This document shows positions 1-64,000 of a stretch of DNA of 64,000 nucleotides, one piece after another. This DNA is from Dysgonomonas hofstadii (GTDB lineage: Bacteria > Bacteroidota > Bacteroidia > Bacteroidales > Dysgonomonadaceae): contig NZ_JACIEP010000015.1 in NCBI RefSeq assembly GCF_014196915.1, forward strand, positions 1 to 64,000, given 5' to 3'. Below the pieces are notes generated by a model. That model did not search any database. It was not told the DNA's origin and saw only the letters and a program-made list of their open reading frames with translations. Position 1 is the first letter of the stretch. Every line of letters starts with the position of its first letter. The position numbers were made by a program, and so were the translations under genes.

Positions 1-76
1 TCTGACATTTTAAAGGGTTAAACTTTTGGTTTTATCTAGCAATACAAACTTAATTGTTTGCCCTTTAACTGTCAGA
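1..76. repeat. Inverted repeat at the window edge
   Basis: Bases 1-17 and 61-76 form an imperfect inverted repeat: TCTGACA plus a T/A stretch and AAAGGG, answered by CCCTTTAA and TGTCAGA, about 16 bases per arm with 43 bases between. It lies past the 3' end of ffh, so it may be a terminator or the edge of a dispersed repeat that continues off the window. No gene is seen in bases 1-137. Confidence 0.4.
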
Positions 77-137
77 TCAGATCGAAACTATTTCATATTA
101 TGTCAGCAGGGTTTATCAATAGTATATCGTAAATCTT

Positions 138-1457
138 CTATCTTCTCATATTTGGCATTTTACCGCCTTTCATCTGAGTCATCGCTTTCATCATCTTACG
201 GGTCTGGTCAAACTGTTTGATGAGTTTGTTTACCTCCTGAATCGATGTTCCACTACCAGTTGCAATACGTTGTCGGCGGCTTCCGTTAAGAATTTCCGGA
301 CTTGTCCTTTCTTTCGGAGTCATCGAATAAATGATAGCTTCAATACTTTTGAATGCATCATCGTCGATATCCAGATCCTTGATAGCCTTACCTACCCCGG
401 GAATCATAGAAGCCAGGTCTTTCAGGTTACCCATTTTCTTGATCTGTTGTATCTGTCCGATAAAATCGTTGAAGTCAAACTGATTCTTGGCGATCTTCTT
501 TTGCAGGCGACGGGCTTCTTCTTCATCATACTGCTCCTGTGCACGCTCAACGAGTGAAACGATATCACCCATCCCCAGTATACGGTCGGCCATACGCTCA
601 GGGTGGAATACATCCAGCGCATCCATTTTTTCGCCTGTACCCACAAACTTGATCGGCTTGTCGACTACCGAACGGATAGAAAGCGCAGCACCACCACGGG
701 TATCACCATCGAGTTTTGTTAAGACAACTCCGTTGAAATCGAGTCGGTCATTAAATTCCTTAGCGGTATTTACCGCATCCTGACCTGTCATGGAATCGAC
801 TACGAATAAGATCTCATCAGGTTTCACAGCGTTCTTTATAGCTGTGATCTCTTTCATCATCTCTTCATCGATAGCCAGACGCCCGGCGGTATCTATAATA
901 ACAAGGTCGTTGCCGTTCTGCTTAGCCTGTTTGATCGCATTTTCGGCAATCTGTACAGGATTTTTGCTGCCCTCTTCAAAATATACAGGAACTTCGATTT
1001 GTTGTCCCAGTATTTTCAATTGTTCGACAGCAGCTGGACGATACACGTCTCCGGCAACAAGCAACGGATTTTTACCTCTCTTTGATTTCAGCATTTTGGC
1101 AAGCTTACCCGAGAAAGTGGTCTTACCAGATCCCTGAAGCCCCGACATCAATATGATCGCAGGCGAGCCCTTCAGGTTAATATCAGTAGCCGTACCTCCC
1201 ATCAGGGCGGCTAGCTCGTCGTGTACGATTTTTACCATTAACTGTTGAGGCTTCACAGCGGTAAGCACATCCTGCCCCATAGCCTTTTCCTTAACGGTTT
1301 CGGTAAATTGTTTTGCGGTTTTATAGTTTACGTCGGCATCGAGTAAGGCACGGCGCACATCTTTAAGCGTTTCCGCTACATTTATTTCGGTGATCTTGCC
1401 TTCACCTTTTAGTATCTTAAACGATCGTTCCAGTCTTGAACTTAAGCTTTCAAACAT
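138..1457 (-). CDS. ffh: Signal recognition particle GTPase Ffh
   Basis: SRP54-type GTPase that binds signal sequences of nascent membrane proteins and, with 4.5S RNA and FtsY, delivers ribosomes to the membrane. The 439-residue length is normal. An N-terminal helical domain (about 1-90) precedes the G domain, with P-loop GLQGSGKT (106-113), DVYRPAA (136-142), DTAGR (188-192) and TKLD (246-249). The C-terminal methionine-rich M domain (about 320-439) binds RNA and signal peptide and ends in a basic KMPNMRR tail. It is a single-gene unit; a Bacteroidota -7 element lies about 130 bases upstream of the ATG. Confidence 0.97.
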
Positions 1458-1588
1458 AATATATTGTTGTTATTTATTATCAGTAACAAGTAAACATTAA
1501 TATTTAATGTCGCATTTGAAAGTCATAACTACCATCAGAGTTATACTTGGATGGACAATAAATAGGTCTGAGACCTTATATGGGAGCA

Positions 1589-1596
1589 CAAAGATA
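1589..1596 (-). promoter_or_regulatory. Candidate -7 element for ffh
   Basis: On the minus strand this reads TATCTTTG, an exact match to the Bacteroidota -7 consensus TAnnTTTG. No good -33 TTTG is seen at the usual distance. It is placed to transcribe ffh with a leader of about 125 bases. Confidence 0.5.
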
Positions 1597-1666
1597 TAAA
1601 CTTTTGGTATAAAGTGAAAACTCCCTTGTGTAAAAGTATAAGTAAGATTTCCGGATTTACAGATGA

Positions 1667-1993
1667 TCAGCCCTTGATCATTGTCAGCAACATTTTGAAT
1701 CTTTCCACAGCAAACAAAGCATGGGGAATATTTGCCGGCATAATGATGGTTTCACCTTCCTTCAAACGGAAAGGTTGTCCTCCTATCTTGATTTCTACTT
1801 CACCATCAAGAACTTCTACCATTGCATCGAATGGAGCGGTATGCTCAGTCAGCCCCTGTCCTTTATCAAAAGAGAATAGCGTTATATTTCCCGCTTCACT
1901 TTTCAAGACCTGTTTACTTACCACACCTCCGGCAGAATAATCTATAAGTTCGGCCATTTTTAAAACTTTCCCTTTTTCAAAGATATTATTCAT
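1667..1993 (-). CDS. Small single-domain cupin protein
   Basis: A 108-residue single-domain cupin. It has the beta-barrel pattern with HTAPFDAMVEVLDGEVEI (first cupin motif, with a Glu but few metal-ligand His) and an IPHALFA motif in the second half. Stand-alone cupins of this size in Bacteroidota are often annotated as mannose-6-phosphate isomerase-like or quercetinase-like, without proven function. A second possible start is the Met at residue 13 (MAELIDYSAGG), which fits better with homologues I recall. It has no operon partner. Family assignment is firm; the reaction is unknown. Confidence 0.75.
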   Translation of the reverse strand: MNNIFEKGKVLKMAELIDYSAGGVVSKQVLKSEAGNITLFSFDKGQGLTEHTAPFDAMVEVLDGEVEIKIGGQPFRLKEGETIIMPANIPHALFAVERFKMLLTMIKG

Positions 1994-2121
1994 TTACTAT
2001 TAGTTTTTATATTAATACTATAATGAAGATAACAAATTAAAACAGATGATTGTTACATACCGTCAAAACAATTATATATATTTTCATTATCTTCGACCCT
2101 TATAATCATTTTCTCTTCTTT

Positions 2122-3003
2122 ATGAATAATCTGAAAGCGGTAATTGACAATCAGATAAACAAAAATGCCGGCATCAATCTATTATGTAAATGGAAAAGCC
2201 ATTTTAATTTTTCAGATGAAATGCTACGATCGGTTCATAAGATCAAATACATAGACAAATATCTTCAGGAATCGTTGACAGATTATGCTGCGAACAAAGT
2301 CCTTGATGAATTTTACCGTATAAACCAGTATTATCAGTTTAATGATAATTCAAAAATCGAATTAAAGTCTATTTACGCAAATCTCATTAATGATCTCGCA
2401 AACAAACAGACTCCGGCAGATCAACTCGCAGAAATCCATTTCTCCAATCTGAAACAATGGTTATTAAAAACCAATCTGTTTGCAGCCAAAATGTATTCAA
2501 ACAGTGCAGAAAATATAGAACCTACAGTCTGTTTTGAATACACGCCCAGGTTACAGCTCGACATTTTACAAATCGATATGAGTAAAATAGTCGAGCCTGT
2601 TCTGGATATAGGTTGTGGGCAAAAGGGAAATCTGGTGAATTATTTCCGAAGAAAAGGAATTGAGGCTTTTGGGATAGACCGTTTTCCCTCAGACTCATTA
2701 TATATACAAAATACCGATTGGCTTGAATTTGACTATGGGGTGAACAGATGGGGTACTATCATAAGTAATCTGGGATTCTCCAATCACTTTGTACACCATC
2801 ACTTACGGAAAGATGGCAATTACGTATATTATGCAAAAAAATATATGGAAGTAATTCGATCTTTAAAGGTAAATGGCTCATTTCATTATGCTCCCGATCT
2901 GTCTTTTATTGAACAGTTTTTGGATACTGGCATCTATAAGATAAAACAAAAACCAATAGATAACCGGAGCTATAAATCAACTGTCATTAAAAGATTACTT
3001 TAA
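2122..3003 (+). CDS. SAM-dependent methyltransferase-like protein
   Basis: A 293-residue protein. The ATG at 2122 is preferred over an upstream TTG because it comes after a plausible TATCTTCG -7 element near 2088. The N-terminal half (about 1-140) is helical and lacks a recognised domain. The C-terminal half has a Rossmann methyltransferase motif I, PVLDIGCGQKG, then an acidic GIDR at the end of beta 2 and a post-II region with ISNLGFSNHF. The substrate is unknown. The catalytic-loop position is unusual (no NPPY or DPPY), so it could act on a small molecule or be a non-canonical family member. It converges on the aldolase gene across a hairpin terminator. Confidence 0.7.
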   Translation: MNNLKAVIDNQINKNAGINLLCKWKSHFNFSDEMLRSVHKIKYIDKYLQESLTDYAANKVLDEFYRINQYYQFNDNSKIELKSIYANLINDLANKQTPADQLAEIHFSNLKQWLLKTNLFAAKMYSNSAENIEPTVCFEYTPRLQLDILQIDMSKIVEPVLDIGCGQKGNLVNYFRRKGIEAFGIDRFPSDSLYIQNTDWLEFDYGVNRWGTIISNLGFSNHFVHHHLRKDGNYVYYAKKYMEVIRSLKVNGSFHYAPDLSFIEQFLDTGIYKIKQKPIDNRSYKSTVIKRLL

Positions 3004-3009
3004 AAGAAA

Positions 3010-3032
3010 AGCCTTGAATATATTTCAAGGCT
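3010..3032. terminator. Bidirectional hairpin terminator
   Basis: Perfect 9-base arms AGCCTTGAA (3010-3018) and TTCAAGGCT (3024-3032) enclose a 5-base loop, with A-rich sequence on the left and a T-rich stretch on the right. It separates two convergent genes and can serve both strands. Confidence 0.7.
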
Positions 3033-3046
3033 CTCATATTTTGTTT

Positions 3047-3703
3047 TTATCCGTTCACTTTCTTATAATCGGCAAGGAATGTAGCCAATCCACTATCGGT
3101 AAGCGGATGTTTCAACAATCCTTTAATAGCCGGAAGCGGGCAGGTAGCCACATCGGCACCGACTTCTATACATTGTATAATATGTTGTGTACTGCGAATT
3201 GAGGCTGCAAGCACCTGTGTGTCCATATCGTAAGTGGCATACATATCGACAATCTTACTCACCAGTTCGATCCCATCACTTGATATATCATCGAGCCGGC
3301 CTACGAACGGCGAAACGTAAGTGGCTCCCGCCTTTGCGGCAAGCAATGCCTGACCAACAGAAAAAATTAACGTACAGTTGGTACGGATTCCCTTTTGGCT
3401 AAAATATTTTATTGCCTTTATTCCGTCTTCGATACATGGTACTTTTACTACTATATTCTTGTGCAGGGCTGCAAGCTCTTCACCTTCTTTTATCATACCT
3501 TCGTAATCGGTCGCTATCACTTCGGCGCTTACATCGCCATCCACAATGTTGCAAATATCCAGATAATGCTTACGTTGGTTTGCCACACCCTTGATTCCTT
3601 CTTTCGCCATCAGGGAAGGATTGGTCGTTACCCCGTCAAGAACTCCCAGATCGTTTGCTTCCCTGATCTGGTCTAAGTTAGCTGTATCGATAAAAAATTT
3701 CAT
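3047..3703 (-). CDS. Transaldolase-like aldolase (TalC/FSA family)
   Basis: A 218-residue small-type transaldolase. These class I aldolases transfer a dihydroxyacetone unit between sugar phosphates (transaldolase) or cleave fructose 6-phosphate (FSA) in the cytoplasm. Visible features are the N-terminal [19 protein letters not shown], the Schiff-base lysine K87 in [13 protein letters not shown] and a [11 protein letters not shown] motif. Transaldolase and FSA activities cannot be told apart with confidence here; the pentose-phosphate role is the common annotation. It stands alone with a 3' terminator shared with the convergent gene. Confidence 0.9.
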
Positions 3704-3844
3704 AATGTATTGGTTTTAAATGGTCTTTTAAAGATCGGCATATATTGTGATTAAAACAATAATAAATAGGAGATTGTTTGGTCTCATCTGTCCATCTGTA
3801 CTTATTGATTTTTATCCTGAATAAAAAATTAGAAATATTGCCGA

Positions 3845-3865
3845 ATGCGCAAAAACATTGCGCAT
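3845..3865. repeat. Perfect 8-base palindrome in intergenic DNA
   Basis: ATGCGCAA (3845-3852), a 5-base A-rich loop, then TTGCGCAT (3858-3865). It lies between divergent genes, upstream of both the aldolase and the hypothetical gene at 3948. It has no T-tract, so an operator or small hairpin is more likely than a terminator. Confidence 0.4.
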
Positions 3866-3947
3866 CTTATGTATTATTTTGTATCATTAAAGAATAGAAT
3901 CAAAAATACAGTTATGAATTTTACTTCATTTTTTAATTTATAAAGCG

Positions 3948-4361
3948 ATGGAAGATTATAGTTACAAAGTTTTATATGAAACAGATAGACTAATTTTAGG
4001 ATATGTATATGAAAAGGTTTATCTGAAAAATAAACAGACTAATAATACCCAATATATAGGTAGTGTTTATGGTGACCCATCATGTGGAATTATTAGCTCT
4101 GATAATTCATTTTGTATAGTAGGAGGAACAGATACTTTGATCTTATGGAATAAGGAAGGTATAAAATATATTGATGATGTTGATTTACATTCAGCATTTG
4201 ATATAAGACAAACGAATACAAACAAGATAAATATACTTATCGATCCCTGGTGTGAAAAGTCTGCAATATGGACTTTTAAAATTGATACTTTGGAAAAAGA
4301 AAAAATAAGGGACTTCATTGAATATAGAGATAAAGAGTATACTGACGATGTAGAATGGTGA
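3948..4361 (+). CDS. Hypothetical protein, possible immunity-type protein
   Basis: A 137-residue protein with no signal peptide or membrane span. It is rich in acidic and aromatic residues (DDVDLHSAFDI, DPWCEKSAIWTF), with a beta-rich pattern and an acidic tail ending TDDVEW. Its AT content is higher than its neighbours and its codon use is AT-biased, which suggests later acquisition. The size, acidity and solitary position resemble the orphan immunity proteins scattered in Bacteroidota, but I recognise no family, so that is only a guess. A 25-codon open frame (4363-4437) follows directly. Confidence 0.5.
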   Translation: MEDYSYKVLYETDRLILGYVYEKVYLKNKQTNNTQYIGSVYGDPSCGIISSDNSFCIVGGTDTLILWNKEGIKYIDDVDLHSAFDIRQTNTNKINILIDPWCEKSAIWTFKIDTLEKEKIRDFIEYRDKEYTDDVEW

Positions 4362-4362
4362 T

Positions 4363-4437
4363 ATGGAAAAAGAGATAAAAGACATATACGAGATCCTCTT
4401 CCCAAGGAAATGCAAATATAAATTCGGCATCGTAAAA
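4363..4437 (+). CDS. Short 25-codon open frame after the hypothetical gene
   Basis: An ATG one base after the previous stop codon opens a 25-residue frame (MEKEIKDIYEILFPRK...). The spacing looks like translational coupling, and the sequence reads like the N-terminus of a soluble protein that ends abruptly. The following 120 bases up to the terminator at 4548 show no clear continuation. It may be a truncated gene remnant; support is weak. Confidence 0.2.
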
Positions 4438-4547
4438 TAGAAGTTCTTCGTAGAGATCTGGCGATGTAGTTTCAATTTTTGTCGAGCGAAAATTAACAAT
4501 ACTAGAGGTAAGACTTTTCAATTTATTTCCCTGATTAAAAAACAAAA

Positions 4548-4571
4548 GGGATGCCACAATTACGGCATCCC
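4548..4571 (-). terminator. Rho-independent terminator of the MarR/CoA-disulfide reductase operon
   Basis: GGGATGCC (4548-4555) and GGCATCCC (4564-4571) form a perfect 8-base stem with an 8-base loop. On the minus strand it is followed by CTTTTGTTTTTT. It sits 23 bases after the thioredoxin stop codon and ends the leftward operon. Confidence 0.85.
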
Positions 4572-4594
4572 CTTGGAAGTCTATATTCAGTATC

Positions 4595-5074
4595 TTAGTC
4601 TTTCTTCAAAAGGACTTTATCAATCGCTTCTTTCAGGTTCGGCTTAGGCAATGCACCCTGTGCCATTTGCGGTTGTTCGTCTCCCATAGGAATAAACAAC
4701 AGGCTGGGAATACTTCTGATACCGAATAAAGCAGCCAGTTCCTGTTCGGCTTCAGTATCTATTTTGTAAATATATATTTGTCCTTCATATTCTGCGGCAA
4801 GTTCTTCCAATACAGGAGCGATGGCTTTACATGGTCCACACCAGTCGGCATAAAAATCTATCAATGCAGGTTTATCACCCAGATACTTGAATTCTTTAGG
4901 ATTTGCTTCGTAGTTAGCGATTTTTGTTAAGAAATCAACTTTTGTTAATTGTATTGTTTTTTTCATTTTAGTTTCCTTTTTTGTAGGTTCAGGTTGCTGA
5001 TCGGTCTTTACCTGCGCATTGCAGGTAGTTAATCCAAAAGCGGCAACCAGTGCCATTAATAAAATTTTCTTCAT
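4595..5074 (-). CDS. Exported thioredoxin-fold protein
   Basis: A 159-residue thioredoxin with an N-terminal export signal (about 1-20, LLMALVAAFGLTTCNAQ). The Cys before NAQ makes a poor lipobox, so either signal peptidase I cleavage or lipidation is possible. After a charged linker comes one thioredoxin domain with active site WCGPC (78-82) and the cis-Pro region RSIPSLL. It probably reduces or isomerises disulfides, or reduces persulfides, in the periplasm. It is the last gene of the operon with the CoA-disulfide reductase fusion, nine bases after the preceding small gene, so a sulfur-redox role fits. Confidence 0.88.
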   Translation of the reverse strand: MKKILLMALVAAFGLTTCNAQVKTDQQPEPTKKETKMKKTIQLTKVDFLTKIANYEANPKEFKYLGDKPALIDFYADWCGPCKAIAPVLEELAAEYEGQIYIYKIDTEAEQELAALFGIRSIPSLLFIPMGDEQPQMAQGALPKPNLKEAIDKVLLKKD

Positions 5075-5082
5075 TCTTTAAA

Positions 5083-5232
5083 TTATTTTTCTTTCACTTT
5101 TTCATCCTGTTGTGGTATATCCTGAGCCACCTGACAGTAACCGGTGACACAACAAGAAGTGGTGAAGCTCATTAATATTATTGCAAATACCATGCCTTTT
5201 ATGTAAACCGGCAAAGTGTATCTTTTTATCAT
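5083..5232 (-). CDS. Small Cys-containing membrane or lipoprotein
   Basis: A 49-residue protein starting at the ATG at 5232. A basic N-terminus (MIKRYT) and one hydrophobic segment (VYIKGMVFAIILMSF) lead to TTSCCVTGYC, which has a possible lipobox Cys and two more cysteines. The tail is polar and lysine-rich. It lies one base after the DUF6132 gene and eight bases before the thioredoxin gene, so it is probably co-translated. No known family; the cysteines suggest a redox partner for the thioredoxin, which is an inference. Confidence 0.6.
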   Translation of the reverse strand: MIKRYTLPVYIKGMVFAIILMSFTTSCCVTGYCQVAQDIPQQDEKVKEK

Positions 5233-5233
5233 T

Positions 5234-5446
5234 TCATTTATCCTTCGTTTCTTTCTTAAACAAACTGAACAACAAGCCACCCAGAACAGCACCCCATATC
5301 ATACTATTGGTCGGTGAAGCTGTAATCGGGCATGTTCCCGATTCGCATCCAATGAAATACCAGTACAGATATCCGGTGATAGCTCCGCCAACCGCTCCGG
5401 CCAGATATGTCCAATTTCGCCTAAATATACTTATTAATTTCTCCAT
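5234..5446 (-). CDS. DUF6132-like small membrane protein
   Basis: A 70-residue protein with two predicted membrane helices (about 13-32 and 47-63). Between them is the conserved segment GCESGTCPITASP, with two cysteines. This pattern matches the Bacteroidota family I know as DUF6132, which recurs next to rhodanese and thioredoxin genes. Its function is unknown; the paired cysteines between two helices suggest transport or relay of reduced sulfur at the membrane (inference). It is 20 bases downstream of the large reductase gene. Confidence 0.75.
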   Translation of the reverse strand: MEKLISIFRRNWTYLAGAVGGAITGYLYWYFIGCESGTCPITASPTNSMIWGAVLGGLLFSLFKKETKDK

Positions 5447-5466
5447 ACGTCTTATTGTTTAATATT

Positions 5467-7908
5467 TTATATGAATAAATTCACATTGGCATTCTCCGCC
5501 CTGTCGAGATAAGCGGCTACTCCGCCAATTGTGATACCATCCATCAGCTCCTCTTTTTTTATACCCATTACGTCCATCGACATGGAGCAGGCGATAAATT
5601 CCACTCCGTTGTCTTTTGCTTGTTGCATAAGAGTTTCGAGGCTGTCGATATTCTTATCCTTCATTATCATACGCATCATTTTGCTACCCATTCCTCCCAT
5701 ATTCATTTTGGAAAGGCTGAGCTTTTTACTGCTCGATGGAAGCATAAAGCCGAACATCTTACCCATAAAATCCTTTTTCACTGATGGCTTCTTTGTTTTT
5801 TTGATTACATTCAGCCCCCAGAACGTGAAGAAGATACTCACCTTTTTACCCGCTGCCGCCGCACCATTGGCAATGACAAACGAGGCCAAAGCCCTGTCGA
5901 GATCGTCACTGAACACAATCAGCGTTTTATTATCTCCGTTAGAAGGGGATTTTTCCTGAACATCTTTTACCTGTTTTTCTACTGTGGCAGTGATCACTCC
6001 TCCCGAATTTTCCATACCAACAACTTTAGCACCGATCATACGTGCCCAGCCATTGAGGTCTTCTCCGAATGCCTGATCTGTTACTTTTATTTCCAGGCGT
6101 TCGCCCTCGGTTATCCGGTCGTAATTCTTTTTCAATTGCATGATCGGACCCGGGCATTGCAACCCGCAAGCATCTATCTGTATTGTTTTCATATCTTTTG
6201 TATAATCTGCTTTAATTGGAGTATTCTCTTCTTTCTTAATTGTCTTCGGCATCCCCTCCTCTTCTGACACACTGGAGTATGTTTTGTAACCACCAGAGAG
6301 ATTATATACTTGTGTATAGCCATGTTGCATCAAAATACGGGATGCCAAATATCCCCTTAATCCTACCGCACAATAAACAACCAGCTTTTTATCTTTTGGT
6401 ATTTCATCCAAACGGCTGCGCAGATCATCCACTGGAATATTTATAGCCCCGTCAATATGCCCGAATGAATATTCTTCTTCGGTACGGGTATCTATTACAA
6501 TAACCGAGGCTCTGTCCTGCTTATCGAATTCATGCCACTGGATCACATTGACTTTCTCTTTCAGTATATTATCGGCCACAAATCCGGCGATATTTACAGG
6601 ATCTTTTGCCGAGGAATAGGGTGGAGCATAAGCATGCTCTATTTCCTGTAAATCGTAGATTGTTCCTCCTTTTTTAATTACCTGCGCAAACAGATCGATA
6701 CGTTTATCTACTCCGTCAAAACCCACAACCTGTGCTCCAAATAGTTTCCCGTCTTCGGGAGCAAAATTTATCTTGATAGACAAAGGCAATGCTCCCGGAT
6801 AATATCCTGCATGCGAACTGCCATGTGTATAAGACTCGATATGTGCTATGCCTTCCCTGCTCAGCAATTTGGATGATGCACCTGTGGCTGCCACCGTAAG
6901 ATCGAATACTTTGGCTATAGATGTGCCTATCGAGCCTGTGTATTTATGTATATTGCCTTCGCGAATATTGTCCGCAACTATACGGGCTTGCTTATTCGCA
7001 GGGCCTGCCAATGGAATAAGAGCATGTTTACCAATAACCGGATTGAAAACTTCGGTGGCATCTCCCAATGCATAAATATCAGGATGAGAGGTCTGCATAT
7101 AGTCGTTTACCTTGATCCCACCGGAAGAACCAAGATCGAGCCCTGCTTCTTTCGCCAGTTTTACTTCGGGGCGAACGCCAATACTCAGTATTACCATATC
7201 AGCATCGATAGCCGGACTATTCTCCAACAAAACTTTTACATTGTCCTCTCCGGGTTCGAAACCTGTTACTCCCTCTTCGAGATATAGTTGTACACCTTTT
7301 TGTCTCAACTGCTGGTGCACCATTGTTGCCATCGCATAATCGATAGGTGCCATCACCTGATTACTTTTTTCCACTAAAGATACTTTCAGTCCTGCTTCGT
7401 GCAAATTCTCCACCATTTCGAGCCCAATGAAACCACCACCGATAACGACTGCTGATTTCGGTTTGTCCTGATCTAAATAAGCTTTTATCGCATCTGTATC
7501 GGGCACATTACGTAATGAAAAGATCCGTTTGTCTTCAATACCCTTTAATGGAGGCTTGATAGGTTCTGCTCCCGTGGAAACGATCAGTTTGTCAAAACTC
7601 TCAGTATATGTTTCATCTGTTGAGAGATTGTGTATAGTTATCATCTTTGTTTGTATGTCAATAGATGTTACCTCTGATCTTACCCGGATATCAATATTGA
7701 AGCGGTCTACAAACCCATCCACCGTCTGCACAAACAATCTGTCTCTTTCATTTATCGTCCCACCTATGTAATACGGAAGTCCACAATTGGCATAAGACAC
7801 ATATTCTCCCCTCTCAAATAACACGATCTGCGCTTTCTCGTCCATACGCCTGAGCCTTGCCGCCGCCGTAGCCCCTCCGGCTACTCCTCCTATTATTAAA
7901 ATTTCCAT
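5467..7908 (-). CDS. CoA-disulfide reductase fused to rhodanese, TusA and DsrE domains
   Basis: An 813-residue cytoplasmic flavoprotein with four sulfur modules. (1) Residues 1-450: FAD/NAD(P)H pyridine-nucleotide disulfide reductase of the CoA-disulfide/persulfide reductase type, with GGVAGG at 7-12, the single redox Cys42 in NCGLPY, a second dinucleotide site at 157-162, and GD at 282-283. (2) About 465-545: rhodanese with Cys513 in CAVGLRG. (3) About 575-645: TusA-like, with CGLQCPGP (Cys581, Cys585). (4) About 660-813: DsrE-like, with a late ACSMSMD cysteine. The set suggests sulfane sulfur is passed between domains and reduced. It lies 48 bases after a MarR gene. Confidence 0.92.
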   Translation of the reverse strand: MEILIIGGVAGGATAAARLRRMDEKAQIVLFERGEYVSYANCGLPYYIGGTINERDRLFVQTVDGFVDRFNIDIRVRSEVTSIDIQTKMITIHNLSTDETYTESFDKLIVSTGAEPIKPPLKGIEDKRIFSLRNVPDTDAIKAYLDQDKPKSAVVIGGGFIGLEMVENLHEAGLKVSLVEKSNQVMAPIDYAMATMVHQQLRQKGVQLYLEEGVTGFEPGEDNVKVLLENSPAIDADMVILSIGVRPEVKLAKEAGLDLGSSGGIKVNDYMQTSHPDIYALGDATEVFNPVIGKHALIPLAGPANKQARIVADNIREGNIHKYTGSIGTSIAKVFDLTVAATGASSKLLSREGIAHIESYTHGSSHAGYYPGALPLSIKINFAPEDGKLFGAQVVGFDGVDKRIDLFAQVIKKGGTIYDLQEIEHAYAPPYSSAKDPVNIAGFVADNILKEKVNVIQWHEFDKQDRASVIVIDTRTEEEYSFGHIDGAINIPVDDLRSRLDEIPKDKKLVVYCAVGLRGYLASRILMQHGYTQVYNLSGGYKTYSSVSEEEGMPKTIKKEENTPIKADYTKDMKTIQIDACGLQCPGPIMQLKKNYDRITEGERLEIKVTDQAFGEDLNGWARMIGAKVVGMENSGGVITATVEKQVKDVQEKSPSNGDNKTLIVFSDDLDRALASFVIANGAAAAGKKVSIFFTFWGLNVIKKTKKPSVKKDFMGKMFGFMLPSSSKKLSLSKMNMGGMGSKMMRMIMKDKNIDSLETLMQQAKDNGVEFIACSMSMDVMGIKKEELMDGITIGGVAAYLDRAENANVNLFI

Positions 7909-7956
7909 GATTTATATTATAAATATTTGTTATTAGCAATTAATTGCATAAATTTT

Positions 7957-8316
7957 TTAGTTTATCAGATCGGAAACATGTTGAGCCAGTTCCGAAAAAT
8001 TCATCTCCTGAGACTGCATTTCATTGATTTTTTGCCTTCCGGATTCGGTCAGTGTGAAAATCATCTGACGCTTATCTTCCTTACCCATCGAACGGGTAAT
8101 ATAACCTTTGTTCTCGACTGTGGTTATCACTCTTGATACACGCGAATTGGAAAGTCCGACAAAGTCACACAATTCATTCGCAGATTTCGGATTACCGTCT
8201 TTCAGGCAACAGAGCAGCATACCTTCATTAATGGTGATGCCATTTTTCTCTGCAAATTCTTTTTCGAAATTGTAGAGTGCTTTATATATATCTTTTAATT
8301 TACAGATCGGTTCCAT
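7957..8316 (-). CDS. MarR-family winged-helix regulator
   Basis: A 119-residue MarR-type DNA-binding protein. The winged-helix core includes SANELCDFVGLSNSRVSRVI (recognition helix) and a wing with GYITRSMGKEDKRQM, the conserved D-R signature. MarR proteins usually repress their own operon and respond to phenolics, oxidants or persulfides. It is the first gene of the operon with the four-domain CoA-disulfide reductase, so it probably controls that operon. It has no cysteine in the DNA-binding core; the single Cys near the N-terminus and the CC pair in LLCCLKDG (about 31-32) could sense thiol state, which is an inference. Confidence 0.88.
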   Translation of the reverse strand: MEPICKLKDIYKALYNFEKEFAEKNGITINEGMLLCCLKDGNPKSANELCDFVGLSNSRVSRVITTVENKGYITRSMGKEDKRQMIFTLTESGRQKINEMQSQEMNFSELAQHVSDLIN

Positions 8317-8370
8317 AATTTATTTGCTATTAGAAAATATTTACAAAGGAAATAATTTTTATTGAAACGG

Positions 8371-8378
8371 CAAAATTA
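8371..8378 (-). promoter_or_regulatory. Candidate -7 element for the MarR operon
   Basis: On the minus strand this reads TAATTTTG, matching TAnnTTTG, about 55 bases upstream of the MarR start. No TTTG box is seen at the -33 distance, so support is moderate. Confidence 0.35.
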
Positions 8379-8408
8379 TTTGGTATTAAGATTTCTAAAA
8401 AAGGAAAA

Positions 8409-8439
8409 AAGCCCGTATGACATTATCGCAAACAGGCTT
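8409..8439 (-). terminator. Terminator after the 335-residue hypothetical gene
   Basis: On the minus strand AAGCCTGT and ACGGGCTT pair with one mismatch and are followed by TTTTTTCCTTTTTT. It lies 25 bases past the stop codon at 8464 and isolates that gene from the MarR operon. Confidence 0.6.
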
Positions 8440-8463
8440 GAATCATAACAATACAAAGGTCTT

Positions 8464-9471
8464 CTAATAGAAGTCCCCGTTCAGATGATCGATAAAGATA
8501 TCTATGGTCTCCTTCTTACCGCCGATTGGAATGCCTATGCCTACTCCCCCTCCGACACTACGATTACCACCACCCACGCCTATACCCAGGGAGAAACCGC
8601 TTCCGGCAACTTTACGTGTTATCTTAAAACTCCAGAATCCTTCGTTGTAAGACGCTTTATAAAAATCGCCTTCGAAACCGATATAAGGTTCTCCACCGAG
8701 AATAAAAGCATATACTTCTTCCGGTTTCAGTTTTTTCTCCTTCCCCGAGTTTTCCGGATCGGCAACTTTCGCTTCTTTTATTTTGTCATCATCCTGCTTG
8801 GTGATATTTACAGGCGAAATCTCATCAGGAGTGAGGTTTTTCAATGACTGATATTTATAATAAATTCCATCGGGCAGATTACTCTCCATATAGAAAGGGA
8901 TGCTGTTTTTTTCATACATGTCTATATCCACCACCTGTTGCATATCTAATGCCTCTTCCTCGTCAGAAACATCGGACGGCAGATTTTCAATGATGAAAGA
9001 AGTAATCACATTGCTTGTCTCCGGCCTTATCTTCTTTTGCTCATCTACCAGCAATGTATCTATTGTATTGAGAAAATAGTATTTATCATTATCCACTTTA
9101 TATAATGACATACGCAAACGGGAAATACCTTTCCCCCGTAGTTTATTTACACCAAGGTCGAAATATAAAGCCCTCATCTGCACAGCAATTGCTTTACTTT
9201 CATTACCGGATGTCACAAGATTTACCAGCCGTCTTAATTGCTCATCAAGCGGATTGTCTAAAGTTACCCTTTGCATACCGTTCCACATGTCTACATACAC
9301 TATCCCCATATCCTGAGGTTCGGGACGCGATTCTATGTATACGAGATCATTATATTTACTGCCCTCTATTGTGATATCAGGAATAAGAATACTGAAATCG
9401 CTTTTCTTCTGCCCCCACAATACTATAGAGAAGAAAATAAATACCGGTAAAACGATCAGCCTTTTTTTCAT
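8464..9471 (-). CDS. Exported protein with Gly-rich tail, unknown function
   Basis: A 335-residue protein with a signal peptide (MKKRLIVLPVFIFFSIVLWG, probable cleavage after QG or nearby). The middle is a mixed alpha/beta region with no recognised motif. The C-terminus alternates hydrophobic and Gly residues (GFSLGIGVGGGNR, then SVGGGVGIGIPIGG). That could be a beta-hairpin that inserts in the membrane or a surface segment. It is a single-gene unit bracketed by a terminator. I do not recognise the family; similar Gly-rich tails occur in Bacteroidota outer-membrane-associated proteins. Confidence 0.6.
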   Translation of the reverse strand: MKKRLIVLPVFIFFSIVLWGQKKSDFSILIPDITIEGSKYNDLVYIESRPEPQDMGIVYVDMWNGMQRVTLDNPLDEQLRRLVNLVTSGNESKAIAVQMRALYFDLGVNKLRGKGISRLRMSLYKVDNDKYYFLNTIDTLLVDEQKKIRPETSNVITSFIIENLPSDVSDEEEALDMQQVVDIDMYEKNSIPFYMESNLPDGIYYKYQSLKNLTPDEISPVNITKQDDDKIKEAKVADPENSGKEKKLKPEEVYAFILGGEPYIGFEGDFYKASYNEGFWSFKITRKVAGSGFSLGIGVGGGNRSVGGGVGIGIPIGGKKETIDIFIDHLNGDFY

Positions 9472-9591
9472 AACAAAGAGACTTTGGTATATGAATTAAT
9501 ATCTATGTTAAAAAATACAATAAAACTATTATACTTTACTTATGCACACTCAAATATACAAATATAATAGTGCGAAACACCGAAATATTCT

Positions 9592-9599
9592 TAAATTTG
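9592..9599 (+). promoter_or_regulatory. Candidate -7 element for the polyprenyl synthase gene
   Basis: TAAATTTG matches TAnnTTTG and lies 21 bases upstream of the ATG at 9620. It falls inside a longer in-frame extension (from 9542), so it argues for the 9620 start. Confidence 0.5.
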
Positions 9600-9619
9600 C
9601 ATTTCAACAAAACAGAGAT

Positions 9620-10591
9620 ATGGACAAGAAGCTTTTGATAGCTAAACCGGTCGAAAAAGAGTTGAATAAATTCAACTCTTTTTATAAAGAATCCGTTTTC
9701 TGCGACAATGTAAGAATACAGGAAATCATAGACTACATCATGAAATCGGACGGAAAACGCATCCGTCCCATCTTATTGTTGCTTGCCGCCAAAGCATGTG
9801 GTGAAATAAACAATACGACTTATAATGCAGCTGTTACCATAGAATTGTTGCATACAGCCTCTTTGATCCATGACGATGTCGTGGACGAGTCTAAGATCAG
9901 ACGGGGACTGGCTTCAATCAATGCCATCTATGACAATAAGATGGCTGTGCTCGCAGGAGATTATTTTTTATCGACAGCACTCATCAAAAGCGTATTGACC
10001 GGTAATATAGAGATCATATCGCATATATCTGATCTTGGACGCGATCTGGCGGAAGGTGAACTCAACCAGTTATCACTCGTCAAAGAACTGATCCTGGATG
10101 AAGACGAATACTTCCAGGTGATAAAGAAAAAGACCGCTTCGCTGATGTCGGTTTGCATGCGGATAGGAGCGATGTCGGTGAATGCTCCGGCGGAAATAGT
10201 TGATAAATTTACCAGACTGGGCGAGTTACTCGGACTTTGCTTCCAGCTTCGAGATGATATCTTCGATTATTTTACGAATGCCATTGGGAAACCTACAGGC
10301 AATGATATTCGCGAGGGAAAGGTGACTTTGCCGTTACTATATGCTATCCGCAATGCACCGGAAAATGAGCGAAAAGAACTTCTTGCAATTATTAATTCGT
10401 ATAACTATACTGACGAGAATATTCAGAAGTTAATTAACTATGCTAAAGAGCATGGGGGCATCGAATATGCATATAAAAAGATAGAAGAAATAAGAGTAGA
10501 GGCTGAGGCCATAATCTTGGAAGTACCCAATACAGAAGTTCGTAAAGCTCTTGAGGCCACAGTAAATTATATTGTGGAAAGGGCTTACTGA
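9620..10591 (+). CDS. Polyprenyl (long-chain trans-prenyl) diphosphate synthase
   Basis: A 323-residue all-alpha prenyltransferase that extends farnesyl diphosphate with isopentenyl units, probably to make the side chain of menaquinone. The first Asp-rich motif is HDDVVDES and the second is QLRDDIFDY; GKRIRPILLLL and GDYFLSTAL are also typical. The residues before the first Asp motif (TIELLHTASLI) are small or medium in size, which suits a long-chain product such as an octaprenyl or related chain. The start at 9620 is chosen because a promoter element lies just upstream. The 3' end overlaps the convergent cdsA gene by seven bases. Confidence 0.9.
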   Translation: MDKKLLIAKPVEKELNKFNSFYKESVFCDNVRIQEIIDYIMKSDGKRIRPILLLLAAKACGEINNTTYNAAVTIELLHTASLIHDDVVDESKIRRGLASINAIYDNKMAVLAGDYFLSTALIKSVLTGNIEIISHISDLGRDLAEGELNQLSLVKELILDEDEYFQVIKKKTASLMSVCMRIGAMSVNAPAEIVDKFTRLGELLGLCFQLRDDIFDYFTNAIGKPTGNDIREGKVTLPLLYAIRNAPENERKELLAIINSYNYTDENIQKLINYAKEHGGIEYAYKKIEEIRVEAEAIILEVPNTEVRKALEATVNYIVERAY

Positions 10592-11448
10592 AACGAACCG
10601 ATAAAGTTTAACAATAGCAAATATACCAATACCGCAGGGATAGCCAATATCGTGCTATCGAAGCGATCGAGTATACCTCCATGCCCGGGTATCATATTCC
10701 CTGAATCTTTTACACCTAATGTACGTTTGATCAATGATTCGAACAAATCGCCCCATGTACCGAATGCAACTGTTACAGCTGCAAATCCCATCCAGGCCGG
10801 GATGGACAGATCAGAATAGAAATGTGCAAATATCAGTGAAGAAGCGATAGAAACAACAGCCCCTCCAATAAAACCTTCCCATGACTTTTTAGGAGATATG
10901 CGCTCAAACAAGCGATGCTTCCCAAAGGTCATTCCTGTAAGATAGGCAAACGAATCGTTTACCCAGATGAACACAAATATCGCCAGTACAAAGATATATT
11001 TATAGTTGGTTTCCCAACTATCGGGAAATGCCAGACCTGTAAGCAAGGCGAATGGTAGCGCAATATACACCTGTCCCAGAATAGAATATGCCAGAGATTG
11101 CAAAGGATTAGTCCGCTTTTGGTACAATTCATTTATGAAAAGTATCAGCAGATAAAAGGCATATGGAATTAAATTAGGTGATAACCCCTCAATATACAAG
11201 CAATTCCCCGCACTGGAATACATGAAAGCTCCGCCAAACAACAATAATCCCCCTACAATATTTAAGTATTTGGGAACCTCAACTTTCGCATCCTTCTCTA
11301 TCAATCCATAAAATTCATACAGACACAAAGCAGTAATTACAGAAAAAATGAGGAGGAAAGTGTATTCATTTATGAGAATTCCGCCCAGCAACAGACCTAC
11401 GAACACTGCCCCGGCCAAAATACGTACAACGATATTAGGTAATTTCAA
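10585..11448 (-). CDS. cdsA: Phosphatidate cytidylyltransferase CdsA
   Basis: A 287-residue integral membrane enzyme that makes CDP-diacylglycerol from phosphatidic acid and CTP, the branch point of phospholipid synthesis. It has about eight hydrophobic segments and the C-terminal family signature: SLIKRTLGVKDSG followed by PGHGGILDRFDS. It follows ftsH and rsfS, a common Bacteroidota order, but a hairpin with a T-tract after ftsH and a separate -7 element suggest it can be transcribed alone. It overlaps the convergent prenyl synthase gene by seven bases. Confidence 0.95.
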   Translation of the reverse strand: MKLPNIVVRILAGAVFVGLLLGGILINEYTFLLIFSVITALCLYEFYGLIEKDAKVEVPKYLNIVGGLLLFGGAFMYSSAGNCLYIEGLSPNLIPYAFYLLILFINELYQKRTNPLQSLAYSILGQVYIALPFALLTGLAFPDSWETNYKYIFVLAIFVFIWVNDSFAYLTGMTFGKHRLFERISPKKSWEGFIGGAVVSIASSLIFAHFYSDLSIPAWMGFAAVTVAFGTWGDLFESLIKRTLGVKDSGNMIPGHGGILDRFDSTILAIPAVLVYLLLLNFIGSFQ

Positions 11449-11474
11449 AGTTATCGGGTTTTTAGTTATACGGG

Positions 11475-11482
11475 CAAAAGTA
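11475..11482 (-). promoter_or_regulatory. Candidate -7 element for cdsA
   Basis: Minus-strand TACTTTTG, 26 bases upstream of the cdsA start and downstream of the ftsH terminator. Confidence 0.45.
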
Positions 11483-11521
11483 ATAAATATTATAAGATTA
11501 TCGATAATGATATGAAAAAAA

Positions 11522-11548
11522 GGAATACCATAATCTGATATTCCTTTC
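11522..11548 (-). terminator. Hairpin with T-tract after ftsH
   Basis: On the minus strand AAAGGAATA and TATTCCTTT pair across a short loop and are followed by a run of T. It lies about 25 bases after the ftsH stop codon, suggesting full or partial termination before cdsA. Confidence 0.7.
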
Positions 11549-11573
11549 GTCTGATATATAAATTCTTATATTA

Positions 11574-13607
11574 TTATTCCGATTGATCATCCTGAGCTAT
11601 TATACCCGGAGCATCTTCTTTTTTGAGCGTTTCTATTTCCACATCTTCGGGAAGCTCTTCTGTTTCTTTCAGGATTTCTTCGGAACGTGATGTCCATTGA
11701 CGCTCACCGAATACTTTTTTCAAGTCATCTGCAAAAATCACCTCTTCCGTGATCAACAGATTTGCCAGCTTCTCATGACCATCTTTATGTTCTTTCAGCA
11801 ACCGTTTTGCCCGTTCATATTGTTCGGTAATCATTGCCTGTACTTCTTTGTCGATCAGCAGGGCGGTTTCATCGCTATATGGTTTTGTAAAGCCATAAGC
11901 CTCACCCGATGAGTCATAGTAGCTCAGATTTGGCATCTTCTCGCTCATACCCAGATAAGAAATCATGGCATACGCCATTTTTGTCACACGTTCGAGATCG
12001 TTCGCAGCACCCGACGATATATGCCCGATGAACACCTCCTCGGCAGCACGTCCGCCAAGCAGGGCACACATTTCGTCCAGCATTTGCTCTTTGGTGGTTA
12101 TCTGCCGTTCCTCGGGCAGGTACCAGGCAGCACCCAGCGCTTTACCACGGGGTACGATAGTCACCTTAACCAGCGGATTGGCATATTGCAGGAACCAGCT
12201 TAATGTAGCATGTCCGGCTTCGTGTATAGCGATGGTCTTACGCTCTTCAAGCGTAGTAACCTTGTTTTTCTTTTCCAGTCCACCTATAATACGGTCAACA
12301 GCATTGGTGAAATCTTCTTTCTGTACGACTTTTTTGCCTTTACGGGCTGCAATCAGAGCAGCTTCGTTACATACATTAGCTATGTCTGCCCCGGAGAAAC
12401 CCGGAGTCTGGCGGGCAAGGAACTCCACATCTACTGTATCGTCTATTTTCACCGGACGAAGATGCACCTTGAATATTTCCTTCCTGTCGTTCAGGTCAGG
12501 CAGATCGACTGTGATCTGACGATCGAAACGTCCTGCGCGAAGCAGGGCTTTATCCAGAATATCGGCACGATTGGTCGCTGCTAGTATGATGATACCACTG
12601 TTTGTTCCAAAACCGTCCATTTCGGTCAACAACTGGTTCAATGTATTCTCACGCTCATCATTCGATCCCATATTCAGGTTACGCCCACGGGCACGGCCAA
12701 TGGCATCAATTTCGTCAATAAAGATAATACAAGGTGATTTTTCCTTTGCTTGCTTAAACAGGTCTCTCACACGAGAAGCTCCCACCCCGACAAACATTTC
12801 CACAAAGTCGGAACCCGACAAAGAGAAAAACGGTACATTTGCTTCTCCTGCAACGGCCTTTGCCAGCAAGGTTTTACCTGTTCCCGGAGGGCCAACCAGC
12901 AGGGCCCCCTTCGGGATTTTTCCTCCAATCTCAGTGTAGCGTGAAGGATTTTTCAGGAATTCTACGATCTCTTCTATTTCTTCCTTTGCTTCGGATAGCC
13001 CTGCAACGTCTTTAAACGTAACTCTCAGGTCTGATCCTTTGTCATATAGCTGAGCTTTGGATTTACCAACGCTGAACACGCCACCACCGCCGCCGCCGCC
13101 ACCGCCTGACATACGGCGCATCATGTAGATGAATAGTCCGAATATAAGCAGGATGGGAAGAAAGCTGAGCAAAATATCCCAGCCACTGGTTGTATTTGGT
13201 TCGTAGGATAGTTCTATATTATACCCGTTCTCTTTGGTAACACTATTGTACAGGTCCGAGAATTTATCTACCGACGGCATTTTTACTACAATAGAAGGGT
13301 TTGTACCAACTTTGTCAGCCATATCTTTGTAGACACGCTCGATAGAATCTTTGCGGATAAAAGCCTTCAATGTAAGCCCTTTATTGTCTACAACTATTTT
13401 ATTTACACTATTATCCTTTAAATAGCTTTCAAATTCAGACCAGGCGACTTCCTTCTGCACACTTGCCGTCCTGTCCTGAAACATCCATATCCCTACAACC
13501 GCAGCAAATACGATAAGGTAAACCCAGTAAAGGTTAAATGGCATTTTAGGCCCTTTCGTGACAGGTGATTTCGGCTTGTTCTCTTGTCCTTTGTTATAAT
13601 TGTCCAT
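11574..13607 (-). CDS. ftsH: ATP-dependent membrane protease FtsH
   Basis: A 677-residue AAA+ zinc metalloprotease that extracts and degrades membrane and some soluble proteins. Two membrane helices (about 25-43 and 143-162) flank a periplasmic domain. The cytoplasmic part has Walker A GPPGTGKT (239-246), Walker [12 protein letters not shown] (294-304), the arginine-finger region AGRFDR, and zinc site HEAGH (462-466). A run of nine Gly (168-176) follows the second helix, a flexible linker common in Bacteroidota FtsH and encoded by a GCC/ACC-type triplet repeat. It is probably transcribed with rsfS 65 bases upstream. Confidence 0.97.
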
Positions 13608-13672
13608 ATATTTTCAAATACGTGATTGTTTTATTCCGAACCTGTATAACAACCTATTATTCTAAATTGTTG

Positions 13673-14029
13673 TCAGTCTATATCAGGTATACTTTCCAGT
13701 TCCGCGTCTGCCCACAAGTTTTCGATATTGTAGAATTCACGCAATTCCGGTAAAAATACATGAACAATAACCGTACCATAATCTATTCCTACCCAACGGC
13801 TTTCCCGCAAACCGTCTACAGTAAGGGGACGTTCTTTCTTTTTCTTCAAGGAATCTACTATTTCTTCCGATATAGCCGACACTTGTGTTGGAGTGTTTCC
13901 TTCGCAGATGACAAAATATTGGCAGATAGTGCCAATAAGTCCACTCATGTCGACAATTACAATATTCTTTGCCTTTTTATCCTGGCAAGCTGCCACAATG
14001 TTGTTTACTAAGCTTTTTCCTTCTTTCAT
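13673..14029 (-). CDS. rsfS: Ribosome silencing factor RsfS
   Basis: A 118-residue RsfS/Iojap protein that binds ribosomal protein L14 and blocks subunit joining during starvation. The start at 14029 (MKEGKSLVNN) is preferred to an upstream extension, because a -7 element lies in that extension. Typical motifs are IVIVDMSGL, FVICEGNTPTQVSAI, a Trp-Val-Gly-Ile-Asp-Tyr turn, and IVHVFLPELREFYNIENLW near the C-terminus. It is the first gene of the rsfS-ftsH group. Confidence 0.93.
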   Translation of the reverse strand: MKEGKSLVNNIVAACQDKKAKNIVIVDMSGLIGTICQYFVICEGNTPTQVSAISEEIVDSLKKKKERPLTVDGLRESRWVGIDYGTVIVHVFLPELREFYNIENLWADAELESIPDID

Positions 14030-14067
14030 TCGTACTTTTAAAAAGTGTATGTGTATATTTGAACCTA

Positions 14068-14075
14068 CAAATATA
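14068..14075 (-). promoter_or_regulatory. Candidate -7 element for rsfS-ftsH
   Basis: Minus-strand TATATTTG, 38 bases upstream of the rsfS ATG. A partial ATTG box lies about 15 bases further up. Confidence 0.45.
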
Positions 14076-14135
14076 AGGTGAATTTTCGAACAATCGCTTT
14101 TTATATGGCGTAAGAACAAAGAATTATATTGAAAA

Positions 14136-14267
14136 ATGAAAGAAAACAAATACGATAATCACGATTTCTTTGATCAGTACAGCCGGATGCAACGCCCTGG
14201 ACAAGGATTGCAGGGAGCAAATGAACGGTCCCTTACAACGACCGGTATCAATGACAATATTAGCTAA
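14136..14267 (+). pseudogene. Truncated methyltransferase N-terminus
   Basis: A 43-codon open frame. Its first 30 residues (KYDNHDFFDQYSRMQR and then GLQGANE) match the N-terminal pattern of a class I SAM methyltransferase family that I recall as KYDD..FF..YS.M.RS..GL.GAGEW. After this the sequence diverges (RSLTTTGINDNIS) and stops. No methyltransferase motif I follows in any frame. It is best read as a deletion relic of a methyltransferase gene. The family match is from memory and would need a search. Confidence 0.5.
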
Positions 14268-14293
14268 AAAAAATAGCAATCAGAATGATTGAC

Positions 14294-14410
14294 TCAGAAA
14301 GACAGAAGCACAAAATATATTATCAGAATAATAAGATAAGCAGCGGATATAGCAACCCATACATCCCTGAGTCTATATTCTTCAATATATTTTTTATTTT
14401 TCTTTCTCAT
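14294..14410 (-). CDS. Possible 38-residue single-helix membrane protein
   Basis: An ATG at 14410 opens a 38-codon frame. It starts with a very basic segment (MRKKNKKYIEEYRLRD) and continues with one membrane helix (VAISAAYLIILIIYFVLL). This positive-inside, single-span layout is typical of real small membrane proteins. A TATATTTG element lies about five bases upstream, so the message would be nearly leaderless. It sits between a methyltransferase relic and the next gene, and no other feature claims the space. Confidence 0.4.
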   Translation of the reverse strand: MRKKNKKYIEEYRLRDVWVAISAAYLIILIIYFVLLSF

Positions 14411-14471
14411 ATTACAAATATATAAATATTTGCTAAATTATTTAGCATTTTTGGGATTAATTTTTATATTT

Positions 14472-14966
14472 ATGGTTAATTATCTTGGAACTAAGATAGG
14501 AGCATGTTTTACAGCAGGCTCTTTGTTGCTCACTCTTACCCTTGTGGTTCCTGTTTTTTCCATACTTCCGGGAAGCTTGTTGGAAGCCGTTGCACAAGGG
14601 CTCGTTAATAACGATCCATATAGTAATGTAGGAAAATTAACCATATTATTCCTGATAATAATGTTTGCAACTACTCTCATAATTGTATTGGTGAGAGTGA
14701 GGAAAACGGGCATCAGGATAGGCCGGGTGTGGGGGAAAAAGATAATTTACATGTCTAAAATAAAAATTGTTCTGATAATGCTATTGTTTTATTTTATTGT
14801 TCATCCTTTAGTGTTTTATCTGTATTGGGGTATTCAACTCGACTTCAGGTCCGACGGGCAATTGATAATGGAAGCAATAAGAACATTTCCGATAAGCAGT
14901 TTATCATTTATTTTTATCGGAATAATGATAGATATAGTGAAAAATCGGGGTATTGAAAACGGATGA
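14472..14966 (+). CDS. Predicted membrane protein with four helices
   Basis: A 164-residue protein starting at ATG 14472; an upstream TTG in frame is less likely. Four hydrophobic stretches are visible: about 10-35, 53-75, 95-115 and 140-160. The loop between the first two includes GLVNNDPYSNVGK. I recognise no family. It ends before the miaA promoter region and is probably a single-gene unit. Function unknown; no catalytic motif seen. Confidence 0.6.
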   Translation: MVNYLGTKIGACFTAGSLLLTLTLVVPVFSILPGSLLEAVAQGLVNNDPYSNVGKLTILFLIIMFATTLIIVLVRVRKTGIRIGRVWGKKIIYMSKIKIVLIMLLFYFIVHPLVFYLYWGIQLDFRSDGQLIMEAIRTFPISSLSFIFIGIMIDIVKNRGIENG

Positions 14967-15004
14967 AATAAAATCCAGATCAATAATTATTGATTATAAC
15001 TTCC

Positions 15005-15012
15005 TACTTTTG
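15005..15012 (+). promoter_or_regulatory. -7 element for miaA
   Basis: TACTTTTG lies only five bases before the miaA ATG (15018). Since start sites in this phylum fall a few bases after the -7 box, the miaA message may be leaderless or nearly so. A TTG-containing -33 candidate is too close (12 bases) to be convincing. Confidence 0.5.
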
Positions 15013-15017
15013 TATTT

Positions 15018-15935
15018 ATGAACAATTATGAACTCATTACCATACTAGGCCCCACGGCATCAGGCAAAACAGACTTCGCCTGTCACCTTGCATATAAATT
15101 GAATGCAGAGATTATCAGTGGCGATTCCCGCCAGGTTTACCGTTCGATGGATATAGGCACAGGAAAAGACCTCGGCGACTATCTTGTAAATGGAAAAGCA
15201 ATCCCTTATCACCTGATAGATATCCGTGAAGCGGGCGACAAGTATAATATATTTGAATATCAGCATGATTTTCATCAAGTTTTCACCGGCATAAAGCAAC
15301 GGGGCATAACTCCGGTTTTATGCGGTGGATCGGGATTATATATCGAATCGGTACTGAGAGGGTATTCACTGGTGAATGTACCTGAGAACAAAGAACTAAG
15401 GAAGAAATACGAAAACCATACATTAGAAGAACTGACCAAAATACTGGCAGGATACAAAGCCCTGCACAATACGACCGATGTGGACACAGCACAGCGAGCC
15501 ATTCGTGCCATCGAGATAGAAGAATACAAGAAAGAACATCCGCTGGAGCAGAACGAATTTCCACCTATCAACAGCCTTGTTATCGGAGTGGATATTGACC
15601 GTGAACTGCGCCGCCAAAAAATCACAAAACGACTGAAAGCCCGCCTCGAGGAAGGAATGATAGAAGAAGTGCAAAACATTCTGGATAAAGGCATATCACC
15701 CGAAGACCTTATCTATTATGGATTGGAATATAAATATGTCACCCTTTATCTGCTGAAGCAGTTAAGCTATGAAGAAATGTTCTCTCAGCTCGAAATAGCC
15801 ATTCACCAGTTTGCCAAACGGCAAATGACATGGTTCCGCGGCATGGAGAAACGTGGCGTACATATTCATTGGATAGATGCTACTTTACCTATGGAGGAAA
15901 AAGTGGGGCAGGCAATGGCTTTAATAAAAGGGTAA
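15018..15935 (+). CDS. miaA: tRNA dimethylallyltransferase MiaA
   Basis: A 305-residue enzyme that adds the dimethylallyl group to A37 of tRNAs reading UNN codons. P-loop GPTASGKTD (11-19), DSRQVYRSMDIGTGK (catalytic Asp and substrate contacts), GGSGLYI, and the C-terminal part with FAKRQMTWFRG that contacts tRNA. Length is normal. Transcribed alone, with a -7 element immediately before the start. Confidence 0.96.
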   Translation: MNNYELITILGPTASGKTDFACHLAYKLNAEIISGDSRQVYRSMDIGTGKDLGDYLVNGKAIPYHLIDIREAGDKYNIFEYQHDFHQVFTGIKQRGITPVLCGGSGLYIESVLRGYSLVNVPENKELRKKYENHTLEELTKILAGYKALHNTTDVDTAQRAIRAIEIEEYKKEHPLEQNEFPPINSLVIGVDIDRELRRQKITKRLKARLEEGMIEEVQNILDKGISPEDLIYYGLEYKYVTLYLLKQLSYEEMFSQLEIAIHQFAKRQMTWFRGMEKRGVHIHWIDATLPMEEKVGQAMALIKG

Positions 15936-16079
15936 GTATAGACTACTTGCCTCTATTCTCGGGTAATGGGGATATCGGACAGCAGGAAAAACATTTTCAC
16001 ATAGTAGTGTAACAAATTCTTACCGTTGCACGTCTTTATTTTGAATATGCCCTTTAAACATTAATAAACAATTTATATT

Positions 16080-16745
16080 ATGAAAAAAATATCATTGGTA
16101 GTGTTGCTGTTGACCATTTCTATGATTAACGTTTTCTCGCAGAGTGTTGAAGATGTGATTGCTTCTTTTTCCAATCGTGAATATTCTAAAGTAGAAGCTC
16201 TGAATGAAAATGAGTGGAAATATGCGAAATTTGTTTTTTCGAAAATCGCCCCTTCCTTTTATGAAGCAAAAGCGGAAATGCAATTGAAAGATACTCTTAA
16301 TAGCTTCTGGTTCGATAAAGTTTTTACACGCAAAGCGAATAATAACAACAGCTACAGCGTGGATTTTGATAAAGTGAAAACCGAAGCGGCCAAAGTTACC
16401 CTTTCTGATATTCCCGAAGTGAATGAGTTTGTTTTTATCGGGATGAAAATGCCTATCCTCGAAAAAGCAAAATCCATAACCCACTTAGAGTTAAACAATT
16501 ATAACGAGAACGCAAAAAGCGAATTCTGGAACGAAATAGATAAAATGAAGTCTTCCTATGAAGTGCTTATATCAACAAATGAAGATAGCGAAAGGTCGAT
16601 GATAATGAAGAATAAGGGAGAAGAGTCTTTCTCCGAGATCATTATGATAGACGAAACTGACGAATCGACAATCGACCTGGTGTGGATGAAAGGTTCATTC
16701 GATGGTTCAGTTCTGGCCCCTCCTAAAGATTGTAATGAAAAATAG
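16080..16745 (+). CDS. Exported protein of unknown function
   Basis: A 221-residue protein with a clear signal peptide (MKKISLVVLLLTISMINVFS then QS). The mature part is acidic and helical at first, then has beta-type segments such as NEFVFIGMKMPI and IVYVKG-like stretches (SYEVLIS, MIMKNKG, EIIMIDE). Its tail pattern (membrane-independent, about 200 residues, DETDESTIDLVWMKG) resembles small Bacteroidota periplasmic families with a DUF4252-like look, but I cannot name it with confidence. It is followed by a terminator and has no operon partner. Confidence 0.6.
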   Translation: MKKISLVVLLLTISMINVFSQSVEDVIASFSNREYSKVEALNENEWKYAKFVFSKIAPSFYEAKAEMQLKDTLNSFWFDKVFTRKANNNNSYSVDFDKVKTEAAKVTLSDIPEVNEFVFIGMKMPILEKAKSITHLELNNYNENAKSEFWNEIDKMKSSYEVLISTNEDSERSMIMKNKGEESFSEIIMIDETDESTIDLVWMKGSFDGSVLAPPKDCNEK

Positions 16746-16809
16746 ATAGAATTAAAGTGGATAAGATAATAAACGAAGGCAAATAAATATTCCCAATATA
16801 AAACATAGT

Positions 16810-16840
16810 AACTGCTCCCCTAAAAAGAAGCAGTTTTTTT
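16810..16840 (+). terminator. Rho-independent terminator
   Basis: AACTGCT (16810-16816) and AGCAGTT (16829-16835) form a 7-base stem followed by a run of T. It ends the exported-protein gene. Confidence 0.8.
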
Positions 16841-16880
16841 ATTTACCATAATTCACAAAACCATTTTCCAATTAAAAATG

Positions 16881-16888
16881 TATTTTTG
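16881..16888 (+). promoter_or_regulatory. Candidate -7 element for plsC
   Basis: TATTTTTG matches TAnnTTTG, 24 bases before the ATG at 16913. It overlaps the alternative TTG start at 16886, which argues against that start. Confidence 0.5.
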
Positions 16889-16912
16889 TATGTTGAATCG
16901 AATATCGTGATT

Positions 16913-17647
16913 ATGAAGAAGGTTTTTCTGTTTTTGTACGAGCTGCTTATCTTCGCTCCCATTTTTGTTCTCGCGACTATTGCTACTGCTGTGACAGTTA
17001 TGGTTGGCCGCCTTTTGAGCAAAAATAATTTTTGGAGATATAATCCACCACGCTATTGGTCAAAGGTGGGTTGCAGATTAGCATTGAGCAGGATCAAGGT
17101 AGTAAAAAAAGGAACTATCGATCCGAAACAATCTTATGTTTTCATCGCCAATCATCAGGGGGCATTCGATATATTCCTTATCTATGGTTATCTGGGACAG
17201 GATATCAAGTGGATGCAAAAACAAGAACTGCGCAAAATTCCTTTTGTAGGAAAGGCTTCCGAGATAGCCGGGCATATCTTCGTCGACCAGTCGAGCCTGA
17301 AATCGATGATCGCCTCGATCGACAAGGCAAAATCTGAACTAGTGGACGGAGCTTCCGTTACAATCTTCCCCGAAGGATCGAGAACGAAAACGGGGAAAAT
17401 GGACAGCTTTAAAAAAGGTGCTTTCGTTATAGCCAGGCAGATGGGGTTACCCATTGTACCTATTACCGTAAACGGCCCTTACGATGTGATGAAGATAAAG
17501 ACTTATCTTATCAATCTCGGTCAAAAGATGGAACTGGTGATCCATGATCCTATACCTGCTGATGAAGTAGCCAGTGCAAATCTTTCGGAACTGATGAACA
17601 AATGTCATGAGATCGTTTACTCGGGCCTTTGGGATAAATATAAATAA
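16913..17647 (+). CDS. plsC: 1-acyl-glycerol-3-phosphate acyltransferase
   Basis: A 244-residue membrane acyltransferase that adds the second acyl chain to make phosphatidic acid. An N-terminal hydrophobic helix (about 4-30) is followed by motif I NHQGAFD (catalytic His and Asp), motif II around GHIFVDQSS, motif III FPEGSRTKTG and motif IV VPITVNG. The start at 16913 follows the promoter element. Its product is the substrate of CdsA encoded earlier in the window, though the two genes are not linked in one operon. Confidence 0.92.
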   Translation: MKKVFLFLYELLIFAPIFVLATIATAVTVMVGRLLSKNNFWRYNPPRYWSKVGCRLALSRIKVVKKGTIDPKQSYVFIANHQGAFDIFLIYGYLGQDIKWMQKQELRKIPFVGKASEIAGHIFVDQSSLKSMIASIDKAKSELVDGASVTIFPEGSRTKTGKMDSFKKGAFVIARQMGLPIVPITVNGPYDVMKIKTYLINLGQKMELVIHDPIPADEVASANLSELMNKCHEIVYSGLWDKYK

Positions 17648-17695
17648 TAAAGCCTAATAATGGGCGTTAGAACTTAATACAATACCAAATTTTAC

Positions 17696-17703
17696 TACTT
17701 TTG
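17696..17703 (+). promoter_or_regulatory. Candidate -7 element for the LysM gene operon
   Basis: TACTTTTG, about 100 bases before the start at 17806. No good -33 box is visible. Confidence 0.4.
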
Positions 17704-17805
17704 TGGTTTTAAGGTCGCAGACCTATTTATTAACTTGGTAAGTATAAATGCAATAGATGGTTATCGTTTTAACTACATACTTACATTTACTTAACTAACA
17801 TCAAT

Positions 17806-19596
17806 ATGAAGTTTAGAAATATACTGTTTTTATCTTTATTTTTTGTTGCCGGATTCTTCACAAATATTCCGGCTGCAGAGGCTTACTACACAAATAACAC
17901 AACAGAAACAGCTTTGATGATATCATTTCCAACTGATGATGTTATCGTTTATACCGTAAAGAAAGGAGATACAGCTTATTCCATTGCTGCCGCTCATCAA
18001 ACAACAGTTGATGCTATCTACAAACTTAATCCCAAAGCAGAAAAAGGCATAAAAGAGGGTGACCGTTTGCAAATACCAATCAAAAGAGAGCCCACTGGAT
18101 ACAGTAATCACCTGATAGAGTCTAAAGAAACATTATATTCGGTTGCCAAATTGTATAAAATTTCAGTTGATGACATAAAAGAAGCCAATGCCGGACTTAA
18201 TGAGTCCTCGTTCAGAGCAGGGAGAACAATAAAGATTCCTAAATACGGAACATCAGGTGCAGCCCTCTCGGGCAGCACCGGCGAAACCACCGAAATCGGT
18301 TCGGCCTATCGTGTACAAAAAGGCGAAACATTATACAGTATCGGCAAAAAACATAACGTCACAGTAAATGCGTTGCTGAATGCAAACCCAAACCTGAGAC
18401 AAGATGGACTGAAAGAAGGTGCATATATAAAAATACCTGTAGAGGAGTCTCAAAACTGGCAAAACACAGGGCCTGCGACAACGCAGGGAACTGTGATCAA
18501 CCTATCGGAAACACCTTACGCATCCCGTGGTGAGACTGTAAAAGTCGGCATTCTTTTCCCGTTCCTCGACGATAAAGGGACAGTGGAAAAAAGCAAACTG
18601 ATAGAATATTATGAAGGATTCCTGCTGGCAGTGAAAGACCTTAAAGGTAAAGGGCTGAATGCCGAAATATACACATTTGACATAGGCACAGAAAGGAACA
18701 CCGACAAACTGAAAAGCCTTTTGGGCACTAATGAGATGAAGAACCTTCATCTTATAATCGGTGGCGTCTCGGACAGGCAGATAGATATGCTGACTAAATA
18801 TTCGAAAGAGACAGGAATAAAATATGTAATCCCTTTCGGGCAGGCAAAAAAGACAGAGCCCACACTTTTCCAGATGACAGAATCACATTCAACCTTATAC
18901 CCTGAAATAACAGATGAATTTGTAAAACGGTTTGGCACCTATAATATTATCTTCGTGTCAGAATCAGGTTCGAATAAAGATAAAGCTGATTTTACGGATG
19001 CAGTGAAGCAAAAGCTGACCAGATCGGGAATCCTGTCTAAAACCATTTCAACCCCAAGCGATTTGATGGCTGACATTAAGAGCTCTATAGATGCCTCCCG
19101 AAAAAACATCCTGGTTCCTCTTTCGTCATCCGAAGCCAGCCTGAAAAAAATCATTGCAGCGTTGAATTCGCTTAATGAAGAAAATATAACATTGTTCGGC
19201 TATCCAGAATGGCAGGTTTATACCTCTCAGGCAAAAAGCCTGCATAAATATGAAGCCTGTATATACAGTATATTCTTCCTCGACGAAACCCAATGGTCTG
19301 TTAAACATTTTGCCGAAGAATATAAGAAATGGTATAACAAGAAACTGGCAAATTCTTTCCCTAAGTTTGGTTATCTCGGCTATGATACAGGACTTTATTT
19401 CCTGACGGCACTCGACAAATACGGCAGCAACTTTGAACCCGAAGTTTCCACTTTAAATGTGAATACATTGCAGTCGGCAATTACGTTTAAGCGGATCGAA
19501 AATGGTGGAGCGTTTGTCAACAAGGGAGTGTATTTTGTAAACTACAAAGAAAACTCAGGCATTGAGAAAAAAGATATAGGAAAAAATAAATGGTAA
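17806..19596 (+). CDS. LysM protein with periplasmic-binding (LppC/LpoA-like) domain
   Basis: A 596-residue exported protein. Signal peptide about 1-25 (LFFVAGFFTNIPAAEA). Three LysM modules at about 46-92 (YTVKKGDTAYSIA), 103-146 (SKETLYSVAKLYKIS) and 165-211 (YRVQKGETLYSIGKKH), separated by short linkers, bind peptidoglycan. From about 243 onward it has a type I periplasmic-binding fold (VKVGILFPFLDD, LIIGGVSD, YVIPFGQA, and FGYLGYDTGLYFL near the end). The same fold occurs in LpoA, the outer-membrane activator of penicillin-binding protein 1A, so a role in controlling cell-wall synthesis is a reasonable inference. It overlaps the next gene by seven bases. Confidence 0.85.
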   Translation: MKFRNILFLSLFFVAGFFTNIPAAEAYYTNNTTETALMISFPTDDVIVYTVKKGDTAYSIAAAHQTTVDAIYKLNPKAEKGIKEGDRLQIPIKREPTGYSNHLIESKETLYSVAKLYKISVDDIKEANAGLNESSFRAGRTIKIPKYGTSGAALSGSTGETTEIGSAYRVQKGETLYSIGKKHNVTVNALLNANPNLRQDGLKEGAYIKIPVEESQNWQNTGPATTQGTVINLSETPYASRGETVKVGILFPFLDDKGTVEKSKLIEYYEGFLLAVKDLKGKGLNAEIYTFDIGTERNTDKLKSLLGTNEMKNLHLIIGGVSDRQIDMLTKYSKETGIKYVIPFGQAKKTEPTLFQMTESHSTLYPEITDEFVKRFGTYNIIFVSESGSNKDKADFTDAVKQKLTRSGILSKTISTPSDLMADIKSSIDASRKNILVPLSSSEASLKKIIAALNSLNEENITLFGYPEWQVYTSQAKSLHKYEACIYSIFFLDETQWSVKHFAEEYKKWYNKKLANSFPKFGYLGYDTGLYFLTALDKYGSNFEPEVSTLNVNTLQSAITFKRIENGGAFVNKGVYFVNYKENSGIEKKDIGKNKW

Positions 19597-20294
19597 AAAA
19601 GCACATATTTATTCTGCTATTCATCCTTCTGGGAGTTAGCACAAAAGGTCAGAATAAATTCACTCCCGAATGGAATGTCGGGGTAGGATTCGGACCCACC
19701 TTTTCGTCTATGGATCTCCGTACTTTCAGCAATACAACAGTGGGTACAAAAAATATGCAACAATATTTCGGAGGGATTGCTGTCAGATACCTGTCCGAAA
19801 AAAACCTGGGCTTTATCGTGGAACTTAATTACAGCCAGCAAGGATGGGAACAGGATTTTAAAGTAAAAGACAATCCTGCCTATGAAGGGTTTTCTCATAT
19901 CCACAAATTAAATTATCTGGAATTACCCATACTTACTCATATTTATTTCGGCAGAAAAGTGCGCTTCGTCTTCAACCTGGGACCAAAACTAAGTTTTCTT
20001 CTCAACGACAGTGAGGAAATGAATGAAAAACTAGCTAATTATCTGGCCAACGGTGAAGCATCCGGAGGGATGATCACACACCAGTATTACCGCATGGCCG
20101 AAAGAAAGATCGACTACTCGCTGGTAGGAGGATTAGGGCTCGAATTCAGAACAGGGATTGGTCATTTCATGCTCGAAGGCCGCTATACATTCAGCCTCGG
20201 GGATATATACAGTAACAGCAAGGCAGATGTATTTGCCCGTTCGGCAAACCGCGTACTATCTGCAAAACTAACATATTACGTCAAATTGTTTTAA
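19590..20294 (+). CDS. PorT-like outer-membrane beta-barrel protein
   Basis: A 234-residue protein with a signal peptide (HIFILLFILLGVSTKGQ) and alternating amphipathic beta strands, such as WNVGVGFGPTF, LGFIVELNYSQQGWEQDF, LPILTHIYF, VRFVFNLGPKLSF and HFMLEGRYTFSLGDIY. It ends in a strand with a terminal aromatic (LTYYVKLF), the usual BAM signal. This matches the porin-like OMP_b-brl family seen in PorT. It is translationally coupled to the LysM protein. A real PorT role in type IX secretion cannot be assumed because many paralogues exist. Confidence 0.85.
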   Translation: MVKKHIFILLFILLGVSTKGQNKFTPEWNVGVGFGPTFSSMDLRTFSNTTVGTKNMQQYFGGIAVRYLSEKNLGFIVELNYSQQGWEQDFKVKDNPAYEGFSHIHKLNYLELPILTHIYFGRKVRFVFNLGPKLSFLLNDSEEMNEKLANYLANGEASGGMITHQYYRMAERKIDYSLVGGLGLEFRTGIGHFMLEGRYTFSLGDIYSNSKADVFARSANRVLSAKLTYYVKLF

Positions 20295-20295
20295 T

Positions 20296-20985
20296 ATGCC
20301 ACGCATATATAAACTTTCACGTACAGGCCTTAAATTGCTATATAAAATACGTCATCACAAGGGACATGGTATACATTCGCCTTTTGTTTTCAATCTGGCG
20401 ACAAAAGTTATCGAAGAAAAAACGCCTTACCATGCTTATGAAGACATAGAGGCTGTACTTTTAAGTTCGCTATGGCGAAAGCATCGTAAATTAAATAAAA
20501 GTAATAAGCTTTTTTTCAGGTTGGTAAATTATTTCGGAGCAAAAAACATACTGGAAATCGGTTCGGGTTATGGAATAAATACTCTTTGCCTGACAGCACC
20601 TTCAGCAGACATAAAATGTATCTGTGCCGAAGCTTCTGAACAAAAATCCAGGTATGCCCGTCAGCTATACGAAAAGTGGGACAGGAAGATAGTATTACAT
20701 ACCGAATCCGGGCTGCCCGAAATATCCCAGAAGCAGGATTGTATCTTTATTGACCTGACTAATTATAATTTTTTTCAATCAGGATTAAACCAATATCTTT
20801 TAAACCTGTCATATGAGAAAACTTTTATAATTGTAAAGGGTATCCGAACAAATAAAAGGCATCAAGCGTTATGGAGAGGTATGATGAATATGGAGTCGAG
20901 GACTGTCGCTTTAGACTTGTTTAATATAGGCATATTATTCTTCGACAAAACATTATACAGATGGAATTATAAAATTAGTTTTTAA
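20296..20985 (+). CDS. SAM-methyltransferase-fold protein
   Basis: A 229-residue cytoplasmic protein that starts one base after the barrel gene. The N-terminus has the segment HKGHGIHSPFVFNLA, a hallmark of a Bacteroidota family annotated as SAM-dependent methyltransferase. Motif I is NILEIGSGYGINT (about 92-104) and the acidic residue follows in CAEASEQ. A late DCIFIDLTN is the motif-IV-like strand. The conserved HSPF segment is likely part of the active site, but the substrate is unknown. It is in the LysM/PorT-like gene group. Confidence 0.75.
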   Translation: MPRIYKLSRTGLKLLYKIRHHKGHGIHSPFVFNLATKVIEEKTPYHAYEDIEAVLLSSLWRKHRKLNKSNKLFFRLVNYFGAKNILEIGSGYGINTLCLTAPSADIKCICAEASEQKSRYARQLYEKWDRKIVLHTESGLPEISQKQDCIFIDLTNYNFFQSGLNQYLLNLSYEKTFIIVKGIRTNKRHQALWRGMMNMESRTVALDLFNIGILFFDKTLYRWNYKISF

Positions 20986-20996
20986 CAATATTATAA

Positions 20997-21557
20997 ATGA
21001 AAAAAAGCCTGATATATACCAAGACCGGAGATAAAGGAACCACTTCGCTGGTGGGAGGCATGCGTGTACCGAAGGCTCATGTAAGGCTCGAAGCATATGG
21101 CACGACCGACGAATTGAATTCTTTTATCGGGTTTCTTAGAGAATCGGTTGAAGACGAACACGATTCAAAAACACTTTTGTATATCCAGCATAAGATGTTT
21201 ACTGTGGGATCGTACCTTGCCACCGAAACTGAAGCCAGAGCGCCAAAGGCAGCCAGCATTATCACCGATAAGGATATTGAATTGCTCGAAAGCGAGATGG
21301 ACAGGATGGACAATGAGTTACCTCCGTTGCGTCAGTTTGTATTGCCCGGAGGTAGTGAATCGGCAGCAAGGGCACATTTATGCCGTTCGATCTGCCGCCG
21401 TGCCGAACGTTGTATATACCGGGTGAAAGAAGATTTTCCGGTAGACGACCATGTACTTATGTTTGTAAACCGGCTTTCCGATTACTTTTTCCTGCTTGCC
21501 CGCAAAGAGGGTAATAAGAAAGGAAAAGAAATATTTTGGGATCAGAGTTTGATATAA
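20997..21557 (+). CDS. Cob(I)alamin adenosyltransferase, PduO/ATR type
   Basis: A 186-residue trimeric ATP:cob(I)alamin adenosyltransferase that makes coenzyme B12 (adenosylcobalamin) for enzymes such as methylmalonyl-CoA mutase. Visible are the N-terminal YTKTGDKGTTSLVGG, YGTTDELNSFIGF, FVLPGGSESAARAHLCRSIC (ATP/corrin region) and RAERCIY with LSDYFFLLAR. Length is normal. It comes 11 bases after the methyltransferase-fold gene, so it may be co-transcribed, although its function is unrelated. Confidence 0.93.
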   Translation: MKKSLIYTKTGDKGTTSLVGGMRVPKAHVRLEAYGTTDELNSFIGFLRESVEDEHDSKTLLYIQHKMFTVGSYLATETEARAPKAASIITDKDIELLESEMDRMDNELPPLRQFVLPGGSESAARAHLCRSICRRAERCIYRVKEDFPVDDHVLMFVNRLSDYFFLLARKEGNKKGKEIFWDQSLI

Positions 21558-21577
21558 GAAATATTATTATATTTTTG
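21548..21577 (+). promoter_or_regulatory. Promoter of the DUF2795 gene
   Basis: TTTG (21548-21551), an 18-base spacer, then TATTTTTG (21570-21577). Both boxes match the Bacteroidota consensus. The -33 box overlaps the last codons of the adenosyltransferase gene. Confidence 0.6.
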
Positions 21578-21624
21578 CGAGAAATATAACCAAGCTTAGC
21601 AAATAAATTAAAATTGAATATACT

Positions 21625-21846
21625 ATGTACTGGACTTTAGAACTTGCATCAAAATTAGAAGATGCGCCATGGCCTGCAACAAAAGAGGAGCTGATAGACT
21701 ATGCCCAACGTTCGGGAGCTCCACTGGAAGTAATAGAAAACCTTCAGGAGATAGAAGACGAGGACGAGATTTTCGATACGATCGAGGATATATGGCCTGA
21801 TTATCCAAGTAAGGAAGATTTCTTCTTTAACGAGGACGAATATTGA
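21625..21846 (+). CDS. Small acidic DUF2795 protein
   Basis: A 73-residue very acidic protein with no signal peptide. The sequence PATKEELIDYAQRSGAP and VIENLQEIED matches DUF2795 (PF11387), and the C-terminus (EDIWPDYPSKEDFFF) fits its Bacteroidota homologues. The function is unknown; it is highly conserved in size and position across the phylum. It has its own promoter and a terminator about 35 bases after the stop codon. Confidence 0.85.
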   Translation: MYWTLELASKLEDAPWPATKEELIDYAQRSGAPLEVIENLQEIEDEDEIFDTIEDIWPDYPSKEDFFFNEDEY

Positions 21847-21881
21847 CACTGTAAAATAAGGTCTATAAAATAACATCATAT

Positions 21882-21922
21882 AAAAGAGATTGGGATGATT
21901 CACATTATCCTGATCTCTTTTT
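21882..21922 (+). terminator. Terminator after the DUF2795 gene
   Basis: AAAGAGAT...GGAT and ATCC...ATCTCTTT form a stem with one internal mismatch pair, followed by TTTTT. Confidence 0.75.
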
Positions 21923-22020
21923 GCATATTTTTGACTGAAGACTCTCATCTATACAGCATAGAGCATTCGATTACATGCTACTATAGAATTAACCTCAAAC
22001 ACATTTATTAACCTCATAAC

Positions 22021-22051
22021 TTTACTTCTTCCGATATTTTATATACTTTTG
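22021..22051 (+). promoter_or_regulatory. Promoter of gltX-waaA
   Basis: TTTA (22021-22024), a 19-base spacer, then TACTTTTG (22044-22051). It precedes the ATG at 22079 by 27 bases and overlaps the upstream in-frame extension, which supports that start. Confidence 0.55.
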
Positions 22052-22078
22052 CATTCTCGTTTAAAAAAACAATTGCAT

Positions 22079-23599
22079 ATGACTCGAAGAGTAAGAGTGC
22101 GTTTTGCCCCCAGTCCCACAGGGCCGCTGCATATAGGGGGTGTACGAACAGCATTGTATAATTACCTGTTTGCCAAGAAAAATAACGGGGACTTTATTCT
22201 CCGTATAGAAGACACAGACTCCCAGCGATTTGTTCCCGGAGCAGAAGAATATATCATCGAAGCCCTTACGTGGCTGGGCCTACAATTCGATGAAGGCACA
22301 CATGTAGGAGGCAACTATGGCCCCTACCGCCAGTCGGACAGGAAAGACATATACAAAGAATATGTAGACCAGCTATTGGAGAAAGACGCCGCATACATTG
22401 CTTTCGACACACCACAGGAATTAGAAGCCAAGCGTACCGAAATCGCCAACTTCCAGTACGATGCCTCTACCCGCATGCAAATGCGCAACTCACTTACACT
22501 TTCCAAAGAAGAAGTGGATAACCTGATAAAAGAAGGAAATCAGTACGTGGTGCGTTTTAAGATCGCTCCCGATCAGGAAGTAATTGTAAACGACATAATC
22601 CGTGGCGAAGTAAAATACAATTCATCGGTACTCGATGACAAGGTGCTATATAAATCGGCCGACAGTCTGCCGACATACCATCTCGCCAATATTGTAGACG
22701 ATCACCTGATGGAGATCACCCACGTTATCCGCGGCGAAGAATGGCTGCCATCGGCTCCCTTACACGTATTATTATACCGTGCATTCGGATGGGAAGATAC
22801 CATGCCGCAATTTGCACACCTCCCGTTATTGCTGAAGCCTGAAGGCAACGGTAAGCTGAGTAAGCGTGACGGAGACCGTCTCGGCTTCCCCGTATTCCCT
22901 TTGGAATGGAAAGACCCGAAAACCGGAGAGATATCTTCGGGATATCGCGAAAGCGGTTATCTGCCTGAGGCTGTCGTTAATTTCCTTGCCTTACTGGGAT
23001 GGAATCCGGGCAACGATCAGGAAATAATGTCTATGGACGAACTCATCGGCATGTTTTCTCTTGAAAAATGCAGTAAAAGTGGAGCCAAGTTCGATTATGA
23101 AAAAGGAAAATGGTTCAATCACCAGTATATACAGCTAAGACCCGACAGTGAAATTGCCAATATCTATTATCCGATACTGGAGGAAAAAGGCATCGACTGC
23201 GAGATCGGATATGTTGAAAAAGTCGTAAATCTGGTAAAAGAACGTGTAAACTTTATAAAAGAACTCTGGGACCAGTCATATTTCTTCTTTGGAGCACCAG
23301 CGTCGTACGATGAAAAGGTAGTGAAAAAACGCTGGAAAGACGAATCTCCCGTTCAACTGGCCGAACTGACAGAAGTACTGAATGGAATAGATGATTTCTC
23401 TGCACATAATCAGGAAGAGATTATAAAAGCATGGATTGAATCGAAAGGATATCATCTGGGTAATATAATGAATGCGTTCCGCCTGGCTATTGTGGGAGAG
23501 TCTAAAGGCCCTCATATGTTTGATATCACGGCTACTATCGGGAAAGAGGAAACTATCTCCCGTTTAGAGAAAGCCATTAAAGAGATAAAACCCCTGTAA
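22079..23599 (+). CDS. gltX: Glutamyl-tRNA synthetase
   Basis: A 506-residue class I aminoacyl-tRNA synthetase that charges tRNA-Glu. The HIGH-like motif is HIGG (18-21) after [10 protein letters not shown], and the KMSKS-like motif is [11 protein letters not shown] in the middle. RVEDTD-type sequence appears as [10 protein letters not shown]. The C-terminal helical domain binds the anticodon. The ATG at 22079 is used because upstream residues lie in the promoter. waaA follows after three bases, so they form one operon. Confidence 0.97.
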
Positions 23600-23602
23600 G
23601 CT

Positions 23603-24841
23603 ATGTTCCTCTATAATTTCGCCATATACCTGTACGCCTTTATCGTACGTATAATCTCGCCTTTTCACAAAAAGGCGAAACTAATGATAAAAGGGCATAA
23701 GCAGACTTATAAGATACTGAAAGAAAAGGTAGATAAGGATGCCCGGTATATCTGGTTCCATGCCGCTTCTCTGGGTGAGTTTGAGCAGGGCAGGCCAATA
23801 ATGGAAGAGGTGAAGCGTAATCATCCGCAATATAAAATACTGCTCACGTTCTTTTCTCCATCGGGTTACGAAGTAAGAAAAGACACTCCGCTGGCAGACA
23901 TTGTATGCTACATACCTTTCGACAAGAAACGTAATGTCAAAAAATTTCTGAAACTCGTACAGCCCGAAATGGCTGTCTTCATCAAATACGAATTCTGGTA
24001 CAATTTCGTCAACCAGCTTCATAAGAAAGATATCCCTATCTACATGGTATCGGCTATCTTCCGCCCGTCCCAGATATTCTTCAAGTGGTACGGCTCACAA
24101 ATGAGGAAGATGCTGAAGTATTACAAATGCATATGCCTGCAGGACGAGAACTCGGCTATGCTTTTGAATTCAATAGGTATAACCAATGTAAAGGTTTGCG
24201 GCGACACACGTTTCGACCGGGTATTGGAAATACGACAGCAGGCAAAACCCCTGCCTATTGTGGAATATCTAGCTAAGAAGGCTGCAGAAGAAAACGAGAA
24301 GATATTTGTTGCAGGCAGTTCGTGGCCGAAAGACGAAGACATTATTATCCCGTATTTTAATAATACGAGCGATCTTAAACTGATAATAGCACCTCACGAA
24401 ATAGATGAAGCCCATCTGAAATACCTGGAAGGGCTTCTCCAACGGCCTTATATCCGTTATTCACAGGCAATACCCGAAATGATGGGCGACTATGACTGTC
24501 TGATCATCGACAGTTTCGGACTTCTGTCATCTATCTACCGCTATGGCCACATCGCTTATGTAGGAGGAGGTTTCGGTGTGGGAATACACAATGTACTCGA
24601 AGCCGCAGTATATGATATACCTGTTGTATTCGGACCCAACTTCAAAAAATTCCGTGAAGCACAGCAATTGCTCGAACGGGGTGGTGGCTACTCCATATCC
24701 GACTACCAGTCTTTCCGGGGACTGATCGACGAATTCCTGCAATATGAAGGCACTTTGACATCTGCAGGGCAATATGCAGGAGATTATGTACGCTCCAATA
24801 GTGGTGTTGTAGCCCGTGTAATGGATGTTTTAAAACTTTAA
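23603..24841 (+). CDS. waaA: 3-deoxy-D-manno-octulosonic acid transferase (Kdo transferase)
   Basis: A 412-residue GT-B enzyme that adds Kdo from CMP-Kdo to lipid A precursors at the inner membrane. An N-terminal membrane anchor (about 1-20) is followed by WFHAASLGEFEQGRP with the catalytic Glu. Later motifs are FIKYEFWYNF, VCGDTRFDR, FVAGSSWPKDE, and YVGGGFGVGIHNVLEAAVY near the donor site, then GPNFKKFREA. The length is typical. It is coupled to gltX. It indicates that the organism makes Kdo-containing lipopolysaccharide. Confidence 0.95.
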   Translation: MFLYNFAIYLYAFIVRIISPFHKKAKLMIKGHKQTYKILKEKVDKDARYIWFHAASLGEFEQGRPIMEEVKRNHPQYKILLTFFSPSGYEVRKDTPLADIVCYIPFDKKRNVKKFLKLVQPEMAVFIKYEFWYNFVNQLHKKDIPIYMVSAIFRPSQIFFKWYGSQMRKMLKYYKCICLQDENSAMLLNSIGITNVKVCGDTRFDRVLEIRQQAKPLPIVEYLAKKAAEENEKIFVAGSSWPKDEDIIIPYFNNTSDLKLIIAPHEIDEAHLKYLEGLLQRPYIRYSQAIPEMMGDYDCLIIDSFGLLSSIYRYGHIAYVGGGFGVGIHNVLEAAVYDIPVVFGPNFKKFREAQQLLERGGGYSISDYQSFRGLIDEFLQYEGTLTSAGQYAGDYVRSNSGVVARVMDVLKL

Positions 24842-24877
24842 AAAGAAAAAGAAGCGCATTTCGCGATGTTTCTTATC

Positions 24878-24885
24878 TATCTTTG
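24878..24885 (+). promoter_or_regulatory. -7 element for the FkbM-type gene
   Basis: TATCTTTG, 19 bases before the ATG at 24905. No -33 TTTG is found at the normal spacing. Confidence 0.45.
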
Positions 24886-24904
24886 AGTCTCTTTTAAAAA
24901 CCTT

Positions 24905-25819
24905 ATGGGAGAAATATCATTAAAAGACAGAACAATCAACCGGATAGCCCGCCATTTTCCCCTGGTTATAGACTGGTTGAAATGGAAATCGGGAGCAAAC
25001 CAAAAATGGGCTCTCCGAAAAGAAATACTTAACTATTATAATTCTGTCAATGATATTCCGGAAGAAATAACCCGGGCTCTAAAATTCATCCGGAAGAAAG
25101 GGATAAAAGCATTTCCGTATCCGTTTTCTTCAAAATATAATCCTGATAAAATAAGAGTCTATACAGATAATACCTCCAATATGCACTACGTTATGCATTG
25201 CGGTCACAGGCTATATTATCCCGGCGGAATGGGCAAACATCTTGTCCGGCATACTTATACTATGGTATTATGCGAACAGGACAGAGAATCTACACATTGC
25301 TACTTGTCTGAAAATTTCGATGTGTCGCCCGATAGTATCCTGATAGATGTAGGTGCGGCCGAGGGTAATTTCTCCCTTTCTGTTGTTGAGAAAGCGAAAA
25401 AGATCTACCTGTTCGAAATGGAACCCCAATGGAAAAAGACATTGGAAAAAACATTCGAGCCCTGGAAAGACAAAGTTACGGTAATCAACAAATACGTATC
25501 GGACACCGACAGTGATGACACCATAAAACTGGATACTTTTCTGGATCAGGAAAATATAAAAGATGAAAAGCTGTTCATCAAACTCGATGTGGAAGGAGCG
25601 GAGGCGCAAGTCCTCGAAGGGGCAAAACATACGTTGGAAAGGGATGATGTAAAGATTGCCATCTGTACTTACCATAATCAAAACGATCATCAGGAACTCT
25701 CAGCGATAATGAACGGGAAAGCATACACGATTAAAACCTCGAACGGATATATGCTATTTCATTATAATGGATTGGAAGCACCTTATTTTCGCAGGGGGCT
25801 GATCCGTTGCCAACGATAA
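24905..25819 (+). CDS. FkbM-family methyltransferase
   Basis: A 304-residue protein. Residues 1-140 form a helix-rich leader with no family match. Motif I is ILIDVGAAEGNFSL (about 141-154), the acidic FEMEPQW follows, and FIKLDVEGAEAQVLEGA is the hallmark of FkbM-type enzymes. They methylate hydroxyls in sugars or polyketides, so a role in methylating a surface sugar is plausible given waaA next door, but the acceptor is unknown. It is a single-gene unit that converges on uvrA with one base between the stop codons. Confidence 0.85.
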   Translation: MGEISLKDRTINRIARHFPLVIDWLKWKSGANQKWALRKEILNYYNSVNDIPEEITRALKFIRKKGIKAFPYPFSSKYNPDKIRVYTDNTSNMHYVMHCGHRLYYPGGMGKHLVRHTYTMVLCEQDRESTHCYLSENFDVSPDSILIDVGAAEGNFSLSVVEKAKKIYLFEMEPQWKKTLEKTFEPWKDKVTVINKYVSDTDSDDTIKLDTFLDQENIKDEKLFIKLDVEGAEAQVLEGAKHTLERDDVKIAICTYHNQNDHQELSAIMNGKAYTIKTSNGYMLFHYNGLEAPYFRRGLIRCQR

Positions 25820-25820
25820 T

Positions 25821-28607
25821 TTATAACTTTTCTTTTAAGAAACGCCCTGTATAAGATTCCTTACACTTCGCGATCTTTTCCGGAGTACCCTCACATACAA
25901 CATTACCTCCTTCTTTTCCTCCTTCAGGACCTATATCGATAATATGATCGGCACATTTGATAACATCCATATTATGTTCGATGATCACAATTGTATGCCC
26001 TTTCTTTATCAGGGAATCGAAAGCTTTTAACAATGTTTTTATATCGTGAAAGTGAAGGCCGGTAGTCGGTTCATCAAATATAAACAATGTCGGTTCGGGC
26101 TTTTCGTCTGCCATGTGAAAAGCAAGCTTTACCCGCTGGTTCTCCCCGCCAGAGAGTGAAGATGACGATTGTCCCAGCTTTACATAACCTAAACCCACAT
26201 CCTGTAAAGGTTTCAGGCGTTTAACAATTTTCTTTTCAATGCTGCCCTTACCTTCATCGAAAAATTCGATGGCCTGGTCTATGGTCATTTCCAATACGTC
26301 GTAAATATTGGCCCCACGATATTGCACATCGAGTATATCCTGTTTGAAGCGTTTCCCTTTACACACCTCACATTCAAGCAAAACATCAGCCATAAACTGC
26401 ATTTCCACAAGGATCTTTCCTTCTCCCGCACATTCCTCGCAACGGCCACCTTCGACATTGAATGAAAAAAACGCAGGTGTAAAATGCATCTGTTTAGCCA
26501 GCTGCTGTTCGGCAAATAGTTTCCTTATTTCATCGTAAGCCTTGATATAAGTCACCGGATTGGAACGGGACGAACGGCCTATCGGGTTCTGATCCACCAT
26601 TTCGATGTCTTTGATCAGGTTAAGGTCTCCTTTGAGATCGCTATATTGTACGATCTGCTCACCTTTTCCTTTATAATGACGTTCGAGGGCAGTATAGAAC
26701 ACATCGCAAACAAGCGACGATTTTCCAGATCCGCTGACACCTGTTACTACGGTCATAACATTCAGCGGGAACTTTACATCGATGTTTTTCAGGTTATTCT
26801 GTCGCGCGCCTTTTATTTCCAGATAATTATTCCATTTACGGCGTGTTTTAGGCACATCTATTTTTTCCTCTCCATTCAGGTAACGCACAGTATAACTATC
26901 GGTATTCTTCTTCAATCCTGCCACATCTCCCTGATAAATAACCTCTCCGCCAAGGCGTCCGGCTTTCGGCCCCATATCGATGATGTAATCGGCAGCACGG
27001 ATAATCTCCTCATCGTGCTCAACCACGATAACGGTATTTCCTATTGATTTCAGTTCCTGCAAAACATTTATCAATAAGTCCGTATCCCGTGAATGCAGAC
27101 CTATACTAGGCTCATCCAATATATAAAGCGAACCGACAAGACTGCTGCCTAAAGACGTCGCCAGATTGATCCGCTGGCTTTCCCCCCCCGAAAGAGTATT
27201 CGACAAACGGTTGAGAGTAAGATAACCTAGCCCCACATTGATAAGATACTGTATACGTACGTTGATATCTGTCAGCAGACGCTTTGCTATTGCGGCATCC
27301 GTTTCGTTCAATTCCAGTTTTCCAAAGAATTCCACCAGTTCTGTTATCGGCATCAATACAAGGTCGGCTATATTCCTTCCGCCTACCTGCACATACAATG
27401 CCTGTGGTTTCAACCGCGCACCTTTACAGGCCGGACAAGTCGTTTTCCCCCTGTATCGGGCCAGCATCACACGGTATTGTATTTTATATTGGTTTTCCTC
27501 TACCATTTTGAAGAAATCATCTATGCCGTGCAAACCTTTTGCCCCATGCCAGAGCAGATCACGTTCTTTGTCCGTCAATTCGAAATAAGGACGGTGGATA
27601 GGGAAGTTATATTTACCTGCGGCATGGATAAACGCCGTTTTCCATTCGCTCATTTTTTCCCCCCGCCAGCACATGACGGCATCTTCGTATACCGAAAGAC
27701 CTTTATTCGGTACAACCAGATCTTCATCTATACCCATCACCCGGCCGAAGCCCTCGCATACAGGGCAAGCGCCTACAGGACTGTTAAAGCTGAACATCAG
27801 ATCAGTCGGCTCCTGAAACTGGATTCCATCGGCTTCGAAATGACGGGAGAAATCGAAAGATTCTATTTTATCACCTATATAGAAACGGACAATACAGTCA
27901 CCCTCTCCTTCGTAGAAAGCGGTCTCAATCGATTCCGAAAAACGGCTGATATTGGCTGCATCCTTATCGCAGGTCAGACGATCGATAAGCAGTAATAACC
28001 GGTCGACCGTATATTTTTCTTTAGACTTCAACATGTCCTCGATGCGCTCTACTTTACCGTCGAATTCTACCCTTGAGAAACCTTCTTTCTGCAAAATTTC
28101 CAGTTGTTCGTTCAGCGTCCTGTTGTCACGCAGGATTATTTTGGTAAAAATAGCCAGACGGGTATCTTCGGGATAAGTAAGCATCTTGTCCACTATATCA
28201 CTTACCTGATGTTTTTTCACTTCCTGCCCCGAAACGGGCGATATTGTTTTTCCGATGCGGGCAAAGAGTAGCCGCAGATATTCGTACACCTCTGTGGATG
28301 TGCCTACCGTCGAACGGGGATTGCGTGCGCTTACACGCTGTTCGATAGCAATAGCCGGCGGGATACCTTTTATATAATCGCTTTCGGGCTTGTTCATCCT
28401 GCCCAGGAACTGGCGGGCATAAGCCGACAGGCTCTCCACATAGCGGCGCTGCCCCTCAGCGTAGAGCGTATCGAATGCCAGTGATGATTTACCGGAACCC
28501 GATAAACCAGTAATAACCACAAATTTATTGCGGGGGATTTCTACATCTATATTTTTCAGATTGTTAACCCGCGCGCCTTTTATTAATATATTTTTTTCCT
28601 CTGACAT
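25821..28607 (-). CDS. uvrA: Excinuclease ABC subunit A
   Basis: A 928-residue damage-recognition ATPase of nucleotide excision repair. It has two ABC modules: Walker A GLSGSGKS (34-41) and GVSGSGKSS in the second half, with signatures LSGGESQR and LSGGENQR. Two zinc modules are visible: CPVCEGFG with CPACKGARL, and CEECAGEGK with [23 protein letters not shown] is the second Walker B. The length is typical of a Bacteroidota UvrA. It is transcribed alone, divergent from polA. Confidence 0.97.
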
Positions 28608-28792
28608 AATCTTTTCAAAAAATGGCTGTAAAATTACGAAAAAAAGAGCACATAATCTAATTCCTGTACCTTACCAAAATATAAAATAAGCAAAGAGTTA
28701 TCGCAAATCTTTACCAAATTCATACTTTGTATTCCGTTGTCTATAAAATGTTTTGTGATTAAAAGCAAGAAGCCTCAACCGATAACTAAAAA

Positions 28793-28800
28793 TATCTTTG
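28793..28800 (+). promoter_or_regulatory. -7 element for polA
   Basis: TATCTTTG, an exact match, about 50 bases upstream of the polA ATG (28853). The TTTG at 28752-28755 is too far away to be its -33 box. Confidence 0.5.
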
Positions 28801-28852
28801 CAGTTCCCCTGTTTTTCCGTAACTTTCCAGTCATTTTTTAGAATAAAATCAC

Positions 28853-31648
28853 ATGAAACTATTTCTTCTTGACGCTTATGCGCTGATATACCGCTCTTAT
28901 TATGCTTTTATTAAGAGCCCGAGGGTAAACTCGAAAGGGCTGAATACATCGGCTGTTTTTGGTTTTGTAAATACATTGGAAGAACTTCTCCGGAAGGAAA
29001 ACCCTACACATATCGCCGTGGCTTTCGATCCTCCGGGCGGCACTTTCCGGCACGAAGCATACGAACACTATAAAGCCCAGCGGCAGGAGACTCCCGAAGA
29101 TATTAAGATAGCAGTACCTATTATCAAACAGGTGATAGACGCATATAACATCAAGGAGTTGGAAGTACTCGGTTACGAAGCCGATGATGTGATAGGAACC
29201 ATCGCCAAAAAGGCAGAAAGAGAAGGTTTCGATGTGTATATGATGACACCCGACAAAGATTACGGGCAATTGACCAGCGACCATATCTTTATGTACAAAC
29301 CTAAATTCGCAGGAAACGGGTTCGACACTCTGGATGCCAAAGCCATAATGGAGAAATACGAACTGAAAGAACCATGTCAGATGATTGACCTGCTCGGATT
29401 GATGGGAGACTCGTCGGACAATATACCCGGATGTCCGGGTGTAGGACCCAAGACAGCACAAAAACTACTGGCCGATTATGGTACGATTGAAAACCTGCTT
29501 GAAAACACAAAAGACATTAAAGGCACATTGAAACTCCGTCTCGAAGAGAATAAAGAGCAGATCATTTTCTCTAAATTCCTTGCCACAATCAAGATTGATG
29601 TGCCTATCGAGTTTCAGAAAGAAGAATATAAAAGACGGGAAATAAACGCAGAAAAACTATCGGCATTATTCGAAGAACTGGAATTCCGCACGCTCATTAA
29701 CCGGGTACTCAAAAAGGATGGTACACCTGCCAATCCGGTAAGGATAACCACGACACACGAAGCGATCCAGGGCGATCTTTTTGCTGAATTACTACCTGCT
29801 CAGAATCAATCGGCAGATATCTTCGACTACTCCGGTTTACAGGAATTAAAAGATATTCCACATACCTACCATCTGGTAGATAAAGCCGAAGAAATAGCTG
29901 CTCTTGCCATAAAACTAATGGACGAAAAGTCCTGCTGCTTCGATACCGAAACCACAGGACTAGACCCGATAATCAGCGAACTGGTAGGTATGTCCTTCTC
30001 TTTCAAAGAGGGAGAAGCCTATTATGTGCCTGTTCCTGCCGATTTTGAAAAGGCGAAAGAAATAACAGAACAGTTCCGCCCGTTCTTCGAAAATGAAAAA
30101 ATTGAAAAAACAGGACAAAATCTGAAATACGACATCATTGTCCTGAAAAAATATGGCATCCATGTGAAAGGGAAGCTGTTTGATACCATGATAGCCCATT
30201 ACCTGCTCAACCCTGAGTTGCGCCACAATATGGACTATATGGCTGAGACTTATCTTAAATACCGCACTATCCATATCGATGAACTGATAGGAGCCCGAGG
30301 TAAGAACCAGTTGAATATGCGCAGCCTGCGCCCCGATCAGATCAAAGATTATGCCTGTGAAGATGCAGACGTTACCCTAAAACTGAAAGCAATTCTTGAA
30401 AAAGCTATTGAGAAACAAGGTCTTGAAAAACTTCTTTACGAAATAGAGTTGCCTTTGGTATATGTACTTGCCGATATGGAATATACCGGAGTACGCCTCG
30501 ATACCAACGCATTAGCGGAATATTCCAAGAAACTGACCGTACAATTGCAGAATATAGAGGCCGACATACATCAGGAAGCCGGAACCGAACTCAATATAAA
30601 TTCGGCCAAACAGGTAGGTGAAGTTCTTTTCGATAAACTGAAAATAGTGGATAAACCGAAGAAAACAAAAACCGGCCAATACGTAACCAGTGAAGAAACA
30701 CTGGAAGCGCTCAGGGAAGCACATCCGATAGTCGGAAAAATACTGGAATACCGCGGGCTGAAAAAACTTTTGAGTACTTATGTGGATGCACTTCCATTAC
30801 TGGTAAGTCCTAAAGATGAGAAAGTACATACATCATACAACCAGACAGTAACAGCCACAGGACGGTTAAGCTCGAGCAACCCCAATTTGCAGAATATCCC
30901 GATCCGTGAAGATCAGGGCAGGGAGATACGCAAGGCGTTTATTGCCGATGAAAACTGCACATTCTTCTCTGCCGACTATTCACAGATCGAACTTCGCATT
31001 ATGGCGCACCTCAGTCAGGATCCGAATATGGTAGACGCATTCAATAGCGGAGAGGATATCCATGCCGCCACTGCCGCAAAAATATACAAATTACCTATCA
31101 GCGAAGTTACTCCCGAAATGCGCCGTAAAGCCAAAACGGCTAACTTCGGTATTATCTACGGCATCTCGGTATTCGGGTTGGCCGAACGTCTGGCGATTCC
31201 ACGGGGAGAAGCAAAAGAATTGATAGACGGGTACTTCGAAACTTATCCTAAGGTGAAAGAATATATGGATAAGAGCATTTCCGTAGCCCGTGAAAAAAAC
31301 TATGTGGAAACTGTATTCGGACGCAAACGCTATCTGCCGGACATCAATTCACGAAATGCCACCGTTCGTGGTTACGCCGAACGCAATGCCATCAACGCGC
31401 CGATACAGGGAAGCGCCGCCGATATTATCAAAGTGGCGATGAACCGTATATTCGAGCGTTTCGACCGGGAGAATATCCAATCGAAAATGATCCTTCAGGT
31501 ACATGACGAATTAAACTTTAATGTGATAGGAAATGAACTTGAAAGAGTGCAACAAATAGTGATTCAGGAAATGGAAAATGCTTATAAGCTGGCCGTTCCC
31601 CTTAAAGCCGATTGCGGAAAAGGGAAGAACTGGCTGGAGGCGCATTAG
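28853..31648 (+). CDS. polA: DNA polymerase I
   Basis: A 931-residue three-domain repair and Okazaki-fragment enzyme. The 5'-3' exonuclease (about 1-300) starts LFLLDAYALIYRSYYAF and has LGYEADDVIG and GDSSDNIPG. The 3'-5' proofreading domain (about 340-530) keeps its acidic residues (CFDTETTGLDP, YACEDADVT), so proofreading is likely active. The polymerase domain has motif A FFSADYSQIELR, motif B KTANFGIIYG, and motif C LQVHDEL. It is a single gene and overlaps no neighbour. Confidence 0.97.
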   Translation: MKLFLLDAYALIYRSYYAFIKSPRVNSKGLNTSAVFGFVNTLEELLRKENPTHIAVAFDPPGGTFRHEAYEHYKAQRQETPEDIKIAVPIIKQVIDAYNIKELEVLGYEADDVIGTIAKKAEREGFDVYMMTPDKDYGQLTSDHIFMYKPKFAGNGFDTLDAKAIMEKYELKEPCQMIDLLGLMGDSSDNIPGCPGVGPKTAQKLLADYGTIENLLENTKDIKGTLKLRLEENKEQIIFSKFLATIKIDVPIEFQKEEYKRREINAEKLSALFEELEFRTLINRVLKKDGTPANPVRITTTHEAIQGDLFAELLPAQNQSADIFDYSGLQELKDIPHTYHLVDKAEEIAALAIKLMDEKSCCFDTETTGLDPIISELVGMSFSFKEGEAYYVPVPADFEKAKEITEQFRPFFENEKIEKTGQNLKYDIIVLKKYGIHVKGKLFDTMIAHYLLNPELRHNMDYMAETYLKYRTIHIDELIGARGKNQLNMRSLRPDQIKDYACEDADVTLKLKAILEKAIEKQGLEKLLYEIELPLVYVLADMEYTGVRLDTNALAEYSKKLTVQLQNIEADIHQEAGTELNINSAKQVGEVLFDKLKIVDKPKKTKTGQYVTSEETLEALREAHPIVGKILEYRGLKKLLSTYVDALPLLVSPKDEKVHTSYNQTVTATGRLSSSNPNLQNIPIREDQGREIRKAFIADENCTFFSADYSQIELRIMAHLSQDPNMVDAFNSGEDIHAATAAKIYKLPISEVTPEMRRKAKTANFGIIYGISVFGLAERLAIPRGEAKELIDGYFETYPKVKEYMDKSISVAREKNYVETVFGRKRYLPDINSRNATVRGYAERNAINAPIQGSAADIIKVAMNRIFERFDRENIQSKMILQVHDELNFNVIGNELERVQQIVIQEMENAYKLAVPLKADCGKGKNWLEAH

Positions 31649-31667
31649 CTTCACAGAAAATCAAGAT

Positions 31668-32180
31668 ATGATGAAAACGATTGTCGGATTATTTATTTCT
31701 TTAATAATTACATGCTCGTTTATTTTACCGGACAATGACTTGCAAAAACCGGCATGCTACAAGATACGCAGCATAGAAGTTTATAAAGACTTAGAGCCTA
31801 ACGGAAAACATACTGACTCTATAACATTTGAATCAGGGGAGAGAGTAATGTATACTTTATCGCATACCGATATAGTTGGTTATGGTTATAAAATAGAAGC
31901 AGAATTGGAAGGTTCATACGATATCTTTTTTATTTTTTCTTATAGTAAACAGAATCATGTGGAATCTGATTCTCCGGATAAAATAAAAGTAGGTGAAAAA
32001 TATTTGTTGTCTTTATATCCGGCGATGGTAGATAATGATGAAAGAAGAGGAATACAAAGATTTAGTTATTGTGGGAATATCTTTCCTTTCGGGAAAAAAT
32101 CCGGAGATTCAAAAATCAATATTTGTCATGCGAAAAATCTCGTTGGTTTGCACCTAATGGGGCATAATAATAAAAACTGA
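31668..32180 (+). CDS. Exported protein of unknown function
   Basis: A 170-residue protein that starts at ATG 31668, 19 bases after polA. A signal peptide (about 1-21, TIVGLFISLIITCSFIL) precedes a beta-rich region with YKIRSIEVYKD, YGYKIEAEL and YDIFFIFSY. The cysteines at about 30 and 137 could form a disulfide. I recognise no family. It may be read through from polA; the next operon has its own -7 element, so it is not part of the membrane-protein array. Confidence 0.55.
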   Translation: MMKTIVGLFISLIITCSFILPDNDLQKPACYKIRSIEVYKDLEPNGKHTDSITFESGERVMYTLSHTDIVGYGYKIEAELEGSYDIFFIFSYSKQNHVESDSPDKIKVGEKYLLSLYPAMVDNDERRGIQRFSYCGNIFPFGKKSGDSKINICHAKNLVGLHLMGHNNKN

Positions 32181-32215
32181 ATACCTTATATTCTCTGATT
32201 TAAACAGAAAAAAAT

Positions 32216-32223
32216 TATCTTTA
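32216..32223 (+). promoter_or_regulatory. Candidate -7 element for the membrane-protein array operon
   Basis: TATCTTTA is one base off the TAnnTTTG consensus and lies 19 bases before the first array gene (32243). This is the only promoter-like sequence found before the operon of about 13 kb. Confidence 0.4.
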
Positions 32224-32242
32224 CAGCCTTAATACAAAAAAC

Positions 32243-33952
32243 ATGGGGCTACCAAACATCATTCAATCTAAAGACAAAACCCAATACTGGATATTTCTTT
32301 CCACATTGGTTTTACTCACACTGTTTATGATGTTATGTAATGGTTCCTCGTCATCATATTCCGGATTTGATTTCATGTTTCATTATCGTCGGTTCGATGT
32401 CTTGATCGACGCTTTACGGCATGGCTCCTACCCTGTCTATATCGATTACAGCACTGCCGAAGGATACGGTTATTTCACCAAAGGATTCTATCCTGATCTC
32501 ACATTGGTGCCTTTTGCTCTTATTGGAGTATTCACAACCACTTACTTTGCGTACGACTTTATGGTGTTTGTTATGACCATTCTTTGCGGAGTGTTCATGT
32601 ATCATACGGTCAGGGTAATTTATAAAGACGGTTATGCTGCGGCCATCAGTGCCCTTTTGTATACATTCGCCCTATACCGGCTTCTGGATTTTTACCAACG
32701 GGGAGCAACTGCCGAGGCACTTTCATTTACGTTCCTGCCCATTGTCTTTCTGGGACTTTATTATGTAGTGAAAGGCGATTATAAAAAATGGTATGTGTTG
32801 ACCATCGGTTACAGTCTGCTGATCTATACCCATGTAATAGCTTCGGTGCTGATGTTTGTCACCCTGCTGATAATACTTGCCGTTAATTACAAATCGTTGA
32901 TAAAAGAGCCAAAACGAATCGGTTACCTCTTCCTGGCGGGACTGACGACGCTTGTTATTGTTTCTTACTATGTCTTTCCCGTAATAGAGCAGTTAAACTC
33001 CAATTCCTTTTACCTCAATATACGTACACCAGGAGGTGGTGCGGGATACAATAAGAGTAGTTTCGCACTTATCCTGCAAGGATTTATAAGTGGCATCCAT
33101 TATCCCGAAGGCAAATTATGGGCAGGTCCCGGTATTCTTCTTACAGCACTGCTTTTCCTTCGCTTTTTTATTAAAAAAGAAGATAAAAGTGATTTATTGA
33201 AAAGTACCGATATCGGCGTAATCACCGGTTTTTGTTTCATTATAGCCATCTCCAGTATATTTCCGTGGGGACGATTTCCTTTCAACCTGCTTTCGGCCAT
33301 ACAATATCCCTGGCGATTATTTGAATTTGTGGTTTATTTCTTCGCGGTAGGCGGAGGGTATTATATTTCCATACTGGTGAAAAAGGACAAGCGAAGGCTC
33401 TTTGCTTTTAGTGGAATTGTTCTGGCAACATTCGCCTTAATTTATATACATAGCGTTAATTTTAAGCATCATTATCCCGCAAAAGAGGACAGGTTATGGT
33501 TTTTTACGAGCGAAGAGCCTGTATATTTTAACCGCTACCACACTATTGGCGGCGAATATTTCCCGTATAAATTACCCAACATAGAATATATTCACGAAAG
33601 AGGACTGGTTGCGGAAACGGAAAATGAAGACACCCGGATCTCAAATCTGAGAAGGGATTATAATACGACGTTACTCAATGTAAATATTGTCCGTCCCGAT
33701 ACAGTAATCCTACCACTGGTCTATTATCTGGGTTATACTGTAACGTTGAATGGAGAAAAGCTACCTTACATAGAAAGCGATAAGGGGCTTATAGCTGTCC
33801 CCATTAACCAGCCCGGAGAGTTAAAAGCCTGGTATGCCGGAACAGCAATACAAAAAATAAGTTTTTATATTACCCTTATAGCCATATTGTTACTTTCAGT
33901 TTATATATTTGTGCAAAGAAGACGCAACAGAATAAGAAATGAGCATGATTGA
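32243..33952 (+). CDS. GT-C-like membrane protein, array member 1
   Basis: A 569-residue multi-spanning protein (about 11 hydrophobic segments) of a family resembling PTPS-related membrane proteins (PF10131), thought to share the GT-C fold of polyprenyl-phosphate-sugar transferases. The first periplasmic loop holds FDFMFHYRRF (Asp43, His47, Arg50), then a second motif, VYIDYSTAEGYGYF plus FYPD (Asp85). Later motifs are LYRLLDFYQRGATAEA, GYSLLIYTHV and FPWGRFPF. The C-terminal 100 residues form a non-membrane beta-type domain (LPLVYYLGYTVTLNG), with a final membrane helix. It overlaps member 2 by 14 bases. Confidence 0.65.
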   Translation: MGLPNIIQSKDKTQYWIFLSTLVLLTLFMMLCNGSSSSYSGFDFMFHYRRFDVLIDALRHGSYPVYIDYSTAEGYGYFTKGFYPDLTLVPFALIGVFTTTYFAYDFMVFVMTILCGVFMYHTVRVIYKDGYAAAISALLYTFALYRLLDFYQRGATAEALSFTFLPIVFLGLYYVVKGDYKKWYVLTIGYSLLIYTHVIASVLMFVTLLIILAVNYKSLIKEPKRIGYLFLAGLTTLVIVSYYVFPVIEQLNSNSFYLNIRTPGGGAGYNKSSFALILQGFISGIHYPEGKLWAGPGILLTALLFLRFFIKKEDKSDLLKSTDIGVITGFCFIIAISSIFPWGRFPFNLLSAIQYPWRLFEFVVYFFAVGGGYYISILVKKDKRRLFAFSGIVLATFALIYIHSVNFKHHYPAKEDRLWFFTSEEPVYFNRYHTIGGEYFPYKLPNIEYIHERGLVAETENEDTRISNLRRDYNTTLLNVNIVRPDTVILPLVYYLGYTVTLNGEKLPYIESDKGLIAVPINQPGELKAWYAGTAIQKISFYITLIAILLLSVYIFVQRRRNRIRNEHD

Positions 33953-35642
33953 CAACATAATAAACAGGATAGCCGGGAATAAGAAAACCCACTTTTGGCT
34001 GTTTTTCGCAATACTGGTCTTTCTCACTGTGGCTATGATGTTCTGTTATCAGCCACTTTGTCCCGGGCAGGATTTCTTTTTCCACTTCCGTCGTTTCCAG
34101 GCACTGATGGATGGGCTGAAAGAGAGCCCTTTCCTTATCTATCTTGACTACACAGCCATAGACGGGTATGGATATTTTGCTAAGGCCTTTTATCCTGATG
34201 TTATCCTTATACCATTTGCCATTATAGGAAACCTCACGAATGCTGAATTCGGCTACCTGTCGATGATTTTTGTAATGACTGTCCTATGTGGTGTATTTAC
34301 ATACATAACCATTAACAAGATATTCCGCAGCCCGTTTGCTGCCGCTATGGGAGCAATCCTTTTCACGTTCTGTGTTTACAGGTTACTGGATATATATCAC
34401 CGGACTGCACTGGGTGAAGCCCTGTCATTCACGTTTATCCCGCTAGTTTTCTGGGGGCTTCACGAAATAATCAGCGGAAATTATAAGAAATGGTATATTC
34501 TGGCAATTGGCTATGCTCTGTTGATATTCACCCATGTGATATCTACCGTGCTGATGTTTTTTACCATGCTTATCCTGCTGGTGATTTACTACAAGCCATT
34601 GATAAAAGAACCGAAGCGAATCTTATACCTCATAATAGCTGGTGTGGCGGCATTGATAATGGCTTGTTACTACCTGTTACCGATGTTTGAACAAATGGCA
34701 TCGGACACATTCTACTATAACGGGCGCAATATGATGGCGAAGGCCGGAGATATGACGCTCGATTTCCACTGGATACTGTGGGGAATGTTCACGGGCATCA
34801 TACATCCAAAACAATTATTCATTCCGGGCACAGGGCTTTTATTGACCTGCGTGATAGCACTGCGGATTTTCGTAGCAGGCAAATCGCCGCAACTAAAATA
34901 TGCCGATGTAGGTGTAGTTATCGGACTGATATTCCTGTTGATGTGTTCACCTGTCATTCCGTGGAGTGTTTTCCCTTTCACCCTACTCGACTTTATTCAG
35001 ATGCCGTGGCGCCTCTATGAATTTTCAAGCTTTTTCTTTGCAGTGGCCGGAGGGTATTATCTGTCGCTTCTTGTAAAATCAAACAAACGTGCACTGGTAT
35101 GCGGCGGCATGGTTGTAATGGCAACATTGCTGGTACTGGTTAACGATGGCAAGCTTTATAAAGATGTGCGCTGCTCCAACTCTATAGAATCGACTGATAA
35201 TAATATACCGCTTCCGCCTAACGGTTACCATATGGGCGGACTCGAATATCTTCCGGCAAGCGTGCCATCTCCCGATTTTTTTGTAGAGAGAAGCATGGTA
35301 GTTTTACACAAACATCCCAAAACAGGAATTACCTCGTTGAAAAGAGAAGGAAATGCTACAACGTTCGATCTGGATATTATAGAACCCGATATACTGGAGC
35401 TTCCTTTAGTTTATTATAAAGGCTATAAAGTTACTATCGACGGCAAGGAAGCAAGCATAAAGGAAAGCCCGAATGGCCTTATAGAAATGAAAGCCGACAG
35501 GCCGGGCAAAGTAGAAGCTTATTATTCAGGCACACCTTTGCAGGTGATCAGCTGGTTAATAAGTATAACAAGCATTCTGGCCCTTTGCATATATATTTAT
35601 ATTTCGAACAGGAAAACAAAGAACACACTGACAGAGAAATGA
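33939..35642 (+). CDS. GT-C-like membrane protein, array member 2
   Basis: A 567-residue paralogue. Loop-1 motif GQDFFFHFRRF and second motif DYTAIDGYGYF with FYPD. Membrane segments follow the pattern of member 1, including YRLLDIYHRTALGEALSF and IFTHVISTVLMFF. The C-terminal domain has LPLVYYKGYKVTIDGKEA and ends in a helix with a basic tail. Its N-terminus (NKKTHFWLFF) is most like members 6 and 7. Its last four bases (ATGA) contain the start of member 3, so the genes are translationally coupled. Confidence 0.65.
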   Translation: MSMIDNIINRIAGNKKTHFWLFFAILVFLTVAMMFCYQPLCPGQDFFFHFRRFQALMDGLKESPFLIYLDYTAIDGYGYFAKAFYPDVILIPFAIIGNLTNAEFGYLSMIFVMTVLCGVFTYITINKIFRSPFAAAMGAILFTFCVYRLLDIYHRTALGEALSFTFIPLVFWGLHEIISGNYKKWYILAIGYALLIFTHVISTVLMFFTMLILLVIYYKPLIKEPKRILYLIIAGVAALIMACYYLLPMFEQMASDTFYYNGRNMMAKAGDMTLDFHWILWGMFTGIIHPKQLFIPGTGLLLTCVIALRIFVAGKSPQLKYADVGVVIGLIFLLMCSPVIPWSVFPFTLLDFIQMPWRLYEFSSFFFAVAGGYYLSLLVKSNKRALVCGGMVVMATLLVLVNDGKLYKDVRCSNSIESTDNNIPLPPNGYHMGGLEYLPASVPSPDFFVERSMVVLHKHPKTGITSLKREGNATTFDLDIIEPDILELPLVYYKGYKVTIDGKEASIKESPNGLIEMKADRPGKVEAYYSGTPLQVISWLISITSILALCIYIYISNRKTKNTLTEK

Positions 35643-37299
35643 TGTCTCACTCTCCGATAACAACCAATGCGAAGAAATACGATAAGCTCTTATTTCTTTT
35701 CGTTCTGGCAGCACTATCGCTATTTATGGTATGCTGGTATGCACCCGTGTCGGAGTATGGAGGACATGATTATTTCTTCAATTTGCAGCGGTTCCGTACA
35801 CTAATGGGAGCACTGCAATCGGGCAATTACCCTATATACCTCGATTATCAGGTGATGGAAGGATACGGTTACTTTACTAAAGCTTTCTATCCCGATCTTA
35901 TGCTGCTGCCTTTCGCTGCGCTGGCCATTCTTACCAGCATTCCGTTTGCCTACGATGTAATGATCTTTACATATACATTCCTTTGCGGACTGTTCATGTA
36001 TCAGGCTGAAATAAAAAGATGGCATATCTGAGTGCCGTATTATATACTTTTTCGGCCTATCATCTGTTCGACTGGTACAACCGGGGAGCTTTGGGCGAAG
36101 CCATTTCGTTCACTTTCCTGCCTGTTGTTTTTCTGGGTTTTTACGAGATTGCTAAAGGGAATTATCGCAGATGGTACTTGTTGACAATAGGTTACAGTCT
36201 GCTGATATACACACATCTGCTATCATCTTTTCTCACTTTCATCACGCTGATTATCGTTTCACTCTTCTATCTTAAACCACTGGTAAAAGAGCGGAAAAGG
36301 ATATTGTATTTGTTACTGGCCGCAGTGGTTACAATCCCGATAGTGGCTGGTTATCTATTCCCGATGCTGGAGCAAATGGCATCGAACACGTTCAATTATA
36401 GCAATGCTGTCAACATTACAGGGCAAACCAAGCTAAGCCTGCAACAGATAGGACTGGGAATGCTTAGCGGACTGTTTTATCCCGAAGGTGAGAATATTGC
36501 AGGCATGGGAATCTTATTGATCACGTTAATAGTCCTGCGCCTGTTTATAAAAGAAAAAACACCACTATTAAAAATCGCTGATTGCTGCGCTTTGATCGGA
36601 GTTATTTACACTATTACCATGTCCTTTATCTTCCCATGGGGACGTTTACCTTTAGGTTTTATCCAGTTTCCATGGCGGCTTTATGAATTTGTAGTTTTCT
36701 TTTTCGCCATCGCCGGAACATATTATCTGATTAACATTATCAAGACAAGAAAACAATATATAGTTGTGAGTGCGGGCATAGTGATACTGACATTAACCAC
36801 CATCGTCATAAGCAATAATAATTATGTCCGCTGGCAAACAAAGGCATTGCGAGATATTCCCGAATTATTCACAGGCATTCCATCTGTAGACAACGAATAT
36901 TATCTGGGTGGCCGAGAATATATGCCTGCCAAAGTGCCTACATACCGGATGTTCAACCAACGGAAAGACAGTATTACCACTTCTTTTGTCGGAGCATATA
37001 CTTCAAATTTTCAGAAGAAAGACGGCATCACCAGTTTCGATGTGATCACAAGCGAACCCGTGACACTCGAACTTCCTCTCATTTATTACAAAGGATATAA
37101 AGCATTCATCGATGGAAACGAAGTTCCGTTAGAGGAAAGCACAAGGGGGCTTGCCCAGATTTCAACGGATAAACCGGGAAAAGCAAAAATATTTTACCAG
37201 GAAACTATTATACAAAAAGCGAGTTGGTATGTTTCACTCATAAGCACAATACTCCTTTGTTTATTTATACTTAAATACAGGGAAAGAAAGCAACAGTAA
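35639..37299 (+). pseudogene. GT-C-like membrane protein, array member 3, frameshifted
   Basis: A broken paralogue. Bases 35639-36031 encode the N-terminus, with loop-1 motif HDYFFNLQRF, where the usual His is Asn. The frame then runs into a stop after MYQAEIKRWHI. A second open frame from 36019 to 37299 (426 codons) resumes the family sequence at AYLSAVLYTFSAYHLFDW. Comparison with members 4 and 5 shows that 16 bases are missing between MYQ and NKKM; restoring them gives 559 codons, the normal size. The downstream frame could still be translated from ATG 36019. The fragments look otherwise intact and recently broken, unless this is an assembly error. Confidence 0.8.
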
Positions 37300-37301
37300 A
37301 T

Positions 37302-38987
37302 ATGACAGAAACCTCATTGCACAACAAGACAAATAAAAAAACTTACAGGATATTCCTTATCGTCCTGTTCCTGTTGTCGCTGTTTATGGTTTGGTGGACA
37401 GGTCCTGTATCCGATTATGGCGGACACGATTATTTTTTCCATCTCAGACGCTTCAATGTATTGGTGGATGCGCTCAGAGATGGAGAATATCCCATATATC
37501 TGGATTATGAAAACATCGGTGGATACGGCTATTTTACCAAAATTTTCTACCCCGATCTTATTCTACTGCCTTTTGCGCTGTTATCTCTTCTTACAGGTGT
37601 AGGGGCCGCCTACAATGTTATGCTTTTCATCATGACATTCCTGTGTGGTATTTTTACTTACAAGTTGATATCTACCATTTTTTCTAATTCCCCGGCGGCA
37701 TTTTCCGGCGCGTTACTCTATACATTTTCGGCCTACCGCCTTTTCGATCTGTACCAGAGAGGAGCATTGGGCGAAGCGCTTTCATTTACTTTTCTGCCTC
37801 TGGTGCTGCTGGGATTATTCTATATAATTTCGGGTGATTATCGCAAATGGTACGTACTGGCGGCCGGATATAGCCTTGTTATCTATACACATGTCTTGTC
37901 GTCATTCATGGTATTTGTCTTGCTCTTTATTCTCTGCGCAATTTCATACAAGTCTTTCCGGAAAGAGCCTGTAAGACTGGGATATCTTTTGCTGGCAGCC
38001 ATAGTAACAGTAGGATTCACTGCATCTTACATATTCCCGATGCTGGAACAAATGGCCTCCAATACATTTTACTATGAAAACCAGCCGAATATTACGGGAC
38101 AGAATAAACTGGGAGCTCACAGGATATTATGGGGCTTTGTCAGCGGATTCTTATATCCTCAGAATTCTCCTTCTTGTGGAGTAGGTCTATTACTCACTAT
38201 TTCGGCCTGCCTGCGCATTTTTATAAAAGAAAAAAGCAACTATCTGAAGATCGCTGATGGTTGCCTGATTATCGGGGTAACATTCCTGATCATTATGTCA
38301 TCTGTTTTTCCATGGGGACGGCTTCCTCTCGGATTTATACAGTTTCCATCGCGGTTTTACCTGTTGGTGAGTATGATGTTTGCCATTGCCGGAAGTTATT
38401 ATCTATCGGCGCTCTTAAAATCGAAGTCGCGACAGGCAGCAGGCAGTGTAATACTTGTAATCTTTACCATTGCAGTTATTATATTAAGCAATAAATATTA
38501 TACTGAAGGACAGATAAAAGCCCGGGCTTCCAATTCGAACGAGACTACCGATAAACCGATAATCGGCAACTGGTACAATCTGGGATGGTTGGAATATCTG
38601 CCTGAAAAAGTACCATCGATTTACTATTTGACAGACCGTGGCGACAGCATCACAGCCCTGAACGAAAGCACAAGTATATCCGATTTTCAAAGAAAAGGCC
38701 GCACACTCAAATTCAGCGTAACATCTTCTGCCGACACGTTGGAACTGCCCCTTACATATTACAAAGGATATAAAGCCTTTAAAGACAGACAGCCACTGGT
38801 TCTGCAGGAAAGCCAGAACGGACTGGTAGAAATCGCGATCCGGGGTAATGGCAGGGTGAATGTATTTTATGAATGGACATTCGTTCAGGAAATCAGTTTG
38901 TATATCTCCCTTATCTGTATCTTTGTGCTTATTACATATATTTTTGTTTGGAAGAGGAAAGCAAAAAAACAAATCCCAAAAGAATGA
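37302..38987 (+). CDS. GT-C-like membrane protein, array member 4
   Basis: A 561-residue paralogue, closest to member 3. Loop 1 has GHDYFFHLRRF (Asp43, His47) and DYENIGGYGYF with FYPD. The helices follow as in member 1 (YRLFDLYQRGALGEALSF, VIYTHVLSSFMVF), then FPWGRLPLGFIQFPSRF. The C-terminal domain has LPLTYYKGYKAF and QNGLVEI. It starts two bases after the member 3 stop codon. The last residues are basic (KRKAKKQIPKE), in the cytoplasm if the final helix returns. Confidence 0.65.
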   Translation: MTETSLHNKTNKKTYRIFLIVLFLLSLFMVWWTGPVSDYGGHDYFFHLRRFNVLVDALRDGEYPIYLDYENIGGYGYFTKIFYPDLILLPFALLSLLTGVGAAYNVMLFIMTFLCGIFTYKLISTIFSNSPAAFSGALLYTFSAYRLFDLYQRGALGEALSFTFLPLVLLGLFYIISGDYRKWYVLAAGYSLVIYTHVLSSFMVFVLLFILCAISYKSFRKEPVRLGYLLLAAIVTVGFTASYIFPMLEQMASNTFYYENQPNITGQNKLGAHRILWGFVSGFLYPQNSPSCGVGLLLTISACLRIFIKEKSNYLKIADGCLIIGVTFLIIMSSVFPWGRLPLGFIQFPSRFYLLVSMMFAIAGSYYLSALLKSKSRQAAGSVILVIFTIAVIILSNKYYTEGQIKARASNSNETTDKPIIGNWYNLGWLEYLPEKVPSIYYLTDRGDSITALNESTSISDFQRKGRTLKFSVTSSADTLELPLTYYKGYKAFKDRQPLVLQESQNGLVEIAIRGNGRVNVFYEWTFVQEISLYISLICIFVLITYIFVWKRKAKKQIPKE

Positions 38988-38993
38988 AAAACA

Positions 38994-40655
38994 ATGATAC
39001 ATCCCGATAATAATAAAATGATATTCCGCATATTTCTGGCAACACTGCTGATTCTGGCCGTGTTCTCAGTTTTTATATACGGCGCGTCATATAATCATCC
39101 GGGATACGATTATTATTTTCACCTCAAACGCTTCGAAGCTCTTATCTCCGCACTACAGGACGGGCGGTTCCCTATTTATGCCGATTATACCGCTTCTTTG
39201 GGATATGGCTATATACACCGTTTCTTCTATTCCGATATTATCCTTATTCCGTTCGGACTCATTGGCATCTTCATCGGAGCGCAACCGGCATACGAAGTTA
39301 TGCTATTTGTGATGACAATCCTTTGCGGACTATTTATGTACAAAGCCGTGAATATTATTTACAGGAATTCTTATACGGCATTCATCGCCTCCATCCTTTA
39401 TACATTCTCGGTGTACCGCCTCATCGATATTTATCCGCGCGGAGCATTGGGTGAAGTATTTGCCTTCACATTCCTGCCAATCGTCTTTTGGGGACTGTAC
39501 CATATTATAAAAGGCAATTACCATAAATGGTATGTTATTGCCATCGGATTTAGTCTGCTTATCTTTTCACATATCATATCCACGGTTCTCGCATTTATCA
39601 CAGTGGTAATCGTGCTAATTATCTACTATAAACCGTTGATAAAAGAGCCGAAACGCATTTTGTATCTTATGCTGGCGGGAGTAACGGCTGTTGCCATTAC
39701 ATCCTCTTATATCTTTCCATTGTTCGAACAGTTATCCTCCAATACATTCCTTTACGAAAATAATGACTGGAGCCTGCCTTCACGCACTAAGCTCCCGTTA
39801 TTACACTTACTATGGGCGCTCTTTTGCGGATTTGTTTTCCCAAAAGATATAATGGTGACGGGAATAGGCATTTTACTTACCCTGTCAATTTTTATCCGCT
39901 TCTTTATAAAAGGTAAGCCTGAAGGCATAAAAAGTGTAGATATAGGCGTATTCATCGGGCTATTTTATATACTTGCTTCTTCGAGCCTGTTCCCGTGGGG
40001 ACGGTTTCCATTCTCTTTGCTCTCATTCATTCAGTATCCCACCCGGTTTTATCTGTTTGTCACCTGTTTCTTCGCTGTGGCGGCGGCATTCTACCTGTCA
40101 GCCGTTTTTGTAAAAAGCCGTCAGAGACAAGTCATTGCCTTAGTCATCGTTGTGTGTACCATATTTACCATGTATATGCATAGCGAAAACTATAAATATA
40201 TGCACCGTACATATATCAACCAGACAAACGAAAAACCTGTGCCGGGCAATTTTTTCTATCTCAATGGCGGCGAATATGTTCCTGCCCGTGTCAGATCAGC
40301 CAATTATGTGCAGGCAAGGGGCGATAGCGTGATCAGTAAGTTTGGGAATTTATCGATCGATAAATTTGAGAGAGAGAAAGGGATTATAAACCTATCGATA
40401 ATCACGCAGACTGCCGATTCGCTTGAACTGCCATTGTTTTACTATAAAGGTTATACGGCCGAACTGAATGGAGAAAAACAACCAGTAAGTCAAAGCACCC
40501 ACGGACTGGTACAAATACCTGCCGACGGGTCGGGAAATATGAAGGTATATTATGCCGGGACACCCGTTCAACGAATTTCGTGGTACGTAAGCATAATAAG
40601 TATATTGGTAATATGTATTTATATTTTTAAGCGCAAAAGGAAAAATCATATATAG
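38994..40655 (+). CDS. GT-C-like membrane protein, array member 5
   Basis: A 553-residue paralogue, the shortest intact member. Loop-1 motif GYDYYFHLKRF, second motif DYTASLGYGYI with FYSD. The usual FTK after YGY is IHR here, so the second motif is partly changed. Later motifs are YRLIDIYPRGALGEVFAF, IFSHIISTVLAF and FPWGRFPFSLLSFIQYPTRF. The C-terminal domain has LPLFYYKGYTAELNGEKQ. Six bases separate it from member 4 and one from member 6. Confidence 0.65.
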   Translation: MIHPDNNKMIFRIFLATLLILAVFSVFIYGASYNHPGYDYYFHLKRFEALISALQDGRFPIYADYTASLGYGYIHRFFYSDIILIPFGLIGIFIGAQPAYEVMLFVMTILCGLFMYKAVNIIYRNSYTAFIASILYTFSVYRLIDIYPRGALGEVFAFTFLPIVFWGLYHIIKGNYHKWYVIAIGFSLLIFSHIISTVLAFITVVIVLIIYYKPLIKEPKRILYLMLAGVTAVAITSSYIFPLFEQLSSNTFLYENNDWSLPSRTKLPLLHLLWALFCGFVFPKDIMVTGIGILLTLSIFIRFFIKGKPEGIKSVDIGVFIGLFYILASSSLFPWGRFPFSLLSFIQYPTRFYLFVTCFFAVAAAFYLSAVFVKSRQRQVIALVIVVCTIFTMYMHSENYKYMHRTYINQTNEKPVPGNFFYLNGGEYVPARVRSANYVQARGDSVISKFGNLSIDKFEREKGIINLSIITQTADSLELPLFYYKGYTAELNGEKQPVSQSTHGLVQIPADGSGNMKVYYAGTPVQRISWYVSIISILVICIYIFKRKRKNHI

Positions 40656-40656
40656 C

Positions 40657-42417
40657 ATGAAATTCAACAGTTTAATTAATAAAATCGCCGTAAACAAAAA
40701 ACTCCAGTTCTGGTTATTTTTTATAATACTGGTACTTCTTACTTTGTATATGGTAAGTCAGTACCCGCTTCTGGGCAAAGCCAACGGCCACGATTATTCT
40801 TTTCATTTAGCACGCTTCGAAGCGCTTATCGAGGCTTTAAAAACAGGAAAATATCCCATATATATAAATTACACTATTTTAGATGGATATGGATATATGG
40901 AGAAATGCTTTTATTCCGATTTTATACTCGTGCCTTTTGCCATAATTGCCATTTTCTCCGATACAACAACAGCTTTTCAGATACTTATCATCACAATGAC
41001 GATACTCTGCGGTATTTTTACATATATGACAGTAAATAAAATCAGTGGGAGTGCCTTCACTGCGACTATCAGCGCTATCCTGTATACATTCTGTTTGTAC
41101 AGGCTGCTAGATGTATATCATCGTTTTGCATTCGGAGAAGCTATCTCTTTTACTTTCATTCCTATAGTCTTTTGGGGATTATATCATATTGTAAAAGGAG
41201 ATTACAAGAAGTGGTATATTATTTCTATCGGATTCAGTTTATTGGTCTTTACACATGTACTTTCCACTTTTCTTACATTTGCAACTATATTGCTGATCCT
41301 CATAATAAATTATAAATCGCTCAGGAAAGAACCTAAACGATTAATGTATCTGATACTGGCTGGTTGCACAACTGTTCTGGTGACATCTTATTATCTTTTC
41401 CCAATGTTTGAGCAAATGCTCTCTAATACATTTTACTATAAGACAAATGAAACTATTTTTCCACGTTATTTCAGGCTTGATAATTTTCAAGTAATAGACG
41501 CGTTATTTGGCGGGTTCACCTATCCGAAATTTGACTTTGCCCCACGAATCGGGGCTATACTTGGCTTTGGGATATTGATCCGCCTGTTTGTGTGGAAAAA
41601 ATCAGCTGAAATAAAGATTGCCGACATGGGAGTTCTCATTGGTGTGTTCTATTTGTTTGTTTCATCATCTTATTTTCCCTGGGAGAAGTTTCCTTTTTAT
41701 GAATTTTCTTTCATCCAGTTCCCCTGGAGATTGTTTGTATTCGTCTCTTTCTTTTTTGCAATAGGCATCGGTGTTTATCTTGCTGCCATTATTAAATCCC
41801 CGTCACGTTCTCTTGCTGCTGTATTTATTACAGTAATAATCACCACGGCATTGATGTACACCGACGGGAAATTATACCGGCAGGAGGTACTTCGGAATAA
41901 TTTTGAGCGTATCCAAAAACCTATACCAAAAGTTGCTCAGGCCAAGCGCGAAAAAAAACCATGGGATATATATACTTATTTCCGCATGGGAAATCTTGAA
42001 TATGTCCCTTCAAAGGTCCCTTCTCCAGACTATATTAAACAAAGAAAAGACAGTGTTATTCCGCTGCATGAGCCAACAACAATCGATAATTTTGAGCGGA
42101 ACAAAGGAGTTACTTCAGTGAATGTAAAAATAGATGAACCCGACACACTAGAACTCCCCCTACTGTATTATAAAGGATACACAGCCGCTCTCAACGAAAA
42201 AAATATCTCCATAAGCGAAAGCGATAACGGACTTGTAGAAATACCTGTTAACGAATCGGGGAATATAAAAGTGTATTACGCCGGAACAACTGTACAAAGA
42301 GTATCATGGTATATTTCTCTAATATCCATATTAATATTTGTATCCTATATATTGTATTCAAGAAAAAGAAAGAATGAGATTCATCAAAAAGACACTGCGC
42401 CATCTGGAAGAAAATAA
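40657..42417 (+). CDS. GT-C-like membrane protein, array member 6
   Basis: A 586-residue paralogue with a longer C-terminal tail. Loop-1 motif GHDYSFHLARF, second motif NYTILDGYGYM with FYSD, where Asn replaces the usual Asp. Later come YRLLDVYHRFAFGEAISF, VFTHVLSTFLTF and FPWEKFPFYEFSFIQFPWRL, and the C-terminal LPLLYYKGYTAALNEKN. The extra C-terminal residues (EIHQKDTAPSGRK) overlap the start of member 7 by 44 bases, an unusually long overlap for this operon. Confidence 0.65.
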   Translation: MKFNSLINKIAVNKKLQFWLFFIILVLLTLYMVSQYPLLGKANGHDYSFHLARFEALIEALKTGKYPIYINYTILDGYGYMEKCFYSDFILVPFAIIAIFSDTTTAFQILIITMTILCGIFTYMTVNKISGSAFTATISAILYTFCLYRLLDVYHRFAFGEAISFTFIPIVFWGLYHIVKGDYKKWYIISIGFSLLVFTHVLSTFLTFATILLILIINYKSLRKEPKRLMYLILAGCTTVLVTSYYLFPMFEQMLSNTFYYKTNETIFPRYFRLDNFQVIDALFGGFTYPKFDFAPRIGAILGFGILIRLFVWKKSAEIKIADMGVLIGVFYLFVSSSYFPWEKFPFYEFSFIQFPWRLFVFVSFFFAIGIGVYLAAIIKSPSRSLAAVFITVIITTALMYTDGKLYRQEVLRNNFERIQKPIPKVAQAKREKKPWDIYTYFRMGNLEYVPSKVPSPDYIKQRKDSVIPLHEPTTIDNFERNKGVTSVNVKIDEPDTLELPLLYYKGYTAALNEKNISISESDNGLVEIPVNESGNIKVYYAGTTVQRVSWYISLISILIFVSYILYSRKRKNEIHQKDTAPSGRK

Positions 42418-44062
42418 AAGACTTCAGTACTTTATTTTTGCTGCCATTGTCATTCTTCTGACTATGCTGATGATGAACGGGTATAATCTTTCCTGCCTGG
42501 CACAGGCTCACGATTACCAGTTCCATTATCAACGCTTTGTTGCCCTAATGAATGCACTGAAAGAAGGTGCCTTCCCTTATTATACAGATTATGCTGCCGT
42601 TGATAATTATGGGTATCTTACAAAGGTCTTCTATTGCGACCTTATCCTGATTTCTTTCGCTGCCATAGGGTTATTATTTAGCGCAGAGACTGGATTTTAC
42701 AGCCTGATAATAACAATGACACTTCTATGTGCCTCATTCACCTATATAACGGTATATAAGATCTTCAAAAGCAGATTTGCCGCCTTTACCGCTTCTTTGC
42801 TGTATACTTTCTGCCTTTACAGGCTGATCGATTTTTTCTACCGTTTTGCATTAGGAGAGGCCATCTCTTTCACGTTTATCCCTATTGTCTTTCTGGGGTT
42901 ATATTATATCATATATGGCGACTACCGTAAATGGTATATAATAACAATTGGTTACAGCCTGCTTATATTTACCCATGTCCTGTCGTCCTTTCTCATGTTC
43001 GTAACCATGCTTTTATTGCTTCTTGTGGGGGCAAGAAGGCTGATAAAAGAACCCAAGCGAATTTTGTCGTTGATAATCGCCGGCCTGGCGACAATCGTGA
43101 TAACATCATACTATTTGTTCCCCATGCTGGAACAGATATGGAATAGTTCGTTCTATTTCAGCACATCAGAAGAAATAGTAGCTCATTGGAACAGGCTGAG
43201 ACCCGACCAGATGATTATTGCCCTGCTGGGAGGATTTTTACAGAAGACAAATGGGTTTATCCCGGCAATAGGAGCAATACTAACTATCGGAATTTTTTTG
43301 AGGATTTTTGTAAAGGAAAAAGCTGATACACTCCGGAAAGCCGATATAGGCGTAATCATCGGAATCTTTTACATATGGGGCGCATCATGGCTTTTCCCAT
43401 GGGGTACACAGCCGTTTCATTCATTCTCATTCATCCAGTTTCCCTGGCGGCTCTTTGAGTTCACCTCTTACTTTTTCGCCGTTGGAATCGGGGTTTACCT
43501 GTCCTTCCTTATCAAGTCGAAAGGACATAGGCTGATCGCATTTTCCACAATTACAGGGTTAATCGTGCTGATGATGTTTTTCGACGGCAAATTATACGAC
43601 TATATTATTTGTAATAATAATAGCTATACATTCGAGATCGTCTCGGATGGCTATGGAATGGGTTCTTTGGAGTATATTCCTTCGAGAGTACCCGACAGAG
43701 GCTATATGAAAGAACGGGGCGACAGCATAGGAAAGAAAAATGATGACACCCGGATCGAAAACTTTGTAAGGAATAAAAGCATCACCAGCCTAAAAGTAGA
43801 GGTGCAGCAACCCGATTCTATCGAGCTTCCTTTATTTTATTACAAAGGGTATACAGCAGAACTAAACGGACAACAAATCCCTGTCACTCACAGTCTTTTA
43901 GGACTTGTACAAATCCCTGCAGAAAAACCGGGCGATATAAAAGTGTATTATACAGGGACTACTGTTCAAAAAATTTCGTGGTACACAACTATTATGAGTA
44001 TCTTTTCGTTATGTATTTATATCTTTGCAAATAGAAGAAAACGTTTATCTAAAGAAAAGTAA
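42374..44062 (+). CDS. GT-C-like membrane protein, array member 7
   Basis: A 562-residue paralogue that starts at ATG 42374, inside member 6. Loop-1 motif AHDYQFHYQRF, second motif DYAAVDNYGYL with FYCD; it is the only member with NYGY and a Cys in that loop. Later come YRLIDFFYRFALGEAISF, IFTHVLSSFLMF and FPWGTQPFHSFSFIQFPWRL, and the C-terminal LPLFYYKGYTAELNGQQ. An upstream TTG (42338) is a less likely start. It is followed after two bases by the small membrane protein gene. Confidence 0.65.
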   Translation: MRFIKKTLRHLEENKRLQYFIFAAIVILLTMLMMNGYNLSCLAQAHDYQFHYQRFVALMNALKEGAFPYYTDYAAVDNYGYLTKVFYCDLILISFAAIGLLFSAETGFYSLIITMTLLCASFTYITVYKIFKSRFAAFTASLLYTFCLYRLIDFFYRFALGEAISFTFIPIVFLGLYYIIYGDYRKWYIITIGYSLLIFTHVLSSFLMFVTMLLLLLVGARRLIKEPKRILSLIIAGLATIVITSYYLFPMLEQIWNSSFYFSTSEEIVAHWNRLRPDQMIIALLGGFLQKTNGFIPAIGAILTIGIFLRIFVKEKADTLRKADIGVIIGIFYIWGASWLFPWGTQPFHSFSFIQFPWRLFEFTSYFFAVGIGVYLSFLIKSKGHRLIAFSTITGLIVLMMFFDGKLYDYIICNNNSYTFEIVSDGYGMGSLEYIPSRVPDRGYMKERGDSIGKKNDDTRIENFVRNKSITSLKVEVQQPDSIELPLFYYKGYTAELNGQQIPVTHSLLGLVQIPAEKPGDIKVYYTGTTVQKISWYTTIMSIFSLCIYIFANRRKRLSKEK

Positions 44063-44064
44063 CA

Positions 44065-44277
44065 ATGAATCAAATCTCAAACATCGATTACATATATCCT
44101 GTCTTCATGCTTTTGTTCGGGCTGTTTATGATCTTCAGTCCGGGAACATTCATCCGCAAGGTAGGGTATAACGAAGAACGTACCAAAGCCGAGAAATGGC
44201 TTAAATGGACAGGAATAGGACTTTGCGTATTCGCACCGTTGCTTGCCGGATTCTTTTATTACAAGATGAATGCTTGA
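44065..44277 (+). CDS. Small two-helix membrane protein
   Basis: A 70-residue protein with two hydrophobic helices (about 9-26 and 47-66) around a polar loop (RKVGYNEERTKAEKWLK). It lies two bases after array member 7 and overlaps the YqaA-type gene by eight bases, so it is probably made with both. No known family. It could be an accessory subunit of the YqaA-type protein, which is an inference from position. Confidence 0.6.
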   Translation: MNQISNIDYIYPVFMLLFGLFMIFSPGTFIRKVGYNEERTKAEKWLKWTGIGLCVFAPLLAGFFYYKMNA

Positions 44278-44713
44278 CGGATTTGTAGAATACGGGTATA
44301 TCGGCCTATTTCTGGCTTCTTTTCTTGCGGCTACTATCCTTCCGTTTGGCTCCGAATTCGTCTTTGCCGGATTGCTGGCAATGGGTATGAATGCCTGGGG
44401 CTGTGTCATAGTTGCTTCGGTAGGTAACTGGCTGGGCGGAATGACAAACTACTATCTCGGGCGTCTGGGTAAAATAGAATGGATAGAAAAATACCTGAAA
44501 GTCGATAAAGCCAAAATAGATAAAATGCAACACTGGCTGGAAGGAAAAGGAGCTATTATGGCCTTTTTCAGCTTTATGCCGGTTGTAGGCGATATCATTG
44601 CACTGGCATTAGGCTATATGCGGTCAAACGTTTATATAGTGAACGTCGCCATGTTTCTGGGAAAATTCGCCCGCTATGTTCTCATTATGTACGGGGTCAA
44701 CTGGATTATTTAG
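44270..44713 (+). CDS. YqaA/DedA-type membrane protein
   Basis: A 147-residue protein of the YqaA/VTT (SNARE-associated) type. The N-terminus has GLFLASFLAATILPFGSEFVFAG, and a later GNWLGGMTNYYLGR and MPVVGDIIALALGYMR are characteristic. DedA relatives include flippases that return undecaprenyl phosphate across the membrane, but YqaA proteins themselves are uncharacterised. Because it follows seven GT-C-like genes that would use polyprenyl-phosphate sugars, a lipid-carrier role is an attractive inference. The start overlaps the previous gene. Confidence 0.8.
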   Translation: MLDGFVEYGYIGLFLASFLAATILPFGSEFVFAGLLAMGMNAWGCVIVASVGNWLGGMTNYYLGRLGKIEWIEKYLKVDKAKIDKMQHWLEGKGAIMAFFSFMPVVGDIIALALGYMRSNVYIVNVAMFLGKFARYVLIMYGVNWII

Positions 44714-44718
44714 ACTTT

Positions 44719-45350
44719 ATGAAACATCTGCTGACAGTCTCCATCCTGTTATTAACTCTCTTTTCATGCAAAGAAAAGCAGGGAATAGAAATAAGATGGA
44801 CCGACAATCTGGAAGGCGATTTCTCTTTTACACAAGAATGGAGTTATCCCGAAAATGTTTTCCTGAACGAATACGGAGAGTTGGTCTGCAACGGTTTGTG
44901 TGATACCATTTTAGATAAAATGCGCGATGAAAACGGGCGTATCATCAAAGATTCAATCACACACTATTATCAGTTGTTAGATACTACACATCATTATTAT
45001 ACATTGCATAGCGAGGCTCACGCCCACGAATGGGCAGGAACAAATTATGCAGAAGCATACAAAGGGAAAACGATACAATAGAATGCTATACATTGTATAA
45101 TGTAGCAACACATTCGAGCCTGCTACTGAAGATCATTGGCAACAAATGTTTCCCCTCTATAGAGTTGAACAGCATACGCACAGGTCTGGAATACTTTAAA
45201 GGAAAAGGTGGTGAAATCAAAATAGATAAGTCCTTATTTGAAAAAGGAATATTAAAGGCTGAATTCGATCTTGATTTTGCTCATCCCGATAACGATAGTA
45301 TTCCCATGTGGTGGAAAGGAAAGATATATACAAAGATAAATACTGAGTAA
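44719..45350 (+). pseudogene. Frameshifted lipoprotein gene
   Basis: Two overlapping frames make one broken lipoprotein. The first (from 44719) starts MKHLLTVSILLLTLFSCKEK, with lipobox LFSC, and ends at 45081. The second continues the same protein from ENDTIECYTLYN to 45350. Adding one G to the GGG-AAAA run at 45064-45070 joins them into about 210 residues. The mature part is acidic with YYQLLDTTHHYY and GGEIKIDKSLFEKG. It begins five bases after the YqaA-type gene, so it is the last gene of that operon. It may be an assembly error, a recent loss or a slippage-controlled gene. Confidence 0.75.
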
Positions 45351-45357
45351 AAAAATC

Positions 45358-45750
45358 TCACCCCATAATTAATTCGACATTAGGATGCTCGCTAATGATC
45401 TCCATCACAATTTCAAAATAGGTTTTACCCACACCGTTTTCTAATTCCGCCAGTTTTTCCGCCACAAAGTCAGAATTAAACACAGTGGGAGATTTCAATT
45501 TCTCTTCATAATAATTTTTTGTAACTTCCAATCCTAAATCTTCCCTGCTCTTATCCATATTCTTCCAAAACAGACGGACATTCTCGTTTCCGTTGATTTC
45601 GCCATATCCACCATAAAACATATCGTTAAGTGCATCCAGGCTCTGTCCCAGTTTCCAGTCTGTATTCGCCATAAATACACGGTTTATCTCTTCATAGAAA
45701 GCGGGAATGTCATGTATGTTGTTCCCGTCGATGAGTATTGTTTTTGTCAT
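45358..45750 (-). CDS. Barstar-like ribonuclease inhibitor
   Basis: A 130-residue acidic protein with the barstar fold (PF01337-like): TKTILIDGNNIHDIPAFYEEINRV, then DWKLGQSLDALNDMFYGGYG, the most conserved part. In barstar this helix and the Asp before it block the active site of barnase-type RNases. The C-terminal region (NVELIMG) is shorter than usual. No barnase-like toxin gene is visible nearby, so it is an orphan antitoxin or an immunity protein against neighbours' toxins. It converges on the broken lipoprotein gene with seven bases between. Confidence 0.85.
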   Translation of the reverse strand: MTKTILIDGNNIHDIPAFYEEINRVFMANTDWKLGQSLDALNDMFYGGYGEINGNENVRLFWKNMDKSREDLGLEVTKNYYEEKLKSPTVFNSDFVAEKLAELENGVGKTYFEIVMEIISEHPNVELIMG

Positions 45751-46207
45751 AGGTTTACTTTTTTATGATTAATGTGAATCAGTGTTAGATTTAATCGTCC
45801 AATTTCACTAACGCGCCTGCCGGCTTGTTTTCTTAACTTTTGTCTTGATACAAAAGTTACAAAAAATCAAGGCTGCATTCCCCGGTGGCATTCGTCCGCA
45901 GTGCGGGGCACCCGTCAGGCGAAAGGGGCGTGAAACCAAATACTGTTTGAGCCGTAGGCGAGTTTATTTGGTTTAGTCCCTAAGCCTGTAACGGGTCGCA
46001 TGAAGGATGAGCCACCAAAGAGTTTTTGCATTCTTTTGGGGATTTGGCCAAAAGAATGACAAGCAATCTTTGATTGCGCGTAGTAAAAAATAAATGAACA
46101 TATATTTTATACCACAAATTGGCACAATTATTGATTTTACTTAAAAAGTAAACATGCTCTTAATAATATTGTTTAATTTCGTACTCATAAAAATCTGAAT
46201 ATAAAAG
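45751..46207. repeat. Intergenic region with structured repeat copy A
   Basis: No gene is seen in this 457-base gap; about 240 bases belong to a dispersed repeat. A 9-base hairpin at 45835-45858 (AACTTTTGT/ACAAAAGTT) starts it. The core (45880-46084) has stem 1 AAACCAAAT (45933-45941) with ATTTGGTTT (45966-45974), and stem 2 CATTCTTTTGG (46029-46039) with CCAAAAGAATG (46048-46058). The core recurs, inverted, at 56541-56735 and, direct, at 56796-56950. It is GC-richer than the surrounding DNA. The last 120 bases before the radical SAM gene hold no clear feature. Confidence 0.8.
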
Positions 46208-46987
46208 ATGTCAACAATACTCTTTCACGAAATAGTTTTTGGCCCCATCCACAGCCGCAGACTGGGCACATCGTTGGGGATGAACCTCCTTCCCTACGAC
46301 GGAAAACTGTGCTCGTTCGACTGCATCTATTGCGAATGCGGGTATAATAAAGATTTCAGGACCAAGACCAAGCTACCCGACAGGGAAAACGTGAAGGCGG
46401 CGCTGGAAGATAAACTTATACAATTGCAACAGGAAGAGACTAATATAGACGTCATTACCTTTGCAGGAAATGGCGAACCGACTATGCATCCGCAATTTGC
46501 CGGAATTATCGACGATACGATAGAACTACGGGATAAATATTTTCCCAAAGCCAAGATCAGTGTACTATCCAATGCCATGCATATCGACAAGGAAAAAGTA
46601 TTTGAAACACTGAAAAAAGTAGATAATAATATACTGAAACTCGATTCGGCAATTATCGCCACAGCCCGCCTGATCGACCGCCCCAACGCGCCATCGTATA
46701 GTATAGAAAAGCAGATTGAACTGTTCAAACGTTTCAACGGTAATTTTATTATGCAAACCATGTTCGTTACAGGGTCGCACAATGGAAAGACAGTGGACAA
46801 CACCACCGACGAAGAAATTTCAGCATGGCTGGAAGCCGTAAAAATGACTAACCCTCGCGAAGTAATGATTTACACCATCGACCGCGAAACACCCGAAAAG
46901 AACCTTGAAAAAGTCCCGGTGGAAAAACTGCGGGAAATAGGCAAAAAAGTCGAAGAATTGGGGATAAAAGTGAATATTGCAGGATGA
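46208..46987 (+). CDS. Radical SAM protein
   Basis: A 259-residue Fe-S enzyme. The cluster-binding motif CSFDCIYC (about 37-44) is the classic CxxxCxxC, preceded by GPIHSRRLGTSLGMNL. The SAM-binding segment FAGNGEPTMHPQF follows, then KISVLSNAMH. This matches the COG0731-like family (related to TYW1-type tRNA-modifying proteins), although the reaction here is unknown. It is a single gene, 87 bases before the flavoprotein gene, and a hairpin lies between them. Confidence 0.85.
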   Translation: MSTILFHEIVFGPIHSRRLGTSLGMNLLPYDGKLCSFDCIYCECGYNKDFRTKTKLPDRENVKAALEDKLIQLQQEETNIDVITFAGNGEPTMHPQFAGIIDDTIELRDKYFPKAKISVLSNAMHIDKEKVFETLKKVDNNILKLDSAIIATARLIDRPNAPSYSIEKQIELFKRFNGNFIMQTMFVTGSHNGKTVDNTTDEEISAWLEAVKMTNPREVMIYTIDRETPEKNLEKVPVEKLREIGKKVEELGIKVNIAG

Positions 46988-46993
46988 ATAAGA

Positions 46994-47048
46994 TTTCAAG
47001 ATTTCAGGTTTCAAAATTTCACGATTGGATAGTTCTCCAATCTTGAAA
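46994..47048. terminator. Long hairpin between the radical SAM and flavoprotein genes
   Basis: TTTCAAGATT (46994-47003) pairs with AATCTTGAAA (47039-47048), and an inner GATTGGA/TCCAATC pair (from about 47022) extends it. The left side also contains a short direct repeat of the unit AAGATTTCA. It may terminate the radical SAM transcript. Confidence 0.5.
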
Positions 47049-47074
47049 CTTGAAATTTTTAAATGTAAAAAATT

Positions 47075-47626
47075 ATGACAACAATCGTTTTTGCCCATCC
47101 ATGGCATGGTAGTTTTAATAAGGCGATACTGGATGTGATAACAACAAAGTTTGAGAAAGAGAACAAGCCTTATCATGTGATCGACCTGAACAAAGACAAG
47201 TTCAATCCCGTATTCACCGAAGAAGAACTGGCAGTCTACAATCAGGGAAAAGCCCTCGATCCGCTTATCACCCGATATCAGCAGATGATAAAAGAATCGG
47301 ATGAAATGATATTTATTTTCCCCAACTGGTGGAACACTATGCCTGCCATCCTGAAAGGGTTCTTTGATAAAGTGTTGCTCAAAGATTTCGCTTTCAATTA
47401 CGAAGGGGGTTTCAATGCCTTGCTGGATATAAACAAGTCGACGGTCATCACCACATCCGAACATCCGAGTCCTAACTTTAAAAATGTGATAGAAAACGGT
47501 TTCATCGGCGATATGCTCAATCCTGTGGGTATACGTAATGCTGTATGGCTGAGTTGCGAAGGCACATCAAAAGGGACGAGTGAACAACGGCAAGAGTTCT
47601 TGAGAAAAGTCGAAGAAACAGTGTGA
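47075..47626 (+). CDS. NAD(P)H:quinone oxidoreductase-like flavoprotein
   Basis: A 183-residue flavodoxin-fold protein of the NQO/MdaB/KefF type. The N-terminus TIVFAHPWHGSFNKAILD binds FMN or FAD phosphate, FIFPNWWNTMPAILKGFFDK is the characteristic second motif, and a third flavin-binding loop appears around TTSEHPSPNF. It probably reduces quinones by two electrons, or acts as a potassium-efflux regulator, but no partner gene is linked. The start is the ATG 87 bases after the radical SAM gene. Confidence 0.85.
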   Translation: MTTIVFAHPWHGSFNKAILDVITTKFEKENKPYHVIDLNKDKFNPVFTEEELAVYNQGKALDPLITRYQQMIKESDEMIFIFPNWWNTMPAILKGFFDKVLLKDFAFNYEGGFNALLDINKSTVITTSEHPSPNFKNVIENGFIGDMLNPVGIRNAVWLSCEGTSKGTSEQRQEFLRKVEETV

Positions 47627-47652
47627 CAAAAGCAAAATAAAAAGTGTTTGAT

Positions 47653-47683
47653 TTTGATTAGTTAACAATTCTATATAGTTTTG
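47653..47683 (+). promoter_or_regulatory. Promoter of the small lipoprotein gene
   Basis: TTTG (47653-47656), a 19-base spacer and TAGTTTTG (47676-47683) match the full Bacteroidota promoter consensus, about 20 bases before the ATG at 47704. Confidence 0.7.
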
Positions 47684-47703
47684 TATCAAAACCGTAGAGC
47701 CTT

Positions 47704-48063
47704 ATGAAAAAGTTAGCTATTTTATCAGTACTCTTATTCTCCATTTTTATATTATCCTGTTCGTCTGATGACGAAAAAGTAAATTACCTCGATAATTCCC
47801 TTATTGCAGGCAAATGGTATTATGTAAACGGAACCGATTCCACCACTTATATCTTTGAGAACAATCAAGGCTCTGTGAAAGTGAATGACAGGATTTCACT
47901 GGCCGAAAGCGAAAACTTATCGTATGGTTCGTATAAAATCACTGTAGACGCTATATTTTTTGATGATTATCCTAATTCGGGATTGCTATATAAAGTAAAC
48001 AACAACACCTTGTCGATATATCAGAATAACGACAAGGCGTGGGTAAATTATACTAAAAAGTAG
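47704..48063 (+). CDS. Small lipoprotein
   Basis: A 119-residue lipoprotein: MKKLAILSVLLFSIFILSCSS, lipobox ILSC. The mature part is a small beta-rich domain (GKWYYVNGTDSTTYIFENN, then YGSYKITVDAIFFDD). This looks like a calycin-type or lipocalin-like DUF4488/DUF5004-like fold; GKWYY is the usual start of such domains, but I cannot name the family. It has its own strong promoter and converges on the sigma operon. Confidence 0.7.
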   Translation: MKKLAILSVLLFSIFILSCSSDDEKVNYLDNSLIAGKWYYVNGTDSTTYIFENNQGSVKVNDRISLAESENLSYGSYKITVDAIFFDDYPNSGLLYKVNNNTLSIYQNNDKAWVNYTKK

Positions 48064-48075
48064 TTATCCGGCAGC

Positions 48076-48438
48076 TTATTTCACTTTATGTTTACTGCGC
48101 CTGCGATCGTCGTACGACGATATCATCCAGAACATGCCACAAACCGATGCTATCAGAATTACGGGCAGGAAGAATAATACCGATTCCAGGGCGCCTGTAC
48201 CTCCCATGAAATAAACGCCCAGTCCAACCACTACTATAAGCGCGTACATAACACCGAATATAGAGAACATATTCCCTATCTGCGGATTACTCACGGCTTT
48301 CTTTTTACGGGAAAAGGCCGCTTCGGTCTGTATCTGCTGCATGATCCTGAATTTAAGGTTCTCGCCGGCTTTCATCTTAGTTCCGGAAAGTATTTCCTTA
48401 AACAAGGCGTCTTCTTTATTTATTTCTTTTTTATTCAT
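48076..48438 (-). CDS. Two-helix membrane protein of the sigma operon (possible anti-sigma)
   Basis: A 120-residue protein starting at ATG 48438 (MNKKEINKEDALF). Soluble N-terminal part (about 1-55) with LKFRIMQQIQTE, then two membrane helices (about 57-78 and 84-103) and a basic tail (YDDRRRSKHKVK). This plan, a short cytoplasmic region joined to membrane helices and encoded after an ECF sigma gene, is typical of anti-sigma factors. It is separated from the sigma gene by about 140 bases that carry a GTCAT repeat, so the link is not tight. No zinc anti-sigma motif is visible. Confidence 0.55.
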   Translation of the reverse strand: MNKKEINKEDALFKEILSGTKMKAGENLKFRIMQQIQTEAAFSRKKKAVSNPQIGNMFSIFGVMYALIVVVGLGVYFMGGTGALESVLFFLPVILIASVCGMFWMISSYDDRRRSKHKVK

Positions 48439-48467
48439 ATTCAAATATATAAAATTATTAGTATACT

Positions 48468-48562
48468 TTGTCATCCTGGGAGAAACGAAGGATCTCTATG
48501 GGATGTTTGCCTCGCTTTCGCATCGGCGATTTGCAATTCACTTTCGTTCAACATGACAAATT
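48468..48562. repeat. GTCAT palindromic dispersed repeat, copy 1
   Basis: TTTGTCATCCTGGGAGAAACG on one side and TTCGTTCAACATGACAAA on the other form the outer inverted ends, with about 55 variable bases between. Two more copies occur at 59450-59513 and 62997-63069. It lies in the gap between the sigma factor gene and the two-helix protein gene. Confidence 0.75.
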
Positions 48563-48579
48563 TATCCATTATTACTAAT

Positions 48580-49125
48580 CTAAATCCTCATTTGCTGGCT
48601 GGCTATCTCGGCGAATCGCTTCCGTGCCCTGTGTAACTTCACTTTTACATTCGCTTCGGTCAGATTGGTTATTACCGCAATATCCTTTACCGGATTGTCT
48701 TCAAGATAGTAAAGGGTAAGCAAAACACTCTCGTCTTTCGGCATCATATCGAGCGTCTTGTTAATCATCTCGTTCCGCTCGTTCTCCTCTATCTGGGTCA
48801 TAGTGTCCATATCCGAGTAATAAGCGGTATCAGCCATCTTGTAATCTTCAAATTCAGTATTGCGCCCCACCCCTCTGGTTTCGGTAATGGCCGTATTGTA
48901 AACAATGCGGTAAAACCATGTGGAGAATTTACTATCCGACCTGAATGTTTCTAAATTGTGAAAGGCTTTTACAAACGCATTTTGTACAATGTCTTCCGCA
49001 TCCTGTTTGTTACCACAGACACGATAGGCTATGGTGATAGCCATATCCTGATAAGTATCGACAAAATAGCCGAAGGCGGATGTATCCCCCTTCAGCACTT
49101 TGCGTATCTGTAGCTTTTCGTCCAT
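48580..49125 (-). CDS. ECF sigma-70 factor
   Basis: A 181-residue extracytoplasmic-function sigma factor with region 2 (DTYQDMAITIAYRV, then DAEDIVQNAFVKAFHNLETF) and region 4 (LTLYYLEDNPVKDIAVITN and LHRARKRF). It directs RNA polymerase to a small stress or nutrient regulon. The start shares one base with the stop codon of the upstream DUF6249-like gene (TAATG), so both are co-translated. An ECF-type promoter (TTTGTAAC motif) is proposed at 49549-49580, which would be autoregulatory. Confidence 0.92.
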   Translation of the reverse strand: MDEKLQIRKVLKGDTSAFGYFVDTYQDMAITIAYRVCGNKQDAEDIVQNAFVKAFHNLETFRSDSKFSTWFYRIVYNTAITETRGVGRNTEFEDYKMADTAYYSDMDTMTQIEENERNEMINKTLDMMPKDESVLLTLYYLEDNPVKDIAVITNLTEANVKVKLHRARKRFAEIASQQMRI

Positions 49126-49508
49126 TATTCGCCTTCGTTTTCCAGATCCTTATTCCTCACTATCAGGTAGAATGCAATATAGGCCAATCCCATACACATT
49201 ATTGTAGACGAGGTTATTATCATGAATTCCACATAGTACTCATACAGACTGCCTACAGTAATAATCATCCCGAGAATAAGCCCTAGAGCAATGCCTATAC
49301 ACAGTATACCATTGCGGAGCGAACGGTATTTGTTCGGGGCGGGTTTACTCTTGGCAGGAGGCACGATACCATGCTTAGCCAACTCAAGGCGTTCCTTGTT
49401 GTTAGAAGTAATAAGTTTTACCAATACATAAGCTCCTAAGATAACGGGCAAACCGAATATGCAAACTATCGCAAGTATCGGTATTAATGCTTCCATAAAT
49501 GCTTCCAT
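49125..49508 (-). CDS. DUF6249-like membrane protein
   Basis: A 127-residue protein with three hydrophobic segments: about 5-30 (ALIPILAIVCIFGLPVILGAYVLV), 66-88 and 96-116. The middle has the hallmark LAKHGIVPPAKSKPAP, seen in Bacteroidota proteins labelled DUF6249 and usually encoded with an ECF sigma gene. It is the first gene of this operon and shares one base with the sigma start. Function unknown; a membrane sensor for the sigma factor is an inference. Confidence 0.7.
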   Translation of the reverse strand: MEAFMEALIPILAIVCIFGLPVILGAYVLVKLITSNNKERLELAKHGIVPPAKSKPAPNKYRSLRNGILCIGIALGLILGMIITVGSLYEYYVEFMIITSSTIMCMGLAYIAFYLIVRNKDLENEGE

Positions 49509-49820
49509 AATTATTTATTTTTAGTTGTTATTAATCTGTTTTCGATAATATGACTACAAAGGTTTTCATTCGGTTACAAATTTCAGGTATTTTTTTCCCG
49601 GTAATCATATTTTTATTGCAAATATAAGTGTAGAAAGGTTTTAAACAGCCATCTTTATTAAATAATCTTTTTATAGTGAATGGCCAATCCAATACTTCTC
49701 TCTAAAGAAATTTCATTTACCAATCACCTTAAAATTATAAAATAGAGATTTCAGCGTCTATTACAGAACATTTCCCAGAATGCCATTGTTTTAAGATAGA
49801 ATCACATGAAATAAAAAAAT
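49509..49820. promoter_or_regulatory. Divergent intergenic region with ECF-type promoter
   Basis: This 312-base gap separates the leftward sigma operon from the rightward hydrolase gene and holds no gene. On the minus strand TTTGTAAC (49573-49580) lies about 18 bases before GTCAT (near 49549), resembling an ECF promoter; the second sigma operon has a like TTTGTAAC box at 59614. No TAnnTTTG match is seen for the hydrolase gene, which has A/T-rich DNA only. Confidence 0.45.
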
Positions 49821-50870
49821 ATGAGAACTATTAAAAAACTAAGTTTAGTGCTATTCACTATCATTGCAGGAGCACAATTAACTGTTGCCGATGCCTGCAC
49901 AAGAGTTGTTTATCATGGTCCGGCCAATACAATACTGACAGGCCGCACAATGGATTGGAAAGAAGACAGCCGCAGTAATATCTGGATTTTCCCAAGAGGT
50001 ATGCAACGTAGTGGAGAAATCAGTAAGAACCCTCTGCGATGGACATCCAAATACGGCAGTGTGGTAACTGCTGCTTATGATATTTGCAGTACCGACGGAA
50101 TGAATGAAAAAGGGCTGGTAGCTAATCTGTTGTGGCTGGCCGAATCGGAATATCCGCAATGGAACGGACAAAAACCAGGGCTATCTATTGCAGCATGGGT
50201 GCAATATATGCTCGATAACTTTGCAACAGTAGACGAAGCTGTAAAAGAAATGGAGAAAGGAGAATTTGAGGTGGTTTCGGATATGATGCCCGACGGATCG
50301 CGTATGGCTACCTTGCATCTTTCCATTTCAGATACGACAGGAGATAATGCTATATTCGAATACATCAACGGTAAACTGGTAATCCATCACGACAGATCTT
50401 ATCAGGTGATGACAAACTCTCCTATATTCGACCAGCAACTGGCATTGAACGAATACTGGAAAAATATCGGGGGACTTACTTTTCTTCCGGGAACTAATCG
50501 TGCCGCCGACCGTTTCGTAAGAGCTTCTTACTATATTAATGTTATACCAAAGACTGAAGATACACGCACATCTGTAGCAAGTGTCTTCAGTGTTATACGC
50601 AACACATCTGTTCCTTTTGGTATAAGCACTCCTAACGAACCGAATATTTCATCTACAATATGGAGAACAGTAGCAGACCAGAAGAATAAAACATATTATT
50701 TCGAATCTACCTTGTCTCCGAATGTGATATGGGTAAACTTCAAAGACATCAATTTTACCGAAAACGCTCCCGTGAAAAAACTTGATCTTGTGAGCAACAA
50801 GACATATGTAGGTAATACAATCAATAATTTTGTTGATAGTAAGCCATTTGAATTTCTCGGAAGAGATTAA
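49821..50870 (+). CDS. Choloylglycine hydrolase-family amidase (bile salt hydrolase or penicillin V acylase type)
   Basis: A 349-residue N-terminal-nucleophile hydrolase exported by a signal peptide (LSLVLFTIIAGAQLTVADA). Cleavage would expose Cys26, the catalytic residue, directly before TRVVYHGP; the proton-relay set includes GRTMDWKED and the conserved Asn and Arg region later (TNSPIFDQQLALNEYW). Enzymes of this type cut amide bonds in conjugated bile salts, penicillin V or acyl-homoserine lactones. Exported versions are common in Bacteroidota. The substrate cannot be told from sequence. Confidence 0.88.
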   Translation: MRTIKKLSLVLFTIIAGAQLTVADACTRVVYHGPANTILTGRTMDWKEDSRSNIWIFPRGMQRSGEISKNPLRWTSKYGSVVTAAYDICSTDGMNEKGLVANLLWLAESEYPQWNGQKPGLSIAAWVQYMLDNFATVDEAVKEMEKGEFEVVSDMMPDGSRMATLHLSISDTTGDNAIFEYINGKLVIHHDRSYQVMTNSPIFDQQLALNEYWKNIGGLTFLPGTNRAADRFVRASYYINVIPKTEDTRTSVASVFSVIRNTSVPFGISTPNEPNISSTIWRTVADQKNKTYYFESTLSPNVIWVNFKDINFTENAPVKKLDLVSNKTYVGNTINNFVDSKPFEFLGRD

Positions 50871-50889
50871 GCGTTCCCGATAAAAAGGA

Positions 50890-50925
50890 TTTTTCACCAT
50901 ACTTTTTTTAAGTATGGTGAAAAAG
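50890..50925. terminator. Hairpin 1 of three between convergent genes
   Basis: TTTTCACCATACTT (50891-50904), a T5 loop and AAGTATGGTGAAAA, a 14-base perfect stem. It lies 20 bases after the hydrolase stop codon and has A and T tracts on its two sides. Confidence 0.8.
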
Positions 50926-50938
50926 AAGTCCCAGTGAG

Positions 50939-50998
50939 TAATACAAATCAGCAGTTGGAATTATTAATTTATATAATTCCAACTGCTGATTTGTATTA
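50939..50998. terminator. Hairpin 2 of three: 26-base perfect stem
   Basis: Bases 50939-50964 are the exact reverse complement of 50973-50998, with an 8-base AT loop. The 26-base stem is longer than a normal terminator and includes GC-rich steps such as CAGCAGTTGG. Confidence 0.8.
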
Positions 50999-51055
50999 AT
51001 AAGTTATTTGGAGCAAAACAAAAGATGTGATAAAAACAGGGATTTATTGAAACAA

Positions 51056-51087
51056 AAAGAGTTAGCTCATTTTTGAGCTAACTCTTT
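51056..51087. terminator. Hairpin 3 of three: guaA-side terminator
   Basis: AAAGAGTTAGCTCA (51056-51069), a TTTT loop and TGAGCTAACTCTTT (51074-51087). It is a perfect 14-base stem with A-rich sequence to its left, so it suits leftward termination of guaA. Confidence 0.8.
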
Positions 51088-51138
51088 GATTTTATATAGA
51101 TTTATATGAAATATTTCTGATAGATTCAGAGATTGGTT

Positions 51139-52659
51139 TTATTCCCACTCGATCGTCGCAGGCGGCTTAGACGAAATATCGTAAACTACACGGTTTACCC
51201 CCTGCACTTTATTGATGATCTCATTCGATACCTTAGCCAGAAACTCGTATGGCAGATGCGCCCAGTCGGCGGTCATTCCGTCAGTCGAAGTCACGGCGCG
51301 AAGTGCGATGGTATTTTCATAAGTACGTTCGTCACCCATCACTCCCACCGAACGGATTGGCAACAGGATAGCTCCGGCCTGCCATATCTGGTCGTAAAGG
51401 TTATGCTGGCGAAGCATACGAACGAATATATCATCAGCGTTCTGTACTATTTCAACCTTTTCAGCGGTAACATCACCTAATATACGGATACCCAGTCCCG
51501 GCCCCGGAAATGGCTGGCGTTTGATCAGGTGCTCGGCCATGCCTAACTCCAATCCTACCCGGCGAACCTCATCTTTGAATAGCAAACGAAGCGGCTCCAC
51601 CAGCTTCAGATGCATTTTTTCGGGTAATCCACCCACGTTGTGATGTGATTTTATGACCGTTCCGGTGATAGATAATGACTCGATAACATCGGGATAAATA
51701 GTTCCCTGCCCTAGCCATTTTATATTTTCAAGCTTATGCGCTTCTTCGTCGAAAACGTCGATAAAGCCTTTACCTATGATCTTACGTTTCTGTTCAGGAT
51801 CGGTTACTCCCGCAAGGTTCTTATAGAAACGTTCTTTGGCATCGATACCTATAACATTCAGTCCGAGATGTTCATAGTCTTTCAGCACATTCTCGAATTC
51901 ATTTTTACGTAGCAATCCGTGATCGACAAAAATACATGTCAGATTCTTGCCGATAGCTCTGTTTAGCAAAACAGCAGTAACAGAAGAATCGACACCTCCC
52001 GAAAGGGCTAATATTACTTTGTCATCGCCCAGTTGTTCTTTTAATTCTGCTACAGTGGTATCTATAAATGAAGCCGGACTCCATCCTCTTTTCGAATGAC
52101 AGATATTAAGGAAGTTGCTCAGGAGTTTTGTCCCGTCTTTTGTGTGGTACACTTCGGGATGAAACTGTACCGCCCATGTTTCTTCTCCTTGTATTCTATA
52201 TGCTGCCGCCTCCACATCTTCGGTACAGGCGATCACTTCAAAATTATCGGGCAAAACGGTGATCGTATCACCATGGGACATCCATACCTGAGATCCTTCT
52301 CCTATACCATCGAACAAAGGGGAGCCTTGTTTTATTTTAGTCAGATGAGCCCGTCCGTATTCGCGGGAATCGCTTTTTTCTACTTTTCCTCCCGATGTAT
52401 AAGCCAGATATTGCGCTCCGTAGCAAATACCCAATACAGGAAATTTACCTCTGATCTGGCTGAGATCGGGTTTAAATGAATTTTCGTCATTTACAGAAAA
52501 AGGGCTTCCCGACAGGATAACGCCTTTCACCGATTCATCGCCAAAAGGGAATTTGTTATAAGGAACAATTTCGCAGTATGCATTTAATTCCCTGACCCTG
52601 CGACCGATCAGTTGGGTGGTCTGCGACCCGAAATCGAGGATAATAATTTTCTCTTGCAT
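51139..52659 (-). CDS. guaA: GMP synthase (glutamine-hydrolysing)
   Basis: A 506-residue two-domain enzyme that converts XMP to GMP. The class I glutamine amidotransferase domain (about 1-190) has the nucleophile motif GICYGAQY, and the ATP pyrophosphatase domain has [13 protein letters not shown]. The dimerisation domain is C-terminal, with [11 protein letters not shown]. The ATG at 52659 is used because the upstream in-frame Met (52695) overlaps a -7 element. It converges on the hydrolase gene, with three hairpins between. Confidence 0.97.
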
Positions 52660-52694
52660 AAAGAAGTAAGTAAAAGTTATTGAATTAATGAGCA

Positions 52695-52702
52695 CAAAGA
52701 TA
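52695..52702 (-). promoter_or_regulatory. -7 element for guaA
   Basis: Minus-strand TATCTTTG, about 35 bases before the guaA start at 52659. Confidence 0.55.
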
Positions 52703-52836
52703 CATCATTTTTTTTGTATAAAGTTGTTATAAGCTATTGTTGATATATTTTATAAATATCTGCCTGTTTACCTTATATTATTTTTGTTTCGCCGGTCAGC
52801 CAGCATCCTGCCTGATGAAAAAAAATGGGTATATAA

Positions 52837-52867
52837 TTGCAAATATAAATAATGTAAAGTATATTTG
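52837..52867 (+). promoter_or_regulatory. Promoter of the membrane protein/XRE pair
   Basis: TTG (52837-52839), a 20-base spacer, then TATATTTG (52860-52867). It lies 41 bases before the ATG at 52909 and is overlapped by a candidate operator. Confidence 0.6.
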
Positions 52868-52892
52868 TCTTTTAGTAAAACTAACTTTACAT
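52852..52892. promoter_or_regulatory. Candidate XRE operator: nested inverted repeats
   Basis: ATGTAAAGT (52852-52860) is answered by its exact reverse complement ACTTTACAT (52884-52892). Between them TTAGT...ACTAA forms an inner repeat. The pair flanks the -7 box of the promoter that serves the XRE gene. Symmetry of this sort is typical of a dimeric helix-turn-helix repressor site. Confidence 0.5.
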
Positions 52893-52908
52893 AATAAAAT
52901 TGATTAGT

Positions 52909-53310
52909 ATGGAAAACAGGCAACGTTTATTACCGCATTCGTTCAAGTATTTAGGATGTATTATCTCTGGTATAACCCCATTTCTAGTATTTATTATTTT
53001 AAGGAAAGACATATTTGCGGACATGGAACAATCATTGTTAAAATTTCTGTTTTTTACAGTGATTATACTCGGGCTATCGTTCATCACATTTGCCCGGGAA
53101 AGGATAGAAGATGAAATGACCGTATCAATACGTTCCAAAGCCATTGTATTTTCTTTCGCTACTACCGTCATCTATTTTTCTTTTCTAAAACCACTGGGAA
53201 ATTTTATTTTATATGACAGGATAACTGAGGTTAATTCTTACGAAATTATATCTTTCATGTTATTGTGCTATCTTATCATGTTTTATATCCTGAGAAGAAG
53301 AATGAAATGA
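52909..53310 (+). CDS. Four-helix membrane protein partner of an XRE regulator
   Basis: A 133-residue membrane protein with four hydrophobic helices (about 15-35, 46-63, 80-97, 110-128) and a basic end (RRRMK). Membrane proteins of this size are regularly paired with a short XRE regulator in Bacteroidota and other groups (DUF2178-like), though I cannot name the family firmly. Its last four bases contain the start of the regulator gene (ATGA), so the two are translationally coupled. Function unknown; it may sense membrane state and control the regulator. Confidence 0.65.
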   Translation: MENRQRLLPHSFKYLGCIISGITPFLVFIILRKDIFADMEQSLLKFLFFTVIILGLSFITFARERIEDEMTVSIRSKAIVFSFATTVIYFSFLKPLGNFILYDRITEVNSYEIISFMLLCYLIMFYILRRRMK

Positions 53311-53507
53311 AAAATACACTAAAACTTGAACGTGTCAGGCTGAATCTTACCCAACAGGAGCTAGCAAGACAGGTAGGCGTTTCGCGACAAACGATCAATT
53401 CTATTGAGACCTGCCGCTATATACCCTCTACAGTGCTGTCTTTGAAATTATCGGCAATTTTCAATAAATCAGTAAACGAGATATTCGAACTGGACGATAA
53501 AGACTAA
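53307..53507 (+). CDS. Short XRE-family helix-turn-helix regulator
   Basis: A 66-residue DNA-binding protein that is nearly all helix-turn-helix: RVRLNLTQQELARQVGVSRQ and TINSIETCRYIPSTVLSLKL. It matches the small stand-alone XRE type (Cro/YozG-like), ending in an acidic tail (NEIFELDDKD). Its start overlaps the membrane protein gene's stop codon. A nested inverted repeat over the promoter suggests autoregulation. Confidence 0.92.
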   Translation: MKNTLKLERVRLNLTQQELARQVGVSRQTINSIETCRYIPSTVLSLKLSAIFNKSVNEIFELDDKD

Positions 53508-53509
53508 GA

Positions 53510-53541
53510 TTTGCACCCTGCCTCTATTTCCCTTATCTTTG
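53510..53541 (+). promoter_or_regulatory. Strong Bacteroidota promoter for the PhnA-like gene
   Basis: TTTG (53510-53513), a 20-base spacer and TATCTTTG (53534-53541), with both boxes at full consensus. It is the best promoter match noticed in the window, 30 bases before the ATG at 53572. Confidence 0.75.
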
Positions 53542-53571
53542 CACCTTTAACATAAAAAACTAACATATAAA

Positions 53572-53901
53572 ATGGAAGGAACTCCAAATTGCCCTGCCTG
53601 CAGCATGGCTAATACTTATTTTGATGGTACAATGTTTATCTGCCCCGACTGTTTTCATGAATGGACAGGAGATGCTCCGGCAGAAGCGGACGATACGACT
53701 CCACGCGACAGCAACGGAGCTGAGCTGATGGACGGGGATGCTGTGACCGTAATCAAAGACCTGAAAGTAAAGGGTTCGTCGATGGTTATAAAAAGAGGAA
53801 CAAAAGTAAAAAGCATACGTCTGACAGAAGAACCTACCGAGGTGGATTGCAAAATAGAAGGATCGAGCATCGTATTGAAAACCTGTTTCCTGAAAAAATA
53901 A
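53572..53901 (+). CDS. PhnA/YjdM-like zinc-ribbon protein
   Basis: A 109-residue protein with an N-terminal zinc ribbon (CPACSMANTYFDGTMFICPDC, two CxxC pairs at about 8-11 and 27-30) followed by an acidic linker and a small beta-barrel domain (DGDAVTVIKDLKVKGSSM, then KRGTKVKSIRL). It matches the PhnA/YjdM family. Its function is unproven; the old link to phosphonate use is doubtful. It has the strongest promoter seen here and stands alone. Confidence 0.9.
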   Translation: MEGTPNCPACSMANTYFDGTMFICPDCFHEWTGDAPAEADDTTPRDSNGAELMDGDAVTVIKDLKVKGSSMVIKRGTKVKSIRLTEEPTEVDCKIEGSSIVLKTCFLKK

Positions 53902-53981
53902 TCTGACTGACTATTAATCATTTATACAAAAGTGTTTATAACTTTAACGTTACAGATACTTTTTTTATTGAGAATACTGCA

Positions 53982-53989
53982 TAACTTTG
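53982..53989 (+). promoter_or_regulatory. -7 element for the YycJ-like gene
   Basis: TAACTTTG, eight bases before the ATG at 53998. The leader would be very short. Confidence 0.45.
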
Positions 53990-53997
53990 CAGCCGTT

Positions 53998-54822
53998 ATG
54001 CAATACGATCTCTTCACACAATATAAATATAAGTTTTTTAGTCTTGGCAGCGGCAGTAGCGGTAATTGTTACTACCTGGGCACCAAAGAATACGGCATAT
54101 TGATAGATGCCGGAGTAGGTATCCGCACCGTTAAGAAAGCATTAAAAGAGTATGGGGTGGCATTTGAGAAGATCAATGCTATACTAATCACCCACGATCA
54201 TGCCGACCATATAAAAACAGTTGGCTGTTTTGGGGATAAACATAGTATTCCGGTTTATACTACCGAAACCGTACACGAAGGTATACAACGCAACAGGGTT
54301 GTTCATGCCGATCTTTTCCAGACCAAAAGAGTGATTGAGAAAGAAAAAGCGTTCGAAATCAGGGATTTTAAAATAACTGCGTTCGAAGTGCCTCACGACA
54401 GTATAGATAACGTAGGCTATCATATCGAATTCGACGGCCAGTCTTTTGTCATTGTCACCGACATCGGATGCATTACGGACAAAATAAGGGAGTATGCATC
54501 CCGGGCCAATCATCTGGTTATCGAATCGAACTATGATGAATATATGCTACAGGCAGGCCGTTATCCTTATTACCTTAAACAGCGCATAGGAAACGGGATG
54601 GGACACCTGAGCAACCGTCTTTCGGCCGATTTTATCGCCAGCATTTACAATGAACGCCTGCGAAACATCTGGTTGTGCCATCTCAGCCAGGACAACAACC
54701 GCCCCGAACTGGCATACCAGACTGTAGAAGAGGCTCTCAAGACCAAAGGCTGCCAGGTAGGCAAACATATCAGGCTGGAGGCTCTCAGCCGCTATAAGGT
54801 ATCGGGATTGAGGGAATTCTGA
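53998..54822 (+). CDS. Metallo-beta-lactamase-fold hydrolase (YycJ/WalJ-like)
   Basis: A 274-residue cytoplasmic protein with the metallo-beta-lactamase fold. LGSGSSGNCYYLG opens it, the metal motif is THDHADH (about 63-69), and later ligands include the Asp in IVTDIGCI and the His in WLCHLSQDNN. The pattern matches the YycJ/WalJ group, which includes 5' exonuclease activity in some members. A -7 element (TAACTTTG, 53982) lies 8 bases before the ATG at 53998, which favours it over a longer reading. Confidence 0.9.
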   Translation: MQYDLFTQYKYKFFSLGSGSSGNCYYLGTKEYGILIDAGVGIRTVKKALKEYGVAFEKINAILITHDHADHIKTVGCFGDKHSIPVYTTETVHEGIQRNRVVHADLFQTKRVIEKEKAFEIRDFKITAFEVPHDSIDNVGYHIEFDGQSFVIVTDIGCITDKIREYASRANHLVIESNYDEYMLQAGRYPYYLKQRIGNGMGHLSNRLSADFIASIYNERLRNIWLCHLSQDNNRPELAYQTVEEALKTKGCQVGKHIRLEALSRYKVSGLREF

Positions 54823-54905
54823 TCTTTTATTTAAAGTTTATAAATAGGGAAAATGGATTTCCTGTTTTTTGTTATTACCTTTACAATATCTTAATATCAT
54901 AGAAA

Positions 54906-55046
54906 ATGGGACAAACTGACATGACCAAAAAAGTACTAGCCATAACTATTGTTGCAGCAGTGAGCAGTGTTGCGGTTTATGCATATATACAAAAGAAAAA
55001 ACGTGACAGGGCCAAACGCAGGAACTTACCTGTAAACTTCATTTAA
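54906..55046 (+). CDS. Possible 46-residue single-helix membrane protein
   Basis: A 46-codon frame starts at ATG 54906. It has a short polar lead, one hydrophobic helix (KKVLAITIVAAVSSVAVYAYI), then a strongly basic tail (KKKRDRAKRRNLPVNFI). The basic tail after the helix fits a single-span protein with an inside C-terminus. Its last four bases overlap the stop codon of the convergent 487-residue gene. No family is recognised, but composition argues for a real gene. Confidence 0.5.
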   Translation: MGQTDMTKKVLAITIVAAVSSVAVYAYIQKKKRDRAKRRNLPVNFI

Positions 55047-56506
55047 CTCAGTTCGCTTACGTCGCTTATTCCCCTCCTGTTGAAGAGTACCCTGTATTTT
55101 TTGTAATACTCGTCCTCATCGGATTTACAATGTAAAATAAAATACAGCGAATACATTTTATTTCCCCTGATACTCACAAAGCCGTTGTCTTCATCTGCCA
55201 TATAAAGGGGTATATGCGGATTATCCATTTTCTGTGTATAATTCATCAGGTTGAAACGGGTAATGTCGTTAATGCCCGAAAGCCGATATTCCTTATACTT
55301 TTCGATGTCTTCTTTCGATAGTTTCACCCATTTGCGGTATAAGATTATCTTTTCATCATATACCTGATTCTCAGCTTCTACCAGTGGGCTACGGGCACGG
55401 ATAGCCTTTACTTCGTCAGGTATCTTTTCGTCGGGCATATAGTCGAAGGCTTCTTTTACCCAGCCGATCTCCTGTTTGCGAATACTTAATTTGAGCTTGG
55501 TATCGAAATATTTTTTCCCCATCTGCGAAGAAAAATAGTAACGCATCATGTCCTTTATACGGTCTTTGAACATATAGCTGAACACCAGTATAAGAAACAG
55601 GTCGGTTGTGAAATTCCCGAAGCGCAAGGTTGCAAAGAATGAAACAACTGTGGCAAACACCATAGCGATACCGGCGGCGATACTGTAATAGAATTGCTCG
55701 GCCAATAACCCGTCCCTTTTGCGTATAACCTGAAGGAAAAGGTCACTTTCGACGAATTTTTTAAGGATATTGCGTTGTGTTATCACCAGGCTGTTATGCT
55801 TGTCGTTGTCTTTATCGAGCAGCATAAAACCCCGTTTCTTCCGGTGGGCTATTTCATTTTCGAGCAATCGGTTCAAGCCTGACTTTACTTGCGGGTACAG
55901 AGGGTTGTCTTTCAGTGAACTAATCACTTGAAAAGTATATTGCTCGGTAATATTCCCCAGAAAATCGTCTCCGAAAAGATAATATTCCCGTTGCTGTTTG
56001 GTGATTTCCGGATTTTCCAGTTCATCCCACATTTCACGGTAACGGAGATTGATCTCGCTGATGTCGCGGATAAAAGCCTCTACATGATCTATTGTTTTGT
56101 CATCAGTCGCTATACTCTCTATGATCTCCACATGTCTGCGTAAGGCGCTTTTCACTATGCAGACAAACATTTTCACCTGATAGACGAAGCTTTCTGTTTT
56201 CACTTCATCTGCCGGATCGAGCACAAGTGCATCTATGGCCTTTTGCAGGCGGGGTAATGGCCCTCTCCCGGCTTTTAAAATCTCTTGCAGGGAATAGACC
56301 GGAGTAATGAGCCGGATATTATTTTTTACATCACGGTAGAAATCTGTCTTTTTGTAAGTCGCACGGTTTATATCGATACTGTTAGGCACAAAAATCCATG
56401 TGTTTATCTTGAATTCATTGGCATCTCTATCTTTGCTGCCGGTGATAAAGCCTATCTTGAATTCAAGTGAAAAATTATCATGTACTTTTACCTGTGTATC
56501 TATCAT
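55043..56506 (-). CDS. Large protein of unknown function with central membrane segments
   Basis: A 487-residue protein without a signal peptide. Two or three hydrophobic segments lie at about 285-325 (YYSIAAGIAMVFATVVSFF, then TDLFLILVFSYMF). The N-terminal part has EFKINTWIFVPNSIDINR and a helical region; the C-terminal part holds many basic residues and ends in YRVLFNRRGISDVSEL. I recognise no family. The two soluble ends on one side suggest a sensor or scaffold, but this is only a guess. It overlaps the short convergent ORF by four bases. Confidence 0.65.
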   Translation of the reverse strand: MIDTQVKVHDNFSLEFKIGFITGSKDRDANEFKINTWIFVPNSIDINRATYKKTDFYRDVKNNIRLITPVYSLQEILKAGRGPLPRLQKAIDALVLDPADEVKTESFVYQVKMFVCIVKSALRRHVEIIESIATDDKTIDHVEAFIRDISEINLRYREMWDELENPEITKQQREYYLFGDDFLGNITEQYTFQVISSLKDNPLYPQVKSGLNRLLENEIAHRKKRGFMLLDKDNDKHNSLVITQRNILKKFVESDLFLQVIRKRDGLLAEQFYYSIAAGIAMVFATVVSFFATLRFGNFTTDLFLILVFSYMFKDRIKDMMRYYFSSQMGKKYFDTKLKLSIRKQEIGWVKEAFDYMPDEKIPDEVKAIRARSPLVEAENQVYDEKIILYRKWVKLSKEDIEKYKEYRLSGINDITRFNLMNYTQKMDNPHIPLYMADEDNGFVSIRGNKMYSLYFILHCKSDEDEYYKKYRVLFNRRGISDVSELS

Positions 56507-57021
56507 ATATTTTGTTATATAAAACGTTCATTTCTCTTATACTACGCGCAATCGCAGATTGCTTGTGTCCCTTTTGGCCAAATCCCCAAAAGGAACCAAA
56601 AACGCTTTGGTGGCTCATCCTTCGTGCTACCCGTTACAGGTTCACGGGCTAAACCGAAAGATTGTCCTGCGGACGCTTTCGGTTTCACGCCCCTTTCACC
56701 TGACGGGTGCCCAGCACTACGGCCTAATGCCACCGGGCAAAGCCACGTCAAGGCAGGGTAATTCCCTATCGTGCGTCAGCTTTCCGTGCATAGGTTCACC
56801 TGTCCGGTGAAGACGGCGTGAAACCAAATACTGTCTGAGCCGAAGGCGAGTTTATTTGGTTTAGCCGGCAAGCCGTTGACAGGTCGACGGGGAACCAAGC
56901 ACTAGCCTTTTGTTTCGTTTTGGGCAATGCCAAAATGAAAAACAAACCCGAAGGGTGCGTTAGATGAATAGAACGATTATTTTTTACAATCATAATAATT
57001 TCAACTACTGATTGGCATAAT
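56507..57021. repeat. Intergenic region with head-to-head repeat copies B1 and B2
   Basis: This 515-base gap holds no gene. B1 (about 56541-56735) is copy A inverted: its stem 1 is AAACCGAAAG (56651-56660) with CTTTCGGTTT (56676-56685), and stem 2 is TCCCTTTTGG (56568-56577) with CCAAAAGGAA (56586-56595). B2 (about 56796-56950) is in the same direction as A: stem 1 AAACCAAAT (56821-56829) with ATTTGGTTT (56854-56862), stem 2 TTTCGTTTTGG (56913-56923) with CCAAAATGAAA (56930-56940). Base changes between copies are compensatory. The last 70 bases show no feature. Confidence 0.8.
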
Positions 57022-57504
57022 TTATAACTCTCCTCCTCCCCACTCCCTATACGGATTCTTACTCAATGCCGCATTATAATAACGCTTGTCGCCTGTGACT
57101 TCTTCTCCGAGCCATCCGGGTTTTTCGAAGATTTCGTCTTCCGAAGATAATTCAATTTCGGCAATAATCAAGCCTTCATTCTCCCCGCTAAATACGTCCA
57201 CCTCGAAAGTATTGTCACCGCTAATAATGTAATAACGTATTTTCTCAATTCTTCCCGGCTCGCATAATTTCATCAGTTCACGTGCATCGGCAATAGGAAT
57301 TTCTTTTTCCCATTCGAAGCGGGAGATGCCGGATTCATTACCCATACCTTTCACGGTAATAAATGCTTCTTCTCCCTTTATCCTTATCCTTACACTACGT
57401 TCGGCAACCGAGGACAAGTATCCCTGTACAATCTCCTCATAAGTGAAAGCTTCATCTTTGAAACTACCTGTTACTAAAAATTTACGTTCTATTTCCAGTG
57501 CCAT
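57022..57504 (-). CDS. CYTH-domain phosphatase-like protein
   Basis: A 160-residue protein with the CYTH tunnel fold (TTM superfamily). The ExExK motif is EIERK (4-8); RSVRIRIKG, the internal EWEKEIP and VDVFSGENEGL add charged strands, and AEIEL supplies acidic metal ligands. Bacterial CYTH proteins include triphosphatases and adenylate cyclases; which reaction is done here is unknown. It stands alone beside a repeat-rich gap. Confidence 0.88.
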   Translation of the reverse strand: MALEIERKFLVTGSFKDEAFTYEEIVQGYLSSVAERSVRIRIKGEEAFITVKGMGNESGISRFEWEKEIPIADARELMKLCEPGRIEKIRYYIISGDNTFEVDVFSGENEGLIIAEIELSSEDEIFEKPGWLGEEVTGDKRYYNAALSKNPYREWGGGEL

Positions 57505-57585
57505 ATATTATGTATAAAAAAGAAATATGCCGGTGAGTATCTTCAGACTTCTCACCGGCATATCAATAATACTCTCTTATTTCGG

Positions 57586-58665
57586 TTATTGAATAATCTG
57601 TTTTATCGCTCCCATATCGGGATAAAAGATCACCTTGACAGGTTGTTTATTGTTATCGAACATTTGTTTGGCCAGCACATCCTGAACACCATATTGTACT
57701 ACATCACATTCTTTCTGCACATAGTTCCTGTTGTTGTACGATATTGTCAGGCTCGCCTTGTTCGGGATGTTGTAGATAATGCCCGATGAGAATTTCTTTT
57801 CCATTTCTTTCTCTTCCTTCGGTGTCAGTATCTGCTCGGCTCTTGGTTCCTTATTCTTGAGCGACAGGTATACAGGCGCACCCGACAGGTCGTTAGGATC
57901 GACAACTCCCAATTTAGATGAGAATCGGAAAAGAACGCGGTTATTTATATCCTTTTCATCGGGTATAACAGTGAACTCTTTTGAACCGGTTTCAGTCGTT
58001 TCAATCCCTGTAAACATGGCAGTAAGCGCTTTTTCCTGTTCCTCCAGCTGAGTCATCACCAGTTTGTAAGCATTCCCGTCAGGCGGCATATTATCGGCGT
58101 CACCTGTGAGTATATTGTTGCGGCTTTCACGCAGGCGGTATATCTGCTTGGCAATAAGTTCGGCCTGCTTGGCTGTCGATCCTGCACGAAGAATCTCTTC
58201 GGATAAGAAACTACGGGGATCCAGCGTGCTTGCCGTCACCGGAGGCTGCACATCAGTAGCGACTTCCTGAGAAAAAGTATAATCGGAGTTGATCGCGCAT
58301 ATCAGTCCGTCTTTTGTCAGTGTGACAAACGGAGCAGTTGAATTGGCACGAAACTCAACCAGATACGATTTATTCTTATCCACAACACCCTTTGTCGTAG
58401 CATCTATATTATCTACAGTGTAGATCGTTTCATTTTCGGTAATAGGGTTGGATATACTCAGATACCTGTCGGCATACTGATAAAATTCTCCGATCTTGCG
58501 AGTCTTCTTTGTGTAATTTACAGTTACCACTACCGATGTTTTAGGCAAAGAATAAGCCACACCATAGTCATTTCCTTTCACAGCACTCATTTTTACCGTA
58601 TTCTGCGCAGACGTATAGTTTAGACCAATAAAGAAGAGTAAAAACAAACTTATATAATATCTCAT
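57586..58665 (-). CDS. DUF4831-type exported protein
   Basis: A 359-residue protein with a signal peptide (LFLLFFIGLNYTSAQ). YSLPKTSVVVTV and YQYADRYLSI are typical of DUF4831, a Bacteroidota family of unknown function, and the length is right. The mature part is beta-rich with a charged region (KEEKEMEKKFSSG) near the C-terminus. No operon partner is clear; the lipoprotein gene upstream is 79 bases away. Confidence 0.75.
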   Translation of the reverse strand: MRYYISLFLLFFIGLNYTSAQNTVKMSAVKGNDYGVAYSLPKTSVVVTVNYTKKTRKIGEFYQYADRYLSISNPITENETIYTVDNIDATTKGVVDKNKSYLVEFRANSTAPFVTLTKDGLICAINSDYTFSQEVATDVQPPVTASTLDPRSFLSEEILRAGSTAKQAELIAKQIYRLRESRNNILTGDADNMPPDGNAYKLVMTQLEEQEKALTAMFTGIETTETGSKEFTVIPDEKDINNRVLFRFSSKLGVVDPNDLSGAPVYLSLKNKEPRAEQILTPKEEKEMEKKFSSGIIYNIPNKASLTISYNNRNYVQKECDVVQYGVQDVLAKQMFDNNKQPVKVIFYPDMGAIKQIIQ

Positions 58666-58744
58666 AAGTGTTCTGTTTTAAAAATATTATCAGGCAAAGC
58701 TACATATTTTTTGTGAAAATACCAGTAGGTCAACATACTCTCTT

Positions 58745-59410
58745 TTATTCGCCGTCATATTCATCAGATACTTCATCATCATCACCATCAATGGTGGGCG
58801 GAATAAAAGATGGCATATTATCCCATTTTATAACAGGCGGACGGGCGATATGGTTTTCAGGCAGGTAGGTTTCGAAACGAGAGAAATAGCGGTTAAGAGA
58901 ATCTTCATTATTTATCAGATAGCCCAGCTTTTTATCTTTATAATCTCCAAAAAGCCTGTCATACACATATTTCAAATCCTCCGGAAGATTGCGGGGCATA
59001 TAAAGGTCGATCAGGTTGTGTGAATTATCTTTCCGTTCTACCCACAGGAAGAAATAATATCCTCCATATAATATGGGATCTCCATTTCCGCTAAAAACAA
59101 AAGATGTATCCTGTGGATATTTATCCAGTATATCTTTTATATTTTGCCGAGTAGTATCGGCCAAAGTAAATCTATGTGAACGGTAAGCTCCCCTGAATTT
59201 CTCACGTTGGATGGTTTTTACATTATACATGGAGTCGATCTCGCTGATCCCATGCACGTAGAATATCCAATCGGTAGCAGGCGGTTCGGGAAAGTCGAAA
59301 CCATATTCCACCAGATACATTTTGCTTACCGGTGCCGGATGGTTTTCTTTTTTGCAGGCATTATAAGCTAGTAACAAGATAATGGGTAGTGAGAATATAA
59401 CGTTTTTCAT
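58745..59410 (-). CDS. Probable lipoprotein of unknown function
   Basis: A 221-residue exported protein. The signal segment MKNVIFSLPIILLLAYNAC ends in a Cys with Asn-Ala before it, a weak lipobox. The mature part starts KKENHPAPVS and continues with beta-type segments (YLVEYGFDFPEP, WIFYVHGI) and a very acidic end (DGDDDEVSDEYDGE). I recognise no family. It is followed by DUF4831 on the same strand, but the gap makes co-transcription only possible. Confidence 0.55.
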   Translation of the reverse strand: MKNVIFSLPIILLLAYNACKKENHPAPVSKMYLVEYGFDFPEPPATDWIFYVHGISEIDSMYNVKTIQREKFRGAYRSHRFTLADTTRQNIKDILDKYPQDTSFVFSGNGDPILYGGYYFFLWVERKDNSHNLIDLYMPRNLPEDLKYVYDRLFGDYKDKKLGYLINNEDSLNRYFSRFETYLPENHIARPPVIKWDNMPSFIPPTIDGDDDEVSDEYDGE

Positions 59411-59735
59411 ATGTAATATATGTTGTTAAAGTATTCATTTTGCCCTTCTTTGTCATGCTTGAGTGAAACGAAGCATCCACAAGGAGATCCTTCGTACCTC
59501 AGGATGACAAAATAAAAAGTTAAGGTAACTTTATGGATAAAACTAACACATCTTTTCCATAAACAGACAATATTTTTTCACGTATTTCTTTTTTTACAAA
59601 AAAATATGCGTTTTTTGTAACATCCTTTTTTTTCCTCCGTACTATATAATAACAGAGGACAATTAATGACATGCTTCGAATCGTTAACAACCTGACTGTT
59701 ATAATAAAAAAGGTCTGTGACCTTAAATAAAACAG
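59411..59735. promoter_or_regulatory. Divergent intergenic region with repeat, inverted repeat and ECF-type promoter
   Basis: No gene is seen in these 325 bases. GTCAT repeat copy 2 occupies 59450-59513. A perfect 10-base inverted repeat, TTACAAAAAA (59594-59603) with TTTTTTGTAA (59611-59620), runs into TTTGTAAC (59614-59621), and GTACTATA follows 17 bases later (59639-59646). The TTTGTAAC box also lies before the first sigma operon, so both may be ECF-sigma promoters. The leader to the sigma ATG at 59736 would be about 85 bases. Confidence 0.5.
59450..59513. repeat. GTCAT palindromic dispersed repeat, copy 2
   Basis: TTTGTCATGCTTGAG on the left and CTCAGGATGACAAAA on the right are the outer inverted ends, with GTGAAACGAAGCATCC and GGAGATCCTTCG inside. 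It is shorter than copy 1, so the centre varies in length. Confidence 0.75.
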
Positions 59736-60266
59736 ATGATAAGTTTCGACCATAGTATAATCGAGCAATGCCGCAGAGGTGACCGCAAGGCACAAATGCA
59801 ACTATACTCTACGTTCTACAAGAGGGTGTATAATGCATGCTACAGGGTGTTGCAGGATTCTTATGAAGCGGAGGATGCTATGCAGGAAAGTTTTCTGAAA
59901 GCTTTTTCACGGTTGAACACTTATGATATATCCACCCCTTTCGAAGCATGGCTGGTACGGATATCCATAAACACATCTATAGATAAATTGCGCAAAAAGG
60001 AACTGGATGTAATAAATTTGAATGAGAATATAAATTACGATGTTGCCGACTCGAATGACAATGAGGATTGGGAACAAATAACAGGAAAAGTGGAACAGGT
60101 GAAAGCGGCGATAAATAAACTCCCCGATGCAAGCCGGTTGGTTATCAACCTGTACCTGATAGAAGGATATGACCATGAGGAGATCGCCGACATACTAAAA
60201 ATACCGGCAGGGACGGTACGGATACAATATATGAGAGCTAAACAAAAACTGATCGAACTTATCTGA
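59736..60266 (+). CDS. ECF sigma-70 factor of the DUF4097/GIN operon
   Basis: A 176-residue ECF sigma factor with region 2 (MQLYSTFYKRVYNACYRV, then EAEDAMQESFLKAFSRL) and region 4 (INLYLIEGYDHEEIADIL and IQYMRAKQKLIELI). The start MISFDHSIIEQCRRGDRKA fits the family. It is followed after 12 bases by a membrane protein, then by two surface-type proteins, so the sigma factor probably controls this operon and itself. An ECF-like promoter lies about 85-120 bases upstream. Confidence 0.93.
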   Translation: MISFDHSIIEQCRRGDRKAQMQLYSTFYKRVYNACYRVLQDSYEAEDAMQESFLKAFSRLNTYDISTPFEAWLVRISINTSIDKLRKKELDVINLNENINYDVADSNDNEDWEQITGKVEQVKAAINKLPDASRLVINLYLIEGYDHEEIADILKIPAGTVRIQYMRAKQKLIELI

Positions 60267-60278
60267 AAGGAGGCTACG

Positions 60279-60824
60279 ATGAAAAAGGATGATATGAAAA
60301 AATATATAGACGATAACCGCAGGTTATTTGATGATAAAGAACCATCGGACGGGCACATGGAGCGCTTCGAAGCCATGCTCAGCCAATTGGATGAAAAGAA
60401 AGAAGAGAAAAAACCTGCCAAAAAGGTAAGGCTGGTTAGCCTTATTTCGGTAGCAGCGTCCATCGCTGTACTGATAGCTATTGCTGTAAAATTTTATGCG
60501 CCGGACAGTATCAATGTGACCGCACCTACACAAGAAAGCATCTCAACGAGTGAATTCCAGGCGACAAATGAATTCTACAACCAGCAAATGGAAGAACAGA
60601 TTGCCGATATTATGTGCAAACTGGCACAGACCGATCCGCAAAACCAGGCTCAACTGACATCCGACCTGCAACAGATAATAGAGCAAAACCAGGCTTTTGT
60701 AGAGCAGATGGGGAAAAAGGACGACCAGGAGATAGCAATACGCTATCTTGTGAAACACTATAAAGCAAATATACAGGCACTTCGCAACATTAATGAAAAA
60801 TTGGGGAAACATACACACTGCTAA
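60279..60824 (+). CDS. Predicted anti-sigma-type membrane protein
   Basis: A 181-residue protein with a cytoplasmic N-terminus (MKKDDMKKYIDDNRRLFDDKEP and GHMERFEAMLSQL), one membrane helix (about 51-67, SVAASIAVLIAIAVKFY) and an extracytoplasmic helical tail rich in Gln and Glu (QQMEEQIADIMCKLA, then NIQALRNINEKL). This is the usual plan of a one-helix anti-sigma factor that holds a sigma factor at the membrane. It lies between the sigma gene and the surface-protein genes with 12-base gaps on each side. Confidence 0.7.
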   Translation: MKKDDMKKYIDDNRRLFDDKEPSDGHMERFEAMLSQLDEKKEEKKPAKKVRLVSLISVAASIAVLIAIAVKFYAPDSINVTAPTQESISTSEFQATNEFYNQQMEEQIADIMCKLAQTDPQNQAQLTSDLQQIIEQNQAFVEQMGKKDDQEIAIRYLVKHYKANIQALRNINEKLGKHTHC

Positions 60825-60836
60825 AAACACTACATT

Positions 60837-62132
60837 ATGAAAAAGTATATATTATTGATAAGCTTATTCTGCATGGCTCTTTTACAGGTAAACGCCATAC
60901 TGCCGCAGGATTCCGTTAAGAAAAACAAAGATCGTTTTATCTTACCGGACATGAATAACGCCCTGAAAAGCCTTGAAGACCTCAAGAGTCTTGAAGGTCT
61001 CGAAAGTCTTAAAGACTTAGACTTTAACTTCGATTTCGATTCGAGCCAGATGGCCGAACTCAGGGAATCTTTAAAACTCAACAATGAACAGCTGCAGGCC
61101 ATGAAGGAAAATCTCAGGGAGAACCTGAAGAATATGCCCAACATGAAAGATCTTAAGCTGAATGAATTTAATTTCAATGAATATAAGGGAGGAAAACAAG
61201 CCAAAACTCCGACAAGGGTGGAAAAGAAATTATTCACTGATATCTCGGAAGTCAAATTCTCCCATAAGTATGGAAATATTATTATCCAGGAATCGAACTC
61301 GAAACAGATAGATCTGGAGATACAATATTTCGACAAAAACAATAATAAAGGCTCGAGTATTGTAAATACTGCAGGAAAGACTTTGTCTGTTATCACAAGT
61401 AGATCGGGAGGAGGAGCTACAATCAACTATATCATCAGCCTGCCCAAGAGTACGGCAGTAGACATCAACTTAATGTATGGTACAGTAAAAGTAGGCCGGC
61501 ACGAAGGCGCCTTTAAAGCTGACATGTCTTACAGCGACCTTTCGGCTCAGTCGTTTTCCAAGTCAAAAGCAAGCTTCAATTTAAAATACGGCGATCTTAA
61601 AATAGACGAGGCGGAAGATATATCCATTTCGGGATCATATTCTGATGTGAAGATCAAAAAGGCCAGGAATATGGACGTAAAGGGGATGTATACCGACTAC
61701 AAGGTGGACGATGTTGTTTCATTTATCACATCCGGATCACCTGCTTACGGAGATATACGTCTGGGCACAGTCTCATCGGTAAATCTGGATACAAAATACA
61801 GCGATATCAATATTTATAATCTTATTTCGGATATGATGGTCAAAACCGCATATGGAGATGTTACAGTAAAAGGGATATCACCGAAACTGAAGAATATAAC
61901 CATCAATGCCAGTTATGCCGATGTGGAAGTGAGTGTACCCGCCGGAATGTCTGTAAACTTCGACACAGACCTCACGTACGGGGATCTGGGTATTGCGAAA
62001 AAACACAATATAAAATATACGGAAAACAGGGAGACAAATACAAAATCGGTAAAAATCGGGCAAATAGGTAACGGAAAACCAACAGCAACGATAAAAGTAA
62101 AGAATATGTATGCCGATGTGGAAATCAAATAA
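60837..62132 (+). CDS. DUF4097-like beta-solenoid surface-type protein
   Basis: A 431-residue exported protein (signal LLISLFCMALLQVNA). After a helical, Leu-rich segment (about 38-120, LKSLEDLKSLEGLESL), the C-terminal part is a repetitive beta structure with many units of the form YGDxxIxxxxxxxx and YSDxxIxxxxxx (for example KYGDLKID, SYSDVKI, AYGDIRL, KYSDINI, AYGDVTV, SYADVEV, TYGDLGI), typical of DUF4097 proteins. Such proteins often sit in ECF sigma operons. The function is unknown; a surface or adhesion-like role is an inference. Confidence 0.8.
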   Translation: MKKYILLISLFCMALLQVNAILPQDSVKKNKDRFILPDMNNALKSLEDLKSLEGLESLKDLDFNFDFDSSQMAELRESLKLNNEQLQAMKENLRENLKNMPNMKDLKLNEFNFNEYKGGKQAKTPTRVEKKLFTDISEVKFSHKYGNIIIQESNSKQIDLEIQYFDKNNNKGSSIVNTAGKTLSVITSRSGGGATINYIISLPKSTAVDINLMYGTVKVGRHEGAFKADMSYSDLSAQSFSKSKASFNLKYGDLKIDEAEDISISGSYSDVKIKKARNMDVKGMYTDYKVDDVVSFITSGSPAYGDIRLGTVSSVNLDTKYSDINIYNLISDMMVKTAYGDVTVKGISPKLKNITINASYADVEVSVPAGMSVNFDTDLTYGDLGIAKKHNIKYTENRETNTKSVKIGQIGNGKPTATIKVKNMYADVEIK

Positions 62133-62184
62133 AACACAGGGACTCCTTTAACTCCTAATTCATAAACCAATAAATATAAACAAT

Positions 62185-62889
62185 ATGAAAACAAATTGCT
62201 TTATTCTGATTACTCTTATTTTTGCCTTCAACGCTTGTTCTTCATCGGCGCAAACGTCTGGCAGTAAAAGGAATGTATCGAATTTCAGTAGCATATCAGT
62301 TAGCGGGGGAATAGATGTGAATTTCACACAGTCTAATAAATATACCGCCGAAATCGAGACCGATGCAGAGAATTTGCCTAATGTGGAAATTGAAGTCAAA
62401 GACGGAACACTGGAAATAAAAAGGAAAAAAGGAACACAGTTCAAACGAAACACAAAAGTATTAGTATATGTCTCTGCTCCTACGTTGGAGAAGTTAGCCA
62501 TGTCGGGCGGATCGGATGTCAATATAAAAGATTTATCTACTAACAAACTCTTTTCAGTAGCAGCATCGGGTGGTGCCGATCTCGATATAGAGAAACTTTC
62601 GGTATCGGAGTGCAAGCTGGCCTTCTCGGGTGGTGCCGACTGCGACATAAAAATGCTTAAAGCTAAAGATGTTCAGTTATCGTTTTCGGGAGGTAGCGAC
62701 GGTGAGATACACCTTGATGTGGAAAAACTTACTGCTGCGGCAAGTGGCGGAGCTGACCTGGAATTGAGCGGGAAAGTGCAGAAAGCCTCTGTTGCAGCCA
62801 GCGGAGGATCGGACGTAAACATTAGAAATTTGTCGGGAGGCGACATTAGCACTTCCAAATCGGGAGGAGGAAGTATCAAGAAGAACTAA
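62185..62889 (+). CDS. GIN-domain (DUF2807) protein
   Basis: A 234-residue exported protein (LILITLIFAFNAC lipobox-like AC, then SSSAQTSG). The mature part is a right-handed beta-solenoid: the motif SGGxDxxI repeats about seven times (VSGGIDVNF, MSGGSDVNI, ASGGADLDI, FSGGADCDI, FSGGSDGEI, ASGGADLEL, ASGGSDVNI). This is the DUF2807/GIN auto-transporter-adhesin-head-like family. It is 52 bases after the DUF4097 gene, and both belong to the sigma operon. Function unknown. Confidence 0.88.
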   Translation: MKTNCFILITLIFAFNACSSSAQTSGSKRNVSNFSSISVSGGIDVNFTQSNKYTAEIETDAENLPNVEIEVKDGTLEIKRKKGTQFKRNTKVLVYVSAPTLEKLAMSGGSDVNIKDLSTNKLFSVAASGGADLDIEKLSVSECKLAFSGGADCDIKMLKAKDVQLSFSGGSDGEIHLDVEKLTAAASGGADLELSGKVQKASVAASGGSDVNIRNLSGGDISTSKSGGGSIKKN

Positions 62890-62945
62890 AATATATAATT
62901 GTATCTTTCCATATTCCGTTAAGGAAATCCATTTTGAATAATAAG

Positions 62946-63105
62946 AAAAGAGGTTGTCCCAAAAGTAAGATTACACTATCAAAGTGTTACTTCCCTTTGT
63001 CATTCTGAGTGCAACGAAGAATCCCGACCCTCCGGAAACGAGATGTTTCACTCCGTTCAACATGACAAAGAGATAATAAAAATTACTTTTTAGACAGCCT
63101 CTTTA
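62946..63105. mobile_element. MITE-like element with terminal inverted repeats
   Basis: A left end AAAAGAGGTTGTCCCAAAAG (62946 onward, to GTAA at 62968) and a right end from 63083 to 63104, whose reverse complement is AAAGAGGCTGTCTAAAAAG with GTAA, form imperfect terminal repeats of about 22 bases. They flank about 114 bases without a gene. The ends look like those of IS1182-type insertion sequences in Bacteroidota (from memory). A GTCAT repeat (62997-63069) lies inside. The right end overlaps the stop codon of the last gene. No clear target duplication is seen. Confidence 0.65.
62997..63069. repeat. GTCAT palindromic dispersed repeat, copy 3
   Basis: TTTGTCATTCTGAGTGCAACG at the left and CGTTCAACATGACAAAG at the right form inverted ends around a GC-rich middle (CCCGACCCTCCGG). 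This is the canonical Bacteroidota form of the repeat. It sits within the MITE-like element. Confidence 0.8.
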
Positions 63106-64000
63106 TTTATAAGATCTCTGGTCATTTCCTTCAATATAATTCAGGAATGCCGTATTCACCATCCTGTTACCTCCCGGAGTAGGATAATTTCCCGAGAAGT
63201 ACCAGTCTCCCTTATGGTTCGGACTGGCTTTATGCAGGTTCTCTATACTCTGGAAAACAAGTTCGATCTCGGCCTTCGTATCCTTCGGAGTGAGCATTTC
63301 CGCCATTTTAGCAGAAATCTCGTCATCGGAAAACGGAGCGTAGATCTCTTTTACATAGTTTACGATCTCTTCTTTCGGTTTGCCCTTTTGCGCCAGGGAT
63401 TTGCAGTATACTTCGTCTATCACATCCTGCATTCCCCTTTCTTTCAATAGCTCTATCGCTGCCCTGAATGCCGCGAATTCGCTCATACGCGACATATCTA
63501 TCCCATAACAATCGGGATAGCGTATCTGAGGAGAAGAAGAAACGATTACGATCTTTTTAGGGTGTATGCGGTCAAGTATCTTGATAATACTTTGTTTGAG
63601 GGTCGTACCTCGTACAATGCTGTCATCGATAACCACAAGATTGTCTTCACCCGGAAGAACCGAGCCGTAAGTAACATCGTATACGTGCGCGGCCAGATCG
63701 TCACGACTGCTATCCTGCGCAATAAATGTGCGAAGTTTAATATCTTTTATTACGACTTTCTCTGTTCGTACCCGCATCGATAAGATGTTATCAAGCTCAT
63801 CCTCAGTTATAGAAGACCCCTTTTCCGATATTTTACGGAGCTTCACCTCATTCATATATTTATTGAAAGCTTCGGTCATGCCAAAAAAAGCAACTTCGGC
63901 CGTATTCGGGATAAAAGAGAAGACCGTGTGCTGAACATCTGAGTCGATCGCCTTCAATATCTGGGGAAGCAGAAGCTCCCCTAGCTTTTTACGTTCATTA
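63103..64000 (-). CDS. Amidophosphoribosyltransferase family protein, 3' part
   Basis: The C-terminal 299 residues of a PurF-type enzyme; the gene continues past the window's right end, as the frame is open to base 64000 (NERKKLGELLLPQILKAID). The PRPP-binding motif VVIDDSIVRGTTL is clear, and the enzyme uses glutamine nitrogen on PRPP in purine synthesis. The start of the glutaminase domain is not in the window, so it could be PurF or a paralogue; its C-terminus (GDWYFSGNYPTPGGNRM) fits the second, longer Bacteroidota form. The stop codon overlaps the MITE-like end. Confidence 0.88.
   Translation of the reverse strand, partial: NERKKLGELLLPQILKAIDSDVQHTVFSFIPNTAEVAFFGMTEAFNKYMNEVKLRKISEKGSSITEDELDNILSMRVRTEKVVIKDIKLRTFIAQDSSRDDLAAHVYDVTYGSVLPGEDNLVVIDDSIVRGTTLKQSIIKILDRIHPKKIVIVSSSPQIRYPDCYGIDMSRMSEFAAFRAAIELLKERGMQDVIDEVYCKSLAQKGKPKEEIVNYVKEIYAPFSDDEISAKMAEMLTPKDTKAEIELVFQSIENLHKASPNHKGDWYFSGNYPTPGGNRMVNTAFLNYIEGNDQRSYK

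Follow-up and report, generated by a model that had tools for sequence, protein, structure and literature searches.

Seven paralogues between polA and a VTT-domain gene

The window, that is, the whole 64,000-nucleotide stretch of DNA that was analysed, carries seven paralogues on the + strand at positions 32243-44062, six of them intact genes of 553-586 codons and the remaining one split. This agrees with the first-pass annotation, which had described seven tandem genes of the same plan with one frameshift. The slot that the array occupies is bordered by polA and by a gene for a VTT-domain membrane protein, as listed here with the classes and residues that are discussed below (GT-C refers to the predicted fold).

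28853..31648, + strand: polA (DNA polymerase I), left border of the slot, named by eye from the sequence
32243..33952, + strand: GT-C gene 1, class A, 569 aa
33939..35642, + strand: GT-C gene 2, class B, 567 aa, structure modelled
35639..37299, + strand: GT-C gene 3, class C, N49/H148, broken, with one frame to 36031 and one from 36019
37302..38987, + strand: GT-C gene 4, diverged class C, 561 aa, H49/R148 and S357/L361
38994..40655, + strand: GT-C gene 5, class D, 553 aa, T357/L361
40657..42417, + strand: GT-C gene 6, class E, 586 aa, sister to gene 7
42374..44062, + strand: GT-C gene 7, class E, 562 aa from the ATG at 42374, structure modelled
44270..44713, + strand: VTT-domain membrane protein, right border of the slot (PF09335, E 1.6e-9)

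The pairwise identity among the seven paralogues is 40-50%, gene 3 being compared by its 3' piece. With gene 2 as the query, the other places of the array are found at E values from 8.7e-25 to 2.4e-166, and no further copy is found in the same genome at E<=1. The genes had been reported to be linked by overlaps or gaps of 1-44 bases; 44 bases is indeed the largest overlap, but the measured junctions run from this overlap to a gap of 6 bases. According to our own reading of the bases, gene 3 starts at 35639 in an ATGA overlap with gene 2, and its break is one 16-base deletion near 36015 relative to the ortholog in the related genome G012. For gene 7, the ATG at 42374 is a better start than the TTG at 42338.

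Predicted fold, family membership and conserved residues

The AlphaFold models of genes 2 and 7 have pLDDT values of 88.9 and 89.0, respectively, and a pTM of 0.90. For each model, every one of the first 18 PDB matches is either a GT-C enzyme or a chain from an OST/translocon complex, taken by us to be STT3, with probabilities of 0.98-1.00. The best-matching solved GT-C enzymes are AftA, PglB/STT3/AglB, and AftD, the TM-scores by query length being 0.31-0.48 and the identities 8-15%; a 35-row profile gave no sequence match to solved structures at E<=10. AftA and AftD work with single-sugar donors. The matched enzymes have the fold class in common with the array models, while their donors and acceptors are different. 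The two confident models and their matches support the prediction of a GT-C fold for the array proteins, the type of fold that had been suggested for them. For the earlier count of about 11 membrane helices, hydropathy gave overlapping segments and was not used; by our reading, the helix list of the gene 2 model gives 11-12.

The kinship with the YfhO family (PF09586) put forward in the first-pass annotation turns out to be weak. Genes 2, 4, and 5 score above the 28.5-bit cut-off, gene 6 reaches 24.7 bits, and genes 1 and 7 and the 3' piece of gene 3 are not listed at E<=0.1, whereas a run of the profile over the whole genome gave no place above the cut-off. The profile has 835 positions, compared to about 560 aa for the array proteins, and only positions 69-395 are matched. 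In the wider alignment, 21 of the 35 rows match PF09586 at E<=1. A longer and distant YfhO-like open reading frame (844-residue frame), scoring under the cut-off, is present on another contig, C8. For the PTPS-related family (PF10131), also suggested, gene 2 gives 9.8 bits against a cut-off of 26.4, and none of the seven window entries is found at E<=0.1, but in the wider alignment 13 of 35 rows give a match at E<=1, the best at 1.3e-8. The array proteins are probably GT-C glycosyltransferases related to both families.

The motifs noticed earlier are present, although with variants. Across the array, the loop-1 motif reads [GA]xD[YF]xF[HN]xxRF, with Asn in gene 3 and His in the other six, and is followed by GYGY....FYxD, by the helix motif Y[RH]LxDxYxR (FFYR in gene 7), by [FI]PW....P...IQxPxR, and by LPLxYYxGY. 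The conserved acidic residue of loop 1, which probably faces the periplasm, is D45 (gene 2 numbering). It is found in 76 of the 79 rows of the taxonomic family, the other three being gaps (76/76 ungapped rows), and in 3/3 Lactobacillales rows. E160 and H199 are present in 79/79 rows of the taxonomic family.

Only seven positions are fixed differently between classes A-D. Residues 49/148/357/361 are H/R/W/E in 14/14 class A and 21/22 class B rows. In class C, H49/R148 has changed to N49/H148 in a largely coupled manner (both in 8 of 13 rows); the change is not uniform, as N49 stands by itself in one row and H148 in another, and gene 4 has neither residue. In class D, WxxxE has become [TSG]xxxL, with L361 in 12/12 rows and T, S, or G at position 357. 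Judged from the aligned residues, these class-specific differences may indirectly point to the several specificities that had been proposed for the array.

Distribution and inheritance of the classes

The genus Dysgonomonas is known from insect guts and human samples. The GT-C family occurs in 23 of the 25 genomes of the genus, with 0 to 7 copies per genome. Four orthologous classes are arranged in the order A-B-C-D on a single contig in ten relatives, and counting the window, this order holds for 11/11 arrays whose four classes share a contig. The largest array is that of the window, A-B-C(broken)-C'-D-E-E, in which the extra C' and E copies are the species' own. Smaller slots hold B alone (G001 and G006), BE (G017 and G020), or AB (G011), and since G001 and G006 have a single copy, not all classes are needed. 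The sevenfold expansion had been called unusual; this is correct for a count of seven, but the genus commonly has colinear arrays of four or five copies. The first-pass annotation had also considered that the array could be an assembly artefact in an order where most members carry one copy; this is not borne out, as arrays recur in other genomes and 387 of the 392 genomes of the order-level sample have no match.

Among the sampled Bacteroidota, the family is rare outside the taxonomic family. Beyond these, the close relatives found belong to Lactobacillales, and distant ones are carried by small plasmids of Lactobacillales or appear in phage records of Listeria/Enterococcus. polA adjoins the GT-C gene or genes in relatives of the window species as well. 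DedA-type proteins take part in Und-P recycling, and the VTT neighbour was considered as a functional partner; it was dropped as evidence because polA and the VTT gene also adjoin each other in 13 of 15 selected genomes without the family. At the ten solo-copy loci, the neighbours, as judged by eye, are housekeeping-type genes rather than glycan clusters.

The class trees have 5-8 of 8 splits in common with one another and 4-5 of 8 with the polA tree, the null means being 0.2-0.4. Genes 6 and 7 are sisters with an SH-aLRT of 99, and class E as a whole is weak at 82. The D-like S357/L361 of gene 4 led us to consider a C/D recombinant, but sliding-window identity does not support it: of 17 windows compared by mean identity, class C has the highest value alone in 8 and shares it in 6, while A leads in 2, B in 1, and D in 0. 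In the five window copies analysed in this way, no clear between-class mosaic is seen, the procedure not being a formal test and some windows being tied between classes.

Donor synthase, proposed function, and alternatives

PMC8035078 describes multi-component systems that consist of a GT-A enzyme, a flippase, and a GT-C enzyme, and notes that sequence similarity between the GT-C enzymes of different systems can be low. YfhO acts in such a system, with CsbB and GtcA, in the GlcNAc modification of teichoic acid, and YfhO systems transfer single sugars from C55-P (PMC8035078). The genome of the window has genes for a putative GtrB/CsbB-like C55-P-sugar synthase and for GtrA-type flippases. The former, on contig C16, is 58% identical (E 6.0e-123) to a Tetragenococcus GtrB-like protein whose gene, at locus L035, lies directly downstream of a relative of the array family; weaker GtrB-like matches are found on C5, C1, and others. 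GtrA-type (PF04138) matches above the cut-off are on C19 and C7. Apart from the Tetragenococcus copy, no GtrB or GtrA gene is found in the 64-kb window, the Dysgonomonas array loci, or the solo-copy loci, so that the adjacency of GT-C and GT-A genes, a common but not universal feature of these systems, is not seen at the array loci examined.

A GtrB ortholog (E<=1e-90) is present in 26/27 GT-C-positive genomes of the taxonomic family compared to 2/61 GT-C-negative ones, a co-occurrence that is confounded by phylogeny (four GT-C genera; genus-level p 0.004). The two exceptions of the latter kind, G023 and G087, have GtrB and lack GT-C even at E<=0.1, while G014 (82% complete) has GT-C without a GtrB ortholog. 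The presence of GtrA says little, because it is found in 23/25 genomes, G023 included.

We consider it probable that the array genes code for GT-C glycosyltransferases that receive Und-P-sugar donors in trans and fall into classes, derived from old tandem duplication, that differ in acceptor or linkage. At the periplasmic face of the inner membrane, each enzyme would transfer a single sugar from undecaprenyl-phosphate-sugar to a surface glycan; the loop-1 aspartate, D45 in gene 2, would be located at the active site, and the C-terminal beta domain would lie close to the acceptor. The GtrB-like synthase of contig C16 would make the donor, and a GtrA-like protein would flip it. The four classes A-D would have arisen in the polA-VTT slot before the species split, keeping their order, and the window species would have enlarged the set while losing its class-C gene with N49/H148. 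One polyprenyl-phosphate-sugar pool feeding several acceptor-specific periplasmic transferases is the most likely arrangement. That the synthase was perhaps acquired together with GT-C from a Lactobacillales-like source, and feeds four to seven paralogues split by motif into acceptor classes, is a more specific and doubtful version.

We have also considered that each class adds a successive sugar of one periplasmic chain, with gene order following the pathway. The fixed A-B-C-D order and the co-inheritance of the block fit this reading, but vertical inheritance alone predicts a fixed order, and the B-alone, BE, and AB slots would require a chain that tolerates missing steps. The single GtrB ortholog tracking the family also speaks against it, although two weaker paralogues in the genome could make other donors, and on balance we regard such a chain as rather unlikely. 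It is likewise unlikely that the copies are largely interchangeable, their number and identity altering surface antigenicity through birth and death under phage or host pressure. The variable copy number in the 25 genomes, the broken copy, and the C' and E copies private to the window species could be explained in this way, and the plasmid and phage relatives are found where surface-modification cargo would be; however, classes A-D persist as orthologs whose trees are similar, and the sliding windows give no clear mosaic apart from some between-class ties.

The structural matches to PglB/STT3/AglB would fit a PglB-like transfer of a lipid-PP-glycan to protein or a polymerase using Und-P-sugar, and, according to PMC7117936, a glucan of Lactobacillus johnsonii needs a GtrB/GtrA-like bactoprenol glycosyltransferase and flippase. 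Both activities are nevertheless quite improbable, as AftA and AftD, with their single-sugar donors, also match and YfhO, the best-matching annotated family, belongs to single-sugar systems. Membrane scaffolds or transporters that have a GT-C-like fold but no catalytic role, which would suit proteins with no sequence match to a solved one, are very unlikely: all classes keep D45 and other polar motif residues with little or no variation, and solute carriers appear in the fold search of both models only at low probabilities of 0.04-0.30.

The preferred reading, a set of acceptor- or linkage-differing GT-C enzymes with a donor made in trans, resembles the YfhO systems in its GT-C-type membrane proteins, of which 3/7 match the profile in part, and in the CsbB/GtrB-like synthase and GtrA-like proteins of the genome. 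It differs in that the host is Gram-negative and is not known to have teichoic acids, the GT-A gene is unlinked, and the paralogues are in tandem. A smaller precedent for one donor with several acceptors is GttA of Listeria monocytogenes 4b, tabled as the donor enzyme for GtlB and GttB, both GT-C (PMC8035078, Table 1). The CsdAB/CD/EF systems of Lactococcus lactis likewise place several GT-C enzymes in one cell, acting on different surface polymers with shared parts (PMC8035078); there, each GT-C has its own GT-A and the flippase is common, whereas here one unlinked GtrB ortholog tracks up to seven tandem paralogues of a single family. In literature on YfhO in Bacteroidetes, Dysgonomonas glycosyltransferases, and LPS/O-antigen, no such array is apparent by title among the matches listed.

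The specificity of GT-C enzymes is hard to infer from sequence, and four old colinear classes that occupy one slot, with a common fold, apparently one donor synthase, and few motif positions fixed differently between them, constitute a natural experiment in GT-C acceptor specificity. The array suggests that Dysgonomonas has a glycan-decoration system still to be characterised. If the proposal is correct, the one-donor-many-acceptors module would amount to a chromosomally encoded, combinatorial toolkit for surface-glycan decoration in Bacteroidales.

Array layout and predicted fold

28853-31648: polA
31578-32180: small ORF between polA and gene 1, secreted-looking by eye; counted from its first ATG, it shares 71 bases with the end of polA
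32243-44062, + strand: array of seven tandem genes for GT-C-like membrane proteins (genes 1-7)
44270-44713: VTT-domain gene

The array consists of six intact ORFs of 569, 567, 561, 553, 586, and 562 codons (for gene 7, the last, ATG 42374 is taken as the start) plus gene 3, whose ORF is split. Between adjacent genes there is an overlap of at most 44 bases or a gap of at most 6, which makes a single transcript likely. The encoded proteins are pairwise 40-50% identical, and gene 2 as query finds no match outside the array at E ≤ 1 in its own genome (5.04 Mb). The same query aligns with the two frames of gene 3 over gene 2 residues 15-124 and 132-559. Nucleotide alignment with the ortholog of G012, a relative, locates a single 16-base deletion near 36015; unbroken orthologs of gene 3 are present in relatives.

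Neither Pfam nor NCBIfam gives a match for the small ORF at E ≤ 0.1, and the length of the polA-to-array gap differs among relatives. Contig C8 of the same genome carries a distant, longer YfhO-like ORF (L111, about 14514-16598, an 844-residue open frame), which the PF09586 (YfhO) model recovers in two pieces, both below cut-off, and which has no match to the array profile.

The predicted structures of the gene 2 and gene 7 proteins (mean pLDDT 88.9 and 89.0, pTM 0.90) share one architecture: the core lies in the membrane, the first loop is helical, and a beta domain near the C-terminus precedes the last helix. For both models, the first 18 Foldseek matches in the PDB are GT-C enzymes, namely AftA, PglB, STT3 or OST/translocon chains, AftD, and AglB, with probabilities of 0.98-1.00 and E-values of 2.5e-4 to 0.065, the query TM-scores being only 0.31-0.48. 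Solute carriers rank after these (probability 0.04-0.30), and short glycoside hydrolase matches are also returned, which probably fall on the predicted beta domain. A Nature 2023 study describes a YfhO-like glycosyltransferase family as kin of PglB/STT3 (PMC10584680). In gene 2 numbering, D45 of the first loop is found in every row covering that position, Y147, E160, W185, and H199 in 79/79 core rows, and D151 in 76/79. We infer that D45 and D151/E160 are the counterparts of the acidic residues in known GT-C loops.

Orthologous classes and their distinguishing residues

The array proteins fall into five classes, of which class C includes the broken gene 3 and the diverged gene 4.

Classes in an 82-protein tree (quick method, two short fragments left out) and class content of the polA-VTT slot
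Class A: 14 rows, SH-aLRT 100
Class B: 22 rows, SH-aLRT 82
Class C: 13 rows, SH-aLRT 100
Class D: 12 rows, SH-aLRT 99
Class E: 6 rows, SH-aLRT 82, weak
ABCD: G003, G004, G008, G012, G016, G021
ABBCD: G002, G010, G019
ABCDE: G005
ABCCDEE: window
A-B-unclassed and C-D, on two contigs: G018
A-B-unclassed: G014
AB: G011
BE: G017, G020
B: G001, G006
B and E, on two contigs: G013
Unclassed copies: G007, G009, G022, G024

The order A-B-C-D holds in 11/11 arrays having all four classes on one contig. Over these 11 genomes, the class subtrees agree with one another in 5-8 of 8 splits and with polA in 4-5 of 8 (null means 0.2-0.4); the A-B-C-D set is therefore old and has been passed on as a unit. In the polA tree, several forks of which are weak, low-copy genomes are found on early branches as well as inside the genus, so that both gain and loss of copies seem likely.

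With gene 4 excluded from class C, just 7 positions differ between classes A-D while being fixed (≥90%) within every one of them. Among the seven are positions 49/148 (His/Arg in A, B, and D vs Asn/His in C) and position 361 (Glu in A, B, and C vs Leu in D); at position 357 of class D, Thr, Ser, or Gly replaces Trp. The class-differing sites are located in conserved motifs, which would fit altered substrate handling. Among the 13 class C rows, eight have N49 and H148, one N49 alone, and one H148 alone; two loop-less rows carry H148, and gene 4 has neither residue. Gene 3 carries N49 on its 5' piece and H148 on its 3' piece, and the window's sole copy of this type is therefore the broken gene. 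Its intact neighbor, gene 4, combines the common 49/148 state with D-like residues, but sliding-window identities do not support a C/D mosaic.

The polA-VTT slot and distribution of the family

Counting one entry per genome, 23 loci contain polA, copies, and sequence past them, and the copies lie between polA and VTT in 21. The order in G028 is polA-VTT-GT-C, and G008 has no VTT match in the 6.4 kb past its copies. Six more loci are truncated at contig ends, with a single border visible. Among 15 genomes picked for absence of the family, polA and VTT are adjacent in 13; of the remaining two, one gave no match to VTT and the other carries it on a contig of 3.9 kb. The family thus probably entered a polA-VTT pair that already existed. 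Solo copies outside the slot occur in, e.g., G005, G007, G009, and all five sister-genus genomes, and are the only copy in G030 and G031. The sister genus has a second conserved place for the family, occupied by a solo copy in 5/5 genomes searched (L099, L104, L106, L107, and L108, i.e., G032, G028, G029, G030, and G031); it adjoins genes that look like a gyrase/topoisomerase A gene and a tRNA-guanine transglycosylase gene (both named by eye).

In the genus, which is narrower here than NCBI Dysgonomonas (D. capnocytophagoides DSM 22835 falls in another genus of the family), 23/25 genomes, own included, are positive at E ≤ 1e-10; in each of the 22 besides the own, 1-6 places match, fragments and solo copies included. 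The taxonomic family has matches at E ≤ 1e-8 in 27/88 genomes and 4/15 genera. With at most 3 candidates scored per genome, the order draw gave 5/392 positive genomes, all within the same taxonomic family, and the phylum draw 3/392, namely the own genome and two genomes with partial matches (1.8e-18, 1.5e-14). A single scan of named genomes gave 12 loci, labeled Dysgonomonas (8), Prevotella (2), and Lactobacillales (2). The Prevotella-labeled records, L026 (Hs463_bin56) and L028 (10(H)), are probably mislabeled Dysgonomonas-lineage genomes.

The three proteins of the two Lactobacillales loci, whose genomes have one or two good copies, match the seven-row profile at 8.8e-61 to 9.9e-57 (small ORF set). 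More remote relatives are present on plasmids (31 records, of which 22 are from Lactiplantibacillus; identity 22-28% among the 15 matches listed) and in Listeria and Enterococcus phages (7 records, 23-26% identity). Transfer of the family into the Dysgonomonas lineage appears plausible. Three Lactiplantibacillus plasmids (L151, L152, and L153; 6.5, 8.1, and 16.1 kb) have one YfhO-annotated gene each, and in all three the tblastn match begins ahead of the annotated start, by 420-426 bases. About 5 kb from two Fructilactobacillus copies lies a more distant third GT-C-like ORF (L036:18038-19873, 611 aa, motifs by eye), to which the array profile gave no match at E ≤ 1e-5.

Candidate donor synthase and flippase

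The relative in Tetragenococcus is followed directly by a GtrB-like GT2, a putative donor synthase named from sequence. A protein on contig C16 of the window's own genome is 58% identical to it (E 6.0e-123), and weaker GtrB-like matches lie on C5 and C1. The C16 protein has a match at E ≤ 1e-90 in 28/88 genomes of the taxonomic family: 26/27 GT-C-positive vs 2/61 GT-C-negative genomes (Fisher p = 7e-19 counting genomes and 0.004 counting genera, neither phylogeny-corrected). GT-C is present without the GtrB match in G014 (82% complete). The converse holds for G023 and G087, where no GT-C was found at E ≤ 0.1; G023 (L148), which belongs to the genus (2.2 Mb, 99% complete), retains the GtrB ortholog. 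GtrA-like candidates, putative flippases, are general across the genus (23/25 genomes).

In the systems tabled in PMC8035078, a GT-C protein is mostly paired with a GT-A of its own (in L. lactis, the Csd pairs have a common flippase), but Listeria GttA is listed with two GT-C proteins. Here one GtrB ortholog tracks up to seven arrayed GT-C genes. The array probably represents a multi-component system of this type with a multiplied GT-C step.
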